Assembly (NCBI RefSeq): GCF_000196015.1
Contig: NC_007974.2
Location: forward strand, 992,001-1,056,000
Direction: 5' to 3'
Source: Cupriavidus metallidurans CH34
GTDB lineage: Bacteria; Pseudomonadota; Gammaproteobacteria; Burkholderiales; Burkholderiaceae
Length of the DNA: 64,000 nt
Below are positions 1 to 64,000 of this stretch, piece by piece. Numbering within the stretch: the stretch's first letter is position 1; each line of letters starts with the position of its first letter. A program made the position numbers and the translations under genes. The notes beneath the pieces were generated by a model that was not told where the DNA came from, ran no database searches, and worked only from the letters and a program-made list of their open reading frames with translations.

Positions 1-51
1 TGCCGCAAGCGCAGGTTCCCGGAGTCGGCTAGATTTAAGACTGGAGCGAGT

Positions 52-65
52 TTGCGCTACATCAA
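52..65 (+). promoter_or_regulatory. FNR/Anr-like half-palindrome upstream of usp
   Basis: TTGCG-N4-ATCAA lies about 85 bases before the start of the first universal stress protein gene. The right half matches the FNR/Anr consensus half-site ATCAA and the left half matches only TTG. Universal stress protein genes are often under FNR-type control, so this is a plausible but unproven activator site. Confidence 0.3.
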
Positions 66-149
66 AGCAACAACAACCTCCACGCTTAGAGTGACGTGTG
101 AGAATCTCCGCCATCCTGGCGGGGACTGCCATTCCAAAAGGAGCCCCAC

Positions 150-644
150 ATGTATCGCAACATCATGGTCCCGATCGACGATAGCCACTGCTCGTCCCGC
201 GCGCTGGACGAAGCCGTCCGGCTGGCCCGCGCCACCGGTTCAAATCTCGAGATCATCCATGTCATCGACTACGGTTTCCTTAGGGTGCGCGCGCATGGTG
301 GAGAACTGGAGGAGGAGCACCAGCATCGCGTGGCGGCCGGCAATGCGCTGCTCGTCAAGGCCCGGCACCACGCCGAGCGCGCCGGGATCAAGTTCACCGA
401 GCGGCTGCTCGACGATAAGTCCACGCTCGGCGACGTTGCGAACCGGCTGATCCATGACATCCAGGACAGCAAGCCTGACCTGGTGGTCATCGGCACCCAC
501 GGCAAGAGCGGGCTGCAGCGCGTCGTGCTTGGCAGCGTGGCCGAAACCCTGGTGCGCCACGCTTCCGTTCCCGTATTGGTGGTGCGTGGGGACATTCCGC
601 TGGCCGAGGAAGTGGCCGCCGGCCAAAGCACCACTTCCGCGTAA
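150..644 (+). CDS. Universal stress protein (UspA family)
   Basis: A 164-residue single-domain universal stress protein, a cytoplasmic ATP-binding stress factor. The N-terminus (YRNIMVPIDDSHCSSRALDEA) is the typical first strand and helix. The C-terminal part has the ATP-binding pattern G-x2-G-x9-G-S in GTHGKSGLQRVVLGSVAETL. The start is supported by AAAAGGAGCCCC just upstream of the ATG at 150. It is a stand-alone plus-strand gene that converges with the polyamine transporter operon. A weak FNR-like site lies upstream, which would fit induction under low oxygen. A second paralogue is at 55529-56014; the two share the HVIDY motif and the ATP signature. Confidence 0.93.
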   Translation: MYRNIMVPIDDSHCSSRALDEAVRLARATGSNLEIIHVIDYGFLRVRAHGGELEEEHQHRVAAGNALLVKARHHAERAGIKFTERLLDDKSTLGDVANRLIHDIQDSKPDLVVIGTHGKSGLQRVVLGSVAETLVRHASVPVLVVRGDIPLAEEVAAGQSTTSA

Positions 645-676
645 TTCCCCATCCCAATCCTTTCCCGATCGAATCG

Positions 677-1765
677 CTAGTGGCCGACCTTGAGGTCGGT
701 CCACGCTCGATTCCACGCCCGCCGTGTGCGGCTGTCGAGGTCGTTCAACTGTTCGAGCCGCTGTCGCTGCGTGACACCCGGCGTGATGACCGGGTCGGCC
801 AGCAGGTCTGGCCGGATGAACGCGCGCGCCGCGGCATTCGGATTGCCCGCGCCGATGGCATTAGTGATCTCAGCGGCATTTTCAGGGCGCAGCATGAAGT
901 TGATGAACCTGTACGCCAGCGCGGGATGCGGCGCCGTCTTTGTGACCACGAAACTGTCGGCGGTCATGCCATTGCCCTCGCGCTGCAGTGACGAGGTGAT
1001 CGAGAAAGCCCGGTGGGTGTTGCGCGCGTCCAACCCGGCCTGATAGACATCGCTCGAATAGCCGAGCACCACCCAGATATTGCCGACCGTAAGCTCGCGG
1101 ATATAGCTCTGGCTGTTGAACGCCGCCCAGTAGGGCAGCGCGGCGCGGATGGCCGCCTCGGCTTCGCGCAGTTGCGCAGGGTCCGTCGAATTACCGGAGT
1201 GGCCCTTGTAGCGCAACGCAGCCGCGATGACTTCGCGGGGGTCGTCCAGCACGGTGACACGGCCCCGCAGCTTCTCCAGCATGTGCGGGTCGAAAACCAG
1301 CGACCATGACGACGCATCGAGCCCCAGATCGTGCAGGCGCGTGGCGTTGTAGCCGACCAGCGTGATCGTGAAATCGTAGGGCAGGGAATAGACGTTGCCC
1401 GGGTCAAGCGGCGTGTTCAGGAACGCCGGGTCGATATTGCGAAGATTCGGGATGGCGTGCTTGTCCAGCGGCCGGAGCAGCCCCAGGCGGATCAGCGCCG
1501 GAATGCCGTAGTTGCTCGGACATATCACGTCGAACCCTTGCGCGCCGCCCGCAAGCTTGGCCAGCGCTTCCTCCATCGAACCGAAATACGTCAGGTTCAC
1601 GTGGCAGGCGCATTCGGACTCGAATCGGGCAATCGTCTCGGGCGACAGCGCGTTGTTCCAGGTGAATACGTTCAGGTCTTCCGTGGCCATGGCCAGGCCA
1701 AAGCACCCCATCAGCGTCAGGCTCACCAGCAGATGGCGCACCTTCGTCCATATGCGATGACTCAT
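677..1765 (-). CDS. Polyamine-type ABC transporter substrate-binding protein
   Basis: A 362-residue periplasmic binding protein of the PotD/PotF type, which delivers spermidine, putrescine or a related amine to the inner-membrane permeases encoded just upstream. An N-terminal hydrophobic signal segment (residues about 9-27, ending in LAMA) is followed by the family opening LNVFTWNNALSPETI and later YGIPALIRLGLLRPLD. The ATG at 1765 overlaps the stop of the permease gene as ATGA, so it is translationally coupled. The reading frame stays open further upstream inside the permease gene, but that extension is an out-of-frame shadow and lacks family similarity. Last gene of the four-gene transporter operon. 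Ligand cannot be decided from sequence alone. Confidence 0.9.
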   Translation of the reverse strand: MSHRIWTKVRHLLVSLTLMGCFGLAMATEDLNVFTWNNALSPETIARFESECACHVNLTYFGSMEEALAKLAGGAQGFDVICPSNYGIPALIRLGLLRPLDKHAIPNLRNIDPAFLNTPLDPGNVYSLPYDFTITLVGYNATRLHDLGLDASSWSLVFDPHMLEKLRGRVTVLDDPREVIAAALRYKGHSGNSTDPAQLREAEAAIRAALPYWAAFNSQSYIRELTVGNIWVVLGYSSDVYQAGLDARNTHRAFSITSSLQREGNGMTADSFVVTKTAPHPALAYRFINFMLRPENAAEITNAIGAGNPNAAARAFIRPDLLADPVITPGVTQRQRLEQLNDLDSRTRRAWNRAWTDLKVGH

Positions 1766-2544
1766 AGTTGCGCCCTCCAGACGTCGCGCGAAACGCGATA
1801 GGCCGTGAGCGACACGGCCAGTGTCAGCATCATGAGGATGGACGAGATCGCATTCACTTCCGGCGTGACCGCGATCCGGATCATCGAGTAAATCTGCAGC
1901 GGCAGTGTCGGTTGGCCGGGCCCCGCCGTGAAGAAGGTCACGACGAAGTCGTCCATCGACAGGGTGAAGGCCAGCAACGCGCCCGCGAGGACGCCCGGCA
2001 GCATCAGCGGCAGCATGACATGCCACCCGGCCTGAAGCGGTGAGGCGCCGAGATCGCGGGCGGCGTCGATCAGGCTCTCGTCGAGCCCTTCGAGCCGGGC
2101 ACGCACCACCACGGCAACGAAGCCCACGCAGAACGTGATATGCGACAGCGCCACGGCTGTCAGGCCGAGATCGATATTCACGGCAACAAAGAACAACAGC
2201 AGCGACACCCCCATCAGTACCTCGGGCATCGCGATCGGCGCGAGCACCAGCGTAGCCAGCAATGGCGGCCGGTAGCGGTGCAGCGCGATGGCGGCGAGCG
2301 TGCCGAGCACGCATGACGTGCCTGCCGCGATCGCGCCGATCATCAACGAGTTCCACGCCGCACCCAGCATGTCCGGATCGCTTGCCAGCACGTCATACCA
2401 GTGCAGCGTGAAGCCGTCCCATTCCGCGTTCAGGCGTGAGTCATTGAACGAGTAGGCCACGACGATCAGCAACGGCAGGTACAGGAACGCATAGACCGCG
2501 CAGCCCAGGCAGGCCACCCACACAGGCCAACGGGGGCGATTCAT
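1762..2544 (-). CDS. Polyamine-type ABC transporter permease (PotC-like)
   Basis: A 260-residue inner-membrane permease with about six membrane segments. The EAA loop is visible as DAARDLGASPLQAGWHVMLP (around residues 165-185), where the ATPase docks. The short N-terminus followed by LPLLIVVAYSFNDSRL is typical of PotC/PotI. It overlaps by 4 bases both the upstream permease (2541-2544) and the downstream binding protein (1762-1765). Together with 2541-3557 it forms the membrane channel. Confidence 0.92.
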   Translation of the reverse strand: MNRPRWPVWVACLGCAVYAFLYLPLLIVVAYSFNDSRLNAEWDGFTLHWYDVLASDPDMLGAAWNSLMIGAIAAGTSCVLGTLAAIALHRYRPPLLATLVLAPIAMPEVLMGVSLLLFFVAVNIDLGLTAVALSHITFCVGFVAVVVRARLEGLDESLIDAARDLGASPLQAGWHVMLPLMLPGVLAGALLAFTLSMDDFVVTFFTAGPGQPTLPLQIYSMIRIAVTPEVNAISSILMMLTLAVSLTAYRVSRDVWRAQL

Positions 2545-3557
2545 GACGATCTCCTGCCAGTGGCCACGGCGGCCGGCGCGGGTTGCGCTGGACGATGGGC
2601 GGACTTGTGCGTACCCCGCTGCGAGGCGGCACGCGCCGTGCCCTTCACGCGTGCCGCCAGCGTTGCCAGTCCGATCAACGCCAGCACGATGCCCACCAGC
2701 GCCAGCGATAGCGCCGACCCCAGCGGCCAGTCTCGGCTATCGAGGAACTGCTGCTTGATCAGGTTGCCGATCAGGATCGATCGCGTGCCGCCCACCAGTT
2801 CGGGCACGGCAAAGATCCCCAGACACGGTGTGAAGACGAGCGCGATGCCCGCGTAGACGCCCGGCAGCGAAAGCGGCCAGATCACCTGCCAGAAGCAATG
2901 CCAGCCATTCGCGCCCAGGTCGCGCGCGGCATCGAGCAGCAGGGGGTCCTGCTTTTCCAGGCTGGCATAGAGGGGCAGGATGAAGAACGGCAGGTGCACG
3001 TAGACCAGCACGAGGATGACGGCAGCGGGGGTGTAGAGCGCTTCGACCGGGGCGAAGCCCATCCAGCCGATGAAGCTGTTGACGCCATGCATCAGGTATC
3101 CGCGTGGACTCAGGATGATCATCCACGCGTAGATCCGGATCAGGAAGTTCGACCAGAACGGCAGGATCACAAGGATCAGCAGCAGGTCGCGCCGTCGCTT
3201 GTCGCTGCGGGCAATCCACCATGCCAGCGGGTAGGCAGCCACCAGGCAGATCGCGGTGGTCAGCGCGGCGTAGCCGGCTGATTTGAGAAACAGCCCGGCA
3301 TAGAGTGGTTCCTGGATCAACTCGCGGAGGTTGTCGAGCGTGAACAGGTCCGGCCAGTGCCTGATCATGGTGATGGCCGCGGCGGTGGTCAGACCCTGGT
3401 CAGGCGGGATCAGCGGCAGCAATCCGCCGGACTCCGCCGGTGTCCGGAATGCCGCCACGATCATGATGGCCGATGGAATGCCGAAGAATACGAGCAGGAA
3501 GGCGATGGGGATGCCACAGACAAGCCAGCGGGCCAGCCGATCCGCGCGCGTGATCAT
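2541..3557 (-). CDS. Polyamine-type ABC transporter permease (PotB-like)
   Basis: A 338-residue inner-membrane permease with six predicted membrane segments. The EAA loop reads DAARDLGANGWHCFWQVIWP. The region WSNFLIRIYAWM is characteristic of the PotB/PotH family. The start at 3557 lies 15 bases downstream of the ATPase stop and is preceded by GAGGCAAAGAGACG. It has a somewhat long C-terminal tail rich in Ala, Arg and Ser (last 35 residues or so), probably cytoplasmic. It heterodimerises with the PotC-like protein. Confidence 0.92.
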   Translation of the reverse strand: MITRADRLARWLVCGIPIAFLLVFFGIPSAIMIVAAFRTPAESGGLLPLIPPDQGLTTAAAITMIRHWPDLFTLDNLRELIQEPLYAGLFLKSAGYAALTTAICLVAAYPLAWWIARSDKRRRDLLLILVILPFWSNFLIRIYAWMIILSPRGYLMHGVNSFIGWMGFAPVEALYTPAAVILVLVYVHLPFFILPLYASLEKQDPLLLDAARDLGANGWHCFWQVIWPLSLPGVYAGIALVFTPCLGIFAVPELVGGTRSILIGNLIKQQFLDSRDWPLGSALSLALVGIVLALIGLATLAARVKGTARAASQRGTHKSAHRPAQPAPAAVATGRRSS

Positions 3558-3572
3558 GGCCGTCTCTTTGCC

Positions 3573-4667
3573 TCACCGGCTTAGAAACACGCCGGCGTTG
3601 CCGGGCCAGTCGAGCTCGACGCGATCGCCCCGCGTAAACTGCCCGTCGGTCACCGGCCCCGCGTTGGCGACCATCGTTTGCAGCCGGTGTCCGCTGGCAA
3701 GCTCGACCGTGTACAGCGTGACATCGCCCTGGTACAGCCGGTCGACGACGGCGCCTTCGAGCATCGGCGCGCTGGCGTTGCCGCCGGGCGATGCGCCACG
3801 TGGCCGCAGCTGGATTTCCTCGGGCCGGATGGCGACGGTGCCGCGGCTGCCGATGGCCAGCGCTTGCCCCGCGGGCATGTCACGCTCGCCCACGCCGGCG
3901 ATGCGCACACGCAGGCGCGCCGCGCTCGATTCCGCGACGGTGGCATCCAGCAGATTGCAGGACCCGATGAATCCGGCCACGAATGTCGTGGCCGGTGCGC
4001 GGTAGATCGCTTCGGGTGTGTCGAGCTGGACGATGTGGCCTTCATGCATCACCGCGATGCGTTGCGAGAGCGCCAGTGCGTGGGTCTGATCGTGCGTGAC
4101 GTAGATGAACGCCACGCCCAGTTGCTGCTGCAACGCGATCAACTCATGAAGCATCTGGGTTTGCAGCGCCGCATCGAGCGCGGACAGCGGTTCGTCGAGC
4201 AGGAGTAGCCGGGGACGCGCGGCCAGTGCTCTGGCGATGGCCACGCGTTGACGCTGTCCGCCGGAAAGCTCGTGCGGGTAGTAGCGCTCGAAGCCTTGCA
4301 GACGGACGTTTTCGATCAGGCTGCCCAGGCGCCCGTCGATTTCGTGGCGCGGTAACTTCTGCATCCGCAGCGGAAAAGCGATATTGGCGGCCACGGTCAT
4401 GTGCGGGAAAAGCGCGTAGCTCTGGAAGACCGTGTGCATGGGGCGATGCTCGGGTGGCACGCCCTGAAGGCTCTTGCCATCGAACAGTACCTCGCCGCTA
4501 TCGGGCTCGGAGAAACCGCCGAGCAGCCGCAGCAGGGTGGTCTTGCCGCATCCCGAAGGCCCCACGAGCGTGAAGAATTGCCCCGATCCGACATTGAAGC
4601 CGATATCGTCGAGGACCGGCCGGCCGCCGAAAGACTTGGACAGGTGATGAACTTGCAGCAGGTCCAT
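3573..4667 (-). CDS. Polyamine-type ABC transporter ATPase (PotA-like)
   Basis: A 364-residue ABC ATPase that powers uptake of the ligand bound by the PotD-like protein. Walker A is GPSGCGKTT (about residues 37-45), the signature is LSGGQRQRVAIARAL and Walker B is LLLLDEPLSALD. The last 120 residues or so form a TOBE-type regulatory domain typical of PotA and MalK. The ATG at 4667 follows GGAGGAATGCGTGC, a good ribosome-binding site. First gene of the operon. The 248 bases upstream (4668-4915) should hold the promoter, but I see no clear hexamer pair. Confidence 0.93.
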   Translation of the reverse strand: MDLLQVHHLSKSFGGRPVLDDIGFNVGSGQFFTLVGPSGCGKTTLLRLLGGFSEPDSGEVLFDGKSLQGVPPEHRPMHTVFQSYALFPHMTVAANIAFPLRMQKLPRHEIDGRLGSLIENVRLQGFERYYPHELSGGQRQRVAIARALAARPRLLLLDEPLSALDAALQTQMLHELIALQQQLGVAFIYVTHDQTHALALSQRIAVMHEGHIVQLDTPEAIYRAPATTFVAGFIGSCNLLDATVAESSAARLRVRIAGVGERDMPAGQALAIGSRGTVAIRPEEIQLRPRGASPGGNASAPMLEGAVVDRLYQGDVTLYTVELASGHRLQTMVANAGPVTDGQFTRGDRVELDWPGNAGVFLSR

Positions 4668-4915
4668 GCACGCATTCCTCCCGCGCCGGCGCCGACGATA
4701 GCAATGCGGCGTTCAAGGCCACATCTACAACTGCATGATAGAAGCCCGCGCGTGATCTGGCGGCGCCAGCAGCGCAATGTTAGGGGCAAGGGGAGAAGCG
4801 TCGTGGCGCGAACGGCCACTGGGCATGAAAGTGCGATTGCCAGACCACCTTGGGTTGGCAAGGTGGCCCGGCAACCGGGTCTGGCGGGACTTCGCGCGCC
4901 TGGGCGCGCACGTCG

Positions 4916-5176
4916 TTACTTCTGGCCGGCGGCAGCGTGAGCAGCCGCGATCGCCGCATCGCGCTCCTTGGCCGCAGCCGCCTTGGCCTCGTTGTAGACC
5001 TTCTTCGCTTCGGCAACCTTCCGGTTGTATTCCTTGCGTGCCGCGTTAACCTCTCCGCGCATCTTGACGATGGCGTCATTGTTGCCCTGCGCCGCCGCCC
5101 CGGAGGCCGACTGCGCCCAGGCCGGGGCAGTGCAAAGTGTCGCGGAAATCATGATCAGGCTTGCCAGATATCTCAT
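4916..5176 (-). CDS. Small exported helical protein, function unknown
   Basis: An 86-residue protein with a clear signal peptide (residues 1-21, cleavage after APAWA) and a mature part made almost wholly of Ala, Lys and Glu, likely one long charged helix or coiled coil. Small Ala/Lys/Glu-rich periplasmic proteins of this kind are common in Cupriavidus and Burkholderia, but no function is known to me. ATG at 5176 follows GGGAGAACCGC. It stands alone, upstream of and in the same direction as the polyamine transporter but separated by 248 bases. Confidence 0.75.
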   Translation of the reverse strand: MRYLASLIMISATLCTAPAWAQSASGAAAQGNNDAIVKMRGEVNAARKEYNRKVAEAKKVYNEAKAAAAKERDAAIAAAHAAAGQK

Positions 5177-5428
5177 GCGGTTCTCCCGTGGTTAGCGTTT
5201 TACACCTTAGCGTGTGACGAGGGCGATCTCTATTGGCCCAAAGACTAACGGTGGCGCAGGATGCCCACCGCAGGAAAGCAAAATACGACAACTCCTTGCG
5301 TCGAATCAAAGGGCAATCGGCGTAGGGGACTATCACGGGTACTAGGCCATATGCAGTACGTTGGCTGTACTTGGAATGCCTGCTATAGCGTCTACACTCG
5401 ACAAACTCCTCACCGTGAAGGCCCTGCC

Positions 5429-5704
5429 ATGTATCTCGCACCTGGAACCGAGCCAGATCGTTCAAGCCCTGCAATTCCCTCCGCGTCGGGAGGTGGCTCG
5501 ATGCGTCGCCCGGCATCGGGCGAACACGCGATCGACCGGATTGCGGAGCTTTATGGCGCACCCAGGAAACTGGTCGAGCGGGAATTCTGGGACGCCTGGT
5601 GCTCACTATCGTCCGATGCGCGGATTCTGGACTACGTCGTGGTGCTGGCGGAGCGGCGCGTCATCAAGGCACTGCGCGGACGATACGCGGCTGGCCCGCA
5701 CTGA
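5429..5704 (+). CDS. DUF3562-like protein
   Basis: A 91-residue protein. The C-terminal 50 residues (IDRIAELYGAPRKLVEREF, then LSSDARILDYVVVLAERRV) match the pattern I remember for DUF3562, a small helical family of betaproteobacteria with unknown role. The frame remains open upstream to 5261 but the ATG at 5429 leaves only a short disordered N-terminus and is the more likely start; the ribosome-binding site is weak. It converges with the EamA gene, with only 18 bases between the stops and no visible terminator. Confidence 0.65.
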   Translation: MYLAPGTEPDRSSPAIPSASGGGSMRRPASGEHAIDRIAELYGAPRKLVEREFWDAWCSLSSDARILDYVVVLAERRVIKALRGRYAAGPH

Positions 5705-5722
5705 TGGGCGTCTTCGGGTCTA

Positions 5723-6643
5723 TCAACTCCGCCTGCCCATTACCAGATAGAGCCCGATTGCGGCCATGGCCATCCCCGGCCATGCCGCGAGCGGAATCGA
5801 CTCGCCAAGCACCGCGAAGGCGACCACCGCCGTCATCGGTGGCACGAGGAAGAACAGCGCCGATACCCGCGAGGCCTCGCCATGCCGGATCATCGCCAGC
5901 AGCAGCGAAATGGCGATGATCGAATTGCCAATCACCAGGTAGGCCAGCGATCCGAACAGCTCCGGCGTCCATGCCACATGCATCGGTTCGAGCGCATAGG
6001 CCAGCGGCGCGGTGACGACCAGCCCGACGGCGTACTGCACGAGATTCGAGGCCACCGGATGCACGGTCGTGCCGAAGCGCTTTTCCCACAACGTGCCACC
6101 TGTCATCGCCAACAGCGCGAGCAAGGCGAATATCAGCCCGGCAGGGGTGGCCACGTCGATGGACGATCGGGATGTGATGACGATCACCGCGCCCGTTACG
6201 CCAAGTGCCAGCCCAAGCCATCGCACCCGGTCCACGCGTTCGCCGGCGATGGCTGGCGCGAGCAGCCCGATCAGGATCGGTTGCTGTGACGTGACGAGCG
6301 CAACCGCGCCGGCCGACATGCCGTGTTTGAGACTCAGATAGGTGAACGAGAAATAGCCGGCCTGAATCAGCAGGCCCACCATGCCCAGATGCAGCCAGGG
6401 CTTGATGCCCGGCGGGAACGCAGGGCGGATCCAGAGGCAGGGGACGATCAGCAGGCCGACCACGCATGCATAGCGCAACGCCAGAAAGGTCAGCGGATCG
6501 GCGTGGCGCAGGCCGAGCTTCAGAAAGACGAATCCGCCGGACCAGAGCAGCAGGAATAGCGCGGGCGCTACGCGCAGCCACTGCGTGTTCGGTGTGGCGC
6601 CCGGCGTTGCGGCGGGTACCTCATACGTCGGGCGTTCTGACAT
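5723..6643 (-). CDS. EamA/DMT family exporter
   Basis: A 306-residue inner-membrane protein with ten predicted helices in two EamA repeats (about residues 25-155 and 165-300). The first repeat opens with LFLLLWSGGFVFLKLGLRHA, and GLLAPAIAGERV closes it. Family members export amino acids, nucleosides or other metabolites; the substrate cannot be predicted here. A monocistronic gene downstream of the hopanoid gene on the same strand, but 74 bases apart and probably separate. Confidence 0.9.
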   Translation of the reverse strand: MSERPTYEVPAATPGATPNTQWLRVAPALFLLLWSGGFVFLKLGLRHADPLTFLALRYACVVGLLIVPCLWIRPAFPPGIKPWLHLGMVGLLIQAGYFSFTYLSLKHGMSAGAVALVTSQQPILIGLLAPAIAGERVDRVRWLGLALGVTGAVIVITSRSSIDVATPAGLIFALLALLAMTGGTLWEKRFGTTVHPVASNLVQYAVGLVVTAPLAYALEPMHVAWTPELFGSLAYLVIGNSIIAISLLLAMIRHGEASRVSALFFLVPPMTAVVAFAVLGESIPLAAWPGMAMAAIGLYLVMGRRS

Positions 6644-6717
6644 GCCTGGCTGGCGGGAGCGGGGGATGGGGCGACAGTAGCACTTTCCAGCCCGCGCCGC
6701 CTAGCGTGCTTTCCCGA

Positions 6718-8703
6718 TCAGTGCGCCGTCATGGATTCGGCGGATTCGGCTTTCGCCGTTTGCATAGCCGACGCGCGCGCGGCCGCAAGCCGCCGGTATC
6801 GGCCAAGCGCCCACAGCGGGAAGTACGCTGTGTACCCGTGGTACTTCAGGTGGAAGATGCGCGGGAAGCCCGGTGCGTTGTGATACGGGTGCATCCAGAA
6901 GCCATCTTCGTTCTGCGCATCGAGCAGATACGCGGCGCCACGATGCACCGAATCCGCATCTCCTTCGCCGACGGCCATCTGTCCGAGCATGGCCCACGCC
7001 GTTTGCTCGGCCATGCTGCCGTCTTCGTGCTTGCCGGCCAGTTCCGGGCGGGCATAGCTGTCGTTCGTCTCGCCCCAGCCGCCGTCGGCGTTCTGCTTGC
7101 CGCGCAGCCATTGCAGGCCGTTGCGCACCATCGGCAGCTTGCGATCGACACCGGCGAGCCCCAGGCCCGCCAGCACGCTCCAGGTGCCGTAGATGTAGTT
7201 GGTGCCCCAGCGTCCCCACCAACTGCCATCGGGCTGTTGCGTGTCGCGCAGGTACTGGATGCAGCGCTCGCGTGCGGTAGCGTCCTGCGGACGCTCGGTG
7301 ATGCCAAGTGCCAGCAGCACGCGGCCGGAGACGTCCTCGGTTGGAGGATCGAGCAGAGCGCCGTGATCGGCGAACGGGATCGCATTGAGAAAGTCGCGAT
7401 CGCAGTTCGCATCGAACGCGCCAAAGCCGCCGTTGCGCGACTGCAGCCCGATGATCCAGTCCAGACAACGCGCGACGGGCATCTCGTAGCGCCCGGGCTG
7501 GCCGGTGCGCTTGCCACGCGCGTGAAGCATCGCCAGGACGACGGCCGAATCGTCGATGTCCGGGTAGTACGGGTTCTCGTACTGGAATGCCCAGCCGCCA
7601 GGCGGCGTGCTGGGCGCAGCATTGTTTTCCCAGTCGCCGCGCAGGTCCAGCACCTGACGATCGGTGAGCCAGTCGTAGGCGCGGGCGATGGCGGTTTCGG
7701 TGCGTGCGTCAGAGGGTGCCTGTTCGAGCGCCATCACGCTCCAGGCTGTGTCCCACACCGGCGACAGGCAGGGCTGACAATACGACGAACCATCGTCGCG
7801 ATGGACCACGAGCTTCTTCAGCGCGGCCTTGCACTCCACCCGCAACGGATGATCCTCCGGGTAGTCGAGCAGCACCATCATCTCGTAGCTGTACACCATC
7901 GGCGGGAAGATGCCGCCGAAGCCGTCTTCACCGTTCATGCGGGCTTCGGACCATTCCACCGCGCGCTGGATGGCCCGGCGGCGCAATGCACGCGGAATCA
8001 GCGGTTCGAGATGGCGAACCACGCGGTCCGCGACCAGAAACGCTTGCTGCAGCCCACGCTTGCGCGGGAAGTATTCGCGCTCCAGTTCGGGCGGCGTGAC
8101 GAACAGTTCCTGCACATGCACGCCAAGCGGATTCTTCGCGGCGGCGCGTATCGAGCACAGCACCAGCAGCGGCACCATCGTGGTACGCGCCCAGTAGGCC
8201 ACCTTGTCCATGTGGATCGGCGCCCAGCGCGGAAACAGCACGAATTCCACCGGCATGAACGGCGTGCCGCGCCAAGGGATCTCGCCGAAGGTCGCCAGCA
8301 GGATGCGCGTGAACACGTTCGACTTCGCCGCGCCGCCGCGCGCCAGGATGGCTTCGCGCGCCCTGACCATATGCGGCGCATCCGGCGGATCGCCCGCCGC
8401 CTTCAACGCGAAGTAGGCCTTGACGCTGCAGGAGATATCGAGATCGCCGCCGAAGTAGAGGTCCCATGCGCCATGGCCGTCGAGCCGTTGCACCGCGCGC
8501 AGGTACTTCGCCATGCGGGCCTGCAGCGCGGTGTCGATCTCGTCGACGAAGTGCATCATCAGGATGTACTCGGCCGTGATGGTGGCATCGCATTCGAGTT
8601 CGAAACACCAGTGGCCGTCGGGGTGCTGGCGGTCCAGCAATGCGTCGCGTGCGCGGACGATCGCAGCATCGAGTTCCGATGCGGGGATTGTTTTTCTGGT
8701 CAT
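6718..8703 (-). CDS. shc: Squalene-hopene cyclase
   Basis: A 661-residue class II triterpene cyclase, which converts squalene to hopene/diplopterol at the inner membrane and is the committed step of hopanoid synthesis. The catalytic acid motif DIDD is at residues 382-385. Several QW repeats are visible, for example QQPDGSWWGRWG and KQNADGGWGET. Length and order fit the family. The ATG at 8703 overlaps the stop of the TetR gene by 4 bases, so the two are co-transcribed. No other hopanoid genes (hpnCDE, hpnG, hpnH) are in the window, so they must be elsewhere. Confidence 0.96.
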   Translation of the reverse strand: MTRKTIPASELDAAIVRARDALLDRQHPDGHWCFELECDATITAEYILMMHFVDEIDTALQARMAKYLRAVQRLDGHGAWDLYFGGDLDISCSVKAYFALKAAGDPPDAPHMVRAREAILARGGAAKSNVFTRILLATFGEIPWRGTPFMPVEFVLFPRWAPIHMDKVAYWARTTMVPLLVLCSIRAAAKNPLGVHVQELFVTPPELEREYFPRKRGLQQAFLVADRVVRHLEPLIPRALRRRAIQRAVEWSEARMNGEDGFGGIFPPMVYSYEMMVLLDYPEDHPLRVECKAALKKLVVHRDDGSSYCQPCLSPVWDTAWSVMALEQAPSDARTETAIARAYDWLTDRQVLDLRGDWENNAAPSTPPGGWAFQYENPYYPDIDDSAVVLAMLHARGKRTGQPGRYEMPVARCLDWIIGLQSRNGGFGAFDANCDRDFLNAIPFADHGALLDPPTEDVSGRVLLALGITERPQDATARERCIQYLRDTQQPDGSWWGRWGTNYIYGTWSVLAGLGLAGVDRKLPMVRNGLQWLRGKQNADGGWGETNDSYARPELAGKHEDGSMAEQTAWAMLGQMAVGEGDADSVHRGAAYLLDAQNEDGFWMHPYHNAPGFPRIFHLKYHGYTAYFPLWALGRYRRLAAARASAMQTAKAESAESMTAH

Positions 8704-9299
8704 GCTTGTTGAGGACGGCAGTGCGTTAATTGCTCGAGCCGGCGAACCAGCTCAGCCCGTTGAGCCGGGGGAATGGCGCGATGGCCAAGAAGATCGGCCA
8801 GCCAGAGCCCGTCAGCCGCCAGCCGGCACAGGAGCAGGCCGATGGGGTCCTCGCATTGCGCGAGGTCCGTATTCAGGCTGCCGGATTCCCATTCCTGGTA
8901 GGGCGTGCGGAACTCGGGACGCGCCATGATGAGCATCATCGCGGCCTTCCACAGCTCGCGTTCGCCGGATTCGGCGAAACCATCGGCGGAGGCGCGCAGA
9001 TAGGCCCGTGTATTGCGTCCCTGGGCATCGGTATCGGATTCGGCCAGCGTGGCAACCTGGCCGGTGAAATGCTGGAGCACCTTGGCAGACAGGGCTTCCA
9101 GCAGTTCCTCCTTGCTTGAGAAGTGATGCTGAAGGCCACCCTTCGACACACCGGCGCGTGTGGCGACAGAGTTAAGGGTGACGGCGCCGATGCCTTCCTC
9201 GACCAGCAGGTCGATTGTGGCGGAGAGCAGGCGGTCGCGTATCAGGAGCGGTTGTTTGGGGCGGCGGTGGGCTTCACTCATGGACCCGGAAGATACCAT
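8700..9299 (-). CDS. TetR family regulator coupled to shc
   Basis: A 199-residue TetR-type repressor. The N-terminal helix-turn-helix is clear: LLSATIDLLVEEGIGAVTL then RAGVSKGGLQHHFSSKEELL. The C-terminal ligand domain looks like the TetR_C group with the segment FAESGERELWKAAMMLIMARP. The ATG at 9299 or the one at 9281 (MSEAHRRP) could be the start; the shorter form fits the usual N-terminus better. The stop overlaps the start of shc as ATGA. It is therefore likely an autoregulated controller of hopanoid synthesis; this is inference from position. Confidence 0.88.
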   Translation of the reverse strand: MVSSGSMSEAHRRPKQPLLIRDRLLSATIDLLVEEGIGAVTLNSVATRAGVSKGGLQHHFSSKEELLEALSAKVLQHFTGQVATLAESDTDAQGRNTRAYLRASADGFAESGERELWKAAMMLIMARPEFRTPYQEWESGSLNTDLAQCEDPIGLLLCRLAADGLWLADLLGHRAIPPAQRAELVRRLEQLTHCRPQQA

Positions 9300-9414
9300 C
9301 CGGACGGATTGTTTTCAATTCGTGGACGATTGCCATGGATTGCGCATCGCCATGAACGTCCAGGAAAAAAGTCCGGGGAAGACCGGTGGCCGAGGATCTG
9401 GCAGGGGTAAGCTC

Positions 9415-9771
9415 ATGGTCACGGCGCTGGCACGTCCCGAGCAAACCATGCAAGAGCTTGCTTTTCGCACCCTGCTATACCGGTACTTTTTCTTCGACTG
9501 GCTGTTCAAGGACGCCAGTCGAGGCGATCTGCGCGAGCGCTCGGCCGCGTGGCGCTTCAACCAGGCGCACGCGCACTGGCTGCTGACCTATCTGCGCCGC
9601 TGGGTCTGGTGTGGTGCGCTGTTCTGCCTGCTCGGCGGTTCGATAGAACTGATGCTGAGCGCGCCAGTGCTGTCGGCGTTCTTCTACGTGCCGGGCGTGC
9701 TGAGCGTGCCCATCAACGTCGTCATCTGCGTGCTATGGGTCGGGCTGAAGACGCTCCCCGGGCCGATGTGA
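9415..9771 (+). CDS. Small inner-membrane protein, unknown
   Basis: A 118-residue protein with a soluble N-terminal half containing an aromatic stretch (LLYRYFFFDWLFKD) and two hydrophobic segments near the C-terminus (WCGALFCLLGGSIELM and YVPGVLSVPINVVICVLWVGL). The ATG at 9415 is preceded by GGCAGGGGTAAG and is preferred over the upstream in-frame codons. It is divergent from the TetR-shc operon. I do not recognise the family. Confidence 0.65.
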   Translation: MVTALARPEQTMQELAFRTLLYRYFFFDWLFKDASRGDLRERSAAWRFNQAHAHWLLTYLRRWVWCGALFCLLGGSIELMLSAPVLSAFFYVPGVLSVPINVVICVLWVGLKTLPGPM

Positions 9772-9790
9772 AGTCCCCGGTACACCAGGG

Positions 9791-9851
9791 CTCAGGGTCT
9801 TCGTGTCTCAGGGTCTTCGCGTCTCAGGGTCTTCGTGTCTCAGGGTTTCGG
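9791..9851. repeat. 16-bp tandem repeat, about 3.8 copies
   Basis: The unit CTCAGGGTCTTCGTGT is repeated three times (9791-9806, 9807-9822 with one change, 9823-9838), followed by a partial fourth copy CTCAGGGTTTCGG. It sits between the convergent membrane-protein and CDGSH genes and runs into the last codons of the CDGSH gene. Confidence 0.85.
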
Positions 9852-10064
9852 TTGGGGCACGCTCGCGAATCCCGCGCGCTTGTGCGAACCATCGCAGAAC
9901 GGCTTGTTCTCGGAATGGCCACAGCGACATAGCCAGACCTGATCCCCCTCGAACGTGAACGGTACGCCGGCGGGGGTCACGATGGTGATCGGCCCCTTGA
10001 TGCGGTAGGGCCCGTTGTCCTGCACCGTGACGGTGACGGCCCTGTCGTTACCAGTGTCATCCAT
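9840..10064 (-). CDS. CDGSH iron-sulfur domain protein
   Basis: A 74-residue protein with the CDGSH-type 2Fe-2S motif C-x-C-x2-(S/T/H)-x3-P-x-C-D-G-(S/A)-H, here CRCGHSENKPFCDGSH (residues 46-61). The three Cys and the His ligands are all present. Small bacterial CDGSH proteins are cytosolic redox or iron-sulfur transfer proteins with no fixed partner. The ATG at 10064 follows CTGAAGGAGGGATGTC, a strong ribosome-binding site. Its last codons are formed by a tandem repeat, so the tail FASVPQPKP may be variable between strains. Confidence 0.93.
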   Translation of the reverse strand: MDDTGNDRAVTVTVQDNGPYRIKGPITIVTPAGVPFTFEGDQVWLCRCGHSENKPFCDGSHKRAGFASVPQPKP

Positions 10065-10258
10065 GACATCCCTCCTTCAGGCTCGGTATCTGCCCGCGTG
10101 GCCGGAGCCTGTCGGGGACTGTACTCCGAATTTGTCCGCGCCGACGTTCTCCGGACACACGCGTTGCGCACTATGCTGAATCCACCACGGGCTGCGCCGG
10201 CGGGTCCGCCGCGCGCCTCTGCCCGGCGCCGTGGTGGCTATTCGAAGGAGAGCGTTTC

Positions 10259-10648
10259 ATGGATATGCAGCAACTCGTTTCTGAATTCCTGGCTTCCGAT
10301 CACGGCACCCAGGCGGCCCAGGCGCTGGCCGATCAGGGGGTCAATCCGGCCGATGCTCAGCAAATGCTCGGGCAGGTCGCGGAGACCGCTCACGCCCACG
10401 TTGAAGAGCAGGGTGGTGGCCTCCTGGGCGATCACGCAGGCAAGAGTTTCTTCGCGGCGTTCGCGGCGGGACTGGTGCATGGCGATGGATTCTTCAAGTC
10501 GCTGACCGAGGGCGGTGAAGGCATCCTGACCGGCCGCGTGGCCGAATCGCTCGGCGAGAAAATGGGGCTCGACCCCGGCACGGCGGCGACTGTCGCGGCC
10601 GCCGCCACACCGTATATGGTGGCGTTCCTGAAGGAGAAGCTGGCTTGA
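10259..10648 (+). CDS. Hypothetical Ala/Gly-rich helical protein
   Basis: A 129-residue, soluble, mainly helical protein without signal peptide or Cys. It has a segment rich in Gly and His (EEQGGGLLGDHAGKSFFAAF) and the end is amphipathic. The composition is reminiscent of the DUF937 group, but I cannot support that. The ATG at 10259 follows GAAGGAGAGCGTTTC, a good ribosome-binding site. Monocistronic, upstream of the tRNA gene. Confidence 0.7.
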   Translation: MDMQQLVSEFLASDHGTQAAQALADQGVNPADAQQMLGQVAETAHAHVEEQGGGLLGDHAGKSFFAAFAAGLVHGDGFFKSLTEGGEGILTGRVAESLGEKMGLDPGTAATVAAAATPYMVAFLKEKLA

Positions 10649-10762
10649 GCGTTGAACCGCTGTCGGCGCCGGATTGAGCCGTTGCAGGAGCCGTTGCAGG
10701 GGCGGTTGCCGCAGCCGATCGCGCGGGCCGATCGCCGATTTCAATATCGATCGAAGGAAATG

Positions 10763-10790
10763 CTTGCGCAAGAGTGGCAGTGTCTATACA
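10763..10790 (+). promoter_or_regulatory. Putative promoter of tRNA-Val
   Basis: CTTGCG at 10763-10768 and TATACA at 10785-10790 are separated by 16 bases, with the tRNA 5' end 17 bases after the -10 element. This is the expected arrangement for a sigma-70 stable-RNA promoter. Confidence 0.5.
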
Positions 10791-10806
10791 ATGCGCTCCC
10801 TTCAAC

Positions 10807-10883
10807 AGGCTCGTAGCTCAGCTGGTTAGAGCACCACCTTGACATGGTGGGGGTCGTTGGTTCGAGTCCAATCGAGCCTACCA
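10807..10883 (+). tRNA. tRNA-Val(GAC)
   Basis: The 77-base sequence folds as a complete tRNA. The acceptor stem is AGGCTCG paired with CGAGCCT, the D stem is GCTC/GAGC, the anticodon stem is CCACC/GGTGG with loop TTGACAT, and the T arm contains GGTTCGAGTCC. The anticodon GAC (10841-10843) reads valine codons GUC/GUU. The 3' CCA is encoded. Confidence 0.97.
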
Positions 10884-10896
10884 ACGCATCACGCAG

Positions 10897-10938
10897 AAAC
10901 GGACGGTCGCCATATTTGGCGCCGTCCGTTTTTGTTTT
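10897..10938 (+). terminator. Rho-independent terminator after tRNA-Val
   Basis: AACGGACGG-T-CGCCA pairs with TGGCG-CCGTCCGTT and is followed by TTTTTG and TTTT. A strong stem with a U tract, directly after the tRNA. It also faces the end of the minus-strand Bug gene. Confidence 0.85.
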
Positions 10939-10991
10939 CCGGGTCCGCCGGAGATGGTCGCGATGACTCGGCCGCGATGTCTCCGACGTGA

Positions 10992-11960
10992 TTACTCCGC
11001 CGTCGCGCCGCTGCTCTTGATCAGGCGGGCCATGATGGGCTCCGCCGTTTCGAACGAGCGGCGGAATTCCTCGGGGCTGTTGCCGACCGGTTCCAGCGCC
11101 AGCGAGTCGAGCCGCGCGCGCATGGCGGGGGACTGGATCGACGCGCGCGCTTCTGCCTCGACGCGCGACAGGATGGCGGCCGGCGTGCCCGAGCGCGCGA
11201 ACAGGCCGATCCATGCCGGCGGACGCATCTCCTGGTCCTTCATGCCGGCCTCGGTCATGGTCGGCACGTCGGGCATTTCCTTGATGCGGTTATCGCCCAT
11301 GACGGCCAGCGCGCGCAGGCGACCGCTCTTGATCTGCGGCCCGAGTGTGGTGACCGAGCCGATGGCCCAGGCGATATTGCCGGCAAGCATGTCCTGCACC
11401 ATCGGGGCCTCGCCCTTGTAGGCCACGTGGATCATGTCCAGGTGACGGGTCTGGTTCAGGTGCGCGCCCACCAGATGGGGAAAGCTGCCCACCCCATACG
11501 AGCCGAAGCTGACCTTGCCCTTGTTCTTTGCCGCCCAGTCCAGAAACTCGGGCACGGTCTTGACTGGCACGTCGCGGCCCACGGCCAGCACGAGCTTGCC
11601 GACGCACAGCTCGGAGATAAAGGCCAGGTCGCGGCGCACGTTGTACGGGACATTCGCGTACAGGTAGGGCGTGTTGATCAGCGGCGTCGAATGCGTGAGC
11701 AGCAGGGTGTAGCCGTCGGGTGCGGCGCGTGTGACGGCCTGCACCGCGATCACGCCACCGCCACCGGGCTTGTTGTCGACGATGATGGTCTGTCCAAGAC
11801 GCTTGCCCATGTCTTCGGCCAGCGCGCGGGCCATGACGTCGGTTGCGCCGCCGGGCGGACCCGGCACCACGAACGTGATGGGCCGCGACGGATAGGTCTG
11901 CGCAGGGCTGGCCGCGCTCCAGGCCATGATGCCCGCGACGAGCAGTCGTTTGATGAACAT
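10992..11960 (-). CDS. Bug/TctC-type tripartite tricarboxylate receptor
   Basis: A 322-residue periplasmic solute-binding protein of the Bug family, which binds carboxylates and normally works with TctA/TctB membrane partners (none in this window). A signal peptide occupies residues 1-22 (ASPAQ), followed by the family opening YPSRPITFVVPGPPGGATD and the signatures NKPGGGGVIA and PDGYTLLLTHS. The ATG at 11960 follows GGAGACACGCA. Last gene of the 19970-10992 operon, 150 bases after the dioxygenase gene. Confidence 0.92.
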   Translation of the reverse strand: MFIKRLLVAGIMAWSAASPAQTYPSRPITFVVPGPPGGATDVMARALAEDMGKRLGQTIIVDNKPGGGGVIAVQAVTRAAPDGYTLLLTHSTPLINTPYLYANVPYNVRRDLAFISELCVGKLVLAVGRDVPVKTVPEFLDWAAKNKGKVSFGSYGVGSFPHLVGAHLNQTRHLDMIHVAYKGEAPMVQDMLAGNIAWAIGSVTTLGPQIKSGRLRALAVMGDNRIKEMPDVPTMTEAGMKDQEMRPPAWIGLFARSGTPAAILSRVEAEARASIQSPAMRARLDSLALEPVGNSPEEFRRSFETAEPIMARLIKSSGATAE

Positions 11961-12110
11961 TGCGTGTCTCCTTTCTATGTTCCGGATGTGCGGTGGATCC
12001 CTTGTCGCCAAGGTAGCGGACATCCGGAATGCGAGAACCCGCCAAATAGAATGGGCGGGATTGCCCTATCAGGGTCAGTACCGTGGCGCCGTGTGTGTCG
12101 GTAACGGGCT

Positions 12111-13016
12111 CTACGCCGGACGGTCGCCGATGATCGTCGCCCGGTTCATGTGGCGCACGGCCGGAAAGTAGTCCTGCACGGCGTAGTGCTGGGTGGACCG
12201 GTTGTCCCAGAGCGCCACCGTGTTGGCGCGCCAGCGCAGCCGCACCTGGTACTCGGGCGCGGCGGCCTGCCGGAACAGGTACTGCATCAGGTCCATCTCA
12301 GCCATGCGGAAATCCGAGCCGATGCGGTACGGCTGCATCCGCGCGTAATTGGCGAAATGAGTGGTGAAGCCCTCGTTGACGTAAAGGATCTTCTCGCCCG
12401 TTTCCGGGTGGGTGCGCACTACCGGATGAACCATAGGTGGATACTTGGCACGCATTTCGTCGTAGCGCTCGCCATCCATGCTCTGACCGAAGGTGGGCAT
12501 GGCGTCGTGCACGGCCCGGAGTTCGGCGATGCGCGTCTTCACGTCCTCCGGCAAGGCCGCGTACGCGGCTGCCATGTTGACCCAGATGGTGTCGCCCCCG
12601 ATCTCGGGACACTCCACGCAACGCAGCATCGAACCCATCGACGGGAGCTCGCGCCACGACACGTCAGAGTGATACAGGTTCTCCCGGCCGCGCTTGTCGC
12701 CGCCGCGCCCGAACACCACCAACTCCGGATGATCGGGGTGGTGGCCGATCATCGGGTGGACCTCCAGTTCGCCGAAGCGCCGCGCGGCGGCAACATGCTG
12801 GGCGGGGGTGATGTGCTGATCGCGGAAGAACAGCACTTTGTGGTCGAGCAACGCCTGTCGCAGCGCGCGGTAGGTGGTGTCGTCGAGGTTGCCCAGGTCC
12901 ACGCCGCTGACTTCGGCGCCGATCGTCGGCGTGCAGCGGTGGAGGGTGAAGGGCCAGGCTCTGGTGTCCTCGGCGTTCTTGGTGTCCTTGGTGTCCTTGG
13001 TGTCGCTGGTTCGCAT
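12111..13016 (-). CDS. TauD/TfdA-type Fe(II)/2-oxoglutarate dioxygenase
   Basis: A 301-residue dioxygenase of the taurine dioxygenase family. The iron ligands appear as H116-x-D118 (YHSDVSW) and H277 (STQHYAV); R292 is the likely 2-oxoglutarate ligand. The family oxidises sulfonates, phenoxyacids and other carboxylates, and the substrate is not evident. The ATG at 13016 follows CCAAGGAGACTGCC. The N-terminus is odd: codons 5-13 are three copies of DTK encoded by a 9-bp tandem repeat, and the leader including the ribosome-binding site seems part of the same repeat. It lies 55 bases after the acyl-CoA dehydrogenase gene. Confidence 0.9.
   Translation of the reverse strand: MRTSDTKDTKDTKNAEDTRAWPFTLHRCTPTIGAEVSGVDLGNLDDTTYRALRQALLDHKVLFFRDQHITPAQHVAAARRFGELEVHPMIGHHPDHPELVVFGRGGDKRGRENLYHSDVSWRELPSMGSMLRCVECPEIGGDTIWVNMAAAYAALPEDVKTRIAELRAVHDAMPTFGQSMDGERYDEMRAKYPPMVHPVVRTHPETGEKILYVNEGFTTHFANYARMQPYRIGSDFRMAEMDLMQYLFRQAAAPEYQVRLRWRANTVALWDNRSTQHYAVQDYFPAVRHMNRATIIGDRPA
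12963..13007. repeat. 9-bp tandem repeat at the start of the dioxygenase gene
   Basis: On the plus strand the units are GGTGTCCTC, GGCGTTCTT, GGTGTCCTT, GGTGTCCTT and GGTGTCGCT. On the coding strand this encodes DTR/NAE/DTK/DTK/DTK near the N-terminus. A related unit (CTTGGTGTC) recurs upstream of the start codon around 13029-13037. Confidence 0.85.
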
Positions 13017-13071
13017 GGCAGTCTCCTTGGTGTCTTTTGTCTTGTATTGGGGCAGTCGCGCGCGTCGCCGG

Positions 13072-14304
13072 TCAGAAAGCCGTGTCGCCGTCGAGCAGAC
13101 GCCGCGCGATGGTGCGCCGCTGGATCTCGGAGGTGCCATCGGGAATGCGCATCGTGCGCACGAAGCGGTAGCCGGCCTCGAGTCGCAGTTCGTTGGTCAG
13201 ACCCATGCCGCCGTGAATCTGCATTGCCCGGTCGAAGACACGCCCGGCCATCTCCGTGGACGATGCCTTGATGATGGAGACCTCCTTTGTGGCGGGCAGA
13301 TCGTTGTCCACCAGCCAGGCGCAGTGGCGGACCATCGATTTGGTGGCGTAGATGTCCATCGCGCATTCGGCTAGCATGATCTGCACGGCCTGGTGGTCGC
13401 CGATAGGCTGCCCAAAGGTCTTGCGGACCTTGGCGTAGGCCACGGCCTGTTCCAGCGCCCACTCGGCCAGGCCGAGGCAACTGGCGGCCATGCTCAGGCG
13501 ACCGGCGTTGACGCCGTCGAGCGCCACGGACAGGCCACGGTCGACCGGCCCGAGGCGGTGGGTGTCCGGCACGCGCACGTTTTCCAGCGAGATGATGCCG
13601 ATGTCGGCGCCCAGGTGTCCCATCGTCGGAATCACGCTCGGTACCGAGAACCCCGGTGTGCGGGTGGGCAGGAAGAAGCCGGTGATGCCGCCCTTGTGGG
13701 CGCGGGCTTTCTCTTCGTCGGTGACGGCGAAGACCATCGCGTAGTCCGCATAGGGCGCGTTGGTGATCCATTGCTTGGTGCCGTTGAGCACCCAGTGGTC
13801 GCCATCGCGCGTAGCGCGTGTGCGCATGCCAAAGACGTCCGAGCCGGCATCCGGTTCGGAAAGCCCGAAGCACATCGTCTTGTCGCCGCTGGCCAGTTCT
13901 GGCTGCACGCTTTCGAAGACCGACGGATGAAGATGCTTCAGTACCGGCGACAGCCCATTCGTGAATGGGGAGGGCAGCACCACGGTCTGCACCAGATGGC
14001 GCTCGGGGCCGCAGTGGGCGTTCAGGCGCTCCTGGATGTAGACGGCGGCCTGCGGCCCCAGCCCGCCACCGCCGAGCGCTTCGGCGGACAGCGCGGTGTA
14101 GAAGCCCAGTTCGGCCGATCGCATGCGTACCTGGCGGCGTAGCGCCAGCACCTCCGGGGCATAGCGCCCGTCGGCGGTATAGACCGTGCGTTCGCTAGCC
14201 AGCAGGGTGCGATGATCCTTTTCGAGCGCGACGACTTCACGATCGACAAAGCGGATCAGCGCGTCGCCAAATTCCACCCACTCGCTGGGGATGTCGAAGG
14301 TCAT
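13072..14304 (-). CDS. Acyl-CoA dehydrogenase
   Basis: A 410-residue FAD-dependent acyl-CoA dehydrogenase, which introduces an alpha-beta double bond in an acyl-CoA and passes electrons to ETF. Family signatures are CFGLSEPDAGSDVFGMRTRA (middle domain) and HGGMGLTNELRLE near the C-terminus. At the usual catalytic Glu position of the IYEGTSEI motif it has IPDGTSEI, that is Asp, as in several long or branched-chain subfamilies. It overlaps the CoA ligase gene by 4 bases at 14301-14304 and is the gene after it in the operon. Substrate unknown. Confidence 0.93.
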   Translation of the reverse strand: MTFDIPSEWVEFGDALIRFVDREVVALEKDHRTLLASERTVYTADGRYAPEVLALRRQVRMRSAELGFYTALSAEALGGGGLGPQAAVYIQERLNAHCGPERHLVQTVVLPSPFTNGLSPVLKHLHPSVFESVQPELASGDKTMCFGLSEPDAGSDVFGMRTRATRDGDHWVLNGTKQWITNAPYADYAMVFAVTDEEKARAHKGGITGFFLPTRTPGFSVPSVIPTMGHLGADIGIISLENVRVPDTHRLGPVDRGLSVALDGVNAGRLSMAASCLGLAEWALEQAVAYAKVRKTFGQPIGDHQAVQIMLAECAMDIYATKSMVRHCAWLVDNDLPATKEVSIIKASSTEMAGRVFDRAMQIHGGMGLTNELRLEAGYRFVRTMRIPDGTSEIQRRTIARRLLDGDTAF

Positions 14305-16439
14305 GATGCAAGGTCTCCTGATGAGGATTGGGGTGGGGTTACGTCGATGACGGCGTCGGCGGCGAATGCGCCTTGTCCTGCCGGCATGGCGAATACGGGG
14401 TTGACGTCCACGGCCTGCAGGCGCGGGCCAGCGGCGGCCGCGAAGATCGACAGCCGCGACAACGCTTGGGCAAGCGCGGGTATATCCGCCACCGGGCGGC
14501 CGCGCGCGCCCAGCAGCAGCGGCGCGCTCTGGATCGAGCGAATCATGCGTTCGGCCACGTCCTCGCCGAATGGGCAGCGGTGGAAGACCACGTCGCGGAG
14601 CACTTCAACGAACACGCCACCGAGGCCGAACATCGCGATGGGGCCAAAGGCGGGGTCCTGCTTGATGCCCATGATGCATTCCACCCCGCCGCTGACCTGC
14701 CGTGCGACCAGCACGCCATCGATCCGGGCGTCGGGTGCCGCGTCGCGGGCGCGTTGCATCAACGTGGCAAAGCCGCCGCGTACCGCCGCTTCGTTGCGCA
14801 CGTCGAGCAGCACGCCACCGATTTCTGACTTGTGCAGGATGTCTGGCGACAGGATCTTCATCACCACCGGGAAGCCCAGTTCGCGCGCGGCGATCACGGC
14901 CGCCTCGGCCACGGCGCACGCGCGTTCGGGCACGGCCGGGATGCCGGCGGCGTCGAGCATGGCTTTGGCTTCGGCTTCGCTCGGCGTTTGCGTGGGCAGC
15001 GCGACCGGCTGCGCTGCCGGCAGGGGCGTAGTTTCGGGCTGCGCGAAGGCATGCCCGAAGCGGCCCATCGCAGCCAGCGCGACGACGGCGCGGGTAGGGT
15101 CCTCGAACACCGTGAAGCCGGCTTCCTCATAGGTATTCAGCACATCGCGCGGCCCCTGCAGCACCAGTACGTAGAGCCGGTCCGGATACCGCTCTCGCAC
15201 GCGCGCCAGTTGCTCGCGCAGGCTCGGCGCCACCGCCGGCGTGGCGCCGGCATAGGTGAAGAAGCCGAGGACCGAGCGGTAGCCGCCTTCGCCCACCATG
15301 GCCTCCGCGAACGGCTCGATCAGCGACAGGTCGTTGACGATTTGCGCCGTGGTGTCCACCGGGTTACGCGGCGAGCAGATCGGCAGCAGCTTCAGTAGGC
15401 GGGCCTGGGTGGACGCCGGCATCTCCGGCATTGGCAGGCCCAGGTCCTCGGCGGCATCCGACGCGATGACACCCGCGCCACCGCTGACCGTGATGACTCC
15501 CAGCGTGTTGTCAGACGGATAGATGCCACGCGTGGCCAGCCGCACGATGTCGAGCATTTCCTCTGTGCTGCGAGCGCGCACCACGCCAAGCTCGGCCAGC
15601 ACGGCATCGATTACGGCGTCGTCGCCAGCGATGGACGCCGTGTGCGACCGCGCGGCGGCGCCGCCGACCTCGCTGCGCCCAACCTTCATCATCACCACCG
15701 GTTTGCGCGCGCGGCGCGCCGCCTGCAGCGCCGCCACCAGGCCGTTGCCGTCGTTGATGCCTTCCGAATAGAGCGCGATCACGCGTGTATGCGGGTCATC
15801 CACCATCAATTGGACAACCTCGCCCAACGTGATGTCGGCCTCGTTGCCGGTCATCACGATGCTGGACAGCCCAACGCCGGCGGACTGGGCCGCCATCACC
15901 AGATGCCCGCCATAGGCGCCAGATTGGCTGACGATGCCGACATGGCCCGCCTGAATGGGCCCCAGAGAAATGCTTGAGGCAAAGCTGCCGACGAAGCCGG
16001 TGCGCACATTGATTAGCCCGAGCGCGTTCGGGCCGAGCAGACGCAGCCCGCTGCGACGTGCGGCGGCCAGCAGTTCCGCCTGACGCGTGACGCCGTCGCC
16101 GCCGATCTCGGCAAAGCCAGCGCTGAACAGAATGGCGGCGCGGGTGCCGCGCTCGCCCAGGGCGGTGACGGTATCGAGCACCTGCGCCGCCGGCACGGCC
16201 ACCACCGCGACGTCAGGCACCTCTGGCAAATCCGCAACGGAGGCGTAGGCGGGCAGACCCTGCACCTCGCGCCGGTTCGGGTTCACCGGCAGGATGCGTC
16301 CGGCATAGCCGAGCTTGCGCATGGCGTCGATGGGGCGGCCGCCGATGCGCGCGGGATCATCCGAGGCGCCGATGATCGCGACGGAGCGCGGGTTGAGCAG
16401 GGTGCTGAGCGATATGACTGGCGAGGCGACTGGATTCAC
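14301..16439 (-). CDS. NDP-forming acyl-CoA synthetase (acetate-CoA ligase family)
   Basis: A 712-residue fusion with a CoA-binding domain (about 1-135, VAIIGASDDPARIGGRP), a succinyl-CoA-ligase-like domain (about 150-460) and a C-terminal ATP-grasp domain (about 490-705). The expected phosphohistidine is in AARSHTASIAGDD. Such enzymes make acyl-CoA and ADP + Pi from an acid, CoA and ATP. The start is GTG at 16439, with GGAG six bases upstream; the next gene overlaps by 4 bases. In this operon it would activate the acid taken up through the Bug systems. Substrate unknown. Confidence 0.93.
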   Translation of the reverse strand: MNPVASPVISLSTLLNPRSVAIIGASDDPARIGGRPIDAMRKLGYAGRILPVNPNRREVQGLPAYASVADLPEVPDVAVVAVPAAQVLDTVTALGERGTRAAILFSAGFAEIGGDGVTRQAELLAAARRSGLRLLGPNALGLINVRTGFVGSFASSISLGPIQAGHVGIVSQSGAYGGHLVMAAQSAGVGLSSIVMTGNEADITLGEVVQLMVDDPHTRVIALYSEGINDGNGLVAALQAARRARKPVVMMKVGRSEVGGAAARSHTASIAGDDAVIDAVLAELGVVRARSTEEMLDIVRLATRGIYPSDNTLGVITVSGGAGVIASDAAEDLGLPMPEMPASTQARLLKLLPICSPRNPVDTTAQIVNDLSLIEPFAEAMVGEGGYRSVLGFFTYAGATPAVAPSLREQLARVRERYPDRLYVLVLQGPRDVLNTYEEAGFTVFEDPTRAVVALAAMGRFGHAFAQPETTPLPAAQPVALPTQTPSEAEAKAMLDAAGIPAVPERACAVAEAAVIAARELGFPVVMKILSPDILHKSEIGGVLLDVRNEAAVRGGFATLMQRARDAAPDARIDGVLVARQVSGGVECIMGIKQDPAFGPIAMFGLGGVFVEVLRDVVFHRCPFGEDVAERMIRSIQSAPLLLGARGRPVADIPALAQALSRLSIFAAAAGPRLQAVDVNPVFAMPAGQGAFAADAVIDVTPPQSSSGDLAS

Positions 16440-16465
16440 GATTCACTCCGGAAATGGGGGGCGTT

Positions 16466-16864
16466 TCACACGGGCACGAAGGTTGGAACCGGTGCGCCAT
16501 CCTCACTGAGCGAGAACCTGACGCGCACCGGCTGGCCGATCCGCACGGTGTCGAGGTCGCAGTCGACGATATGGGTCATCATCGTCACGCCTTCCTCCAG
16601 CGTCACGTAGGCAATGCAGAACGGATTCGGGCCTGCGCGGCGGGTCACGCTGAACGCGTAGACGGTGCCAAGGCCGCTGGCCTCCTTCCATGCGGTGTCG
16701 CCCATGCAGAATGGGCACAGCACGCGCGGATACCAGTGCGGCTTGCCACACGATTCGCAGACCTTGACCAACAGCCGTCCCTCGCGGGCGGCCTGCCAGA
16801 AGCGTGCGTTGTCGGGGCGTTCCTCCGGGGCTGGGAACGGGGCGGCGATATACGGGGTGGTCAT
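16466..16864 (-). CDS. DUF35 / OB-fold acyl-CoA-associated zinc protein
   Basis: A 132-residue protein with an N-terminal rubredoxin-like zinc ribbon (C36, C39, C50, C53) and a C-terminal OB fold. DUF35 proteins pair with thiolase-like enzymes; in the Ltp2-ChsH2 complex the DUF35 domain is needed for retro-aldol cleavage of a steroid side chain. The gene begins one base after the stop of the thiolase-like gene, with CGGGAGCAATGAG ahead of the ATG, so the pair is almost certainly co-translated and physically associated. Confidence 0.92.
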   Translation of the reverse strand: MTTPYIAAPFPAPEERPDNARFWQAAREGRLLVKVCESCGKPHWYPRVLCPFCMGDTAWKEASGLGTVYAFSVTRRAGPNPFCIAYVTLEEGVTMMTHIVDCDLDTVRIGQPVRVRFSLSEDGAPVPTFVPV

Positions 16865-16865
16865 C

Positions 16866-18035
16866 TCATTGCTCCCGTTCGAGAATCAGCGTGGCGCTGC
16901 CATGGCGGCTGCCGAGGTAGCCGCCGGTGCCCTGGGCCAGCGCCAGGTCGCAGTGCTTCACCTGCACAGCGGGATGGGCCTCGCCACGCAACTGGCGCAC
17001 GGCCTCGATGACCTTGGTGATGCCGCCGCGATTGGCCGGATGGTTGTTGCAGAGCCCGCCGCCGTCGGTGTTGAACGGCAGCCGGCCCACGCCCGAAATC
17101 AGGTTGCCGTCGGCCACGAAGCGGCCGCCTTCGCCTTTCTTGCAGAAGCCCAGGTCTTCGAGTTGCATCAGCACAGTGATGGTGAAGCTGTCGTAGATGG
17201 ACGCGTACTTGATGTCTGCGGGCGTGATGCCTGCTTCGGCGAACGCTGCCGCACCCGATACGCGGGCGGCGGACCAGCTCAGGTCCACCTGACCGCCAAG
17301 CTGACCCTTCACGTGTTCGCCGGCGCCCAGGATGCGTACCTTGGGGCGTTTCAGCTTCGCGGCGATCTCCGGGCATGCCACGATCAGGGCGCCACCACCG
17401 TCGGACACCACGCAGCAATCAAGCTTGCGCAAGGGGTCGGAGATCAGCGGAGAGTTCAGTACGTCTTCCACTGTGACCACGTCGCGCAGCATCGCGTGGG
17501 GGTTGTGCTGCGCGTGATGGGACGCGGCCACCTTGATCCACGCGAGCTGTTCCGGCGTGGTGCCGTACTCGTGCATATGGCGCATGGCGACCATCGCGTA
17601 CAGGTTCACGGTGACCGGGTGGAACGGCGCCTCGAATGGCGCGTCGGGCAGGTTGGCGCCCCAGTTGCGTGCCTGCGTGCCGCTGGAGCCTTCGGAGCGT
17701 GGGCGGCCCGCCAGCGTGATCAGCGCGACGTTGCATTTGCCGGCGGCAATCGCCTGCGCGGCGTGCGATACGTGGACCAGATAGGCGGACCCGCCCGTGT
17801 CGGTCGAATCCACATGCCGCACGCGCAGCCCGAGGTAGTCGATCATGTTGGTCGCGCCGAGACCCGGTGCGTCGCCCGCGCAGAAGTAGCCGTCCACGTC
17901 GGACAGGGAGAGTCCGGCGTCTTCCAGTGCCCCTCTGGCGCATTCGGCGTGAAGCTGCGCGACGGATTTGTCCGGCGCCTTGCGCGTCGGGTGCTCGTAG
18001 GCCCCGACGATATAGGCCTTGCCCTTGATGCTCAT
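16866..18035 (-). CDS. Thiolase-fold protein lacking the nucleophilic Cys (Ltp2-like)
   Basis: A 389-residue thiolase-superfamily protein of the lipid-transfer/SCP-x group. Where catalytic thiolases have Cys near the start of the N-terminal nucleophile helix, this protein reads STDTGGSAYL (residues 77-86), without Cys. The C-terminal loop DGGGLCNNHPANRGG retains the His-Pro. Cys-less members with a DUF35 partner, such as Ltp2, are acyl-CoA aldolases rather than thiolases. The gene lies 10 bases after the SDR gene and one base before the DUF35 gene. Predicted role: C-C bond cleavage of a beta-hydroxyacyl-CoA; this is inference. Confidence 0.88.
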   Translation of the reverse strand: MSIKGKAYIVGAYEHPTRKAPDKSVAQLHAECARGALEDAGLSLSDVDGYFCAGDAPGLGATNMIDYLGLRVRHVDSTDTGGSAYLVHVSHAAQAIAAGKCNVALITLAGRPRSEGSSGTQARNWGANLPDAPFEAPFHPVTVNLYAMVAMRHMHEYGTTPEQLAWIKVAASHHAQHNPHAMLRDVVTVEDVLNSPLISDPLRKLDCCVVSDGGGALIVACPEIAAKLKRPKVRILGAGEHVKGQLGGQVDLSWSAARVSGAAAFAEAGITPADIKYASIYDSFTITVLMQLEDLGFCKKGEGGRFVADGNLISGVGRLPFNTDGGGLCNNHPANRGGITKVIEAVRQLRGEAHPAVQVKHCDLALAQGTGGYLGSRHGSATLILEREQ

Positions 18036-18045
18036 GCGCAGCCCC

Positions 18046-18960
18046 TCAGATCGGGTCCCAGCCGATCACGTCGGCGGAGCGTTCGAGCTTGTAGAAGCTG
18101 TTGCGCATGGCCGGCACGGCGACTTCGCCGATGGCCTCGGGTGTCCAGCCTTCGCCCATGTGCACCGAGCGGATCGGGCGCGAATGGCTCATCAGCATGA
18201 TCTCGTTGGCGCGCACGGCGAAGATCTGGCCGCTGACATCGCGCGCCGCGTCGCTCGCCAGGAATACGGCCATCGGCGCGATCTTGCCGGCCTCCATCCT
18301 TTGCAGCTTGGCCACGCGGGCTTTCTCCTCGGGCGTCTCGGCCGGGATCGAGCTGGTCATGCGGCTCCAGGCAAACGGCGCGATGCAGTTCGAGCGCACG
18401 TTGAAGCGTTGCATGTCCAGCGCGATCGACTTGGACAGTGCGACGATGCCGAGCTTGGCCGCGGCGTAGTTGGCCTGGCCAAAGTTGCCGATCAGGCCGG
18501 AGGTCGACGTCATGTGCACATACGCGCCGCCTTCCTGGTCCTTGAAATGGTTGGCGGCAGCGCGGCTGACGAAGAACGTGCCGTGCAGATGCACGTCGAT
18601 CACCGAGCGCCATTCTTCCTCGTTCATTTTGAAGAACATGCGGTCACGCAGGTTGCCAGCGTTGTTGACCACGGCGTCGATGCGGCCGAAGTTGTCTAGC
18701 GCGCACTGGATGATGTTGTGAGCGCCGTTCCACGTAGACACGCTGTCAGTATTCGCCACCGCCTGGCCGCCGGCCGCGCGGATTTCCTCGGCCACGCGCT
18801 GCGCGGGGCCGGCATCGCCGCCTTCGCCGCTCATCGACACCCCGAGGTCGTTGACGACTACCCGGGCGCCAGCGGCCCCGAGGGCCAGCGCGATACCGCG
18901 TCCGATACCACCACCCGCGCCCGTGACCAGCGCTACCTTGCCTTCCATGATTCCTTGCAT
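18046..18960 (-). CDS. Short-chain dehydrogenase, HSD17B4-like
   Basis: A 304-residue SDR resembling the (3R)-hydroxyacyl-CoA dehydrogenase domain of peroxisomal multifunctional enzyme type 2. The cofactor motif is TGAGGGIG (residues 13-20), with NNAG at 99-102 and the catalytic Y165-x3-K169 in ANYAAAKLG. The insert VSMSGEGGDAGPA after the second strand is typical of this subgroup. The ATG at 18960 follows TTCAGGAGCAACACG. It probably oxidises a beta-hydroxyacyl-CoA in the same pathway as the neighbouring dehydrogenase and thiolase-like protein. Confidence 0.92.
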   Translation of the reverse strand: MQGIMEGKVALVTGAGGGIGRGIALALGAAGARVVVNDLGVSMSGEGGDAGPAQRVAEEIRAAGGQAVANTDSVSTWNGAHNIIQCALDNFGRIDAVVNNAGNLRDRMFFKMNEEEWRSVIDVHLHGTFFVSRAAANHFKDQEGGAYVHMTSTSGLIGNFGQANYAAAKLGIVALSKSIALDMQRFNVRSNCIAPFAWSRMTSSIPAETPEEKARVAKLQRMEAGKIAPMAVFLASDAARDVSGQIFAVRANEIMLMSHSRPIRSVHMGEGWTPEAIGEVAVPAMRNSFYKLERSADVIGWDPI

Positions 18961-19007
18961 CGTGTTGCTCCTGAATGTTGGTGAGATTGGGTGCCGAGTC
19001 GGCAGGC

Positions 19008-19970
19008 TTATTGCGGCTCGATGTTGGCTTTCCTGATCACGTCGCTCCAAAGCGTCAGGTCCTGCCTGAGGCGATCGGTGAACTCCGTGGGGCCGCTGAT
19101 GCTGGGGGCATAGCCGCCGCGTGCCAGGCTCTCCAGGTACGCCGCATTGCGGCCGACTTCGCGGTTGGCCCCGACCAGGCGGTCGATGACCGGCTGTGGC
19201 ATCCCCGGCGGGCCGATCAGGCCGAACCAGCCGCTCACGTCAAAGCCTTTCAGGCCCGATTCGGCGACTGTCGGCACGCCGGGCAGGGCGGGGTTGCGTG
19301 TCGCGGAGGAGACCGCCAGCGCCCGCACCTTGCCGCCTTGCACATAGCCAACCGCGCTGCCGGTGACATCGAACATGAAGCCGATCTTTCCGCCGATCAG
19401 GTCTGCGATGGCCGGAGAGTTGCCTTTGTAGGGGACGTGGAGAAACCTGACGCCGCCACGCTGCGCGAGTAGTTCGGCGGCCAGATGGTTGGAGGCGCCC
19501 ACGCCCGCGGACCCAAATGCGAGTCCGTCAGGGTGCGTCTTCGCGTAGGCGACCAGGTCCTGCACGTTCTTGAGCGGCGAGTCTTCCGCCACCAGTAGAG
19601 CGTTGGTATAGGTGTTGAGCAGACCGACCAGCGTGAAGTCCTTGAGCGGCCTGTATGTGGCGGACTTCTGCACCATCGGCGCCATCGTCAGGGTTGGGCT
19701 GCCGACGAAGAACAGCGTGTAGCCGTCGGGACTGGCCTTGGTGATCATGGTCGCGGCGATGGCACCGCCCGCGCCGCCACGGTTTTCCACCACCACAACC
19801 TGCCCAAGCACGGTGCCCAGATGCTGCGCGTAGATTCGCGCGGCGCTGTCGACCGGGCCACCTGCCGAGTAGCCGACGATCAGTTTGACCGGGCGTGCCG
19901 GGTAGATCCCGGACGCGCCCGCCACGCCCGCGGCCACGCACAGCATGGCGGCTATGAACCCTCTCTTCAT
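19008..19970 (-). CDS. Bug/TctC-type receptor
   Basis: A 320-residue periplasmic carboxylate-binding protein. The signal peptide spans residues 1-20, then YPARPVKLIVGYSAGGPVD and SPDGYTLFFVGSP are family signatures. The ATG at 19970 follows AAGGAGACAAGG. It is the first gene of the 19970-10992 operon, whose promoter carries the palindrome at 20022-20035. It probably captures the acid degraded by the operon. No TctA/TctB partner is encoded nearby. Confidence 0.93.
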   Translation of the reverse strand: MKRGFIAAMLCVAAGVAGASGIYPARPVKLIVGYSAGGPVDSAARIYAQHLGTVLGQVVVVENRGGAGGAIAATMITKASPDGYTLFFVGSPTLTMAPMVQKSATYRPLKDFTLVGLLNTYTNALLVAEDSPLKNVQDLVAYAKTHPDGLAFGSAGVGASNHLAAELLAQRGGVRFLHVPYKGNSPAIADLIGGKIGFMFDVTGSAVGYVQGGKVRALAVSSATRNPALPGVPTVAESGLKGFDVSGWFGLIGPPGMPQPVIDRLVGANREVGRNAAYLESLARGGYAPSISGPTEFTDRLRQDLTLWSDVIRKANIEPQ

Positions 19971-20021
19971 CCTTGTCTCCTTGCTATCCGCTGCATCCGT
20001 GGCAGTGTTTTTATAAATTTA

Positions 20022-20035
20022 TATGTACGTACATA
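20022..20035. promoter_or_regulatory. Proposed GntR operator 1 (perfect 14-bp palindrome)
   Basis: TATGTACGTACATA is a perfect palindrome 51 bases before the Bug start at 19970. Read on the minus strand it is followed at once by a TATAAAT -10-like box, so binding would block RNA polymerase. Three relatives occur at 20171, 30666 and 30820. Confidence 0.65.
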
Positions 20036-20170
20036 GTAGCGGCTACTGATGGGGGGTGCGCAAGATCTGACGCACCTGCCCACCCGAGATGGGTGGCGCA
20101 AAAATCAGCGATGCTGCGCAGAGGAGAGGGGAGGCGGAAAGCCGGGAGATCGTTGGTGATCGTCGTGTAC

Positions 20171-20184
20171 TATGTGCGTACAAG
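20171..20184. promoter_or_regulatory. Proposed GntR operator 2
   Basis: TATGTGCGTACAAG matches 11 of 14 positions of the palindrome at 20022. It is 177 bases upstream of the gntR start and would allow autoregulation. Confidence 0.55.
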
Positions 20185-20361
20185 ATCGGAGATAAGTTGG
20201 GGGCAGATTCGCAGCTGCACGGCGTATGAGAATCACCGCGCAGGCAGGCGCGGCAAGCCCGCCGCGCGGCAAGACGTTGGCCGGACGCGGCCGGCATTCG
20301 CAGCCAACACCCGTGCCAGGCCGTACAATGCGGCGGCATCCAGATCCAGACATCCATCGCA

Positions 20362-21138
20362 ATGGCAACCGCCCAGAAGGACAGCAAGACCGAGTCACCC
20401 GCCCCCACGCGCTACGCCGAACTGGCGAGCACGCTGATTCGCGAGATATCCGAAGGCCGCCATGTGGTGGGCAGTCTGTTGCCGACCGAGCATGAACTGG
20501 CCGAGTTGCATGGCGTCAGCCGCCATACGGTGCGGGCGTCGCTGCGGATGCTGCAGGATCTCGGCTATATCTCGCGCAAGAAAGCGGTGGGGACCATTGT
20601 CGAGTCCGCCAACCCGGGAGCGTCGTATACGCAGTCGTTCGGGACGGCCGAGGATCTGGTGCGTGTGGCCGCCACCGAAGTGCGGGCGATCGAGGCGGTG
20701 CGCGATGTCACGCTGGACCGCGCGCTGGCGCGGCGGCTCGAAGCGCCGATCGGCAGCGCATGGGTGCTGCTGTCCGGCACGCGCGTGGATGCGCGCAAAG
20801 GCCAGACGCCGGTTGCGGTCGCGGATATCTATATCGAGGCCACGCTGGCGGGGCTGGTCGACACGATTCGGAATAGCCCCCAGGTGCTGGTCAGCGCGCT
20901 GATCGAGCGCGAGTATGCGATCGCGATTGCCGAGATCCGGCAAACGATCACCGCCACGCTGATCGAGGGCCCCCTGGCCGATCAACTCGGTGTGGAGGCT
21001 GGCACGGCGGGTATGCGGCTGGTGCGTCAGTACAAGGATTCGGCCGGCCGGATTTTGGAGATCACCGATACGGTGTATCCGGCCGATCGGGTGTCGGTGT
21101 CGTTTCAGCTCAGGCGCGGCAGGCACGCTGGCGCGTGA
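20362..21138 (+). CDS. GntR family regulator, HutC/UTRA type
   Basis: A 258-residue regulator. The winged helix-turn-helix occupies residues about 14-82 (LIREISEGRHVVGSLLPTE, HELAELHGVSRHTVRASLR) and a UTRA effector domain follows (about 105-250, including a DIYIEATLAGL segment). UTRA domains sense small organic acids, sugars or amino acids. It is divergent from the Bug-SDR-aldolase operon and converges with the second, insertion-split operon. The palindromes at 20022, 20171, 30666 and 30820 are candidate binding sites, so it probably represses both catabolic operons in the absence of their substrate. The ribosome-binding site is weak. Confidence 0.92.
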   Translation: MATAQKDSKTESPAPTRYAELASTLIREISEGRHVVGSLLPTEHELAELHGVSRHTVRASLRMLQDLGYISRKKAVGTIVESANPGASYTQSFGTAEDLVRVAATEVRAIEAVRDVTLDRALARRLEAPIGSAWVLLSGTRVDARKGQTPVAVADIYIEATLAGLVDTIRNSPQVLVSALIEREYAIAIAEIRQTITATLIEGPLADQLGVEAGTAGMRLVRQYKDSAGRILEITDTVYPADRVSVSFQLRRGRHAGA

Positions 21139-21378
21139 CTTGCCACCGCTGTCCTGCGTGACGGCGGATGCAGCCCCGTCAATCCACCTTGACGTTGGCA
21201 GCCTTGACCGCGTCGCCCCAGCGCGTGACTTCGGCGCGCACGAAGCGGTTGAAGTCGGCAGGCCCCATCGTTTCAGGAATCGCGCCCAGTTCACCCATCG
21301 CCCTGGTCCACTCCGGGGTCTTCGAGATGCGGATGATCTCCGCGGACAGCTTGTCCGCTACCGGTTTGGGCAAGGGCG

Positions 21379-22473
21379 GTTTCAAGTCCAAGTGCAACAA
21401 AAACTCAATGCACTAAATCCGGCTGCTGGGCCAGCCGCGCCAAATGCTCGGCATAGACCTCGATGGGCTTGCGCCACCCCAGAGTCATCCTGGGCCGTCC
21501 ATTGAGCTCATCGGCCACAGCGTCCAACTGCTCCTGGCTGTAGCCACTCAGATCAGTCCCCTTGGGGAAGTACTGGCGCAAGAGCCCATTGGTGTTCTCG
21601 TTGCTCCCCCTTTGCCAGGGACTGTAGGGGTCGCAGAAGTACACCTTCATGCCTGTGTTCTCGCTGAGCTGGCGGTGCTCGGCCATCTCGCTGCCCCGGT
21701 CGTAGGTCAGGGTCTGGCGCATCGGCTGGGCTATTGTCTTGAGCTTGTCGCTGAAGGCTTGCAGTACATGCGCCGCTGTGGCGGGGTTGGGGTGTGGCAG
21801 CTTGACCAGCACCACCAGACGGGTGGTGCGCTCGACCAGCGTGCCAATCGCACTGGCGTTAGCCTTGCCTTTGATCAGATCACCCTCCCAGTGGCCGGGC
21901 AACTGGCGATCCTCGATCTCGGGTGCTCGCACATGGATGCTCAGCAAGTCTTGCGTCTCCTTGCGGCGATCCTTTCCCCTGGAGCGGGGCCAACGTTTGG
22001 CGTGGGCCATGCGCAGGCAGGACACCAGCTCCTTCTTGAGCTCTCCCCGGGGCTGGGCGTAGATGCAGGTGTAGATGCTTTCGTGTGAGGCTTGCAAGCG
22101 GCGATCCTGTGGGTGAAGACGCTGGAGTTCGTTGGCGATTTGCTGGGGCGACCACTTGTGGCGCAGGTAGTCGCAAACCAGCGGGAACAAGGGCCCTTGG
22201 CGGTGCAGCTTGGGGCTGGGACGGGCTTGGCGTTTGCGATTGTCACTGCGCTGCTGGGCGAACTTGGAGGCGTAGCCCTTGCCGCCTGCATTGCGATTGC
22301 ACTCGCGGCTGATAGTGCTCTTGTCACGCCCCAGGGCCCTGGCTATGGCGCTGAGGCTTTGCTTTTGCTGCAGCCCCAGGGCTATCGCATGGCGTTCGGT
22401 CTCACTCAACTGCTGGTAATTTTTCTTGGTCATCTTGGCCTCAATTCTCGGTGTTGCACTTCGGAATTGAGGC
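21379..22473 (-). mobile_element. IS30-family insertion sequence, 1,095 bp
   Basis: The left end GTTTCAAGTCCAAGTGCAAC and the reverse complement of the right end GCCTCAATTCCGAAGTGCAA are imperfect inverted repeats. The flanking 2-bp duplication CG is at 21377-21378 and 22474-22475. The ends were set by requiring the interrupted Bug gene to regain its frame, which this choice does exactly. The element encodes one transposase on the minus strand. Size, protein and duplication length fit the IS30 family; I do not assign a named element. Confidence 0.88.
21405..22433 (-). CDS. IS30-family transposase
   Basis: A 342-residue DDE transposase. The N-terminus has the IS30 helix-turn-helix (YQQLSETERHAIALGLQQ, then IARALGRDKSTISRE). 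The catalytic domain shows the first Asp in HWEGDLIKGKANASAIGTL, the second in LTYDRGSEM and the Glu in SPWQRGSNENTNGLLRQYF, a very typical IS30 signature. The ATG at 22433 lies six bases after a GAGG that forms part of a hairpin (22437-22474). Full length, so the element should be active. Confidence 0.95.
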   Translation of the reverse strand: MTKKNYQQLSETERHAIALGLQQKQSLSAIARALGRDKSTISRECNRNAGGKGYASKFAQQRSDNRKRQARPSPKLHRQGPLFPLVCDYLRHKWSPQQIANELQRLHPQDRRLQASHESIYTCIYAQPRGELKKELVSCLRMAHAKRWPRSRGKDRRKETQDLLSIHVRAPEIEDRQLPGHWEGDLIKGKANASAIGTLVERTTRLVVLVKLPHPNPATAAHVLQAFSDKLKTIAQPMRQTLTYDRGSEMAEHRQLSENTGMKVYFCDPYSPWQRGSNENTNGLLRQYFPKGTDLSGYSQEQLDAVADELNGRPRMTLGWRKPIEVYAEHLARLAQQPDLVH

Positions 22474-22474
22474 C
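22437..22474 (-). promoter_or_regulatory. Hairpin covering the transposase ribosome-binding site of the IS30 element
   Basis: GGCCTCAATTC (22437-22447) pairs perfectly with GAATTGAGGCC (22464-22474) around a 16-base loop. The GAGG before the transposase ATG lies in the stem. Transcripts entering from the Bug gene would contain both arms and hide it. Confidence 0.6.
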
Positions 22475-23299
22475 GCCAAGTTCTTCGGCGCCACGACGCC
22501 GATCCATGGGTTGCCACGGAAGCCCGGAAAGCCTGATTCGGCGATCGTGGGCACGTTCGGCAGCGTCGACACCCGCTGTTCGCTGGCCACGGCAAGTGGT
22601 CTCAGCTTTCCGCCGCGAATCAGCGGCTCCGCAATCGACACCACTTCGAACATCACCTCTACTTGCCCGCCGACCACGTCGGTCATCGCGGCGACGCCGC
22701 CCTTGTAAGGGACGTGGGCGAGATTGATGCCTGCTGTTTGCTTGAACATTTCCATCACCAGATGATTGGTGACGCCGTTCCCGCCGGATGCGTAGTTCAC
22801 CTTGCCGGGATGGAGCCTGGCATAGGCGACCAGATCCGCCACGGTCTTGAACTGCGAGTTCGGATTGACGACCAGCACCAGCGGAAAGACCCCGATCAGT
22901 GCCAGCGGCTCGAAGTCGCGCACGCTGTCGTAGCGCTGGTTCTTGTAGATCCAGCCGTTGACGGCCATCGGCCCGCTCGAGGTTGCCAGCAGCGTGTAGC
23001 CGTCCGGCTTCGCGCGAGCGACTTCTTCCGCAGCGAGTCCGGCACCCACGCCCGGCTTGTTCTCGACGTAGAACGATTGCTTGAGCGACGTCGAGAGTTG
23101 CTGCGCCAGCTTGCGGGCAATCACGTCAGTGGTCTGCCCCGCCGGAAAACCCACCAGCACCTTGACCGGTTTCTCCGGATAGTCGGCGGCAGCGGCGGGA
23201 TGCATGACGGCAAGCGTCAATAGCAAGGTCGTCAGTGCGGTTCTCGCGAAGTTCATGTCCTGTCTCCTTTGTTGCTTGTTTTTGGTTGTCCTGTGTTTT

Positions 23300-24541
23300 C
23301 TAGCGAACGGCTTTTGTCTCCCGCAGGCCCTTGATGTCCCGTTCGGTGTAGCCGGTGGCCAGCAGGATTTCCTCGGTGTGCTCGCCCAGCAGCGGCGCGC
23401 GCCGACGTACCGCGCCAGGGGTGTCGCTCAGCTTGATGGGCACGCCGGCGATCTTCACCGGTCTGGCCGAGCCGGGCTGTTCGACTTCGACCAGCATCTC
23501 GCGCACCGCGTAGTGCGGGTCAGCAAAGATCTCCGCGGCGGTGTAGACCGGGCCGAACGGCACCTTGCCGCCGAGAACGGCAGCGATCTCTTCCTTTGTG
23601 CGCACGGTGGTGAATGCTTCGATCGCGTCGATGACCTGCTGCTGGTGCTGCACGCGGGCTGCATTGGTGGCGAACGCCTCGTCGGTGGCCATGTCCGGGC
23701 GGCCGATGGCGATGGCCAGCTTTTCCCAGAATGCATCGGTGGCGCAGGCAATCGAGACCTGGCCGTCGCGCGAGCGGAACAGGCCGAAGGGGCAGAGCAA
23801 CGGGTGGCGGTTGCCTTCGGGCGCTGGTACCACGCCGGTGTAGGACGTCTGGTAGACGATGCGCTCGCACATGGCCAGTACCGCATCGGTCATGGCCACA
23901 TCGACGAACTGACCGTGCCCGGTGCCGCGCGCGCGGTGCACGGCGGAGAGAATGCCAATGCAGAGCATCAGCGCAGGTATCGTATCGCCGACGCCCGGGC
24001 CGATCTTCGTAGCAGTGTCCCGGTCGGGGCCGGTGATGCCCATCATGCCGCCCATCGCCTGCGACACGACGTCGTAGGCAGGCCACTGCGCGTAGGGGCT
24101 TTCGCCGCTGCGTGGGTCGCCGAAGCCGCGTACCGTGCCATAGACCAGACGCGGATTGGTTTCGCGCAGGGTTTCGTAGGACAGGCCAAGGCGCTCCATG
24201 ACGCCGGCGCGAAAGTTCTCGACCACGACGTCGGCGCTGTCTATCAGCTTGCGCAGGATCTCGCGCCCAGTGCTGCTCTTGAGGTCCACCGCGATCGACC
24301 GCTTGTTGCGATTGACGCTCTGGAAGTAGCCGCCGAATTCGCGCAGCGTGTCGTCGTCACAGAAGGGGCCGGTGATGCGGGTGCCATCACCGGTCATCGC
24401 TTCCACCTTGATCACGTCCGCGCCGTGATCGGCCAGCACCTGGGTGCAGAACGGTCCGGCGAGCATCTGCGTGAGGTCGACCACGCGCAGGCCGGCAAGG
24501 GCGCCGGGGGGATGGGTCTGGGTGTCTGCGTGGGTTTGCAT
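23300..24541 (-). CDS. CaiB/BaiF family CoA-transferase (class III)
   Basis: A 413-residue class III CoA-transferase, which moves CoA between acyl-CoA and a carboxylic acid through an aspartyl-CoA intermediate. The catalytic Asp is D186 in GVGDTIPAL. The N-terminal Rossmann part has VDLTQMLAGPFCTQVLAD, and NRNKRSIAVDLKS is a family motif. The ATG at 24541 (MQTHADT) is preferred because the upstream extension is low complexity. It is 25 bases downstream of the split MmgE/PrpD gene. By analogy with itaconate CoA-transferase in similar clusters it may activate a C5 dicarboxylate; this is inference. Confidence 0.92.
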   Translation of the reverse strand: MQTHADTQTHPPGALAGLRVVDLTQMLAGPFCTQVLADHGADVIKVEAMTGDGTRITGPFCDDDTLREFGGYFQSVNRNKRSIAVDLKSSTGREILRKLIDSADVVVENFRAGVMERLGLSYETLRETNPRLVYGTVRGFGDPRSGESPYAQWPAYDVVSQAMGGMMGITGPDRDTATKIGPGVGDTIPALMLCIGILSAVHRARGTGHGQFVDVAMTDAVLAMCERIVYQTSYTGVVPAPEGNRHPLLCPFGLFRSRDGQVSIACATDAFWEKLAIAIGRPDMATDEAFATNAARVQHQQQVIDAIEAFTTVRTKEEIAAVLGGKVPFGPVYTAAEIFADPHYAVREMLVEVEQPGSARPVKIAGVPIKLSDTPGAVRRRAPLLGEHTEEILLATGYTERDIKGLRETKAVR

Positions 24542-25654
24542 GCGTGGGGCTCCGATGTGTGGGGTATCAGGCGGCGGCATCGGCGAACCAGTCATGCAGG
24601 CGCGGGTAGAGAACGGCGGCTGGCTGCGTGTCCAGCGCGGCGACGAAGGTCCAGAGTGCTTCGGCACGGGTCTGGCCCAGCAGGGCGCCGGCCTTGGCCT
24701 TGAGCTTGGTGGCCTTGGTGTCGTAGGACACCGGGGTGCTGAGATCGACGTGGCGGGACAGTGTCGCGCCGCTCCGGGTCAGCACCGTCGCATGACAGGC
24801 GGTGTCGGTAATCGCCGGGTCGGGGTGGATCTCGATGCGTCGCGCGAGGTTGGTCAATGCGGGGTCCTGGCAGCAGGCATCGGAAAACGACGCCAGCGAT
24901 GCCGTGTCCACACCGGCCAGTACCATTGCCCCGGTCAGCGCGAGGCTGAACTTGGCCTCCAGGCCGGTTGTGGGTTGCGCGATGCAGCAGACCGGCAGCC
25001 ATTGAGGCGCGATGGCCAGCGTGACGTGCTCGATGTCGCCGCCCGTCAGACGATGCTGTTCGCGCAGGCCGTGCAATGCCTCCAGCGCAGGATGCGTGCC
25101 GTGGCAGCACGCATGGAACTTGTACTGGACGTCGACGAAGCGGAAGGCTTCGGGTAGCCCGTCAAACGAATTGTCGAGGCAGCCCTGTCCGGCGCCATGT
25201 GTGGTGGCGAAACCGCCGGCGCATTCAATGGCGTCAGGGCGGGCGACGAATCCCAGGGCTGCGAGGGTGGCTGACTCCACGCCCGTGGACGCCGCCATGC
25301 CTGCATGGAACGGCTTGGCCATCGTGCCAAACTGGCACTTCAGTCCCGACGCGCGCGTGGCCGCGAGACCTAGCGCGTGGGCCGCGCGTTCCGCATCGAG
25401 ATCCAGCAGCCGCGCGGCGGCTGCGGCGGCGCCGAAAGCGCCCGACGTGGCGGTCTGGTGGAACCCGGCGTTGTAGTGCGGGCGTCCCAGCCAGCCGCCG
25501 ACGCGGCAGGTGACTTCCACCCCGGTCAGGAACGCTTCCAGCAGATCCTTGCCGCTGGCCTGCTGCTGTTCGGCCACGGCCAATGCGGCGGGCAGCACGG
25601 CAACGGTGGGATTGTGCGTGAGCACGAGATTCGATGGATGCGCGAGCACGGTAA

Positions 25655-25724
25655 TTGATGGTCGGCTGCGGCACCGTCCATCACCAATGTTGCGTGCCGT
25701 CGGGCAACGCTGATGGACGTGGCG
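25655..25724. repeat. Sub-terminal transposase-site-like repeats, left end
   Basis: TTGATGGTCG (25655-25664), its inverse CGTCCATCACC (25675-25685) and TGATGGACGTGGCG (25711-25724). The last 14-mer recurs at 26035-26048, and CGTCCATCACC recurs at 29067-29077 near the right end. The placement fits transposase binding sites. Confidence 0.5.
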
Positions 25725-25764
25725 ATCTATCGCGGTGGACCGGATGCGGAGCAGCGGCACTGAT

Positions 25765-25795
25765 GTAACAAGGGGCCCGGCGGGCCCCTTGTTAC
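25765..25795. terminator. Strong hairpin at the end of the transposon operon
   Basis: GTAACAAGGGGCCC (25765-25778) pairs perfectly over 14 bases with GGGCCCCTTGTTAC (25782-25795), loop GGC. It lies 5 bases beyond the stop of the last transposon gene. There is no long U tract, so it may be a terminator, a barrier to incoming transcripts, or both. Confidence 0.6.
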
Positions 25796-25799
25796 TGGA

Positions 25800-26072
25800 T
25801 CAGAAGTCGTTATCTGCGAGATCGCCAAGGCCATCAGGATGCTCCTGCCGATCTTCGGCCAGCCACTGGGCCAAGGCCAATTGATAGTGAGCATGCAGAC
25901 GGTCGCGCAGATCGTCGAGCAATTCGATCACAGCCCAGGCCTGCGCGGGCGTCCAGTTGGCATCAATGAGCAGGGGCAGCCCCTGGGCGATGCCGGATGG
26001 CTGGTGGAAGGTCATGGTGATGTCGTCGTTGTGTTGATGGACGTGGCGGCGATGGCCAACGGCGCCACTCAC
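25800..26072 (-). CDS. Small transposon protein, unknown
   Basis: Up to 90 residues, acidic C-terminal end (EDRQEHPDGLGDLADNDF), helical, no Cys. With the GTG at 26072 it overlaps the ATPase stop by 4 bases; an internal ATG at 26015 (MTFHQPSGIAQ) would give 71 residues. Gene order after the ATPase suggests an accessory factor of transposition or its control. I do not recognise the family. Confidence 0.65.
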   Translation of the reverse strand: MSGAVGHRRHVHQHNDDITMTFHQPSGIAQGLPLLIDANWTPAQAWAVIELLDDLRDRLHAHYQLALAQWLAEDRQEHPDGLGDLADNDF

Positions 26073-26902
26073 CGCCTGGCGCGGCGGTTCAGGGTTGCGC
26101 TGTAGGTTTCCAGATAGAGCTTCTCGTCGATCTGCGGTAGCTCCCGCTGCGCGGCCTGGGCCAGAAGCTCGCCCGCCAGGTTCATCAGGATGCGGTAATT
26201 GCCGGCGGCGTGCTCACACAGGGTCTGGCGCAATGGCATGGTCATCAGGGTGGCGTTGCCGGCGGCGGCCAGCAAGTGGTCCAGGCAGGCCTGCAGCTCG
26301 TCGATGCTCGCACTCTCCAGCGCCAGACGGCAGCGGATGCGGCTGCCCAGCGGGATCAGGTCCTCGCGGCTGAACTTCTCCGGCAGGCGAGCGTCGCCGG
26401 CAAGCACCACGCACAGCAGCAATTGCGAGTCGAAGCGTGCCTGTGCGAGCAGGCGCAGTTCCGAGAGGGCTGGCACCGCCATCTCCTGGGCTTCATCGAT
26501 GAGCAGCACGCAGCGGCGGCGGCTGGCCTCCATGTGGGTGAGCCAGCGCTCGCGCAGCGCCTTGAAGCCGCCCCAGCGATTGTGGGGCTTGAGCGGTACG
26601 GTAAAGATGTCGCTGAGCTCGCGATAGAAGTCCGCCAGATTGCTCTGTGGGTGAGCGATCGAGCCGACCATCAGATCGGGGACGCGCATGAGGCGCTGAT
26701 GGAGCAGGCGCAGCGTGACGCTCTTGCCGCAACCGGGGTCGCCATGCACCATGGCGAAGCCGCCTTCGCGGGCCATACCGTTCTCAATGCGCCAGCAGAA
26801 GTGATCGAGCTTGGGTGGCACGAACACGGCCTCGACGGGGATGTCCTGGGCGAAGGGGTTGAACTTCAGACCGTACAAGGCCAGCAGGTTGGGTTGATTC
26901 AT
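26069..26902 (-). CDS. AAA+ ATPase of the transposon (TniB/IstB/ExeA-like)
   Basis: A 277-residue ATPase. The opening ALYGLKFNPFAQDIPVEAVF is like ExeA/TniB proteins. Walker A is GDPGCGKSVT (about residues 56-65) and Walker B is VLLIDEAQEM (about 137-146), followed by an arginine-rich sensor region. Such ATPases select or present target DNA to the transposase and give target immunity. It overlaps the transposase stop by 4 bases (26899-26902), so the two are coupled. Confidence 0.92.
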   Translation of the reverse strand: MNQPNLLALYGLKFNPFAQDIPVEAVFVPPKLDHFCWRIENGMAREGGFAMVHGDPGCGKSVTLRLLHQRLMRVPDLMVGSIAHPQSNLADFYRELSDIFTVPLKPHNRWGGFKALRERWLTHMEASRRRCVLLIDEAQEMAVPALSELRLLAQARFDSQLLLCVVLAGDARLPEKFSREDLIPLGSRIRCRLALESASIDELQACLDHLLAAAGNATLMTMPLRQTLCEHAAGNYRILMNLAGELLAQAAQRELPQIDEKLYLETYSATLNRRARR

Positions 26903-28338
26903 AGCTTGGTGGGTGCGGGTGGGAGATAGGCCGGCGGCAGGCCGGTGGCGGCGTGTTCGGCGAGCAACTGACGCAGCAGCGGCGCAGTGCCAGCCTGCGC
27001 GGGTTCCTCGTTAGCAGGCGAGGCACCCTTGGCCGTGAGATGCGCGCGCCGTGCGTCGGCATTGGCAGACTTGTCCAGCGGGAACACGGCGGCCAGGATC
27101 GCGCCGATGCGCGCATCGATCAGGTCGACTTGGGAGAGATCCCAGCGCGCGTAGCTCAGGCAGACTTGCTCGAGGTGGCGGTAAGCGCCGGGGATCTCGA
27201 AGCGCACGCCGTCCAACGTGAAGGTGCCGTCGGTTCTGCGCTGGCGGCGATGCTGGCGGATACGGAAGGCCCGGCGCAAGGCCAGCGCCTCGGGACTGGG
27301 GCGCGAGACGTCGGCACAGGACAGGTAGCGCTGCAGAGGCGTCGCCTCGAGTTCGGCGTGTTCCTTGTGGTGGTATTCCTGCTCGACCCAGGCCTGCGTG
27401 GCGAGGTTCAATTGCTCCAGGGTGAGGTGCGACTCACCTTCGAGCATGGCCATCAGCCGGGACTCGAGCTGTCCCCAGAAGCGTTCCTGCTTGGCATTCT
27501 GGTATGGGCTGTAGGGCAAGGTAGTCTGGTGCAGGATGCCCAGACTGGCCAGCCCCTCGACGAACTCGTCGGCCATCATGGCTGCGCCGTTATCGGTCAT
27601 GATGGCCCGCGGCAGCCCTCGCTTCATGATCGCCTGCGAGACGCCGTGCACCAGCGAGGCAGTGGTCTCGTCGAGGAACCACTGCAGGTGGCAGACCAGC
27701 CGCGAATGGTCGTCCATAATGCAGAGCAGCAGCGGCTTGTGCCACTGCCCATCGGGGGTGAGCACCTTGCGCGAACCATGGTGGAAGTCCAGGTGCCAGA
27801 GCGCGGCCACGTGGTCGACCTCGTAGCTACGCACCTCGCGTGCCTCGCGGCGAGCCGCAGCAGCGATGGCCCCATCCGTGCTCGAGCGCGGGGTTGGCTT
27901 GCGCACCAGACCCTGCGCCTTCAGATACCGGCACACCGTGGTGTAGGACGGCAGCGTGTCCGGGCCATCCTTGGTCGCGACGCGCAGGTTGTCGTAATGC
28001 AACTGCATGGTCCAGCCGGGGTGCTGACGGTACTGCTCGACCAGCGCTTCGATGATGGCTGGGCTCAGACTGACGAAGTGGCCGCAATCGTCGCGCAGTC
28101 GGTTCTTGAGTTGATCGACCGGATCCTGGACGTGACGGGCCCGGTAATACCAGCGTTCGATGGAAGACGCGCCGAACTGAACGTCGGCGCCGGTGATGGG
28201 GTGCCGCCAGACCTTGGCGGCCAGTGCCTGGAACGCTTGCTGCAATTCTCCTTTGGCAGGCGGCGAAGCCAGCAAAGGGCCAATGACCGAGAAGCGCAAG
28301 CGCGCCCATCGGTTGCGATGATCAATCGATAGTGACAT
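26899..28338 (-). CDS. DDE transposase of the transposon (Mu/TniA-like)
   Basis: A 479-residue integrase-fold transposase. N-terminal helix-turn-helix region (about 1-150), then the catalytic core with D in LWHLDFHHG, D in AIMTDNGAAM and E in SPYQNAKQERFWGQLESRL, and a C-terminal Mu-type beta-barrel (about 365-430, GTFTLDGVRFEIPG). It is shorter than TniA (about 560) but similarly built, and paired with an ATPase as in Tn402, Tn7 and IS21. All three catalytic residues are present. Confidence 0.92.
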   Translation of the reverse strand: MSLSIDHRNRWARLRFSVIGPLLASPPAKGELQQAFQALAAKVWRHPITGADVQFGASSIERWYYRARHVQDPVDQLKNRLRDDCGHFVSLSPAIIEALVEQYRQHPGWTMQLHYDNLRVATKDGPDTLPSYTTVCRYLKAQGLVRKPTPRSSTDGAIAAAARREAREVRSYEVDHVAALWHLDFHHGSRKVLTPDGQWHKPLLLCIMDDHSRLVCHLQWFLDETTASLVHGVSQAIMKRGLPRAIMTDNGAAMMADEFVEGLASLGILHQTTLPYSPYQNAKQERFWGQLESRLMAMLEGESHLTLEQLNLATQAWVEQEYHHKEHAELEATPLQRYLSCADVSRPSPEALALRRAFRIRQHRRQRRTDGTFTLDGVRFEIPGAYRHLEQVCLSYARWDLSQVDLIDARIGAILAAVFPLDKSANADARRAHLTAKGASPANEEPAQAGTAPLLRQLLAEHAATGLPPAYLPPAPTKL

Positions 28339-28449
28339 GACTCTCCGTTGGGGGGATAACGGGAGCAGGCTACGGGCAGTGCGGGTGACCCGCCATCGAC
28401 ATGTTCTGCGGGAGATTCCCCTATCTGGCGCATCCCTCAGCCAGCGTGG

Positions 28450-29019
28450 TCAGGCCGGGCCCAGCAGCAGAAGCAACACCGCGGCCAGACGCTCGTCTTC
28501 GCTGTCGTGCTCGACCGATTGCAGCAGGCAGTCGGGATAGATGAACGGCTCGGGCGTTGGCGGGATGAGGCCACGCAGCCACCGACCGACGGGGGTCTTG
28601 GGGAAGGTCTCGGTCCACCACTGACGCCAGCGCTTGAGCGTGGCCCAACTGATCGCCGGCAGGCCGTCCAGGCAGGCGCCAGTGGCACGGCTCGATCGCA
28701 GTACCAGGACAATGGCCAGCCAGACACGCCGGCCGAGAAAGCGCACCGAATCGGGCGTCATGCGTTTGCGGCATCCGGCACAGCACAGGCTCAGGCGCGT
28801 ATTGCAGTCCGGGTGTGCTGCCGGTGGGCATCCGCGCGGCTTACGCGGATAGTTGGCACTGTGCAGCACAGAGCCGCAATGGCAGCAGCCCCTGTCTCGC
28901 GCCACCTTCATCAAGTCTTCGTCGATCCGGCGCAACAGGGCAAAAAACGCTGGCGTTTGTAGCAAGGCATGGCACACTGCTGAGGTCTCCTTCATTGCTC
29001 GACACAATAAAGGCGACAT
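28450..29019 (-). CDS. Cys-rich zinc-ribbon-like transposon protein
   Basis: A 189-residue protein with Cys clusters at 45, 46, 48, 64, 72, 79, 80 and 83, reminiscent of zinc-binding modules in TniQ or IS-associated accessory proteins. The second half has a Trp-rich helical stretch (WATLKRWRQWWTETFP). First gene of the transposon operon, 111 bases before the transposase gene. The ATG at 29019 lies directly after a hairpin containing GAGGGAA; the ATG at 28995 is an alternative. The function, perhaps target choice, is inference. Confidence 0.75.
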   Translation of the reverse strand: MSPLLCRAMKETSAVCHALLQTPAFFALLRRIDEDLMKVARDRGCCHCGSVLHSANYPRKPRGCPPAAHPDCNTRLSLCCAGCRKRMTPDSVRFLGRRVWLAIVLVLRSSRATGACLDGLPAISWATLKRWRQWWTETFPKTPVGRWLRGLIPPTPEPFIYPDCLLQSVEHDSEDERLAAVLLLLLGPA

Positions 29020-29020
29020 C

Positions 29021-29057
29021 TTCCCTCAGGCGCGTGCATGCACGCTCCCTGAGGGAA
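29021..29057. promoter_or_regulatory. Large hairpin/palindrome before the transposon operon
   Basis: TTCCCTCAGG (29021-29030) pairs with CCTGAGGGAA (29048-29057); inside lies the 14-bp palindrome GCGTGCATGCACGC (29032-29045). In the minus-strand transcript the 3' arm contains the GAGGGAA immediately before the ATG at 29019. It may sequester the ribosome-binding site or serve as an operator. Confidence 0.6.
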
Positions 29058-29465
29058 CCCCTCCAGCGTCCATCACCGTTCTTGCTCAAATCCCCACGCT
29101 TTCGGCATCACGAAAGCTGCTTATGCACAGGGATGGCCGACGAAGTCGAAGTGCGTATCGTCGTAGTCGAGCGCGTGCGCGGCCGTGCCGTTCAGCATCG
29201 CGGCCGCGCGGGCGGGAATGCGCGCCGCCAGGCCGATTGCGCTCGCTTGCGCGGTGCCGCCTTCGCGGCTGACCAGCTCGCGCACAGCCACGCTGACCGG
29301 TTCGCCGGCCCCCGCGATCGCTACAGCCAGGCAGTCGTAGACGGACAACCGCGCCACGTCGAGCGCGGCGGCCGGAAAGCGCAGGGCTCGGTCAACCGCG
29401 ATGCTGGCGGCGCGGGCGGTAATGCCGGTGGCAGGCATGTTCGAAGTCATCGCTTGCCCCGGAGA

Positions 29466-30632
29466 TCAGGCTGCAACCTTGCCCAGCATGGCATCGGAGA
29501 TGATGCGCATCTGGATCTCGGAGGTGCCTTCGAAAATCTTGGTCAGACGCGCATCGCGCCAGTAGCGCTCGGCCGCGAAGTGCGTGGTGTAGCCGGCGCC
29601 GCCATGGATCTGCAGCCCTTCGCTGGTCACGCGCTCGCACATCTCGCTGGCGAACAGCTTGACCATCGACGCCTCGGTGTCGGCGCGCACGCCTTCGTCG
29701 ATCTTTTCGCACACGGTGTAGAGCAGGGCGCGGGATGCTTCGATCTGCGTCGCCATGTCGGCCAGCTTGAAGCGGATGGCCTGGAAGTTGCCGATCGGGG
29801 CGCCGAACTGGGCGCGGTCCTTCGCGTACTGGATCGAATCCTCGAGGCTGCCCTGGGCTAGCCCGATCGAGCGGGCCGCCGTGTGGGCGCGCGCCGTTTC
29901 CAGTCCGGCGGTGGTCAAGTAGAACGCTTTGCCTTCCTCGCCCACCATGCTCGAGTGCGGCACGCGGCAGTTGTCGAACGCCAGTTCCCAGGTGGTCCAG
30001 CCGTGGTAGCCGATTTTCGGGATGACGCTGCCTTTCACGCCTTCGGGCAGCTCGCCGCGCGGCTTTTCCACCAGGAATGCGGATAAGCCCTTGTGGCGCG
30101 CCTTCGGGTCGATCACAGGATCGGTGCGGCAGATCACCAGGATGAAGTCGGACTGGTCGGCGAACGTGCACCAGTACTTGTTGCCGGTGATGAGCCAGTC
30201 GTCGCCATCGCGCACGGCGCGGCAGGAGATGTTGGCCACGTCCGATCCGGCATTCGGCTCGGACAGCGAGAACGCACCCAGGAATTCGCCACGCGCCATG
30301 CGCGGCAGGTACTCGGCCTTCTTCTCGGGCGCCAGGCCCTTCAGCGCGCCGATCAGGCCATTGCCGCGGGCAATCAGGCTGCCCACGCTCATCCAGCCAC
30401 GCGAAAGCTGCTCGGCCACGAGGCAGTACTCGTAGGCGCCCAGCCCAAGGCCACCGTACTCCTCGGGGATCAGGATGCCGAAGTAGCCAAGCTCGGCCAT
30501 TTCGTCGATCAGGTCGCGCGGGATCTGGCCTTTTTCAGGGTCCAGCCTGTTGGCGATCGGCAGCACGCGCTCCATCGTGAACTGGCGCGCTGCCTCCTGA
30601 ATCATGCGCCGCTCTTCGGTCAGTTTTTGCAT
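29466..30632 (-). CDS. Acyl-CoA dehydrogenase of the C5-acid operon
   Basis: A 388-residue acyl-CoA dehydrogenase. Signatures are FSLSEPNAGSDVANISCRA, HGGAGYTTHFAAERYWRD and IFEGTSEIQ with the canonical catalytic Glu. The ATG at 30632 follows GAGGAGTCGTCG. First gene of an operon with MmgE/PrpD, CaiB and Bug. The gene order resembles the Pseudomonas aeruginosa itaconate cluster, where an acyl-CoA dehydrogenase lies beside the hydratase. Here it may dehydrogenate methylsuccinyl-CoA or a related thioester; it lacks the long N-terminus of the classical methylsuccinyl-CoA dehydrogenase, so the substrate stays open. Confidence 0.92.
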   Translation of the reverse strand: MQKLTEERRMIQEAARQFTMERVLPIANRLDPEKGQIPRDLIDEMAELGYFGILIPEEYGGLGLGAYEYCLVAEQLSRGWMSVGSLIARGNGLIGALKGLAPEKKAEYLPRMARGEFLGAFSLSEPNAGSDVANISCRAVRDGDDWLITGNKYWCTFADQSDFILVICRTDPVIDPKARHKGLSAFLVEKPRGELPEGVKGSVIPKIGYHGWTTWELAFDNCRVPHSSMVGEEGKAFYLTTAGLETARAHTAARSIGLAQGSLEDSIQYAKDRAQFGAPIGNFQAIRFKLADMATQIEASRALLYTVCEKIDEGVRADTEASMVKLFASEMCERVTSEGLQIHGGAGYTTHFAAERYWRDARLTKIFEGTSEIQMRIISDAMLGKVAA

Positions 30633-30665
30633 CGACGACTCCTCACTTTCTCATTGGTTCGCTTA

Positions 30666-30679
30666 TATGTACGGACATA
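30666..30679. promoter_or_regulatory. Proposed GntR operator 3
   Basis: TATGTACGGACATA matches the palindrome at 20022 at 13 of 14 positions. It is 33 bases before the acyl-CoA dehydrogenase start, and on the minus strand it is followed directly by TATAAG, the same arrangement as operator 1. Confidence 0.65.
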
Positions 30680-30793
30680 GTAATCAGGGTATCCGGACTT
30701 TTGCAAGCGAAACTGTTGAGGTTGCTACGGAGGTAAGTGCGATATATGTGCGGTCTGACGGCCTGTACGCGGCCTTGGCGGCAAAGATCCCGG

Positions 30794-30822
30794 TTGACAC
30801 TCGCGGTTTTCGTTGCGAGTAT
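30794..30822 (+). promoter_or_regulatory. Putative promoter of the hydratase gene
   Basis: TTGACA (30794-30799) and, after 17 bases, GAGTAT (30817-30822) preceded by TGC as in an extended -10. Operator 4 overlaps the -10 element. Confidence 0.45.
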
Positions 30823-30833
30823 GTGCGTACAAA
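30820..30833. promoter_or_regulatory. Proposed GntR operator 4
   Basis: TATGTGCGTACAAA, identical over 12 bases to operator 2 at 20171. It lies 15 bases before the hydratase start. A further half-site TATGTGCG lies at 30745-30752. Confidence 0.62.
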
Positions 30834-30848
30834 TAAAACGGAGTGGAC

Positions 30849-31904
30849 ATGGAGAAGTGCCGCAGCGGTAACTATTTCGAGGACTTCCGGGTCGGCATGA
30901 AGATCAGGCATGCCACGCCGCGCACGCTGACCGAAGGCGACCGGAGTCTGTACATCGGCCTGACCGGCAGTCGGGCGGCGCTGTGCACGGCCGAGACCAA
31001 CGCACGCGATCTGGGGATGGAGCGACGGCCGCTGGAAGACCTGCTGGTGTTCAACACGGCGTTCGGCAAGACCGTGCCGGATATCTCGCTCAATGCGGTG
31101 GCCAACCTGGGCTATGCGGAAGTGCGCTTTCTCGCCCACGTGTATCCGGGTGACACGCTGGCGGTGGAATCCGAGGTTATCGGCCTGAAGGAGAACACCA
31201 GCGGGAAGAGCGGCGTGGTCTACGTGCGATCCATGGCGCGTAACCAGCACGGCCGCGAGGTGCTGAGCTGGGTGCGCTGGGTGATGGTGCACAAGCGGGA
31301 CCACGGTGCGGCGTGCGCAGAAGCGGTGGTGCCAGCCACGCAGGCTGTGGTGCCGAGTGCATGGATGCGTCGCGACGACTACACCGCGCGCGTTCGCGAG
31401 ATCACGGCGATGACCGGCTTTGCGGACCTGTGGGACGACTACGCAGTGGGCGAGCGCATCGAGCACCCGGGCGCGATGACGATCAACGACAGCGACCACA
31501 GCATCGCCACGCGCCTGTACCAGAACACGGCCCGCGCGCACTTCGACGGTCATGCCATGGCGGCCGGCGGTGGACGGCGGTTGGTCTATGGTGGCCACAT
31601 CATTTCGGTATGCCGCGCGCTGTCGTACGACGGACTGGAGAACGCGCTGTCGATTCTCGCCATCAACGGCGGCAGCCACGTGAATCCGACCTATGCTGGC
31701 GACACCATTGCCTGCGCGACGCAGGTGATCGAGAAGCTCGACCTGGGGCAGGGCCATCTCGGCGGGCTGCGGCTGCGCATGATCGGCGTGAAGAACGTCA
31801 GCGCGGCATCCATCGCGTTCCCCGCGCCCGGCGAGAGCCGGACCGCGCATCCATCCAGCGTGGTGCTGGACCTGGACTACACCATCGCCATCCCAAGGCG
31901 GTAA
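30849..31904 (+). CDS. Double-hotdog MaoC-type hydratase (mesaconyl-CoA hydratase-like)
   Basis: A 351-residue protein with two MaoC-like hotdog domains (about 5-160 and 185-345). The opening GNYFEDFRVGMKIRHATPRT and DHSIATRLYQNTARAHFDGH are the features I associate with mesaconyl-C1-CoA hydratase (Mch), which interconverts mesaconyl-CoA and beta-methylmalyl-CoA. The ATG at 30849 is chosen because CGGAG ends five bases upstream; a GTG at 30843 is possible. It is divergent from the acyl-CoA dehydrogenase operon and followed by a CitE-like lyase, which would act on its product. Confidence 0.88.
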   Translation: MEKCRSGNYFEDFRVGMKIRHATPRTLTEGDRSLYIGLTGSRAALCTAETNARDLGMERRPLEDLLVFNTAFGKTVPDISLNAVANLGYAEVRFLAHVYPGDTLAVESEVIGLKENTSGKSGVVYVRSMARNQHGREVLSWVRWVMVHKRDHGAACAEAVVPATQAVVPSAWMRRDDYTARVREITAMTGFADLWDDYAVGERIEHPGAMTINDSDHSIATRLYQNTARAHFDGHAMAAGGGRRLVYGGHIISVCRALSYDGLENALSILAINGGSHVNPTYAGDTIACATQVIEKLDLGQGHLGGLRLRMIGVKNVSAASIAFPAPGESRTAHPSSVVLDLDYTIAIPRR

Positions 31905-31990
31905 TGCCCGGGCGCCAATGCCGAGGTGGCAACGACAAGGCGGTAACGACAAGGAGCGGGGTAGTCCCCGGTCCGTCCGACCCATCAAGA

Positions 31991-32011
31991 ACACGACACA
32001 CGACACACGAC
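31991..32011. repeat. 7-bp tandem repeat before the lyase gene
   Basis: ACACGAC is repeated three times in tandem, followed by ACACACGAG just before the CitE-like start at 32030. It lies in the 125-base gap after the hydratase gene. Confidence 0.75.
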
Positions 32012-32029
32012 ACACACGAGAGACAAAGC

Positions 32030-33025
32030 ATGACAACCGCGACACACCCGAGAGATGCCCTGTTTGCCGGCGAGAAAGCCTTTCCCGCGCTGGCCGCCTG
32101 CGAGCACTTTGCCGGTAGCGAAAAGCTGATCGGCAAGGCCATGGACCTGCAAGCGGAGTACGGTCCGGTATTCGACGTGACCTGCGACTGCGAGGACGGC
32201 GCCGCCACGGGGCAGGAACGCGAGCACGCGGAAATGGTGGCGAGGATGATCGCCTCCGACCGCAATCGCTTCGGGCGCGCCGGCGCGCGGATTCACGATC
32301 CGTCGCACCCGGCCTGGCGTCAGGACGTGGAGATCATCGTCGGGCAGGCTGGCGGCCGGCTGGCGTATATCACCGTGCCCAAGGCCACGCGTCATGAGCA
32401 GGTGGCGGAGGTCATCGCGTTTATCCGCGAGACCGCGCAACGTGCCGGGCTGGAACGGCCGGTGCCAGTGCACGTGCTGATCGAAACGCACGGCGCGCTG
32501 CGCGACGTGTTCCCGATCGCCGAACTGCCGGACATCGAGGTGCTGGACTTCGGCCTGATGGACTTTGTCAGTGGCCATCACGGCGCGATTCCCGCTGCGG
32601 CGATGCGCAGCCCCGGCCAGTTCGAGCACGCGCTGCTGGCGCGCGCCAAGGCCGACATGGTGGCTGCGGCGCTGGCCAATGGCATCGTGCCTGCGCACAA
32701 TGTCTGCCTGAACCTCAAGGACGCCGACGTGATTGGCGCCGACGCCAGCCGCGCGCGCAATCAGTTCGGCTTCCTGCGCATGTGGAGCATCTATCCCGCG
32801 CAGATCCTGTCGATCGTCAACGCCATGCGCCCGGACTTTGCCGAGGTGGAGGACGCCGCCGGCATCCTGCTCGCCGCGCAGGATGCCGACTGGGGACCGA
32901 TCCAGTACAAGGGCGAGCTACATGACCGCGCCACCTACCGTTACTTCTGGGAGGTGCTGGAGAAAGCCCGGGTCACCGGCATGGCGATGCCCGCGGAAGC
33001 GGAGCGCCGGTTTTTCGCTGCCTGA
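32030..33025 (+). CDS. CitE-like acyl-CoA lyase (beta-methylmalyl-/citramalyl-CoA lyase type)
   Basis: A 331-residue TIM-barrel lyase of the HpcH/HpaI-CitE group. Metal-site acids are seen in CDCEDGA, LIETHGALRDVF and LDFGLMDFVSGHHG. Members cleave malyl-CoA, beta-methylmalyl-CoA or citramalyl-CoA into glyoxylate or pyruvate plus acyl-CoA. The ATG at 32030 fits the conserved N-terminus; the ribosome-binding site GAGAGAC is weak. Placed after the Mch-like hydratase, the simplest reading is cleavage of beta-methylmalyl-CoA to glyoxylate and propionyl-CoA. Confidence 0.9.
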   Translation: MTTATHPRDALFAGEKAFPALAACEHFAGSEKLIGKAMDLQAEYGPVFDVTCDCEDGAATGQEREHAEMVARMIASDRNRFGRAGARIHDPSHPAWRQDVEIIVGQAGGRLAYITVPKATRHEQVAEVIAFIRETAQRAGLERPVPVHVLIETHGALRDVFPIAELPDIEVLDFGLMDFVSGHHGAIPAAAMRSPGQFEHALLARAKADMVAAALANGIVPAHNVCLNLKDADVIGADASRARNQFGFLRMWSIYPAQILSIVNAMRPDFAEVEDAAGILLAAQDADWGPIQYKGELHDRATYRYFWEVLEKARVTGMAMPAEAERRFFAA

Positions 33026-33077
33026 CTTTCGCTACTCGACTTTCGGTATCCGACTTTCGCTGCCTGGCCTTCACTGC
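33008..33077. repeat. Degenerate 14-bp tandem repeat, five units
   Basis: Units such as CTGACTTTCGCTAC, TCGACTTTCGGTAT and CCGACTTTCGCTGC follow each other with a 14-base period. The first unit spans the last codons of the lyase gene (RFFAA, stop at 33023). This takes up part of the 374-base gap before the aldehyde dehydrogenase. Confidence 0.75.
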
Positions 33078-33229
33078 CTGACGCAGCGGTACCGGCGCCC
33101 CGCGCGACCAGCTTGGCCGCGCCCGGGCGCCGGTTGTCCTTTCGGCTGTCGCGCCTTGCCCCTTGGCATTTCCTGGCGTGGTTGACGCCCTCAGCCTTGC
33201 TGCCCCATAATTCTCTTTAGCGGAACTAT

Positions 33230-33248
33230 CGTTCTTGTAGATAGAACG
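33230..33248. promoter_or_regulatory. Candidate IclR-type operator before aldehyde dehydrogenase
   Basis: CGTTCT-N7-AGAACG is a perfect inverted repeat 150 bases before the start at 33400; an overlapping GGAAC-TATC-GTTC is just upstream. The GTTC/GAAC half-sites resemble those at 36829-36864. Confidence 0.5.
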
Positions 33249-33399
33249 AATGAAAATCTGCAAAAAGGAGACGCGACCGCACATGTCCATTGCGGCGCAA
33301 CGTCACGCCGGTTGTGAGCAGCGGCTTCGAGACATTCTCGTCAGCACCGTCATCCGGCGTGCCGTACTCCTGGATTTCACAATCATTGGAGTCACGTAA

Positions 33400-34890
33400 A
33401 TGCAGGATCAATCAGACCAGACCCGCGCTCTTTGGGTCGACGGCGTCAGTGTTTTCACCCCCGCACGCACTTTCGATTCCGTCAATCCGGCCACGGGCGA
33501 GGTCAACTGGCAGGTCGCCTTTGCCACGGCCGAGCATGTGGCGGCTGCCGTCGCGTCCGCCAAGCGGGCGGTCAATGATCCGGCGTGGCGCAAGATGCTG
33601 CCCCACGTGCGGGCCGGCATCCTGATGCGGATTGCCGATGCCATGACAGCGCGCGCCGACGAGTTCGCGCGGCTGCAGATGCTTGAGAACGGCAAGGTCT
33701 GGTCGGAGTGCCGGGCCCAGGCCCTTTCCGCGGCCTCGACCTTCCGCTTCTATGCCAGTGCCTGCGAAACCCTCGGGTCGGAAGTGACGCCGTCGCGCGG
33801 CAACTATCTGTCGATGACGGCCTATGAACCCTATGGCGTCGTCGCCGCGATCACGCCGTGGAATTCCCCGTTGACGATGGAAGCGCAAAAGGTGGCCCCG
33901 GCCCTGGCCGCCGGCAACGCGGTGATTCTGAAACCCTCTGAAGTCACGCCGTCGGGCGCGTTGCTGCTGGCGCAGGTGGCGTTCGAGGCGGGCTTGCCCA
34001 AGGGCCTGCTCAACGTCGTCACCGGCGACGGCAGGGAGACCGGTACGGCGCTCGTCGAGCATCCTGATGTCCGCATGGTGTCGTTCACGGGCGGCACGGC
34101 CACCGGGCGCAGCATCGCCGGCATCGCCGCGCAGCGGCTCATCCCCGTAGCGCTCGAACTTGGTGGCAAGTCTCCGCACATCATTTTCGAGGACGCGAAC
34201 ATCGACGCCGCGATCAATGGCGTGGTCGATGGCATTTTCGAAGGCAGCGGCCAGTCGTGCGTCGCAGGGTCGCGGCTCTTCGTGCAGCGTTCGATCTACG
34301 ACAAGGCCGTGGGTTTGCTGGTCGAACGCGCCCGCGCGTTGCGTGTTGGCCTGCCAGACGTCGCGGGCTCGCAACTGGGCCCGCTCGCGGGCTTCGCGCA
34401 TCGGGATCGCGTCGAGCGCTTCGTCAGCATCGCGCGCGAGGAAGGCGGCCAGATTCTCGCAGGCGGCCGTCGGCCGCCCGAGGCGGCGCTGCAGGCTGGC
34501 GCGTTCTTCGAGCCGACCGTGATCGGTGGGTTGTCCAATAGCGCGACTGCGGTGCAGCAGGAAATCTTCGGGCCAGTGCTTTGCGTCCTGCCTTTCGGCG
34601 ACGAGGATGACCTGATCGCGCAGGCCAACGACTCAGCCTTCGGTCTTGCCTCCGGCATCTGGACGGCAAACTACCAGCGTGCATGGCGCGTGGCGCGGGC
34701 GCTGGAGACCGGACTGGTCTGGATCAATACGTACAAACAGTTGTCGATCGCCACGCCGTTCGGCGGCTTCAAGGACAGCGGCATCGGGCGGGAGAAAGGC
34801 GTCAACGGTGTGCGCCTCTACCAGCAAAGCAAAGGCATCTACTGGAGCATGGACGAGAAGAACTTCCCGTCCGACGGGGCCCTGGCCTGA
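33400..34890 (+). CDS. NAD(P)-dependent aldehyde dehydrogenase
   Basis: A 496-residue aldehyde dehydrogenase. The catalytic Cys is in GQSCVAGSR, the general base Glu in LELGGKSPHI, and the cofactor-binding motif in SFTGGTATGRSI. ATG at 33400 follows TTGGAGTCACGTAA. It oxidises an aldehyde to an acid; substrate unknown. It is followed 36 bases later by a beta-hydroxyacid dehydrogenase, which suggests that an alcohol/aldehyde/acid series is processed, for example a hydroxy acid to semialdehyde to CoA or acid route. Confidence 0.93.
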   Translation: MQDQSDQTRALWVDGVSVFTPARTFDSVNPATGEVNWQVAFATAEHVAAAVASAKRAVNDPAWRKMLPHVRAGILMRIADAMTARADEFARLQMLENGKVWSECRAQALSAASTFRFYASACETLGSEVTPSRGNYLSMTAYEPYGVVAAITPWNSPLTMEAQKVAPALAAGNAVILKPSEVTPSGALLLAQVAFEAGLPKGLLNVVTGDGRETGTALVEHPDVRMVSFTGGTATGRSIAGIAAQRLIPVALELGGKSPHIIFEDANIDAAINGVVDGIFEGSGQSCVAGSRLFVQRSIYDKAVGLLVERARALRVGLPDVAGSQLGPLAGFAHRDRVERFVSIAREEGGQILAGGRRPPEAALQAGAFFEPTVIGGLSNSATAVQQEIFGPVLCVLPFGDEDDLIAQANDSAFGLASGIWTANYQRAWRVARALETGLVWINTYKQLSIATPFGGFKDSGIGREKGVNGVRLYQQSKGIYWSMDEKNFPSDGALA

Positions 34891-34926
34891 CGTCTACCAG
34901 TTTCCAGATCAGGAGCGCATCAAATC

Positions 34927-35808
34927 ATGCAGGCAATCAAGACTATTGGATTTATCGGTGTTGGCGTCATGGGCGAGCCTATGTGCCGCCACCTGGCGCA
35001 GAAGAGCGGAGCGACCGTCCTCGCGTGCGACCGCGATGCCGCGCCGCTGGCGCGTCTGGCCGAATGCGGCGTGCGCGCTGCGACGATGGCAGAGGTCTCT
35101 GCGCAGGCGGACATCGTCTTCCTGTCGCTGCCCTCTGGCGAGGTGGTCGAATCGGTGGTGCTGGGCGAAAACGGCCTGCTGGCCGGTGGCCGCGCCGGTC
35201 AGATCATCGTCGACCTGAGCACGTCCACGATGAACACGGCACGCAAGGCTGCGGAGGCCATGGCGGCCAGGGGCATGAAGTTTGCCGATGCGCCGGTCAT
35301 GCGCACGCGTGCAGCGGCCGAAGCCGGCACGCTGGCGGTGCCGGTGGGCGCTGACGACGCGCTGTTCGCGCTGGTTGCCCCGTTCATCCGCATGTTCGCC
35401 TCGGATGTCGTCCATGCCGGTGGCGTGGGCGCGGGGCAGGTCGTGAAGATCCTCAACAACATGGTGCTCTACGAGACCGTGCTCGCACTGTCTGAAGCGC
35501 GTGCGATCGGCGTGCGAGCCGGTCTTTCGCCGCAGGGGCTTTTCGAGGCGCTTTCCATTGGTTCGGCCGACAGCTTCGCGCTGCGCAATCACGGCATGAA
35601 GGCGATTGCGCCCCAGGTCTTTCCGGAGCGCGCATTCCCGGTGACCTACGCGCGCAAGGACATCAGCTATGCCGTAGCCCTGGCTGACCAATTGGGTGTG
35701 GAAGCCACTGGCGCGAAGAACCTGATGAACTGTCTCGATCAGGCCATCGAGGCTGGCCACGGCGACAAGTACGCACCGGCCATCAGCCTGGTATTCGAAG
35801 GCAAGTAA
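34927..35808 (+). CDS. Beta-hydroxyacid dehydrogenase (3-hydroxyisobutyrate DH family)
   Basis: A 293-residue NAD(P)-dependent dehydrogenase. The Rossmann motif is GFIGVGVMGEPM (about residues 8-19) and the catalytic Lys is in GAGQVVKILNN. In the substrate loop it has DAPVMRTRAAAEAGTL instead of DAPVSGG, so it is not a standard 3-hydroxyisobutyrate or tartronate semialdehyde enzyme. ATG at 34927 follows AGGAGCGCATCAAATC. It is in an operon with the aldehyde dehydrogenase. Confidence 0.9.
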   Translation: MQAIKTIGFIGVGVMGEPMCRHLAQKSGATVLACDRDAAPLARLAECGVRAATMAEVSAQADIVFLSLPSGEVVESVVLGENGLLAGGRAGQIIVDLSTSTMNTARKAAEAMAARGMKFADAPVMRTRAAAEAGTLAVPVGADDALFALVAPFIRMFASDVVHAGGVGAGQVVKILNNMVLYETVLALSEARAIGVRAGLSPQGLFEALSIGSADSFALRNHGMKAIAPQVFPERAFPVTYARKDISYAVALADQLGVEATGAKNLMNCLDQAIEAGHGDKYAPAISLVFEGK

Positions 35809-35845
35809 CTCGGGGACGAAAGCGGCGGAAGTCGCTGGCGAGGGG

Positions 35846-35878
35846 GCTCTGGCCACGACGCAAAAACGTGGCCAGAGC
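35846..35878. terminator. Bidirectional terminator between convergent genes
   Basis: GCTCTGGCCACG (35846-35857) pairs perfectly with CGTGGCCAGAGC (35867-35878), loop ACGCAAAAA. It lies between the ends of the dehydrogenase and the IclR gene. No long U tract follows. Confidence 0.7.
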
Positions 35879-35885
35879 GTGCCGA

Positions 35886-36644
35886 TCAGGCGCGGCGCTT
35901 CGCGGCTTTTGGCGCATCCGGAGCGGCATCGTCCGGCCAGCGGCCACCGAGTGCCTGGGTTGCCCTGCTGGCCGCCTCGAGCAGCAGGTCCGTCATGCGG
36001 TTCACGGCGAGTTCGGAGAAGCGCTCGAGCGGACCGGACAGGGAGAGGGCGCCGAGCAGCGTATTGCCAGGCCCGAATACGGGACTGGAGATGGCGCCGC
36101 ACAGCGGATCGCGCTCGCCGAACGAGGTGAACACCACCGGGGTGTCCGCGGTGGCGGGCGCTCCGGCGCCATAGGCAATCAGTACCTTGCCGGGCGCGCC
36201 CTTGCGCAGGGGGAGGACGTCTCCGACGCGCACGCGGTCGAGCGTGGAGTGGGAGGAGTCGATGCGCAGCAGGCAAATGCGGTTGTCCGGACCGTGCGGC
36301 ACATGGAACGACGGGCTTTCGGTCCCTTTAGACACCAGCCATTCCATGACCGGATAGATGGCCTCCTGCAATCCGTGACTTGCCTCGAAGGCGCGCCCGA
36401 ACAGGAAGGCCAGCGAGCCAAGCGTGTAGCGCTTGTCGGGCCGTTGCACGACCAGGCTGCTCCGTTCGAGCGAGGCCAGCAGACGTAGCAGCGTGCTCTT
36501 GTACATGCCGGTCGCCCGTGCCAGGTCGGCAAGGGTCTGCGGCGCGCCAGCCTGGGCCAGCGCAACAGCGATGGCAAATGCGCGGTCGACTGCCGCAACA
36601 CCGTCGGTTTGACCTGCAGCCGCGTCGGGAGGAGTTTGCAACAT
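35886..36644 (-). CDS. IclR family transcriptional regulator
   Basis: A 252-residue regulator. The N-terminal winged helix-turn-helix (about residues 12-75: FAIAVALAQAGAPQTLADLA, TGMYKSTLLRLLASLE) is followed by an IclR effector domain with GKVLIAYGAG and ISSPVFGPGNTLLGALSLSG. The frame is open far upstream, but the ATG at 36644 (MLQTPPDA) gives the normal family length. It is flanked by the aldehyde dehydrogenase unit and a Bug gene, both on the plus strand with GTTC/GAAC repeats in front, so it probably controls both. Confidence 0.92.
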   Translation of the reverse strand: MLQTPPDAAAGQTDGVAAVDRAFAIAVALAQAGAPQTLADLARATGMYKSTLLRLLASLERSSLVVQRPDKRYTLGSLAFLFGRAFEASHGLQEAIYPVMEWLVSKGTESPSFHVPHGPDNRICLLRIDSSHSTLDRVRVGDVLPLRKGAPGKVLIAYGAGAPATADTPVVFTSFGERDPLCGAISSPVFGPGNTLLGALSLSGPLERFSELAVNRMTDLLLEAASRATQALGGRWPDDAAPDAPKAAKRRA

Positions 36645-36966
36645 GTCTGAAGTGGAAGAAGTGAAAAGACAGGGTCGGCGGGCTACATAGCGCTGGCTGC
36701 CGACTGGCTGCCATGGGCTCAACAGAATACCGGTTCTGCCGCAAAGGCACGTTGCCTCGTGGCGGCCGCAAATTTTAGCTTGGCGCGCTCCCGTAGTGGA
36801 CGACTTCTGATCCATTATTCGGCTAGAATTCTGTTCAGAAGAATAAATATTCCGTTCGACGGAACAAGACGGCTGGATCGCGGGCTCCATGGCTGAGTGG
36901 CGTTCCAGTTGTTTTTGAACAGGCGATACCCATCGCCCACCGCAAGAAGCAGTTAGGAGACTTAGG
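36645..36966. promoter_or_regulatory. Divergent promoter region iclR / Bug
   Basis: These 322 bases have no gene. The only clear structures are the two inverted repeats at 36829-36840 and 36850-36864, about 100-140 bases before the Bug start. Confidence 0.5.
36829..36864. promoter_or_regulatory. Two candidate IclR operators
   Basis: TTCTG-TT-CAGAA (36829-36840) and TTCCGT-TCG-ACGGAA (36850-36864) are inverted repeats sharing TTCYGTTC. Spacing of about 22 bases between centres would place them on the same face of the helix. Confidence 0.5.
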
Positions 36967-37950
36967 ATGAATATTCGCAATCGGGTCGCAGGCTTGCTCG
37001 CCTGTCTTGGCGTGCTTTCCGTTTCGGGCACTGGGGCCGCGAATGCGGCGGACGCCCCGGCATTTCCGACCAAGCCGGTGTCGATCGTGGTGCCGTACGC
37101 CGCCGGTGGCGCCACCGACATCATTGCCAGGCTGATCGGCAAGCGCCTGGGCGAAGTGTGGAAGCAGCCCGTCGTCGTCGTGAACAAGCCCGGCGCTGGG
37201 ACTGTGCTCGGCGCGGGCTTCGTGGCGAAGTCTCCGGGCGATGGCTACACCCTCTACATGACGACCGCGGCCCATACCATCAGCAGTAGCCTGTATCGGT
37301 CCCTTCCCTACGACCCGGTCAAGGACTTCGCCCCGATCAACCTGTCGGCGATTGTCCCGCTGGTGCTCGTGGTCGGACCGACCGTCCCCGCCAAGGATCT
37401 CCCCGAACTGCTGGCGTACGCGCGCAGCCATCCGGGCGCGACGTATGCCTCGCCCGGTAACGGTTCACCGCAGCATCTCGCGGGCGCGCTGTTCAAGTCG
37501 AAGGCTGGTCTGGAGCTGACGCATGTCCCCTACAAGGGCGATGCGCCGATGCTGTCCGACCTGATGGGCGGGCAGGTGCAGATGGCGTTCGTCACGCTGT
37601 CATCGGCGCTGCCGCATATCAAATCCGGCAAGCTCCGCGCGATTGCGCTGGCCCATTCGAAGCGCAGCCCGACGTTGCCGAGTGTGCCGACGTTTACGCA
37701 GGCTGGCCTGCCGTTCCAGGCGGCCACGTGGTTCGGTCTCTTCAGCCCGGCGACCATGCCGCCCGGCCTGCGTCAGAAGATCAACGAGGACGTGACGCGC
37801 ATCGTGGCGGAGCCCGCCACGCGTGCCAGCATCGAGGACCTGGGCGGCGACGCGGTCAACGAAGGACCGAAGGAGTTCTCGGCATTCATCGATAGCGAGA
37901 GCAAGCGTTGGGCCGAAGCGGTGAAAGTTTCCGGCGCGCAGGTCGACTGA
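36967..37950 (+). CDS. Bug/TctC-type receptor
   Basis: A 327-residue periplasmic carboxylate-binding protein. Signal peptide 1-27 (ANAAD), then FPTKPVSIVVPYAAGGATD, NKPGAGTVLGAGF and GDGYTLYMTTAA. ATG at 36967 follows TAGGAGACTTAGG. It is divergent from the IclR gene and likely co-regulated with the aldehyde dehydrogenase unit. No membrane partner nearby. Confidence 0.93.
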   Translation: MNIRNRVAGLLACLGVLSVSGTGAANAADAPAFPTKPVSIVVPYAAGGATDIIARLIGKRLGEVWKQPVVVVNKPGAGTVLGAGFVAKSPGDGYTLYMTTAAHTISSSLYRSLPYDPVKDFAPINLSAIVPLVLVVGPTVPAKDLPELLAYARSHPGATYASPGNGSPQHLAGALFKSKAGLELTHVPYKGDAPMLSDLMGGQVQMAFVTLSSALPHIKSGKLRAIALAHSKRSPTLPSVPTFTQAGLPFQAATWFGLFSPATMPPGLRQKINEDVTRIVAEPATRASIEDLGGDAVNEGPKEFSAFIDSESKRWAEAVKVSGAQVD

Positions 37951-38117
37951 TTCGTCGACTGATCCGACAATTGATCTGATACTCGGCGGGCATCGCATGC
38001 AACGGGCGATGTCCCGCGCCTTTAGTGGCGCGACGCCGCCGGAAGTGGGCCTGGTGGGCGTAGACTGCGTGTCACGCCATTCGTGAGCGGCTGCCCGGCA
38101 GCCATCAAGAGATCACC

Positions 38118-38636
38118 ATGCCCCGATACGTCGCCTTTCTTCGCGGTGTCAGTCCGATGAACGCCCGGATGCCCGAGCTTAAGCATTGCTTCGAAGCAGC
38201 GGGTTTCTCCGAGGTTCGGACGTTGTTGTCCAGCGGGAACGTCGTGTTCGACGCGCGTTCGGCGTCCACCACAGCGCTGGAGCGACGCGCCGAGAAGGCC
38301 ATGCACGCCGAGTTGGGTCATAGCTTCGGCACGTTCATTCGGCCCGCCGGCTATCTCCGGGACCTGATCGAGGCCGATCCATTTGCCGAGTTTGACCTGG
38401 CGCCCGGGGCCAAGCGGGTCGTCACCTTTCTCCGCAGTCCGGTGGCGCCCGAAATCACACTGCCAATCGAGCGCGATGGCGCCAGCATCATCAAGGCCAG
38501 CGCGGCGGAAGTCTTCAGTGCATATTTGCCGGATCCGAAGAAAGGACCGGTATTCATGACGCTGCTTGAGCGCTCGTTCGGGAAGGACATCACCACGCGC
38601 ACGCTTGACACCGTTATCAAGTGCGCGCGGGCCTAG
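38118..38636 (+). CDS. DUF1697 family protein
   Basis: A 172-residue protein of the DUF1697 family; the opening YVAFLRGVSPMNARMPELK and the GFSEVRTLLSSGNVVF segment are typical. The family is widespread, cytosolic and of unknown function. No obvious operon partners. Confidence 0.9.
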   Translation: MPRYVAFLRGVSPMNARMPELKHCFEAAGFSEVRTLLSSGNVVFDARSASTTALERRAEKAMHAELGHSFGTFIRPAGYLRDLIEADPFAEFDLAPGAKRVVTFLRSPVAPEITLPIERDGASIIKASAAEVFSAYLPDPKKGPVFMTLLERSFGKDITTRTLDTVIKCARA

Positions 38637-38744
38637 AGTCACGATCAAAGCGATTCTGGCGTACTTGTACTGTCCGCAGCCGGGCGTTCAGCCAGAGCCG
38701 CTTCGCCCCAATTTGATGGCGTCTCTTGGACGCGGGGCCAGGGC

Positions 38745-39581
38745 TCAGCCTGAGTTCTGAATGCCGCCGAAGTACAGATCCGTGCGTCGATGCTCCCATG
38801 CCGGAAGCGCCTCGCGCAGGCCGGCCACGCGCTCTGTATCGAGTTCGGCGGTGATGAAGCCGGTGGTGTCCGGCATACAGGCCAGCACGGTGCCCCAGGG
38901 GTCAATGATCATGCTGCGCCCCAGGCAGGGCAGGGCGGGTCCCGGGCCGCCGATCTGCGCGGCGGCAATCACGTAGCACTGGTTTTCGATGGCACGGGCC
39001 CGCAGCAGCGTCTCCCAGTGGTCGCGTCCGGTGTGCACGTTAAAAGCGGCGGGCACCAGCAGCACGTTGGCGCCGCGTGCGCGCAGGGTCCGGTACAGCT
39101 CGCCGAAGCGCAGGTCGTAGCAGATGCTCAGACCCAGGGTCAGGCCGGCAGCGTCCACGGTATGCAGGCCGTCCCCCGGCGCGAAGTCGGCTGACTCGCG
39201 ATAGGGTTTGCCATTCACCACGGCGTCGTACAGGTGCACCTTGCGATAGCGTGCGGCAATGCCACCATCTGGCGCGAACGTGATGCCGCTATTGCCGAGG
39301 CGGGTCTCGCCTGGCAGGCGTTCATGCATCGAGCCCAGATGAATCCAGCAACCGGTGCGTTGCGCCAGCGAGGAGATGTGCTCGGAGACCGGGCCCGGAA
39401 CCGCGCTGGCGGCCGCCTGTAGCGCGTTGGCATCGCCGCGGACATCGCTGTACTCCGGCGTAACGATCAGTTTCGCGCCGTCCGACGCGGCGGCAAGAAT
39501 CCAGTGTTCGAGTGCCGCCAGGTTAGCCTCGCGGTCCTGCCGGCTGTCGATCTGGATGGCAGCGACTTTTATCCGCATCAT
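38745..39581 (-). CDS. Nitrilase-superfamily C-N hydrolase
   Basis: A 278-residue carbon-nitrogen hydrolase. The catalytic triad is visible: E43 in TPEYSD, Lys in RKVHLYD and Cys in ICYDLRFGELYR. The sequence is closest in feel to the Nit1/Nit2 omega-amidase and deaminated-glutathione amidase branch. ATG at 39581 overlaps the stop of the beta-lactamase-like gene as ATGA; the second ATG at 39578 has a better distance from GGAG. Last gene of the D-amino-acid operon. It may hydrolyse an amide formed from deaminated substrates. Confidence 0.9.
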   Translation of the reverse strand: MMRIKVAAIQIDSRQDREANLAALEHWILAAASDGAKLIVTPEYSDVRGDANALQAAASAVPGPVSEHISSLAQRTGCWIHLGSMHERLPGETRLGNSGITFAPDGGIAARYRKVHLYDAVVNGKPYRESADFAPGDGLHTVDAAGLTLGLSICYDLRFGELYRTLRARGANVLLVPAAFNVHTGRDHWETLLRARAIENQCYVIAAAQIGGPGPALPCLGRSMIIDPWGTVLACMPDTTGFITAELDTERVAGLREALPAWEHRRTDLYFGGIQNSG

Positions 39582-40459
39582 TCCGCTCCGTTCTCGTCTT
39601 GCTGCGCGGCAAGCGCCTGCGCCACGATCCGCGCCGCTTCGGCCAGCCATTGCGCGCCATCGCCACCGTGCAGCGTCTGCGCGGTGCGCGCGTCGGTGAA
39701 ACCGTCGGCCAGTACGGCCAGCACGACGCTGTAGGCGCCTACGGTCAGAATGCCGGCGTCGTGACGAAGGCCGGGCAACTGTCCGGTCTTGTTGGCCAGC
39801 ATGGCACCGGCTGGCAGCGCCGCGCCGAAATGGGCGCGCTCGCGCTGATCGGCCAGCAGCCCTAGTGCGAAGTCACGCAGCGGGGCTGGCAACGATCCAT
39901 CGCGCAGCAGCCAGCACAGCGGGGCCGCAGCGTCGCTGGCGCTCGTGAAGTTGTCCAGCCCTGCGGCGCGCGCGGCGGCGTCCATCATGCGACGCTGCAG
40001 CCGCGTCTGCCCGAGTCCCGCGCGATCGCACCAGTCGTTCACGCCCTCGAAGCCGAGCAATTCGATCAGCGCATTGGTCGCCAGGTTGTCGCTCAGCACG
40101 ATCATCAGCCGCACCAGTTCCGCCAGCGTCAGGCTCTGGACACTGGGCAATTGGCTGAGGATGCCAGTACCGCCCACGCGCTCGAGTCCGTCCAGAGAGA
40201 AGCGTTGCTCAAGCTGCAGATGACCCTGCGCCACCTGTTCCAGCAGCGTGAACAGGATCGGCAGCTTGATGATGCTGGCCGATGGCTGCACGCGCTCGGC
40301 CTCGCGCTCCAGCACCACCTTGCCATCGGCAAGCCGCAGGCTGATCGCGACGCGTGCCTGCGTGCCGGCCAGCAGCGGTGCCAGCGCGGTTTCTACCCGC
40401 GCGCGAAGCGCGGCCGCATCGGGAATCCGGCTACCTAGCGGAAATGCCACGAGTTCCAT
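39578..40459 (-). CDS. Class A beta-lactamase-like serine hydrolase without signal peptide
   Basis: A 293-residue serine hydrolase. Motifs are S-x2-K (SIIK in [10 protein letters not shown]), SDN ([11 protein letters not shown]) and K-T-G (ANKTGQLPG). The N-terminus has no signal peptide or membrane segment, so the product should stay in the cytoplasm, unlike true beta-lactamases. The region where class A enzymes carry Glu166 reads [17 protein letters not shown]. Good ribosome-binding site GAGGAGGCGAT. It lies in the D-amino-acid operon between permease and nitrilase genes, so a D-stereospecific amidase or peptidase role is more likely than resistance. Confidence 0.88.
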
Positions 40460-40468
40460 ATCGCCTCC

Positions 40469-41899
40469 TCAGACCAGCAAGAAGAACAGCCCAGAGAACA
40501 GACAGAGATTCACGATGATCACCGCCCAGCCGTTGTAGAGCATGTACTTTAGCTGGGTCGAACGGGCCAGGCCCATCTGGCCGAACATGTCGGAGGTAGG
40601 GAAGGGGCCGAACCAGTCGATCTGCGAGCTGCCAAGGATCACGGCGGTGGTGGCCGCGGGGCCGACGCCGGCGGCGGCCAGCAGCGGGCCGAAGATCTTG
40701 GCCGTGAAGGTCATCTGCGCGACTGCCGCGCCGGGGATGTGTCCGATCACGTTGAACCACAGGATGATCACGCACAGCATGGCGCCGCCGATGCCTGCCA
40801 GGTGCGGGCTGGCGATATCGAGCAGTGCGTGGTAGGCGTTGAGCTTGTCCACCAGCACCAGCACGGGGTTGAACAGCCAGAACAGGAAGAAGATCCAGAT
40901 CAGCTTGCCTGCGCCGGCATACATCGCCTGCAGGATGGCACGCGGACCCATGCCGCCGGCCAGGCCGGTGGTGGCGGCCAGCGACACCATGACGATGATG
41001 GCGAAGGCAAAGCCGGCCTTGACGATCACGCCGGCCGTGGCCAGCCCGATGATGGTCAGGCAGAACGCCCATGCGGCGCGTACTGCCGTGCGCGGTGGCG
41101 TGGCGGACAGGTCGAACGCGGCGATGCCGTTCTTGGCTTCGTCGTACTGGTGCTCGGCCTCGGTCATCTTCTGGATGCGGCCCGACATGAACCAGCCGCT
41201 GGCGAGCGTGGCCGCCGCCATCGGGATGCCGGCCACCATCAGGTATTCCGGGTAGCTCAGGCCGGTCAGCCCCAGCACGGTCACGACGTTGGGCGTGAAC
41301 GGTCCGAGCACCAGGCCGGCGGAACCCGCGGTCTGGAACAGCGCGGCCACCGCCGGCGGCGACAGGCGCACCGCCGCGGCGATCGGGATCACCACGGCGG
41401 CAATGATGGCGTTACCGCCGGCCAGCGTGCCCAGCGCGCCGCAGATCAGCGTGGAGGTGACCATGATGCCGAGGCGCACGCGTACCTGATTGGACAAGCC
41501 GATACGCCGCACAATGGCGCGCACCAGTTGCTCGGCGGCGCCCGTGCGCGAGGCCACTTCGCCCACGCCGGCGCCCAGCACGATGATCAGGCCGACAACC
41601 GCGATAAAGGAGCCGAGCGAGTCGGCCAGCAGTTTGCCCATGCCCACCGGCGTCGTGCCGGTCATGATCGCGCCGAGCACGATGGCGGCGATGGTCGACA
41701 GCACGATGTCAACGCCGAGCAGCGCGATGATGGCGAACACGAGCACGGGCGTCAGGCCCCAGAGGCTCGTCTCGCCGGGCATGGCCAGGTGCGTGTACAG
41801 GGCGATTGCCAGACCCGCCACGAACACCGCGATCGCCGCGATGCGCCGGCTCGGCTGCAGGTCTGAGGAAGTGGGGGCTTTGCTTGCTACTGATGTCAT
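40469..41899 (-). CDS. Ion-transporter-superfamily permease (GntP/CitMHS-like)
   Basis: A 476-residue inner-membrane permease with about 12 hydrophobic segments. Features are [20 protein letters not shown] near the N-terminus and the two re-entrant-type segments [17 protein letters not shown] and [16 protein letters not shown]. It belongs to the IT superfamily of carboxylate or gluconate transporters; the exact family is not certain. In its operon it probably imports the N-acyl-D-amino acid or a related carboxylate. Confidence 0.85.
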
Positions 41900-42013
41900 G
41901 TGACGGCTCCTGCCTGCTCTCGTCTTATCTTTGTGTTGTCTTGTATTGCTGGACGGGCAGGCCTCTGCCGGCGCTGCCCGCTCCCGTCCCTGTGCCTGCG
42001 ATGTTTGCGAGGC

Positions 42014-42988
42014 TTACTGCGGCGTGATGCCAGCCTTGCGGATCACCGTGCCCCAACGCTCGTATTCCTGACGGATCTGGCGGGCAAAGGCATCCGGCCC
42101 GACCGAGACCGGGAAGGCGCCGGCATCGACAAGGCGCTGCCGCGTGTTGGCATCGGCCAGCGCCGCCTGGAAGGCCTCCACCAGGCGGGTGCGAACCTCC
42201 GGCGGCAACTTTGCCGGCGCTACCACGCCATACCAGGCGCTGACGTCATAGTCCTTGTAGCCCTGCTCGGCGAAGGTCGGGACGTCGGGCAGCTTGTCGT
42301 TGCGTTGCGTGCCGGTGATGGCGAGCGCGCGCAGCTTGCCCGCCTTGATGAATGGCAGGGACGACGGGAAGTTGTCGAAGATGACCTTGACGTTGCCGCC
42401 GATTGCATCGTTGAGCGCCGGCGCCGAGCCCTTGTAGGGCACGCTGATCATGTTCGCGTCGTTGAGTTGCAGGAACCAGGCCATGCCGAGGTCGTTGATG
42501 CCTCCGGCACCGGCGTTGGCGTAGCTTTCCTTGCCGGGGTGCTTCTTCGTGTAATCCACGAACTCCTTCAGCGTGCGGGCCGGGAAGCCGGGGTGCACGC
42601 TGAGGATGTTGGGGCTGCTGACCAGATTGACGACCGGCGTGAAGTCCTTGACCGGGTCATAGGGCGGCTTGGCCAGCAGATGCGGCGCGGTGCCGTGCGT
42701 GCTGACCGTGGCGAGGCCGAGCGTGTAGCCATCGGCCTTGGCGCGCGCCACTGCATTCATGCCGATCGTGCCGGCCGCGCCGACGCGGTTGTCGACCACG
42801 ATCTGCTGGCCCAGGATCTCCGAAGCCTTGCTGGCAACGATACGCCCCACGACGTCGGTCGGACCCCCGGCGGAAAAGGGGATGACCAGCGTGATCGGCC
42901 GGTCGGGATAGGCGGCGTGCGCCAGCGTGGCGGTGCCCAGCGCGATGGCGCCGAGGACGGGCGCCAGAAGGAAGTGTCTGCGTTTCAA
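42014..42988 (-). CDS. Bug/TctC-type receptor with probable TTG start
   Basis: A 324-residue periplasmic receptor; signal peptide MKRRHFLLAPVLGAIALG to about residue 25, then AAYPDRPITLVIPFSAGGPTD and KADGYTLGLATVS. The TTG at 42988 is chosen because GAGGAG lies seven bases upstream, whereas the ATG at 43003 has no ribosome-binding site and would place the GAGGAG inside the coding region. Between the deacylase and permease genes of the D-amino-acid operon, so it may bind an acylated amino acid. Confidence 0.88.
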   Translation of the reverse strand: MKRRHFLLAPVLGAIALGTATLAHAAYPDRPITLVIPFSAGGPTDVVGRIVASKASEILGQQIVVDNRVGAAGTIGMNAVARAKADGYTLGLATVSTHGTAPHLLAKPPYDPVKDFTPVVNLVSSPNILSVHPGFPARTLKEFVDYTKKHPGKESYANAGAGGINDLGMAWFLQLNDANMISVPYKGSAPALNDAIGGNVKVIFDNFPSSLPFIKAGKLRALAITGTQRNDKLPDVPTFAEQGYKDYDVSAWYGVVAPAKLPPEVRTRLVEAFQAALADANTRQRLVDAGAFPVSVGPDAFARQIRQEYERWGTVIRKAGITPQ

Positions 42989-43061
42989 GTTGGGTCTCCT
43001 CATGATTCTTGTCAGGATGGATGTTGTCGGGGGCGGCGGGCCGGTAGTCGGGTCGTCCGGC

Positions 43062-44495
43062 TCAGTGGCGCAGGAACTGTCCGGCGGCAGCGCCGGTGGC
43101 GCCATCCGGGCCCCAGACCTGCACGCCGTTGACATAGACCGCTTCGATGCCGGCCGACGGCTCGCACGGCTGCGTGTAGTCGGCGCGGTCGATCACCTGT
43201 TCGGGATCGAACAGCACCAGATCGGCGGCGTAGCCCACTTCCAGCACCCCACGCCCGGGCAGACCAAAGACCGAGGCTGGCAGCGACGTCATGCGGCGCA
43301 CGGCGTCTTCGAGCGTCAACAGGCCCAGTTCGCGGGCGTAGTGGCCGAGCACGCGCGGAAAGCTGCCCCAGAGCCGTGGGTGCGGGTAAGGGCCGGGAAT
43401 GCCATCCGAGCCGATCATCGTGCGCGGGTGAGAGAGCACGCGGCGCAGGTCGCCCTCATCCATCTGGAAATAGATCGCGGTGGCCGGTCCGAGCCGGGCG
43501 GCAGCTTCCTCCAGCGATACATTCCAGTCGGCGGCGATGGCCGACAGGTCCCGGCGTGCCTGCTCGGGATACGGCTGCGAACTCGTGACGATGATCCGTT
43601 CCGCCTCGCCGACGAACTCGGGCAGCAGCACCGTGGAGCTGGCCGTGTAGGGGTAGACGTCGAGGGATACGTCCTGGGTGGCCAGCGCCTTGTCGATCAG
43701 GCTCAGGGTGACGGTGGTCTTGCCGAAGTTCTTGCGCCCGATGCATTTGTGGTGCGAGATCACGACAGGTAGCGCGGCTTCGCGGCCGATCTCCAGCGTT
43801 TCGCCAACGGCCTCGATGACCTGGTCGCGCTCGCTGCGCATATGGGTGGTGTAGATCGCGCCCGGGTGACGCGCGGTCACGCGCGCCAGGGCCACCACTT
43901 CGGCGGTTGGCGCCGCGCGGCTTGCCGGATAGCTGAGGCCGGTGCTCATGCCCAGGCCGCCATCGCTCAGCGCCTGGTCGAGCATCGCGGCCATCGCCTC
44001 GATTTCCTCGGCGGTGGCGGCACGCGTGGTATCGGTCATCGCGCCCGCGCGCAGCGTGCTGTGGCCCACCAGCAGACCGACGTTGACGCTGGGTGGCGAG
44101 GCCTCCAGCGCGCGCCGGTAGTCGGCGACGGAGGGAAAGCGGTAGTCCGAGACCTCGCCCAGCAGCATCAGCGGCTGCGGCAGGCCGTGGGTCGGTGTTA
44201 GCGGCGCGATGCTGATGCCGCAGTTGCCGGCAATCACGCTCGTCACGCCCTGGCTGGTCTTGGCCGCCATTGCAGGCGTGCTGAGCAGGGCGCTGTCATC
44301 GTGCGTGTGCACGTCGATGAAGCCGGGCGCCAGCACATGGCCGGTTGCGTCGACGGTACGCGCGGCCTGCCAGCCGGAGCAGTCACCGAGCGCGACAATG
44401 CGTCCGTCCGTCACGGCCAGTGCGCCGGTACGACGTGTGGCGCCGGTACCATCGATCAACGTGGCGTTGGTGAACAACAGGTCGCAGGATGGCAT
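43062..44495 (-). CDS. N-acyl-D-amino-acid deacylase
   Basis: A 477-residue amidohydrolase. The metal motif H63-T-H65 (GFIDVHTHDD), C92 in NCGIS, and the downstream VISHHKCIGRKNFGKT are the features of the D-aminoacylase family, where His, His, Cys and later His/Asp bind zinc. Late motif MIGSDGIPG carries the catalytic Asp. It releases D-amino acids from N-acyl-D-amino acids, which the FAD oxidoreductase of the operon can then deaminate. Confidence 0.93.
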   Translation of the reverse strand: MPSCDLLFTNATLIDGTGATRRTGALAVTDGRIVALGDCSGWQAARTVDATGHVLAPGFIDVHTHDDSALLSTPAMAAKTSQGVTSVIAGNCGISIAPLTPTHGLPQPLMLLGEVSDYRFPSVADYRRALEASPPSVNVGLLVGHSTLRAGAMTDTTRAATAEEIEAMAAMLDQALSDGGLGMSTGLSYPASRAAPTAEVVALARVTARHPGAIYTTHMRSERDQVIEAVGETLEIGREAALPVVISHHKCIGRKNFGKTTVTLSLIDKALATQDVSLDVYPYTASSTVLLPEFVGEAERIIVTSSQPYPEQARRDLSAIAADWNVSLEEAAARLGPATAIYFQMDEGDLRRVLSHPRTMIGSDGIPGPYPHPRLWGSFPRVLGHYARELGLLTLEDAVRRMTSLPASVFGLPGRGVLEVGYAADLVLFDPEQVIDRADYTQPCEPSAGIEAVYVNGVQVWGPDGATGAAAGQFLRH

Positions 44496-44536
44496 GGGAT
44501 CAGTCCTTCGGAGATAAGCGTTGGCGCGGGGGCGAC

Positions 44537-44911
44537 TCAGCCGAGTGCCGCGTAGGCGAGGATCTCGACTAGCATCTCGGGCCGCCCGAAACCCACGGTC
44601 ACGATGGCCGCGCGGTTGGGATAGGGTGCCGGAATCATCTCCGCATAGACCCGGTTGAAGACGGCGAGATCGGCACGGTCGGTCACGTAGACGATGACCT
44701 GGGTCAGGTCGGCAAGGCTACCACCGGCCGCATCCAGCGTCTGCTTCAGGTTCTGCAGCGTCTGGCGCGCCTGCGCTTCCATGCCGCCTTCCACCACGTT
44801 GCCGTCGGCGCCGGTCGGGATCTGCGTGGTGAACAGGATGCCGTTGCCCAGTACCGCCCATTCGACGGGAGCAGCGGATCGAGGCAGGCCGGTATCGATG
44901 ATCTGTTTCAT
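44537..44911 (-). CDS. RidA/YjgF family enamine/imine deaminase
   Basis: A 124-residue RidA-type protein. It keeps the signature around residues 85-105 (VIVYVTDRADLAVFNRVY) and the C-terminal VTVGFGRPEMLVEILAYA; the catalytic Arg of classical RidA (usually in PxRxxVxV) is replaced here, as NRAAIVTVG contains Arg in a similar place. RidA hydrolyses 2-imino acids, the immediate products of amino-acid oxidation, so its place between an amino-acid oxidoreductase and a deacylase is meaningful. ATG at 44911 chosen on homology. Confidence 0.9.
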   Translation of the reverse strand: MKQIIDTGLPRSAAPVEWAVLGNGILFTTQIPTGADGNVVEGGMEAQARQTLQNLKQTLDAAGGSLADLTQVIVYVTDRADLAVFNRVYAEMIPAPYPNRAAIVTVGFGRPEMLVEILAYAALG

Positions 44912-44974
44912 GGTGTGTTGCGGGTATCGGTGTGAGGGGAAGCGATGTTGGCCCGGCATCAGCGCGTCAGCGCA

Positions 44975-46228
44975 TTAGCGCATCAGCGCGAACGCCGATG
45001 CATCCAGCGACGAGGGGCGGCCGGCCATGGCGTCGGCGAGCAGCGCGGCGCTGCCGCAGGCCAGCGTGAAGCCCAACGCGCCATGACCGGTGTTGAGCCA
45101 CAGGTTGTCGTACGGCGTGGCGCCGATCAGCGGCTTGCTGTCGGGCGTGGCAGGACGGCCGCCGCACCACGAGGTTGCCGCGTCGAAGTTTGCGCCGTCC
45201 GGGAAGGTTTCGCGCGCCTGCCGGGCCAGCAGGGCGACGCGACGTGCATCGGCACGCGGATGGCGGCCAATCAGGTCAACCATGCCGGCGATGCGCAACC
45301 GCTCGCCCAGACGGGCGTAGACCACCTTGTAGTGCAGGTCCGTCACGCTGATGGCAGGGGGATGATGGTGGCCCGGTTGCGTCGGCGCGGTCAGGCTGTA
45401 GCCGGTCAGCGGATACAGTGGCAACGTCACGCCAAGCGGCGCCAGCATCGGCACGCTTTGCATGCCGGCAGCGACCACGAAGGCATCGGCCTCGATGTCA
45501 CCCGCATCGGTGCGCGCGGCCACCACGCGTCGCCCTGCGTGCCGCAGCCCCGTCACCCGCGTACCGCAGCGGAAGCTCGCGCCGAAACGGCGCGTGGCGG
45601 CCGCGGCCAGGCCAACGGTGAAAGCATGGCAGTCACCAGCTTCCTCGCTAGGGGTGTGGATGCCGCCGGCCAGCTTGTGCTGCACCGATGCTAAGGCCGG
45701 TTCGAGCGCCACGCAGGCCGCGGCGTCCAGCGCCTGCTGGCGGCTGCCAAGCGAGGCCTGATATTCCAGTTGCCGCCGGGCGCCGTCGAAGGCAACCGGA
45801 TCGCGATACACCACCAGCTTGCCGTTGCGCTGATAGTTGAAGTGCAGCGCCTCGCGCTCGACCAGTTCATGCACGCCATCGCGGCTGAGCTGGCCCAGCC
45901 CGAGCAACTGCGCGGTGACTTTCTTGGCCACGCCGGTGCGGCAGGCACGCAGGAACTCGAGGCACCAGGTCCACTGGCGCCAATCAAGGCGAGGAACGAA
46001 ACGCAGGGGCGAGTTGCGGTCGAGCAGCCATCCCGGCAGCTTGGGCAGCACGGCCGGGTCGGCCAGCGGCGCCACGTAGCTGTAGCTGAGTTGCGCGCCA
46101 TTGGCCAGGCTGGTTTCCTGTGCCAGTTCGTCGCGCGCTTCCAGCAGGGTAACGGTATGCCCCTCGCGCGCCAGATAGTAGGCGCTCGCGACGCCAACCA
46201 CTCCGCCACCCAGTACGCATACCCGCAT
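44975..46228 (-). CDS. FAD-dependent D-amino-acid dehydrogenase (DadA-like)
   Basis: A 417-residue FAD oxidoreductase of the DadA group. The FAD-binding motif is GGGVVGVASAYYLAREGH (residues 7-24), followed by LLEARDELAQETSLANGAQLSYSY, typical of DadA. The C-terminus has NTGHGALGFTLACGSA. It oxidises D-amino acids to imino/oxo acids and feeds the respiratory chain at the inner membrane. First structural gene of the D-amino-acid operon, downstream of a LysR gene on the same strand. Confidence 0.92.
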   Translation of the reverse strand: MRVCVLGGGVVGVASAYYLAREGHTVTLLEARDELAQETSLANGAQLSYSYVAPLADPAVLPKLPGWLLDRNSPLRFVPRLDWRQWTWCLEFLRACRTGVAKKVTAQLLGLGQLSRDGVHELVEREALHFNYQRNGKLVVYRDPVAFDGARRQLEYQASLGSRQQALDAAACVALEPALASVQHKLAGGIHTPSEEAGDCHAFTVGLAAAATRRFGASFRCGTRVTGLRHAGRRVVAARTDAGDIEADAFVVAAGMQSVPMLAPLGVTLPLYPLTGYSLTAPTQPGHHHPPAISVTDLHYKVVYARLGERLRIAGMVDLIGRHPRADARRVALLARQARETFPDGANFDAATSWCGGRPATPDSKPLIGATPYDNLWLNTGHGALGFTLACGSAALLADAMAGRPSSLDASAFALMR

Positions 46229-46334
46229 GTTTCTCTCCCCAACCTTGAAAATGACCTGCCGCCCGCAACTGCGGGCAAGGCGACAGTGTTGACGAGAGCG
46301 GGGTAGGGTTCAAATGACCTTTAGCGCATACCCT

Positions 46335-46349
46335 ATAACCTGAGGTTAT
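46335..46349. promoter_or_regulatory. Candidate LysR-type operator before the D-amino-acid operon
   Basis: ATAACC-TGA-GGTTAT is a perfect inverted repeat about 107 bases before the DadA-like start, at the very end of the LysR gene. The preceding ACCCTATA also occurs in the promoter region of the other LysR gene (around 49787). Confidence 0.5.
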
Positions 46350-47257
46350 TCAGGCCGGCCCGGCAGCGCCGCCTCGAACTGGGATCCGAGGATCGCCAGC
46401 AGGGTGTCGTGGGCGTGCGAGGACGCCGCGCCGTCCGCGTAGATCGCGGCCACGCCCACCGACAGGGCGGGCTCCAGCGGGCGGATCAGCAGTTCCTCGC
46501 CGCTAGCGCGCTGCGAGAACTGTGCCGTGAAATGGTCGACCAGAGCGTAGCCGACGCCGCACTCCGCCAGCGCGGCGGCCACGTAATAGGTACGCGCCTC
46601 GATCATCGGCGTGCGCTCCTCCAGCCCGAGATCGCGGAAGGCCTGGGCGATCAGGCCACCCAGCGGGTCGCTGTTGCCGATGCCGATCCAGTGCTGATCG
46701 TCGAGCGCGGCCAGTTGCACCGGCCCATGCGGCGGTGCGTTCGAGGCGGGGCCGAGGTAGACGACTTCCGCTTGCCCGAGAGCGCTCGATGTCACGCCCG
46801 GGCGCGGGGCCGGGTCGAAGACCACGGCGATGTCGAGTTCGCGCGACATCACCAGGCCTTGCAGTTCGTCGCCATGCCGTGTCTCGATTTCCAGCGAGAC
46901 GCCGGGGCAGCGCTGGCGAAACTCTCGCACCGCCTGCGGGATCAGGCTCAGGCCCAGGCTCGGCAGGCAGCCAATGCGCAGATGGCCCTCGGGATGGCGT
47001 CGCAGGTTGCGCGCGAGCTGGCGCACGTTCTCCAGGTTAGCGAACAGATGCACCGTTTCGGCGTGCAGCAGTTGCGCCTCGCGCGTGGGCAGCAGCCGGC
47101 CGTGCGCGCGGGTGAACAGCTTGAAGCCGAGGTCGCGTTCCGCGTGGGCCAGCACCTTGCTGGCCGCGGGCTGGGAGATGAAGAGCAGTTCGGCGGCCCG
47201 GCTCAGCGAGCCGGTACGCATGACCGCATGGAAGATTTCAAGGTGACGCAGGCGCAT
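46346..47257 (-). CDS. LysR family regulator of the D-amino-acid operon
   Basis: A 303-residue LysR regulator. N-terminal helix-turn-helix RHLEIFHAVMRTGSLSRAAE, LFISQPAASKVLAHAERDLG; C-terminal periplasmic-binding-like effector domain from about residue 90. The frame continues upstream but the ATG at 47257 (MRLRHLEIFH) is the normal family start. It directly precedes the DadA-like operon in the same direction, which suggests it controls it, probably with autoregulation. Short GTAACGG repeats lie just upstream of its start. Confidence 0.92.
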   Translation of the reverse strand: MRLRHLEIFHAVMRTGSLSRAAELLFISQPAASKVLAHAERDLGFKLFTRAHGRLLPTREAQLLHAETVHLFANLENVRQLARNLRRHPEGHLRIGCLPSLGLSLIPQAVREFRQRCPGVSLEIETRHGDELQGLVMSRELDIAVVFDPAPRPGVTSSALGQAEVVYLGPASNAPPHGPVQLAALDDQHWIGIGNSDPLGGLIAQAFRDLGLEERTPMIEARTYYVAAALAECGVGYALVDHFTAQFSQRASGEELLIRPLEPALSVGVAAIYADGAASSHAHDTLLAILGSQFEAALPGRPE

Positions 47258-47366
47258 GGCGCGGGGGCTGGATCGACGGCATTGCGCCGCAGTGTAGCGG
47301 ACAAGTGGCCGAAATACCCCCGTTACCGCCGTTACCCCCGTTTTGGGCAATGCTTTCGGCCGATGC

Positions 47367-48662
47367 TTACGCGGGATCGACCAGCGAGGCGACATCCAGC
47401 GCATACATCTGCCGGTTGCCGTCGTGGATCGAGTCAATGCACACGCGCTTGCCATCGCGGCTCCAGCGCGGGTGCAGGTCGCAGCGGTTTTCCTTCTTCA
47501 GCGTCGGGCTCGTGTAGAACGAACCGATGTCGTGGCGCACGCCACTGGGCACGTGATACAGAAACAGGATGCGCTCATTGGTCTGCGCGTCTGGGTAGGT
47601 ATCACTGAGCAGCCAGTCGGGATGCGTGCGGGAGAACGTCATATGGCCGTTCTCGGTCAGGACGTCGGCCCCGATCACCGTGACCTCGCCGTCCGCGCGG
47701 TCCTCGTACAGGTGATAGTGGATGCTGCCGGCGTGCGGGCCCCAGACGATGATGTGGGTGTCGTCCTTCCACAGCGGATGCGAGATCTGGTACTCCGATT
47801 TCTCGTAGTCGAAGGTACCCACCGCATTCGGATCGAAATCTGCCGCCAGTTGCGGCAGCGGGTGGTCCGAGCATTCGAGCAGCCGCATATCGGTGCCATC
47901 AGGGTTCACGGTGATCAGCCGATGCAGGAAGCAGGTCTCGTCCTCGACCCGCTCCGTCCAGCGGTGCAGGAACAGCACGCGCGACGACGACGGATTGATT
48001 TCGATATGGCTGACCCAGTGGATTGCCTTGTCCATCGATGGGACCGGATGGAAGTTGCGCAGTGCGTCGTAGCTGACGATCAGCCGGGACATGCCGGTCG
48101 CAAGGTCCATCACATGGATGCCATCGCTCGCGGGGGCCAGATCCAGTTGGGGGAGGGCCCGCAGCGAAGCCTCGTCGCTGTAGCCGATGGTCTGGTGCGT
48201 GACGTAAAGCCTGCGGTAATCGACGCACAGCGCGTAGCGGCTGTCCGGCGCCACCACGTAGACCGGCATCGGCAGCGGGCGCGAAACACCGCTGGCGACG
48301 TCATGGATGACCGCGCCGAGGCACGGATAGAAGGCGGATTCGTCGTCGGTGCGGCAGTTGTAGATCAACTGCCTGCCGGGCGCGCCATCGAGCCACTGCA
48401 GTTGAGCGCCCATCTGCCAGTTCCATGCGGTGGTCTGGCCGACCTTCTGGAAGCGGTCGTCGTCCTGGGTATCGAAGAAGCCGATCTCGGCGATGAGGCC
48501 GGGGTGCAGGTCCGCATCGGCCATCGGCACGCGCTGCGTCAGCACGTAGCGGTCGGTGCGATCCCAGGTGCTCTTGTTGTAGTAGCCGAAGAAGTGATGG
48601 AGCTCGCCGTCACCCAGCCGTCGGCACGGCAGGGGATGGTGTTCGATCTTGTCGTGATGCAT
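47367..48662 (-). CDS. Beta-propeller protein, oligogalacturonide-lyase/TolB-like
   Basis: A 431-residue soluble protein without signal peptide. Repeated blades of the form DLHPRWSRDGKRVCIDS and ISHPLWKDDTHIIVWG indicate a TolB/WD40-like beta-propeller, and the opening FFGYYNKSTWDRTDRYVL with WNWQMGAQLQWL resembles oligogalacturonide-lyase-like proteins. Those enzymes cleave unsaturated uronides, but no pectin genes are near, so the function is uncertain. It follows a Bug gene on the same strand. Confidence 0.72.
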   Translation of the reverse strand: MHHDKIEHHPLPCRRLGDGELHHFFGYYNKSTWDRTDRYVLTQRVPMADADLHPGLIAEIGFFDTQDDDRFQKVGQTTAWNWQMGAQLQWLDGAPGRQLIYNCRTDDESAFYPCLGAVIHDVASGVSRPLPMPVYVVAPDSRYALCVDYRRLYVTHQTIGYSDEASLRALPQLDLAPASDGIHVMDLATGMSRLIVSYDALRNFHPVPSMDKAIHWVSHIEINPSSSRVLFLHRWTERVEDETCFLHRLITVNPDGTDMRLLECSDHPLPQLAADFDPNAVGTFDYEKSEYQISHPLWKDDTHIIVWGPHAGSIHYHLYEDRADGEVTVIGADVLTENGHMTFSRTHPDWLLSDTYPDAQTNERILFLYHVPSGVRHDIGSFYTSPTLKKENRCDLHPRWSRDGKRVCIDSIHDGNRQMYALDVASLVDPA

Positions 48663-48726
48663 GGTCAGCCGGCTTGATGGGCGTGGAATCGGTATGAGGT
48701 TGGCGTTGTGGTTATTGGGCTGTCGA

Positions 48727-49698
48727 TTATTGGGCGGTCAGCCGGGCTTTGGCGATGACCTGGTCCCAGCGGGCTTTCTCGCCGGCAATGAATGTCGTGG
48801 CGGCGTCGCGGGTGTTGCCAACCGGCGTCATGCCCTGCTCGGCGAGCGCCGAGCGGAATTCCTGCGATGCGACGATCGAGCGGATGTCGGCATTGAGCTT
48901 GTCGGCGATCGCGTCGGGCACTTTCGCGCTGACCGCGACAGTGGTCCAGGATGTGGCAACGAAGTTCGGCACGCCGGCCTCGGCGGCCGTTGGCACCTGC
49001 GGCAAGGCTGGCAGCCGGGTCTTGCCGGTCACGGCCAGCGCGCGCAACTTGCCCGAGCGGATGTACCCGAGCGTGGTCGGCGGGTTCTCGAACATCATGT
49101 CGATCTGCCCGCCCAGCAGGTCGGCGATGGCCGCGGAGCTTCCCTTGTACGGCACATGGGTCAGATGCGCGCCGGTGGTGACCTTGAACAGTTCGCCAAT
49201 CATGTGCACCGACGATCCGACGCCGGCCGAGCCGAACGTCATGCCATCCGGGCGCTTTGCCGCCGCGTCGACGAGTTGCTTGAGGTTCGTTACCTGGATG
49301 CTCGGGTTGACCAGAACGACGTGCGGCATCTCCGCGAGCACCGTCACCACCTTCAGGTCTTTCGACGGGTCGTAGTTCAGTTTCGGATACGTGCCATAGG
49401 TGGCGTGCAGGCCGATAGAGCCAAGCAGCAGCGTGTAGCCGTCGGGTGCGGCGTCGGCTACGGCCTTGCCGCCGATATGACCGCCCGCGCCGGGGCGGTT
49501 CTCCACGACCACCGGCTGGCCGTACAGCTTGCCAAGCTTGTCCGCCAGCATCCGCGCCTGCAGGTCCGAGCTGCCGCCCGCACTGAATGGCACGATCAGG
49601 CGCAGTGCGTGGTCGGGGTATGCGGCATGCGCGATGGCCGGCACGACCGTGCCCAGCAGCGCGGCAATGAGGGGCAGGCAACGGGAAAAGCGTGGCAT
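48727..49698 (-). CDS. Bug/TctC-type receptor
   Basis: A 323-residue periplasmic carboxylate-binding protein. Signal peptide to about residue 25 (AIAHA), then YPDHALRLIVPFSAGGSSD, NRPGAGGHIGGK and PDGYTLLLGSIG. ATG at 49698 follows CGGAGACATCGA. Followed by the beta-propeller gene and divergent from a LysR regulator. Confidence 0.93.
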   Translation of the reverse strand: MPRFSRCLPLIAALLGTVVPAIAHAAYPDHALRLIVPFSAGGSSDLQARMLADKLGKLYGQPVVVENRPGAGGHIGGKAVADAAPDGYTLLLGSIGLHATYGTYPKLNYDPSKDLKVVTVLAEMPHVVLVNPSIQVTNLKQLVDAAAKRPDGMTFGSAGVGSSVHMIGELFKVTTGAHLTHVPYKGSSAAIADLLGGQIDMMFENPPTTLGYIRSGKLRALAVTGKTRLPALPQVPTAAEAGVPNFVATSWTTVAVSAKVPDAIADKLNADIRSIVASQEFRSALAEQGMTPVGNTRDAATTFIAGEKARWDQVIAKARLTAQ

Positions 49699-49838
49699 TC
49701 GATGTCTCCGGGATGTTCTGTGCGTGTCTACGATGGCAGGAGTGTAGGCGCGGGCAGCCATGCCGGATAATTCAAATTTGCGCGGACCCTATACGCCGCT
49801 GATATACACTCGGTGACCCCCCATCGAAGCCAGTCCAT

Positions 49839-50729
49839 ATGCCGCGCGCGCCAAGTTTCCGTGAAATCGAGGTCTTTCGCGCCGTGATGCTGAGTGGCAC
49901 GACAACGGCCGCCGCCGCCATGCTGCACACCACGCAGCCGTCGGTGAGCCGGGTGCTGGCGCAGATGCAGACCGGTACCGACCTGAAACTGTTCGATATG
50001 GAAAAGGGCAGGCTGCGGCCCACGCCCGAGGCGCAGCGGCTGTTCGAAACCGTACAGGGGCATTTCCAGGGGTTGGCGCGTATCGGGCAGGAGGTCCATC
50101 TGCTGCGCCGTTCCGGTACGGGCCTGCTTCGGCTCGGCTGCACGCCGACGCTTGGTCTGGGGCCGATGCCCGGTATCGTGGCGCGCTTTATCGAGCGGCA
50201 TCCCGATGTATCGGTGGACCTGCAGACCGTCGGCAGCCACCAGCTTGGCGAAGGGCTGCTGCACGGACGATTCGATCTGGTGCTGGCCACGGGGCGGCTC
50301 GACCATCCCCAGTTCGATATCCGCGTCATGCACCGGTCACCCGCCGTATGCGTGATGCATCCCGGGCACGTCATGGCATCGCGGCGGCGGATTCGCGCGG
50401 CGGACCTGTCGGGCCAGCGGCTGCTGACCCTGAACGCGGACGACGAACTCAGTGTCGCGCTCTGGCAGGCGCTGCAAGAAGCCGGGGCGGAACCGGCCGC
50501 GACGCTGCAAACCACTTATTCGAGCACGATCTGCCGGCTTGCGGCCGAGGGTGCCGGCATCGGTATCGTCAATCCGTACGCCGCGCGCGTGTTCGGCCAG
50601 GCCCTGACGGTGGTGCCGCTGGTGCCGGCGATCGCCGTGGAGGTGCGCCTGGCTCATGCGGGCCATCTCGCCAGTTCGCGGCTGACGGAGGTCTTTGCCA
50701 GCCTGGTGGCCGAGGGGCTCGGGGCTTAG
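49839..50729 (+). CDS. LysR family regulator
   Basis: A 296-residue LysR regulator. Helix-turn-helix FREIEVFRAVMLSGTTTAAA, MLHTTQPSVSRVLAQMQ; effector domain follows with GLLRLGCTPTLGLGPMPGIV. It is divergent from the Bug/beta-propeller unit and probably regulates it. The 140-base intergenic region has ACCCTATA and GATATACACTC but no perfect palindrome. Confidence 0.92.
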   Translation: MPRAPSFREIEVFRAVMLSGTTTAAAAMLHTTQPSVSRVLAQMQTGTDLKLFDMEKGRLRPTPEAQRLFETVQGHFQGLARIGQEVHLLRRSGTGLLRLGCTPTLGLGPMPGIVARFIERHPDVSVDLQTVGSHQLGEGLLHGRFDLVLATGRLDHPQFDIRVMHRSPAVCVMHPGHVMASRRRIRAADLSGQRLLTLNADDELSVALWQALQEAGAEPAATLQTTYSSTICRLAAEGAGIGIVNPYAARVFGQALTVVPLVPAIAVEVRLAHAGHLASSRLTEVFASLVAEGLGA

Positions 50730-50848
50730 GCGTCCTGACGCAGAGCGGGCCGGGCGCGCCTCGGCCATCTTTGCATTCCCTTTCCTGATTCGATCTGCAA
50801 ACCAGCCATGAGCGGGTTAACCCCGTTTGCTCCCTCTTGTTTTATAGA

Positions 50849-50867
50849 TAGGATGTCCAACATCCTA
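50849..50867. promoter_or_regulatory. FadR/GntR-type operator before the CaiB gene
   Basis: TAGGATGT-CCA-ACATCCTA is a perfect 8-bp inverted repeat with 3-base centre. It has the TNGTNNNACNA-like core (GTCCAAC) expected for FadR-family GntR regulators, and a FadR-type gene is the second gene of the unit. Confidence 0.65.
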
Positions 50868-50919
50868 CTTAACAACATCGGCAATCCGCGAACGCCGAGC
50901 AAAGACATTGGAGACAACT

Positions 50920-52101
50920 GTGGGATCTGGACCGCTTTCCCGCTTCACCGTGCTGGACCTGACGCGCGTGCGTTCGGGCCCGGCTGCCGTGCGTCAGTTT
51001 GCTGACTGGGGCGCGAACGTCATCAAGATCGAAGAGCCGGGGCTGGCGCCCGACGACCGGCCCGGTGGCTCGGCGCAGGTGGCCGACTACCAGAACACGC
51101 ATCGCAACAAGCAGAGCATCACGCTGAACCTCAAGCATCCCGAAGGTCGCGCGTTGTTTCTTGACCTCGTGCGCAAGGCCGACGTGGTGGTGGAGAACTA
51201 CCGTCCCTCGGTGAAATTCAAGCTCGGCATCGACTACGAGTCGCTGCGCAAGGTGAATCCGCGCATTGTCTACGGCAGCGTTTCCGGCTTCGGCCAGGAT
51301 GGGCCGTATCACGACCGTCCGGGCCTGGACCAGATTGCGCAGGGCATCTCGGGGATGATGTCCGTGACTGGCGAACCCGGGCGGGGACCGATGCGCGCGG
51401 GCATACCGGTTGCCGATCTGACCGCGGGCCTGTTCTGCGCGATCGGCGTGATGGTGGCATTGCTGGAGCGCGAGGTGTCAGGGCAGGGGCAATGGGTACA
51501 GACCTCGCTGCTGCAGTCGCAGCTGTGGATGATGGATTTCCAGGCAATGCGCTGGCTGATGAATGGCGAAGTGCCGGGCCAGAGCGGCAACGATCACCCG
51601 ACCAGCAGCCCGACCGGCGTCTTCCCCACGGCGGACGGTCACATGAACATCGCCGCCATGGGCAACGACATCTTCGCCCGCCTTTGCAACGTACTGGGCG
51701 CGCCCGAACTGGTGCAGGACGAGCGGTTCCGGACCGTGCCGCTGCGCGCGCGCCATCGCGCGGCACTGGGCGCGGAGATTGCCGAACGCACCCGTACCCG
51801 CACGACGCAGGAATGGATCGCGCGCATGAACGAGGAAGGCGTGCCATGCGGCCCGATTCTCAATATGAAGGAAGCATTCGCCGATCCGCAGGTGGAGCAT
51901 CTGCGCATGAGCCAGCCCATCGATCATCCGACGCTCGGGCCGATTTCGGTCGTAGGCCAGGCGGTGACGCTGAGCCGCACGCCGATGGGGAAACTGGCGC
52001 CGGCTCCGGAAAGCGGGGAACACAACCTTGACGTCTATCGCGCCTTGCTTGGTCTGGACGCGGCGAAGGTCGAGGCGCTCGCCGCGCAGGGTGTCATCTG
52101 A
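50920..52101 (+). CDS. CaiB/BaiF family CoA-transferase
   Basis: A 393-residue class III CoA-transferase. Catalytic Asp D167 in GIPVADLTAGL; other motifs VLDLTRVRSGPAAVRQFADW and NTHRNKQSITLNLKHPEG. GTG at 50920 is preferred over TTG at 50908 because TTGGAG lies six bases upstream. First gene of a unit with a GntR regulator, enoyl-CoA hydratase and Bug. It probably activates the acid imported by the Bug system. Confidence 0.92.
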   Translation: MGSGPLSRFTVLDLTRVRSGPAAVRQFADWGANVIKIEEPGLAPDDRPGGSAQVADYQNTHRNKQSITLNLKHPEGRALFLDLVRKADVVVENYRPSVKFKLGIDYESLRKVNPRIVYGSVSGFGQDGPYHDRPGLDQIAQGISGMMSVTGEPGRGPMRAGIPVADLTAGLFCAIGVMVALLEREVSGQGQWVQTSLLQSQLWMMDFQAMRWLMNGEVPGQSGNDHPTSSPTGVFPTADGHMNIAAMGNDIFARLCNVLGAPELVQDERFRTVPLRARHRAALGAEIAERTRTRTTQEWIARMNEEGVPCGPILNMKEAFADPQVEHLRMSQPIDHPTLGPISVVGQAVTLSRTPMGKLAPAPESGEHNLDVYRALLGLDAAKVEALAAQGVI

Positions 52102-52167
52102 TTGGGCGCTAACATATCCGGCATGAATGTCCCCGACACCGGGGCGCAAGACATGACGGAGATTCAG

Positions 52168-52911
52168 ATGAAGGCCCCATTCGATACCGAAGCCCGCGGA
52201 TTCACGAGCCTGCGCCGGCCAGACAACCTGCCCGACGAGATCGCGCACCAGATTCGCCAGCGCATTCTCAACGGCTCGCTGGCGCATGGCCAACGGTTGC
52301 CCACGGAGCACGAACTGGCCACGGCGTTCGACGTGAGCCGCAACGTCGTGCGGGAGGCCATCGCCCGGCTGAAACTGTCGGGCTACGTGGAAACGCGGCG
52401 CGGCACCGGCTCGTTCGTGGCCCACGGTATTGGGCAGCGCAATTTCGAGATCGTCACCGATGAACTGATGGAGAAGGATGCGCTCGAGCATGTCTTCCAG
52501 TTGCGGGTCGAGATCGAATCGGGCGCGGCGGCGCTGGCGGCGATGTATCGCACTGATACGCAACTCGAGGCATTGCGCGTCGCGCTGGCGAAGGTCGACG
52601 AATCGGGCGGGGACCTGGAGAAGGGCACGGATAGCGCGCTCGATTTCCACCTTGCCGTGGGTAACGCCACCAACAACCCGTACTTCATCCGGTTGATGGC
52701 GCATCTGAGCCATGTATTGCACGACGCCGTGCGTACGCTGCGAACCGGATCGACGGGGACGGCGCGTATCGCGGAAGTCGAAAACGAACACCACGCCATC
52801 TTCGATGCCATCGCAGCTGGCGATGCGGAAGCGGCACGCACGGCCATGCGCCGGCATTTGACCAACGGAATCGAACGACACCGGGCCAGACGGCCAAGAA
52901 AGGCAACATGA
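52168..52911 (+). CDS. GntR family regulator, FadR/FCD type
   Basis: A 247-residue regulator. Winged helix-turn-helix at about residues 20-85 (EIAHQIRQRILNGSLAHGQR, ATAFDVSRNVVREAIARLKL) and a helical FCD effector domain (about 105-235) with the metal-site-like D/H residues in FHLAVGNATNNPY and ENEHHAIFDAI. ATG at 52168 has GGAG six bases upstream; earlier in-frame starts at 52123 or 52153 are weaker. It overlaps the enoyl-CoA hydratase gene by 4 bases. It likely binds the 50849 operator. Confidence 0.92.
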   Translation: MKAPFDTEARGFTSLRRPDNLPDEIAHQIRQRILNGSLAHGQRLPTEHELATAFDVSRNVVREAIARLKLSGYVETRRGTGSFVAHGIGQRNFEIVTDELMEKDALEHVFQLRVEIESGAAALAAMYRTDTQLEALRVALAKVDESGGDLEKGTDSALDFHLAVGNATNNPYFIRLMAHLSHVLHDAVRTLRTGSTGTARIAEVENEHHAIFDAIAAGDAEAARTAMRRHLTNGIERHRARRPRKAT

Positions 52912-53732
52912 ACAGCACACGCATTCTGGAAGGCGAAATTACCGATGCCTTGCTCGTGGATAAGCGGGGCAACACAGGCTGGATCACCTTCAACGATCCC
53001 GGGCGCCACAACGCTGTCTCCTTCGATATGTGGGCGGCGGTGCCCAAGGCGCTGGCAGCATTCGAGCAGGACGACGACATCCGCGCGGTCGTGCTCACCG
53101 GCGCTGGCGAACGCGCTTTCGTGAGCGGCGCCAACATTTCCCAGTTCGACAAGCTGCGCTCGGGCGACGAAGCCGTGGCGGCCTACGAGCAGGTTGCAGA
53201 GGCCGCGCAGCTCGCGCTCTACGACTATGCCAAGCCCACGCTGGCACGCATCAAGGGTTATTGCATTGGCGGTGGGATGAACATCGCGCTGTGCTGCGAT
53301 ATCCGGATCGCATCGGCCGACAGCACCTTCGCGATTCCGGCTGGCAAGCTCGGGCTCGGGTACCGGCTGACCGCTATCCGCAACCTGGTGACCACGGTCG
53401 GGGCGGCCAATGCGCTCGAGATCTTCCTGACCGCGAACCGCTACGCGGCTGCCGAAGCCAAGGCCCTCGGACTGATCCATCACGTGACCGATACACCGGA
53501 TGCGGCGGACCTCGATGCCGCGCTCCAGGTCCGCCTCGACCAGATCGCCGCGAATGCGCCGCTGACGCTGCGCGCCGGCAAACGCATGATCCGCCAGTTG
53601 CAGCAGCTTGGTCCGGAAGTCGACATCGCGGCCATGCAGCAACTGGTCATGCAGTGTTTCGCCAGCGACGACTATCGCGAAGGCAAGCGCGCCTTCGCTG
53701 AAAAACGCAGCCCGGTTTTCACCGGGAAGTAG
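52908..53732 (+). CDS. Enoyl-CoA hydratase/isomerase family protein
   Basis: A 274-residue crotonase-fold protein. Oxyanion-hole segments GAGERAFVSGANISQFD and IKGYCIGGGMNIALCCDIRIA are present. One of the two Glu used by classical hydratases is missing (FAIPAGKLGLGY instead of the PE motif), so it may catalyse a different crotonase reaction such as isomerisation, decarboxylation or hydrolysis. Translationally coupled to the GntR gene. Confidence 0.9.
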   Translation: MNSTRILEGEITDALLVDKRGNTGWITFNDPGRHNAVSFDMWAAVPKALAAFEQDDDIRAVVLTGAGERAFVSGANISQFDKLRSGDEAVAAYEQVAEAAQLALYDYAKPTLARIKGYCIGGGMNIALCCDIRIASADSTFAIPAGKLGLGYRLTAIRNLVTTVGAANALEIFLTANRYAAAEAKALGLIHHVTDTPDAADLDAALQVRLDQIAANAPLTLRAGKRMIRQLQQLGPEVDIAAMQQLVMQCFASDDYREGKRAFAEKRSPVFTGK

Positions 53733-53740
53733 CGCGCGTC

Positions 53741-53761
53741 CCGGGAGACCACGGCTCCCGG
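53741..53761. other. Hairpin between hydratase and Bug genes
   Basis: CCGGGAG (53741-53747) pairs with CTCCCGG (53755-53761). No U tract follows, so it may stabilise or process the mRNA rather than end it. Confidence 0.45.
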
Positions 53762-53812
53762 CAGTATCGCCGCGCCGGACGTGGCGAACATATAAAACTA
53801 CAGGAGACATGT

Positions 53813-54796
53813 ATGAACAAGAGGCCGATTCTTGCTCTTGCAGCGGCGATGATCGTGGGCGGGTTGGGCACGGCGCAGAATGCTGCCGCGCAGTATCCGC
53901 AGCAGCCCGTCAAGATCGTCGTGGGCTACGCGGCTGGCGGCACCACGGACATCCTGGCACGGGCCCTGGCCGAGCAACTGGCTGCCGAGCTGAAGCAATC
54001 GGTGATCATCGAGAACAGGCCCGGCGCGGCCGGCAATGCCGCCGCCGCGTACGTGCAGCAATCCGCGCCCGATGGCTACACGCTGTTCATGGCGACGGTG
54101 TCGAGCCACGGCATCAACCCGGCCCTGTACAAGAAATCGCTTGGCTACGATCCGGTCAACGGATTTGCGCCCATCAGCATGGTGGCATCGATCCCGCTGG
54201 TGCTGATCACGACCCCGAACCTGCCGGTGAAATCGGTGCCCGATCTGGTGGCGCTGGCCCGGAAGAAACCGGGTGAGCTGAACTATGCGTCGAGCGGGAA
54301 CGGATCGCCGGTGCACCTCGCAGGCGCCATGTTCGCCCAGGGTGCAGGTGCCAAGCTTGTGCATGTGCCGTATCGCGGCGGCGCGCTTGCCAATACGTCG
54401 GTGATTGCCGGCGAGACGCAGATGAGCTTCGCGACGTTGCCTGGCGCGTTGCCTCAGGTCAAGGCCGGCCGACTGCGGGCCATTGCAGTGACCACCCGGG
54501 ACCGGTCCGCGCAACTGCCGGATGTTCCCGCCATGCGTGAAGTACCGGGGTATGGCAACTTCGAGATCAATACCTGGAACGCGCTGCTGGCCCCGCGCAA
54601 TACGCCGCAGCCGATCATCGATTCGCTGAACAAGGCAATTGGCAAGGCAATGGCCTCGCCAAAGCTGGTGCAGCGCTTCAATGACGAGGGCGCGACGCCC
54701 GTCGCCAGTTCCCCGGCCGATCTCGGGCGGTTTATCCAGGCGGAACTGGCCAAATGGGCGGGTGTCGTGGGTGAACTGAACGTGAAGGTCGACTGA
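53813..54796 (+). CDS. Bug/TctC-type receptor
   Basis: A 327-residue periplasmic receptor. Signal peptide to about residue 26 (NAAAQ), then YPQQPVKIVVGYAAGGTTD, NRPGAAGNAAAAY and PDGYTLFMATVSS. ATG at 53813 follows CAGGAGACATGT. Last gene of the CaiB-GntR-hydratase unit and followed by a terminator. Confidence 0.93.
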   Translation: MNKRPILALAAAMIVGGLGTAQNAAAQYPQQPVKIVVGYAAGGTTDILARALAEQLAAELKQSVIIENRPGAAGNAAAAYVQQSAPDGYTLFMATVSSHGINPALYKKSLGYDPVNGFAPISMVASIPLVLITTPNLPVKSVPDLVALARKKPGELNYASSGNGSPVHLAGAMFAQGAGAKLVHVPYRGGALANTSVIAGETQMSFATLPGALPQVKAGRLRAIAVTTRDRSAQLPDVPAMREVPGYGNFEINTWNALLAPRNTPQPIIDSLNKAIGKAMASPKLVQRFNDEGATPVASSPADLGRFIQAELAKWAGVVGELNVKVD

Positions 54797-54806
54797 CGGC
54801 GCCGGG

Positions 54807-54835
54807 GACAAAGGGGGGACATCACCCCCTTTGTC
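54807..54835. terminator. Terminator after the Bug gene
   Basis: GACAAAGGGGG (54807-54817) pairs perfectly with CCCCCTTTGTC (54825-54835), followed by TTCCCCC. It separates the Bug gene from the EamA remnant, whose stop codon falls in the loop. Confidence 0.7.
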
Positions 54836-54995
54836 TTCCCCCGCCCATCGTCCCTACCCCGATCCCACCCAGAATCAACCCCATCGCCACGATGAGCTGC
54901 AGCGAGATGGGTTCGCCGAGCGCGATCGCCGAACACGCCACGCCGAACACCGGCACCCCGAGCAGGCCGAGCGATGTCGTGGCCGCGGGCAAGGT
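54822..54995 (-). pseudogene. EamA/DMT transporter remnant (C-terminal end only)
   Basis: The minus strand encodes the last 55 residues or so of an EamA protein (LPAATTSLGLLGVPVFGVAC, then GLILGGIGVGTM). The rest, about 240 residues, is missing upstream (to the right); the frame there reads antisense MocR sequence. The 5' boundary is approximate. Confidence 0.75.
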
Positions 54996-55004
54996 CCGGT
55001 TGAC

Positions 55005-55503
55005 GGTGTTCCCGGCGCTGCGGATCGGTTTCATGGTGGTCCCGCCGGCATTGGCGCCGGTGATCCACCGTACGGCCGGCGCGCTCATGCTGCGCGGACG
55101 AGTGGCCGAGCAACTCGCGCTGGCATCGTTTATCGAGGCAGGGCATTTCACGCGCCACCTCAGGCGGATGCGGCAACTCTACGCCGCCCGGCGTGCCGCG
55201 CTGCACGATGCGATGACGCGCCATCTGCACGGGCTGGTGACGGTTTCGGGAGGCGCGGGCGGCATGCACCTTTCCGCCCGACTGGACGTGCCGGTGGCCG
55301 ATACCGAAGTCAGCCGCATCGGCCGCGCGCAAGGGCTGGTGCTGCGCCCGCTGTCGAGGTTCTGTCTGCCGGGCTCGGCACCGGACTACAACGGCCTGGT
55401 GCTCGGATACGGGGGCGTGCCGGCGGAGCGGATGGATGGTCTGGCCCGCCAGATCCGGGATGTCATCGAAAGGGCCTTGCTGGAAGCGCGGGAGGGGCGG
55501 TGA
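55005..55503 (+). pseudogene. MocR/PdxR-type regulator remnant (C-terminal end only)
   Basis: The plus strand encodes the last 165 residues or so of a GntR-aminotransferase fusion regulator, from FPALRIGFMVVPPALAPV to the stop at 55503; IEAGHFTRHLRRMRQLYAAR is a MocR hallmark. The helix-turn-helix and most of the aminotransferase domain are absent. MocR and EamA genes are often divergent neighbours, so one deletion removed both 5' halves and the promoter between them. The 5' boundary is approximate. Confidence 0.75.
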
Positions 55504-55528
55504 GTCCCGTCCCGCGCGTCCCACAGCC

Positions 55529-56014
55529 TTACTTCTGGGCGACCGGGCGTTCAGCGGTCCTGGCGGGGGAGTCGTCACGCACCAGGACAACGGGGACCGG
55601 GCAATCGCGTGCCAGGCTTTCGGCGACGCTGCCAAGCAGCATGCGCTTCAAGCCGTGCCGGCCATGCGTGCCGATGACGACGATATCGGCGCTGCACCTT
55701 CGCGCATAGCCGTTGACGCGGTCCGCGATGTTGCCCATCGTCGCCAGATCGTCGATCAGGGTTTCGTGATGCTCGAGCCCGGCAGCCCCGGCGATCTCGC
55801 CAGCTTCCTTGAGAAGCGATTCGCCGGCTGCCGTCAACTGTGGGCGTAGCTCGGTGAAATCGCCATAGCCGAAGTCGTACTGCAGGAAGCTGTAGTCGAT
55901 GACGTGCAGGATCTCGAGCTTTGCGTGAAACGCGCTGGCAAGGCCGACGGCTTCGTTCAGGGCGCGACGCGCGCAGGGGCTATCGTCGACGGCGACAAGA
56001 ATGTGCTGGTGCAT
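55529..56014 (-). CDS. Universal stress protein (UspA family)
   Basis: A 161-residue Usp. N-terminus HQHILVAVDDSPCARRALNEA; ATP-binding motif GTHGRHGLKRMLLGSVAESL fits G-x2-G-x9-G-S. Paralogue of the gene at 150-644. It ends 26 bases from the MocR remnant and lies 36 bases downstream of a receiver-like gene on the same strand, so the two may be co-expressed in a stress response. Confidence 0.93.
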   Translation of the reverse strand: MHQHILVAVDDSPCARRALNEAVGLASAFHAKLEILHVIDYSFLQYDFGYGDFTELRPQLTAAGESLLKEAGEIAGAAGLEHHETLIDDLATMGNIADRVNGYARRCSADIVVIGTHGRHGLKRMLLGSVAESLARDCPVPVVLVRDDSPARTAERPVAQK

Positions 56015-56050
56015 GATGGGCGTCCTTGCGGTCAGTAGGAATTCAGGGGG

Positions 56051-56461
56051 TTATCGTTGCCGGTGTTGCCGTGCCGTGCTCGCCATGGCGAGCAGCAGGT
56101 TGCGTAGTTCCACAATCTCGAGCGTCTTGTCGAAGCAGTGGGCCACGCCAGCCATCAGGCACGCGCGGCGCATCTGCGGTGTGCCCTCGTTGGCCAGCAC
56201 GATCAGCGTGCTGGCCGGCAAGGCGATCGCGAGCGCGCGGATTCGCGGCAGAGGTGTGTTCTCCGTGGCGTTCAGGCCGATCAGCACGACGTCCGGCTGG
56301 AGGTCTACCAGTTCCGTTTGATGGGCTTGCGCATCGTGTCCGGCGCCGGCCACACGTAGACCGTCCAGGGACGCCAGCAGGCGCAACTGCCTGCGCCTGA
56401 CAGACGGCGTTCTTTCGACCAGATACACAGTCAGTCGGTCGGTGTTGGTACGCGAAATCAT
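56051..56461 (-). CDS. Degenerate receiver-domain protein
   Basis: A 136-residue protein with a CheY-like fold (VYLVERTPSVRRRQLRLLAS, PDVVLIGLNATEN, LIVLANEG, GVAHCFDKTLEI). The conserved Lys near the C-terminus (FDKT) is present, but the phosphate-accepting Asp at the end of the third strand is replaced by Gly (VVLIGLN) and the acidic pair of the first strand is VERT. It therefore should not be phosphorylated in the usual way. There is no output domain. It lies upstream of the usp gene. Confidence 0.75.
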   Translation of the reverse strand: MISRTNTDRLTVYLVERTPSVRRRQLRLLASLDGLRVAGAGHDAQAHQTELVDLQPDVVLIGLNATENTPLPRIRALAIALPASTLIVLANEGTPQMRRACLMAGVAHCFDKTLEIVELRNLLLAMASTARQHRQR

Positions 56462-56769
56462 CGGGCGAGTATCGCGTCCGCCGATCGCTCGCGAAAGCAG
56501 GGTGCACTGAGAGTGTCGTCAGTCGTATCGCGTGGATTGTCAGGTTTTTCTGACGGAGCAGGCTGCATGCGTGCGTAACGGGCGGATAGCGCCCCTTCAT
56601 GCCTCCGCGATGCCTGCCAGGCAGTCGCGGCGCTGGCAATATGTCACCAGTGTCACCGGATACCGCCGTCATTCTTGATCTGGGAGCAGATGGATACGCA
56701 CGTCGAGGCATATCTTGAAAAGATGCCCCTTGGGCATTTTGCTTCTCACACCCTACAAGGAGCCCCTCC
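56462..56769. promoter_or_regulatory. Intergenic region before the DksA-like gene
   Basis: These 308 bases have no gene. The only clear structure is a short hairpin ATGCCC-CTT-GGCAT-like at 56723-56737, followed by TTTTGCTT, 33 bases before the start at 56770. It could be a weak attenuator. Confidence 0.35.
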
Positions 56770-57141
56770 ATGAATGCACTGACTTCCGCACAATTTGCCA
56801 CCTTGGCCGCAATGCTCGACGTAGAAGAAGCCCGCGCGCGTGCCGCACTGGGTACCGGCGCCACGCCGCGAGCGCCGCTGGAGCGGCAGGATCCGGGCGA
56901 CAAAACGGACGTCGCGGATCGGGAGATCGGTCAGCGGCAGGCCGATGCGATGCGCGAGCATTACCGCGTGGAACTGGAAGACATCGCGGCCGCGCGCGGC
57001 AGGATGACGCTCGGCTCCTATGCGATCTGCCGCGAGTGCGAGGAGCCGATTCCATTCGAGCGACTGCAGGCATACCCGACGGCCAAACGGTGCACGGCCT
57101 GCCAACGTGAGCACGAGCAGAAGCGTGGCGGCGGGTTCTAA
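56770..57141 (+). CDS. DksA/TraR-type zinc-finger protein
   Basis: A 123-residue protein with a helical N-terminal part and the C4 zinc finger C-R-E-C followed by C-T-A-C after about 17 residues, then a basic tail ending GGGF. It resembles short DksA/TraR proteins that bind RNA polymerase through the secondary channel. The acidic residues at the expected coiled-coil tip are partly visible (DKTDVADREIGQ). ATG at 56770 follows AAGGAGCCCCTCC. Confidence 0.9.
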   Translation: MNALTSAQFATLAAMLDVEEARARAALGTGATPRAPLERQDPGDKTDVADREIGQRQADAMREHYRVELEDIAAARGRMTLGSYAICRECEEPIPFERLQAYPTAKRCTACQREHEQKRGGGF

Positions 57142-57218
57142 GGGTCAGCGAGCACCGATTCGCCTGGCAAACCTTGCCTGCGGTTCTCTTCAGTCGTACC
57201 GCTGCTCCGCGCCGGACT

Positions 57219-57494
57219 TCAGCGGGTCGGTGCGTTTCCTTTCGTGCAGACGCCGTCCGCGCACCGATAGGTATCCCGTCCCGGCGCTGTCAGGACGCAC
57301 GTCGTGCCGGTGCAGGCCGCGGACGGCATACCTCCGAGAAGGCTGTATGCCTCTTCGATAGTGACGGTGGGGCCGCCGGCAGCCAGCTTACCCGCGTCGA
57401 CGGGTGCTTCGGGCTCTTTGGCTGGCTCGACGCTCCCGCATCCAGGCAGCGTGAGGATTGCTAGCAGACAAAGGCTTGAGATCAGGCGGTTCAT
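57219..57494 (-). CDS. Small lipoprotein, unknown
   Basis: A 91-residue lipoprotein with signal and lipobox LTLPGC (Cys about residue 19). The mature part is Pro/Ala/Glu-rich, then has two Cys pairs (SAACTGTTCVLT and YRCADGVCTK), which may form disulfides. No known family recognised. Confidence 0.75.
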   Translation of the reverse strand: MNRLISSLCLLAILTLPGCGSVEPAKEPEAPVDAGKLAAGGPTVTIEEAYSLLGGMPSAACTGTTCVLTAPGRDTYRCADGVCTKGNAPTR

Positions 57495-57673
57495 GCGGAC
57501 GCTCGGCAGTCGGAACGCCCCAAGTCTACGGCGAGGAGCGCCCCTGGCGCTCTCGATCCACGCAAGGATGAGGGATTATCCAGGGGGTCGGTGGCCGATG
57601 CATGGATTCAGACGGCGTGCTACCCGATGGCGATCGAGTAGCACCGTCCAAGACCAAAGCCAAAACCCGATGA

Positions 57674-59341
57674 TTACCCCCGCAACTCCCGTCGCAAGAT
57701 CTTCCCGGTAACGGTCTTGGGAAGCTCGTCCATGATCATCACCACGCGGGGATACTTGTACGCCGCCATCCGGGCCTTGCAGTACTCCGCCAGTTCTTCC
57801 GGCGTGACGTTCGTCCCGGGCTTGAGGCTGACCACGGCTTTCACCGTCTCGCCACGGTAGGCATCAGGTACGCCAACCACGGCGGCCTCCCGCACGGCGG
57901 GATGGGTGTACAGCACGTCCTCCACCTCGCGTGGCCAGACCTTGTAGCCGCTGGCGTTGATCATGTCCTTCTTGCGGTCCACGAGGTAGAACCAGCCGCG
58001 TTCGTCCATGAACCCGACATCCCCCGTGCGGAAGTAACCATCGACGATGGCCTTGGCGCTCTCCTGCGGCTTGTTCCAGTATCCCGGCACGATCATCGGC
58101 CCACGCGAAATGATCTCGCCGACTTCGCCAACCGCCATCGGCTTGCCTTCGTCGTCGCCAATATAGGACTCGACGTTGTAGGCCGGCACGCCCACGGCAA
58201 GGGTGCCGGAGGCCGGGTCCACAGGCGCCTCGACCCCGCGCGGCACCACGTGCGTTGGCGAGTTGGTCTCGGTCAGGCCGTAGCCGTTGTGGATGTAGTG
58301 ACCGAAGCGCTCGCGAAAGGCCTCCACCACGCTGGGCGGAATCGGCGCGCCGCCGGAGTAGATCTTGGTCAGCGACGCGAAGCAATCGCGCGTGGCGTTC
58401 GGGTGGTTCATCAGCGCGATGAACACGGTGATGGCGCCGATGGTGAAGGCGGGGCGATGTTCGCGCAGCGTGTCGAGCATCACGCCCGGTTCGAAGCGAC
58501 AGGCCAGCACCAGCGGGGCGGCGCACATGAAGGCGGCGCCGATATGGCCGATCAGCCCGGTGATATGAAACAGGGGCGCGACGCCGAGGATGGGCTCGCC
58601 TTCGCCCAGCGTGATCCAGTCGCGGTAGACCTGGGCGTTGAAGGCTACGTTGCCGTGGGTGTTCATCGCGCCCTTGGGCACGCCGGTGGTGCCGGAGGTG
58701 TACACCAGCATGGCGATGTCGTTCGGCCCCAGCGCCGCTGGCGGAGGATGGCGGCCGGCGTTGGCTGCGATCACTGCCGACAGGGATTCCGCGCCCGGTG
58801 TCTCCTGTCGGCTCGTATTGGCGAACAGCCGTGGGTCGTGGCGCCGTTGGTACTCCAGTTCGGATGTCGTCATCACCAGAGGCAGCACGCCGTTTTCCGC
58901 ATTGGCTTCTTCGGCAAGCAGGGGGCGGACGATATCGACGTACAGAGTCTCGGAGCAAACCAGCAGGCGAGCGCCCGAATCCGCCAGGATCACGCGCAGT
59001 TCGCGCGCGCGGTTCATCGGGTTGACGGGCACGGCAATGGCGCCCAGCTTCCACGTCGCCACCAGAGCGATGACGAACTGCGGGATGTTCTGCAGGTAAA
59101 TGGCCACGCGTTCTCCGCGCGTGATGCCGCGGTCTTGCCACGCGCAGGCGAGCGCGTCGGATTGCGTGTCGAGTTCGGCGTAGCTCAGGCTGCCGTCGAA
59201 GTAGAGAATGGCTGGCAGCGACGGCGCGCGCGCTACCGCGGCACGGAACAGGCTCAGCGCGTCGGTGAACTCGGGCGTGATCGCGTGGGGCTTGCCCGGC
59301 TCGTAGCTCGACAGCCAGGGCTTGCGGTCATAGGGCGTCAT
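57674..59341 (-). CDS. AMP-forming acyl-CoA synthetase
   Basis: A 555-residue ANL-superfamily ligase. ATP-binding motif YTSGTTGVPKGAMNTHG, later GYGLTETNSPTH, YFRTGDVGFMDERGWF and the C-terminal catalytic Lys in PKTVTGKILRRELRG. It makes acyl-CoA from an acid by way of an acyl-AMP. ATG at 59341 follows CCGGAGACACC. It lies 113 bases after the cyclase-family gene on the same strand. Confidence 0.93.
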   Translation of the reverse strand: MTPYDRKPWLSSYEPGKPHAITPEFTDALSLFRAAVARAPSLPAILYFDGSLSYAELDTQSDALACAWQDRGITRGERVAIYLQNIPQFVIALVATWKLGAIAVPVNPMNRARELRVILADSGARLLVCSETLYVDIVRPLLAEEANAENGVLPLVMTTSELEYQRRHDPRLFANTSRQETPGAESLSAVIAANAGRHPPPAALGPNDIAMLVYTSGTTGVPKGAMNTHGNVAFNAQVYRDWITLGEGEPILGVAPLFHITGLIGHIGAAFMCAAPLVLACRFEPGVMLDTLREHRPAFTIGAITVFIALMNHPNATRDCFASLTKIYSGGAPIPPSVVEAFRERFGHYIHNGYGLTETNSPTHVVPRGVEAPVDPASGTLAVGVPAYNVESYIGDDEGKPMAVGEVGEIISRGPMIVPGYWNKPQESAKAIVDGYFRTGDVGFMDERGWFYLVDRKKDMINASGYKVWPREVEDVLYTHPAVREAAVVGVPDAYRGETVKAVVSLKPGTNVTPEELAEYCKARMAAYKYPRVVMIMDELPKTVTGKILRRELRG

Positions 59342-59454
59342 GGTGTCTCCGGAAAGTGGAACGGCGGCACACCATGCGTGCCGCCGCGCGTGGCAGGGTG
59401 CGTCCGCGGTCATCAAGCAGGCGGACGCATGGGTGGAAGAACCCCTGCCTCCGC

Positions 59455-60417
59455 CTACTTGATGACGACCGGATTGACCGGTGCTCCGCTGCCGTTCACG
59501 ACCTTCAGCGGCGCGGCGGTATAGAGGAAGCTCCACTGACCGTCGTCGGCGCAATCCGTGGCCAGCGGGTCAAGCTGTGCGATTTCCGTCAGCGTCACGC
59601 CGAGGTTGCGCATCAACGCATTGTGTAGTGGTAGCGCCACGCCAGAGACCGGGTCCACCGTGACCTCGTTGGCGATGGTGTCGGTGACCAGATTCGGGAT
59701 CTCCATCTTGTGGAACCACTCCACCAGTTCAGGGCTGTAGGTCAGACCCGGCTCGATGAAATTCTTGTAGAACTCAGCCTGATCGCGCTCGTAGAAGGAA
59801 CCAATCCAGCCGGTGCGGATGATGACGATGTCATGCTTTTCGATACGCACGCCCTGCATTTCGGCTGCGGCCAGCAGGTCGAGGTGGGTGAAGGTCTCAC
59901 CGGGATCGAGCACGGCCTTGCCGCGATGGCGCGCCATGTCGATCAGCACGCCACGGCCGACGATGCCGCGTTCGGCGATGGGCAGCACGCTGGCTTTTTC
60001 CATGCCGCCGATGGTCGACTTGGCGTCATAGCCGTTCCAGAGCTGGTCGCCGTACCAGACATGGCCGAGGGCATCGTACTGGGTGGAGCCTTGCAGGTAC
60101 ATGATCATCATGTCGTCCGCGTACTCGCCTTGCCCCGGGAAGATCGGCGCCTTGCCGCACAGGTAGTGGCCCTTGTCCATCACGTTCAGACGACGCGCCT
60201 GCGAGCGGCCGGGCCAGACCGGATCCCCCTTCGGGTTGCCCATCTGGATCTGCAGCGTGAAGGTCTTGCCCGAGCGTACGGCTGCCACGCCGCGCAGCAC
60301 TTCGGCCTGGGTCAGGTAGTTGAGCGAGCCGACTTCGTCGTCAGATCCCCATTTGCCCCAGTTTTTCGGCGCGTCGCGCAGTAATTCGGCCACGTGCGGA
60401 ACGTTCTTCGATTCCAT
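59455..60417 (-). CDS. Cyclase-family (KynB-like) metal hydrolase
   Basis: A 320-residue protein of the cyclase family that includes kynurenine formamidase. The usual H-x-G-T-H-x-D-x3-H metal motif appears in variant form as LQGSTQYDALGHV; a late HNALMRNLGV supports the fold. It is longer than KynB (about 210), like the larger subfamily with the STQ(W/Y)D motif. ATG at 60417 follows AAGGAGACAATGC. Substrate unknown; it may open a lactone or formamide upstream of the acyl-CoA ligase. Confidence 0.85.
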   Translation of the reverse strand: MESKNVPHVAELLRDAPKNWGKWGSDDEVGSLNYLTQAEVLRGVAAVRSGKTFTLQIQMGNPKGDPVWPGRSQARRLNVMDKGHYLCGKAPIFPGQGEYADDMMIMYLQGSTQYDALGHVWYGDQLWNGYDAKSTIGGMEKASVLPIAERGIVGRGVLIDMARHRGKAVLDPGETFTHLDLLAAAEMQGVRIEKHDIVIIRTGWIGSFYERDQAEFYKNFIEPGLTYSPELVEWFHKMEIPNLVTDTIANEVTVDPVSGVALPLHNALMRNLGVTLTEIAQLDPLATDCADDGQWSFLYTAAPLKVVNGSGAPVNPVVIK

Positions 60418-60662
60418 GCATTGTCTCCTTCCGGTTGCACTTCGAGGTCGACCCGGATGCAAGCGTCATGACGATGGCTCATGGCGCGGATGCACCAAGC
60501 GAATAAAACTGAACGGTCATGCTTTTTTTGTGAGAGCAGTCTAGTGCACGGCGCGCAGGCAGGCCAAGGGAGGAATTTGATCCTGTCGAATAGGGATAGT
60601 GGCTGCCCCCGGTTTGCGCGGTCATGCGGGCGCTGAGACGTCAGATCCGGAGCAATCCCTAG

Positions 60663-60690
60663 TTGACGGTATTTTTCATGGGGATAAAAT
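60663..60690 (+). promoter_or_regulatory. Sigma-70 promoter before the cupin gene
   Basis: TTGACG (60663-60668) and TAAAAT (60685-60690) are 16 bases apart. It lies about 80 bases before the cupin start. The surrounding 351-base gap (60418-60768) has no gene and should also hold the promoter of the cyclase unit. Confidence 0.6.
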
Positions 60691-60711
60691 CTGTTTCACA
60701 AACATGAAAAC
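60691..60711. promoter_or_regulatory. Candidate operator overlapping the cupin promoter
   Basis: CTGTTT-CA (from 60691) and TGAAAACAG (to 60711) form a near-perfect inverted repeat starting right after the -10 element, over the likely transcription start. TTTTCATG/CATGAAAA adds an outer pairing. Confidence 0.45.
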
Positions 60712-60768
60712 AGAGTCTGACCGGCGTGCACTGTGCCCGGCGGGCTCGAAGTTGGAGACAGCCCACCC

Positions 60769-61158
60769 ATGACCGCATCGCCCGTCTACTTCGTCCGCAC
60801 CGAGGACGTCGCCGGATATCACCCCGCCAATCACGTCGGCACACTGAATCGCCGCATCATCGGCCGCGAAAACGTCGGCGCCACGCAGCTTGAAGTCATC
60901 CACGGCACCATCGAACGGGGGAAGGGCGCATTGCCCCATGCGCATCCCGGCATTGAGCAGGTCTGTTACGTCCTGGAAGGGCGCGCGCGTGCCGAGGTCA
61001 ATGGCCACGCGCAGGAGCTTGGTCCTGGCGACTGCTGCTTCTTTCCGGCCGACGCGATGCACGTCTTCACGGTGATCAGCGACGAACCGGTCAAGCTGCT
61101 CGTCGTCTATGCCCCGCCATATGAAGAGTCGCCCGATCGCGTGATCCGGCCCGAGTGA
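60769..61158 (+). CDS. Cupin-domain protein
   Basis: A 129-residue single cupin. The metal-binding cluster is H-x-H in LPHAHPGIEQVCYVLEG (with Glu after it) and His in FFPADAMHVF. ATG at 60769 is preferred for homology, with GGAG 11 bases upstream. It precedes a Bug receptor and an acyl-CoA dehydrogenase; the role may be an isomerase, dioxygenase-like enzyme or sensor, unknown. Confidence 0.85.
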   Translation: MTASPVYFVRTEDVAGYHPANHVGTLNRRIIGRENVGATQLEVIHGTIERGKGALPHAHPGIEQVCYVLEGRARAEVNGHAQELGPGDCCFFPADAMHVFTVISDEPVKLLVVYAPPYEESPDRVIRPE

Positions 61159-61220
61159 GCACACAGTACGTATCGAAGCGTGGCGGCGCCCGCCGCCGAC
61201 AAGAAAACCGAGGAGACACC

Positions 61221-62204
61221 ATGCCCAATTTCCGCATTCGGCGCACGCTGGCCGCTGCCATCCTGGCGTTGCCCGCTGCCGCGATTTCGCTGCCGGCGAG
61301 CGCCAATGACGCCTATCCAAGCCGGCCGATCCGCCTGGTTGTGCCGTTCGCGGCGGGAAGCGGTACCGATGCGGTCGCGCGCATTACGGCAAAGGAGTTG
61401 GGCGATGCGTTGAATCAAAACGTGATCGTCGACAATCGTCCGGGGGCGAACGGCTCGATCGCGGCGGAAATCGTCGCGCAGGCCGCTCCCGACGGCTATA
61501 CGCTGTTCATGACAACGAACACGACGCATTCGGCCAACCCTTCGCTGATGAAGAAGCTGCCGTACGACCCGATCAAGGATTTCACGCCGGTCGCGCGCAT
61601 GGGGAACCTGCCGTTCATGCTGGTCATCAATCCGAAGTTGCCGGTCAAGACCGTCGGGGAGCTGATTGCCTATGCGAAGTCGCATCCGGGCATGTCATAC
61701 GCCAGCGGCAACAGCACCGGCATCGTGTCAGGCGCCACGCTGGCCCGTATGGCTCAGATCGATCTGCTGCACGTGCCATACAAGAGCACCCCGCCGGCCA
61801 TGACCGACGTGATTGCGGGTCAGGTGCCGATGATGTTCGTCGACGTCGCCGCTGGTATCGCCAACGTCAAGGCGGGCCGGATGCGGGCGCTGGCGGTGAC
61901 CACGGCGCAGCGCAGCCGGCTGTTGCCGGACCTGCCTCCGATCGGGGATGCACCCGAGTTGAAGGGGTTCGACATCACCTCGTGGAATGGCGTCTTCGCG
62001 CCGGCAAAGACGCCGCAGCCGATCGTCGACCGGTTGAACCGCGAGCTGTCGAAGATCGCCGCGAGCAAGGAAGTGGCGCCCAAGTTTGAAGCGCTTGGTT
62101 TTGAAGCCTTCGGGCAGACGCCACAGCAGTTCGCGGGCTTTGTGGGCAGCGAACTGGTGAAGTGGAACAAGCTGGTGAAGGACGCCGGCATCCAGCCGGA
62201 ATAA
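61221..62204 (+). CDS. Bug/TctC-type receptor
   Basis: A 327-residue periplasmic receptor. Signal peptide to about residue 28 (PASAND), then YPSRPIRLVVPFAAGSGTD, NRPGANGSIAAE and PDGYTLFMTTNT. ATG at 61221 follows GAGGAGACACC. It lies 62 bases after the cupin gene and 12 bases before an acyl-CoA dehydrogenase. Confidence 0.93.
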   Translation: MPNFRIRRTLAAAILALPAAAISLPASANDAYPSRPIRLVVPFAAGSGTDAVARITAKELGDALNQNVIVDNRPGANGSIAAEIVAQAAPDGYTLFMTTNTTHSANPSLMKKLPYDPIKDFTPVARMGNLPFMLVINPKLPVKTVGELIAYAKSHPGMSYASGNSTGIVSGATLARMAQIDLLHVPYKSTPPAMTDVIAGQVPMMFVDVAAGIANVKAGRMRALAVTTAQRSRLLPDLPPIGDAPELKGFDITSWNGVFAPAKTPQPIVDRLNRELSKIAASKEVAPKFEALGFEAFGQTPQQFAGFVGSELVKWNKLVKDAGIQPE

Positions 62205-62216
62205 GAGGACACATAG

Positions 62217-63389
62217 ATGAACTTCGAAAGGACACCTGAGCAGAACGCGATCGTCGAGGCCGTGACGCAGCTTTGCAGCGATTTTGGAGCCGAGTACTGG
62301 GCTGAACTCGACCGCGAGCACAAGTTTCCCGAGGCTTTCCATCGGGCGATGGCCGACGCGGGTTGGCTGGGCATCGCCATGCCCGAACGGTTCGGCGGCG
62401 CGGGGCTGGGGATCACCGAAGCGGCGCTGATCATGCAGACGGTCTCGGCGTCGGGTGCAGGCTTCTCCGGGGCATCGTCGATCCATATGAACGTGTTCGG
62501 CCTGAATCCGGTGGTGGTGTTCGGCACCGAGGCCCAGCAGGCCGCCGCGTTGCCGCCGCTGATCGCGGGGCGCGACAAGGCATGTTTTGCCGTGACCGAG
62601 CCTGACGCCGGGCTGGATACCACGCACCTGAAGACGCAGGCCGTGCGCACCGCCGACGGCAGCGCCTATCGCGTGGACGGCCGCAAGATCTGGATTTCGA
62701 CGGCGCAGGTGGCATCGCGCATGCTGCTGCTGGCGCGTACCACGCCGCTAGATGCGGTGGCCAAGCCGACCCAGGGTTTGAGCCTGTTCTACACGACGCT
62801 GGACCGGAACCACATCGAGGTACGCGAGATCGACAAGATGGGGCGGGGCGCGGTCGATTCGAACATGCTGTTCATCGACGGCCTGATGGTGCCCGCGGAG
62901 GATCGTATCGGCGAGGAGGGCCGTGGCTTTGAGTACATCCTGCATGGCCTGAACCCCGAACGCATTCTGATCGCCGCGGAATCGGTAGGCCTTGGCCGCG
63001 CCGCGCTGGAGGCGGCCACGCGCTACGCGCGCGAGCGCACGGTGTTCGGGCGGCCGATCGGCCAGAACCAGGGGATTCAGCATCCGCTGGCCCAGGCGTG
63101 GATGGCGCTGGAAGCGGCCGACATGATGGTGTGGAAGGCCGCCTGGCTCTACGACAATGGAAAGCCGTGCGGCGCCGAGGCGAATGCGGCGAAGTATCTG
63201 GCCGCCGAGGCCGCGCACCAGGCCTGTCAGACCGCCGTGCTGACGCTGGGTGGCATGGGCTATGCCCGGGAATACCACGTCGAGCGCTATCTGCGCGAAT
63301 CCTATATCCCGCGTATCGCACCGGTCAGCGCACAGCTGATCATGTGCCATATCGCCGAGCGGGTGCTGGGATTGCCGAAGTCCTACTGA
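62217..63389 (+). CDS. Acyl-CoA dehydrogenase
   Basis: A 390-residue acyl-CoA dehydrogenase. Signatures are AVTEPDAGLDTTHLKTQA, YARERTVFGRPIGQNQGIQ and LGGMGYAREYHVERYLRES. The segment where most members have the catalytic Glu (YEGTSEI) reads IPRIAPVSAQL, without Glu, so the base must lie elsewhere, as in some other subfamilies, or the reaction differs. Co-transcribed with the Bug receptor, 12 bases apart. Substrate unknown. Confidence 0.92.
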   Translation: MNFERTPEQNAIVEAVTQLCSDFGAEYWAELDREHKFPEAFHRAMADAGWLGIAMPERFGGAGLGITEAALIMQTVSASGAGFSGASSIHMNVFGLNPVVVFGTEAQQAAALPPLIAGRDKACFAVTEPDAGLDTTHLKTQAVRTADGSAYRVDGRKIWISTAQVASRMLLLARTTPLDAVAKPTQGLSLFYTTLDRNHIEVREIDKMGRGAVDSNMLFIDGLMVPAEDRIGEEGRGFEYILHGLNPERILIAAESVGLGRAALEAATRYARERTVFGRPIGQNQGIQHPLAQAWMALEAADMMVWKAAWLYDNGKPCGAEANAAKYLAAEAAHQACQTAVLTLGGMGYAREYHVERYLRESYIPRIAPVSAQLIMCHIAERVLGLPKSY

Positions 63390-63829
63390 GCTTGAGACCA
63401 AGGCCGAAAATCAGGCGGACGTAGAAATGAAGAAGCCCTGGTGCGCGACGCACCAGGGCTTGGCGATGGTGTGACTCCCACGTACCGCATCATGCCGCCC
63501 GTCGCATCAACCCGCAGTGCCATGCCGCGATGACGATGTATTGCCATCGTTGATGGCTGCCGCAAGCGGAGAACAGCAACTGGCGCCATGGTGCGGCGCG
63601 TGGCGGCATCTCCATCCCATCTACGGACGATGCCGCGCCGTCCTGACCGACCCTGCCCGCCGGCCAGGAAGCGGAAACCTCCATCACGCATCAAGCATAG
63701 GTGCGGGCCGGCCGCTCACCATTCGGGCGCGTGCTGAAAGCGGTGTAGGTGTTTGTCGGACGGTCGGATGGTCGGACGGTCAGTCTATTCCTGTCTCGAT
63801 ACGGCAGGCACCGCGCGCCGGAGCACGGG
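63390..63829. other. Gene-free region at the end of the last plus-strand unit
   Basis: 440 bases without a supportable gene. It holds a 12-bp-stem hairpin at 63433-63461 and an 11-bp direct repeat GTCGGACGGTC at 63755-63765 and 63771-63781. Short open frames here have no start signals or recognisable content. Confidence 0.5.
63433..63461. terminator. Hairpin after the acyl-CoA dehydrogenase gene
   Basis: AAGCCCTGGTGC (63433-63444) pairs perfectly with GCACCAGGGCTT (63450-63461). No U tract on the plus strand, so termination is likely but not certain. Confidence 0.6.
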
Positions 63830-64000
63830 TCACGAGCGACGCAAGCGCTTGATCAGCGACGAGGTGTCGTCTCGCGAGCTTCCCATTTGTTGCAGGTCTG
63901 CATAGAACTGGTCGACTAGCGATGTGACCGGCAGCGTGGCGCCATTGCGGCGGGCTTCGTCCAGGCACAGGCCCAGGTCCTTGCGCATCCAGTCCACGGC
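63830..64000 (-). CDS. Beta-hydroxyacid dehydrogenase, C-terminal part
   Basis: Partial gene running off the right edge; 56 codons and the stop (63830-63832) are in the window. The encoded end DWMRKDLGLCLDEARRNGAT and LPVTSLVDQFYADLQQMG is the typical C-terminal helix of the 3-hydroxyisobutyrate/2-hydroxy-3-oxopropionate reductase family (KDLGL..A). The N-terminal Rossmann domain lies beyond position 64000. Confidence 0.85.
   Translation of the reverse strand, partial: AVDWMRKDLGLCLDEARRNGATLPVTSLVDQFYADLQQMGSSRDDTSSLIKRLRRS

Follow-up and report, generated by a model that had tools for sequence, protein, structure and literature searches.

A predicted UTRA-type GntR regulon that links two divergent promoter regions in Cupriavidus metallidurans CH34

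Four 14-bp palindromes in two divergent promoter regions of Cupriavidus metallidurans CH34 are near-identical and very probably serve as operators for a UTRA-type GntR repressor, the product of positions 20362-21138. This repressor is predicted to place two gene sets for the breakdown of small organic acids, three operons in all, under one control. A GntR dimer would bind each 14-bp dyad, with the backbone TATGTNCGNACATA, and would occupy the −10/start region of each promoter. Because the operators lie in this region, we propose that bound repressor would exclude RNA polymerase, keeping off the leftward Bug-SDR-thiolase operon, the leftward ACAD-MmgE/PrpD-CoA transferase operon, and the rightward MaoC-HpcH operon. 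Release would follow when the UTRA domain binds an effector, which may be a C4/C5 dicarboxylate, or its CoA ester, derived from the pathway. We infer binding, repression, and the effector class from sequence; the Bug-SDR-thiolase operon and the C5-acid operon would then answer the same signal. The preliminary description had already assigned the two divergent regions to one GntR regulon, and ortholog-linked sites, co-occurrence within the genus, and a dyad core shared with paralogs argue for that assignment.

Four rare palindromes in the window

The window, the whole 64,000-nucleotide stretch analysed, had been described as carrying four 14-bp palindromes, and all four sequences were found in their places:

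Operator A1, 20022..20035, unstranded: perfect palindrome TATGTACGTACATA, in the −10 region of the Bug-SDR-thiolase promoter.
Operator A2, 20171..20184, unstranded: TATGTGCGTACAAG, ~178 bp 5′ of the gntR start codon.
Operator B1, 30666..30679, unstranded: TATGTACGGACATA, in the −10 region of the ACAD-MmgE/PrpD-CoA transferase promoter.
Operator B2, 30820..30833, unstranded: TATGTGCGTACAAA, in the stretch from the −10 to the MaoC-type hydratase start codon.
Inverted repeat CCCACCC-N5-GGGTGG, 20079..20096, unstranded: between A1 and A2.

With up to two mismatches to the pattern TATGTRCGKACAWR, the window gave seven strand-matches, every one at the four sites, against 1.29 expected from 100 shuffles (SD 1.17, largest 5). 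In the organism's own genome (6,913,352 bases), the many unrelated matches that would have spoken against the preliminary description did not appear at exact match: exact matches to TATGTRCGKACAWR are the four window sites alone, and allowing one mismatch adds three further places, at background level. In this genome the reversed pattern, used as a control, had 5 + 8 matches, with none at zero mismatches.

A matrix was also built from 30 sites of relatives, without those of the window and without the decayed ones from L052 (two), L054, L096, and L098. Among 63,987 window positions it ranked the four sites as the top four (29.3, 26.7, 22.4, and 15.1 bits). The next position scored 8.0 bits, which bears out the earlier claim that the window holds no fifth good match. 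Site A2 is the weakest of the four, and its score lies below that of the lowest training site (17.1 bits). Against the symmetrical pattern TATGTRCGYACATA it has two mismatches, a fit equalled at eight other genome places, and therefore A2 is not distinctive genome-wide by sequence alone; it may be a relic or serve as an auxiliary site. The inverted repeat has its sole exact occurrence in the own genome here, 43 bp past A1 (42-43 bp in relatives).

Predicted operators at the candidate −10 regions

The genes and promoter elements of the two regions are as follows:

Bug (TctC) solute-binding protein, 19008..19970, minus strand: gene 1 of the region A operon.
SDR oxidoreductase, 18046..19050, minus strand: open reading frame listed from TTG.
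Thiolase-domain protein, 16866..18035, minus strand: PF22691; NF006010 above cut-off.
Acyl-CoA dehydrogenase (ACAD), 29466..30632, minus strand: gene 1 of the region B leftward operon.
MmgE/PrpD gene, 24570..29459, minus strand: in two pieces (29459-29076 and 25613-24570) with transposition genes between.
Transposition genes, 26069-28338: IS21-like, as read from rve and AAA domains.
CoA-transferase family III, 23300..24667, minus strand.
MaoC-type hydratase, 30849..31904, plus strand: relatives in the mesaconyl-CoA hydratase family and beta-methylmalyl-CoA dehydratase 8hgn.
HpcH/CitE-type lyase, 32021..33025, plus strand: PDB relatives 3qqw and 3r4i (citrate-lyase-like) and malyl-CoA lyases; start from homology.
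Proposed MaoC-HpcH promoter, 30794..30822, plus strand: TTGACA (30794-30799), 17 bp, GAGTAT (30817-30822).
Candidate leftward −10 of region B, 30677..30682, minus strand: TACTAT overlapping B1; the alternative is TATAAG on the other side.
Candidate leftward −10 of region A, 20033..20038, minus strand: TACTAT overlapping A1; the alternative is TATAAA.

The gene of the first operon that had been called an aldolase encodes the thiolase-domain protein; the aldolase/lyase, HpcH, sits in the second operon.

In the proposed MaoC-HpcH promoter, GAGTAT overlaps operator B2 by three bases, its last three being the operator's first. In 16 of 20 modules (regions with a site pair), a rightward TTGAC[AGT] stands 17 bp from a hexamer that extends into the operator; in this count the operator fixed the −10 position, and the best −35 was taken among spacers of 15-20. 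These rightward −10 hexamers agree with the consensus at just 2-4 of 6 positions. At the operator's other edge, a TANTAT candidate −10 occurs in 14 of the 20 modules. The TATAA boxes noted beside the minus-strand copies are present as sequence, but they are kept in only two of the 20 modules, the window's own two, and we rejected them as conserved −10 elements. In five other modules, CATAAA stands two bases closer to the operator centre. In the window itself, TATAAA and TATAAG match the consensus at 5/6 positions and TACTAT at 4/6, so a TATAA-type −10 stays a candidate for the window promoters. Whichever −10 candidate holds, the predicted operator is placed at the −10.

On the A2 side, no −35 was found at the conserved place. 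Lying ~178 bp before gntR, A2 is a candidate operator for the regulator's own promoter; control of gntR through it is uncertain, given that this is the weakest site and that the −35 is missing there.

Conservation of the site pairs with gntR orthologs

A pair of sites 104-154 bp apart (each with at most two mismatches) occurs at 14 of 18 other gntR-ortholog loci, with loci L090-L095, L097, L099, and L105, which repeat L048-L055 and L058, counted once. Among the remaining loci, L096 has a pair that includes a decayed, 3-mismatch site, L054 has one site, and L055 and L104 have no site pair in the stretch searched. The comparison of related Cupriavidus suggested by the preliminary description gave a concordant picture: strict pairs track the gntR ortholog, occurring in 7 of the 14 genomes that have it and in none of the 46 that do not (one-sided Fisher test, P = 8.9e−6, or 3.8e−5 without the window's own genome, both uncorrected for kinship). 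The strict-pair pattern was chosen after the relatives' sites had been seen; its reversed control gave strict pairs in 0 of 60 genomes in one run and 1 of 60 in another. Elsewhere in the family, single exact sites that lack an ortholog pair occur in 12 genomes, which is within the control range.

The pairing itself could have another meaning, which we judge unlikely: the operator pair may be one unit, in which repressor on both sites loops the ~150 bp of DNA and the partner site matters even without a divergent gene. AraR of Bacillus subtilis loops DNA at its two-box promoters, 16 of the 20 pair spacings fall within 140-156 bp, pairs persist even when a divergent enzyme gene is missing on one side (L053b and W_A), and the pair is doubled within one intergenic region in L052. 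However, a conserved spacing would also be expected of two divergent promoters that share an intergenic region, and the partner sites in L053b and W_A are weaker and may be relics. Moreover, AraR acts cooperatively at pairs that are in phase, whereas the 20 spacings of the window and its relatives show no helical phasing (R = 0.15, Rayleigh P ~ 0.64 at 10.5 bp).

A rearranged arrangement in the window

The preliminary description had placed gntR next to the first pair, which is correct for the window; in 16 of 18 ortholog loci, however, gntR directly follows MaoC-HpcH and hence belongs with the second region. The arrangement in the window is therefore a rearranged one, and two genes are broken around transposase genes there. 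We infer that region A arose as a copy of an ancestral operator module at a new location.

Such a copy, left by the rearrangement that moved gntR, might be decaying, with control by the GntR protein limited to region B. The weakness of A2, the lack of a −35 at the conserved place on its side, and the two broken genes nearby would fit this view. We regard it as improbable, given the perfect palindrome at A1 and an inverted repeat that keeps the distance seen in relatives.

The regulator and its relatives

As the predicted repressor of all three operons, we consider the following gene product:

GntR-family regulator with a UTRA domain, 20362..21138, plus strand: recognition helix GVSRHTVR.

Its N-terminal winged helix (PF00392, 56 bits against a cut-off of 27) assigns it to the GntR family and its C-terminal UTRA domain (PF07702, 49.2 bits against 23.8) to the HutC subfamily; it falls below the cut-off of the HutC equivalog TIGR02018 (65 bits against 220). 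The own genome has eight UTRA proteins, and among the six whose recognition helix is readable, GVSRHTVR occurs in the window's alone. The 3.4-kb loci of the other seven UTRA genes have no site within two mismatches.

The GntR + UTRA architecture is shared with NagR/YvoA and HutC, and YvoA and DasR are among the PDB relatives of the product. HutC-type operators have a GTNTANAC centre, in contrast to the GTNCGNAC centre of all four window sites. One predicted HutC site reads TGGTCTATACCA (PMC2018728). For NagR, PMC4333415 reports that a metabolite lifts repression. The operators resemble those of B. subtilis AraR, for which PMC4218819 gives the consensus At(T/A)tGTaCGTAcaa(A/T)T, a 16-bp dyad with the core GTaCGTAc; several AraR promoters carry two boxes. 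This AraR-type core, GTACGTAC, is exact in the 20022 site, and each of the other sites is one position off. The recognition helices are alike as well (GVSRHTIR in AraR). The C-terminal domains differ, being of LacI/GalR type in AraR, according to the same paper, and UTRA in the 20362 product. In the open-licence text available to a search, the letters of the operator motif gave, beside the AraR paper, matches on other subjects only.

The same core is found upstream of paralogous gntR genes. Within 300 bp before the matched gntR start, TGTNC|GNACA ranks first of 256 dyads, being present in 28 of 38 paralog loci (next dyad, 8) and, after dereplication, in 13 of 21 (next dyad, 4); these paralogs are 32-43% identical, and their loci come from few clades and are non-independent. 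Across eight paralog loci of 20 kb there are 12 exact dyads, of which 11 lie immediately upstream of gntR. The exact dyad is absent from the same 300 bp in 10 of the 38 loci, and the own-genome paralog L033 has no dyad. Loci with an SRY helix have TTCGAA centres only, and SRH helices pair with A, C, G, or T. Since the SRY loci appear to be one clade and SRH helices allow any base, we rejected a strict helix-to-base code and regard the link between helix and base as a lead only.

It is very unlikely that some other regulator, for example another UTRA protein or one of the LysR type, binds the four sites and that gntR is a mere neighbour. In L048, gntR is followed by two LysR-type genes, and the module holds a second inverted repeat; yet the dyad tracks gntR orthologs and paralogs across differing gene neighbourhoods, the other seven UTRA genes (helix unread in two) have no site within two mismatches nearby, and the core matches that of a GntR protein, AraR, as cited above. 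Chance similarity of the promoter stretches is negligible as an explanation, having something in its favour for A2 alone, which eight other genome places equal in fit to TATGTRCGYACATA, and being contrary to the shuffles, the genome scan and its control, the genus pairs, the relatives' matrix, and the paralog dyads (for A1, B1, and B2, to the genome scan and the relatives).

A possible copied operator module and its significance

Five gene kinds in the window, namely a MaoC-type hydratase, an acyl-CoA dehydrogenase, MmgE/PrpD, a CoA transferase, and a citramalyl-CoA-lyase-like protein, are common, by Pfam kind only, to the itaconate/methylsuccinate cluster of Cupriavidus necator and Pseudomonas described in PMC12290011. 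The window differs in having MmgE/PrpD in two pieces and in adding the Bug-SDR-thiolase operon. A canonical itaconate RipB/Ich identity was rejected for the window hydratase (85 bits against a cut-off of 340), and the RipB/Ich equivalog model has no match above cut-off in the own genome. An itaconate regulator, ItcR, is of the LysR type. The words "regulator" and "GntR" are absent from the main text of PMC12290011. The open-licence literature yielded no description of an operator or regulon for GntR regulators of this family beside dicarboxylate-type genes.

We tentatively suggest that a Burkholderiales UTRA-GntR subfamily adopted an AraR-like operator, TATGTNCGNACATA, with the variable base differing between clades that have different recognition helices, and that in this branch the ~180-bp two-way promoter-operator module can be copied as a cassette during cluster rearrangement. 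Copying on rearrangement would keep separated pieces of the cluster in one regulon. The two modules of the window are one example; others are C. necator A5-1 locus L053, where ACAD has moved away together with a pair of its own, and genome G175, in which a separate contig carries a second module next to a thiolase gene. In L052, the pair is doubled in one intergenic region and the cluster is not split. Against a cassette stand L054, L096, and L098, where ACAD has moved away and no site with up to three mismatches lies near it.

The predicted sites provide an operator and a regulon, both concrete enough to test, for regulators that lie beside dicarboxylate-type catabolic genes, and they link a Bug-SDR-thiolase operon to an itaconate/methylsuccinate-type cluster. 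The natural variants of operator and recognition helix are material for studies of GntR specificity and, if it works, the repressor-operator pair might serve as a sensor of C5 dicarboxylic acids.

Probable operator sites in the window and the genome

The four 14-mers that the preliminary description assigned to one GntR regulon are present at positions 20022 (A1), 20171 (A2), 30666 (B1), and 30820 (B2), and scans of the window and of its own genome confirm them as a set. When at most two mismatches to TATGTRCGKACAWR are allowed, the window has seven strand-matches, all at these four places (1.29 matches expected from 100 shuffles of the window), so that the claimed lack of a fifth site also holds. 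Exact matches in the genome (6,913,352 bases, four contigs) fall at the same four places only. One mismatch adds three places, which we regard as background because the reversed control pattern gives 5 + 8 matches. The symmetrical pattern TATGTRCGYACATA has 142 matches per strand in the genome at up to three mismatches versus 253 for its control, and at up to one mismatch it is found only at 20022, 30666, and 30820. Site 20171 has two mismatches, and eight other genome places score equally; therefore, three sites stand out genome-wide on any pattern. Site 20171 is distinguished in the genome by its position alone. A matrix built from 30 sites of relatives ranks the window's four sites as the top four of 63,987 positions, with a drop from 15.1 to 8.0 bits after the fourth. 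A half-site, TATGTGCGGTCTGA, lies at 30744-30757, about midway between B1 and B2.

Conservation of the site pair with gntR

With the GntR protein encoded beside region A (20362..21138, + strand) as query, a search of species contigs in GTDB returned 11 relatives at 64-83% identity, belonging to Cupriavidus, Paraburkholderia, and Caballeronia. The upstream comparison bore out the paired sites: 14 of the 18 ortholog loci besides the window (each counted once) have a pair spaced by 104-154 bp, each site within two mismatches of TATGTNCGNACATA. Locus L096 has a decayed pair that includes a three-mismatch site, L054 has a single site, and the search found neither a pair nor a single site in L055 and L104.

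Across the 60 genomes of the genus, the ortholog (E of 1e-70 or better) is present in 14, the window's included. Strict pairs occur in 7 of these 14 genomes (six in one scan and one, with a shorter spacing, in a second scan) versus 0 of the 46 genomes lacking the ortholog (one-sided Fisher's test, P = 8.9e-6, or 3.8e-5 minus the window's genome; both values ignore kinship, and the patterns were set after the relatives had been seen). The reversed control yields pairs in 0 of 60 genomes in the first scan and in 1 of 60 in the second. Among 150 genomes of the family, at least two exact sites are found only in the window's genome and in G132, each with a close ortholog, while a single exact match occurs in 12 other genomes versus 23 with a control match.

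Related regulators and their sites

The genes of GntR/UTRA paralogs (32-43% identity) are frequently preceded by TATGTTCGAACATA or TATGTCCGGACATA, in many cases as two copies 24-28 bp apart, and looser forms such as TTGTCCGTACAT are found in paralogs from other families of the order. In the 300-bp stretch that precedes the matched start of the paralogous gntR, TGTNC|GNACA is the most frequent of 256 same-shape dyads (28 of 38 loci; runner-up, 8), and it stays so when the loci are dereplicated at 75% identity (13 of 21; runner-up, 4). Eight paralog loci of 20 kb together contain 12 exact dyads, 11 of them directly upstream of gntR and one at another place in L140; the scan of L141 found none. 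Eight divergent neighbor frames of paralogs that were tested encode four Lyase_1 proteins, an SDF dicarboxylate symporter, a solute-binding protein, an acyl-CoA dehydrogenase, and a product without a hit. Because the dyad lies upstream of paralogous gntR genes while their neighbors vary, the comparison argues that it goes with the regulator subfamily and not with the adjoining genes. Many paralogous GntR genes in L010-L033 and L139-L146 carry tandem TATGTTCGAACATA or TATGTCCGGACATA, several of them divergent to a Lyase_1 gene.

Eight UTRA proteins are encoded in the window's genome; the loci of the other seven contain no site within two mismatches, and GVSRHTVR, among the six recognition helices that are readable, occurs only in the window's protein. 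The closest known operator is that of Bacillus subtilis AraR, whose consensus, as given in PMC4218819, has its core in common with the window sites; the AraR helix reads GVSRHTIR. The effector domain of the window's GntR, however, is UTRA, shared with NagR and HutC. By its domains, the regulator is placed in the GntR/HutC (UTRA) subfamily and not in that of AraR; it is not HutC proper.

Candidate promoter elements at the probable operators

In 16 of 20 aligned modules (divergent promoter-operator stretches, the window's two included), rightward TTGAC[AGT] is followed after 17 bp by a hexamer ending in the operator's first three bases; the exceptions are the window module of region A, L053b, L052a, and L052b. 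These hexamers fit the -10 consensus at just 2-4 of 6 positions, and their placement is fixed by the operator. Leftward TANTAT likewise overlaps the other operator in 14 of 20. The TATAA box reported to follow the operators exists in the window's two modules but not in the others; five of those have CATAAA a little closer to the operator. As the window's TATAA hexamers fit the consensus better (5 of 6 positions versus 4 of 6 for TACTAT), either could be the leftward -10. With either hexamer, the operators would, from their position, overlie the -10 and the probable start region, where a repressor is expected to bind, and the predicted mode of action resembles that of a local GntR repressor.

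Gene order, gene functions, and module copies

Locus L048 has the order thiolase-SDR-Bug-CoA transferase-MmgE/PrpD-ACAD, operator pair, MaoC-HpcH-gntR, and MaoC-HpcH is directly followed by gntR in 16 of the 18 ortholog loci (exceptions, L103 and L104). The window differs: gntR adjoins the Bug-SDR-thiolase operon, which has its own site pair, and the second pair stays with the ACAD and MaoC-HpcH operons. Features of this rearranged stretch are as follows.

20079-20096, inverted repeat CCCACCC-N5-GGGTGG, between A1 and A2, 43 bp after A1
21182-23262, Bug gene in two pieces, split by a transposase-type gene (21405-22595) read as IS30-like
24570-29459, MmgE/PrpD gene in two pieces, split by transposition genes (26069-28338) read as IS21-like

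The inverted repeat has no other exact match in the genome and is absent from region B. At up to two mismatches it occurs in 8 of the 20 modules, seven times at 42-43 bp and once (L049) at 12 bp. Because this distance is kept after A1, region A would most simply be the descendant of the ancestral module, and region B would have lost the repeat.

Modules also recur elsewhere. In L053, ACAD has relocated together with its own operator pair; in L052 (7157-7716), the single intergenic region that separates ACAD from MaoC holds four operator-like sites, arranged as two pairs; and in L117 (9984-10177), on a separate contig of genome G175, a second module lies beside a thiolase ortholog. Its other flank has a 13-residue match to the GntR end (9/13 identical), weak in view of its E value of 0.10. 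No site was found near the relocated ACAD in L054, L096, and L098, which counts against copying as a rule.

The five gene kinds in the window are those of the C. necator itaconate/methylsuccinate cluster, as described in PMC12290011. The hydratase, however, falls far under the RipB/Ich cut-off; it is similar to mesaconyl-CoA hydratase and to beta-methylmalyl-CoA dehydratase, and relatives of the lyase are 3qqw, 3r4i, and malyl-CoA lyases. "C5-acid operon" is fair as a label, with a C5 acid as the putative substrate, and the effector class of GntR, read off the neighboring genes, is a guess. The 64-kb window also holds eight Bug (TctC-type) genes, recognized by similarity, within 11010-62195, one of them broken, a gene with a Beta-lactamase2 domain (PF13354) at 39578-40459, and a squalene-hopene cyclase gene at 6718-8703.

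With four corrections, the sequence supports reading both regions as one GntR regulon; this reading is well supported at the sequence level and is ordinary in kind. Moderate interest attaches to the class of operator and to the copies of the module.
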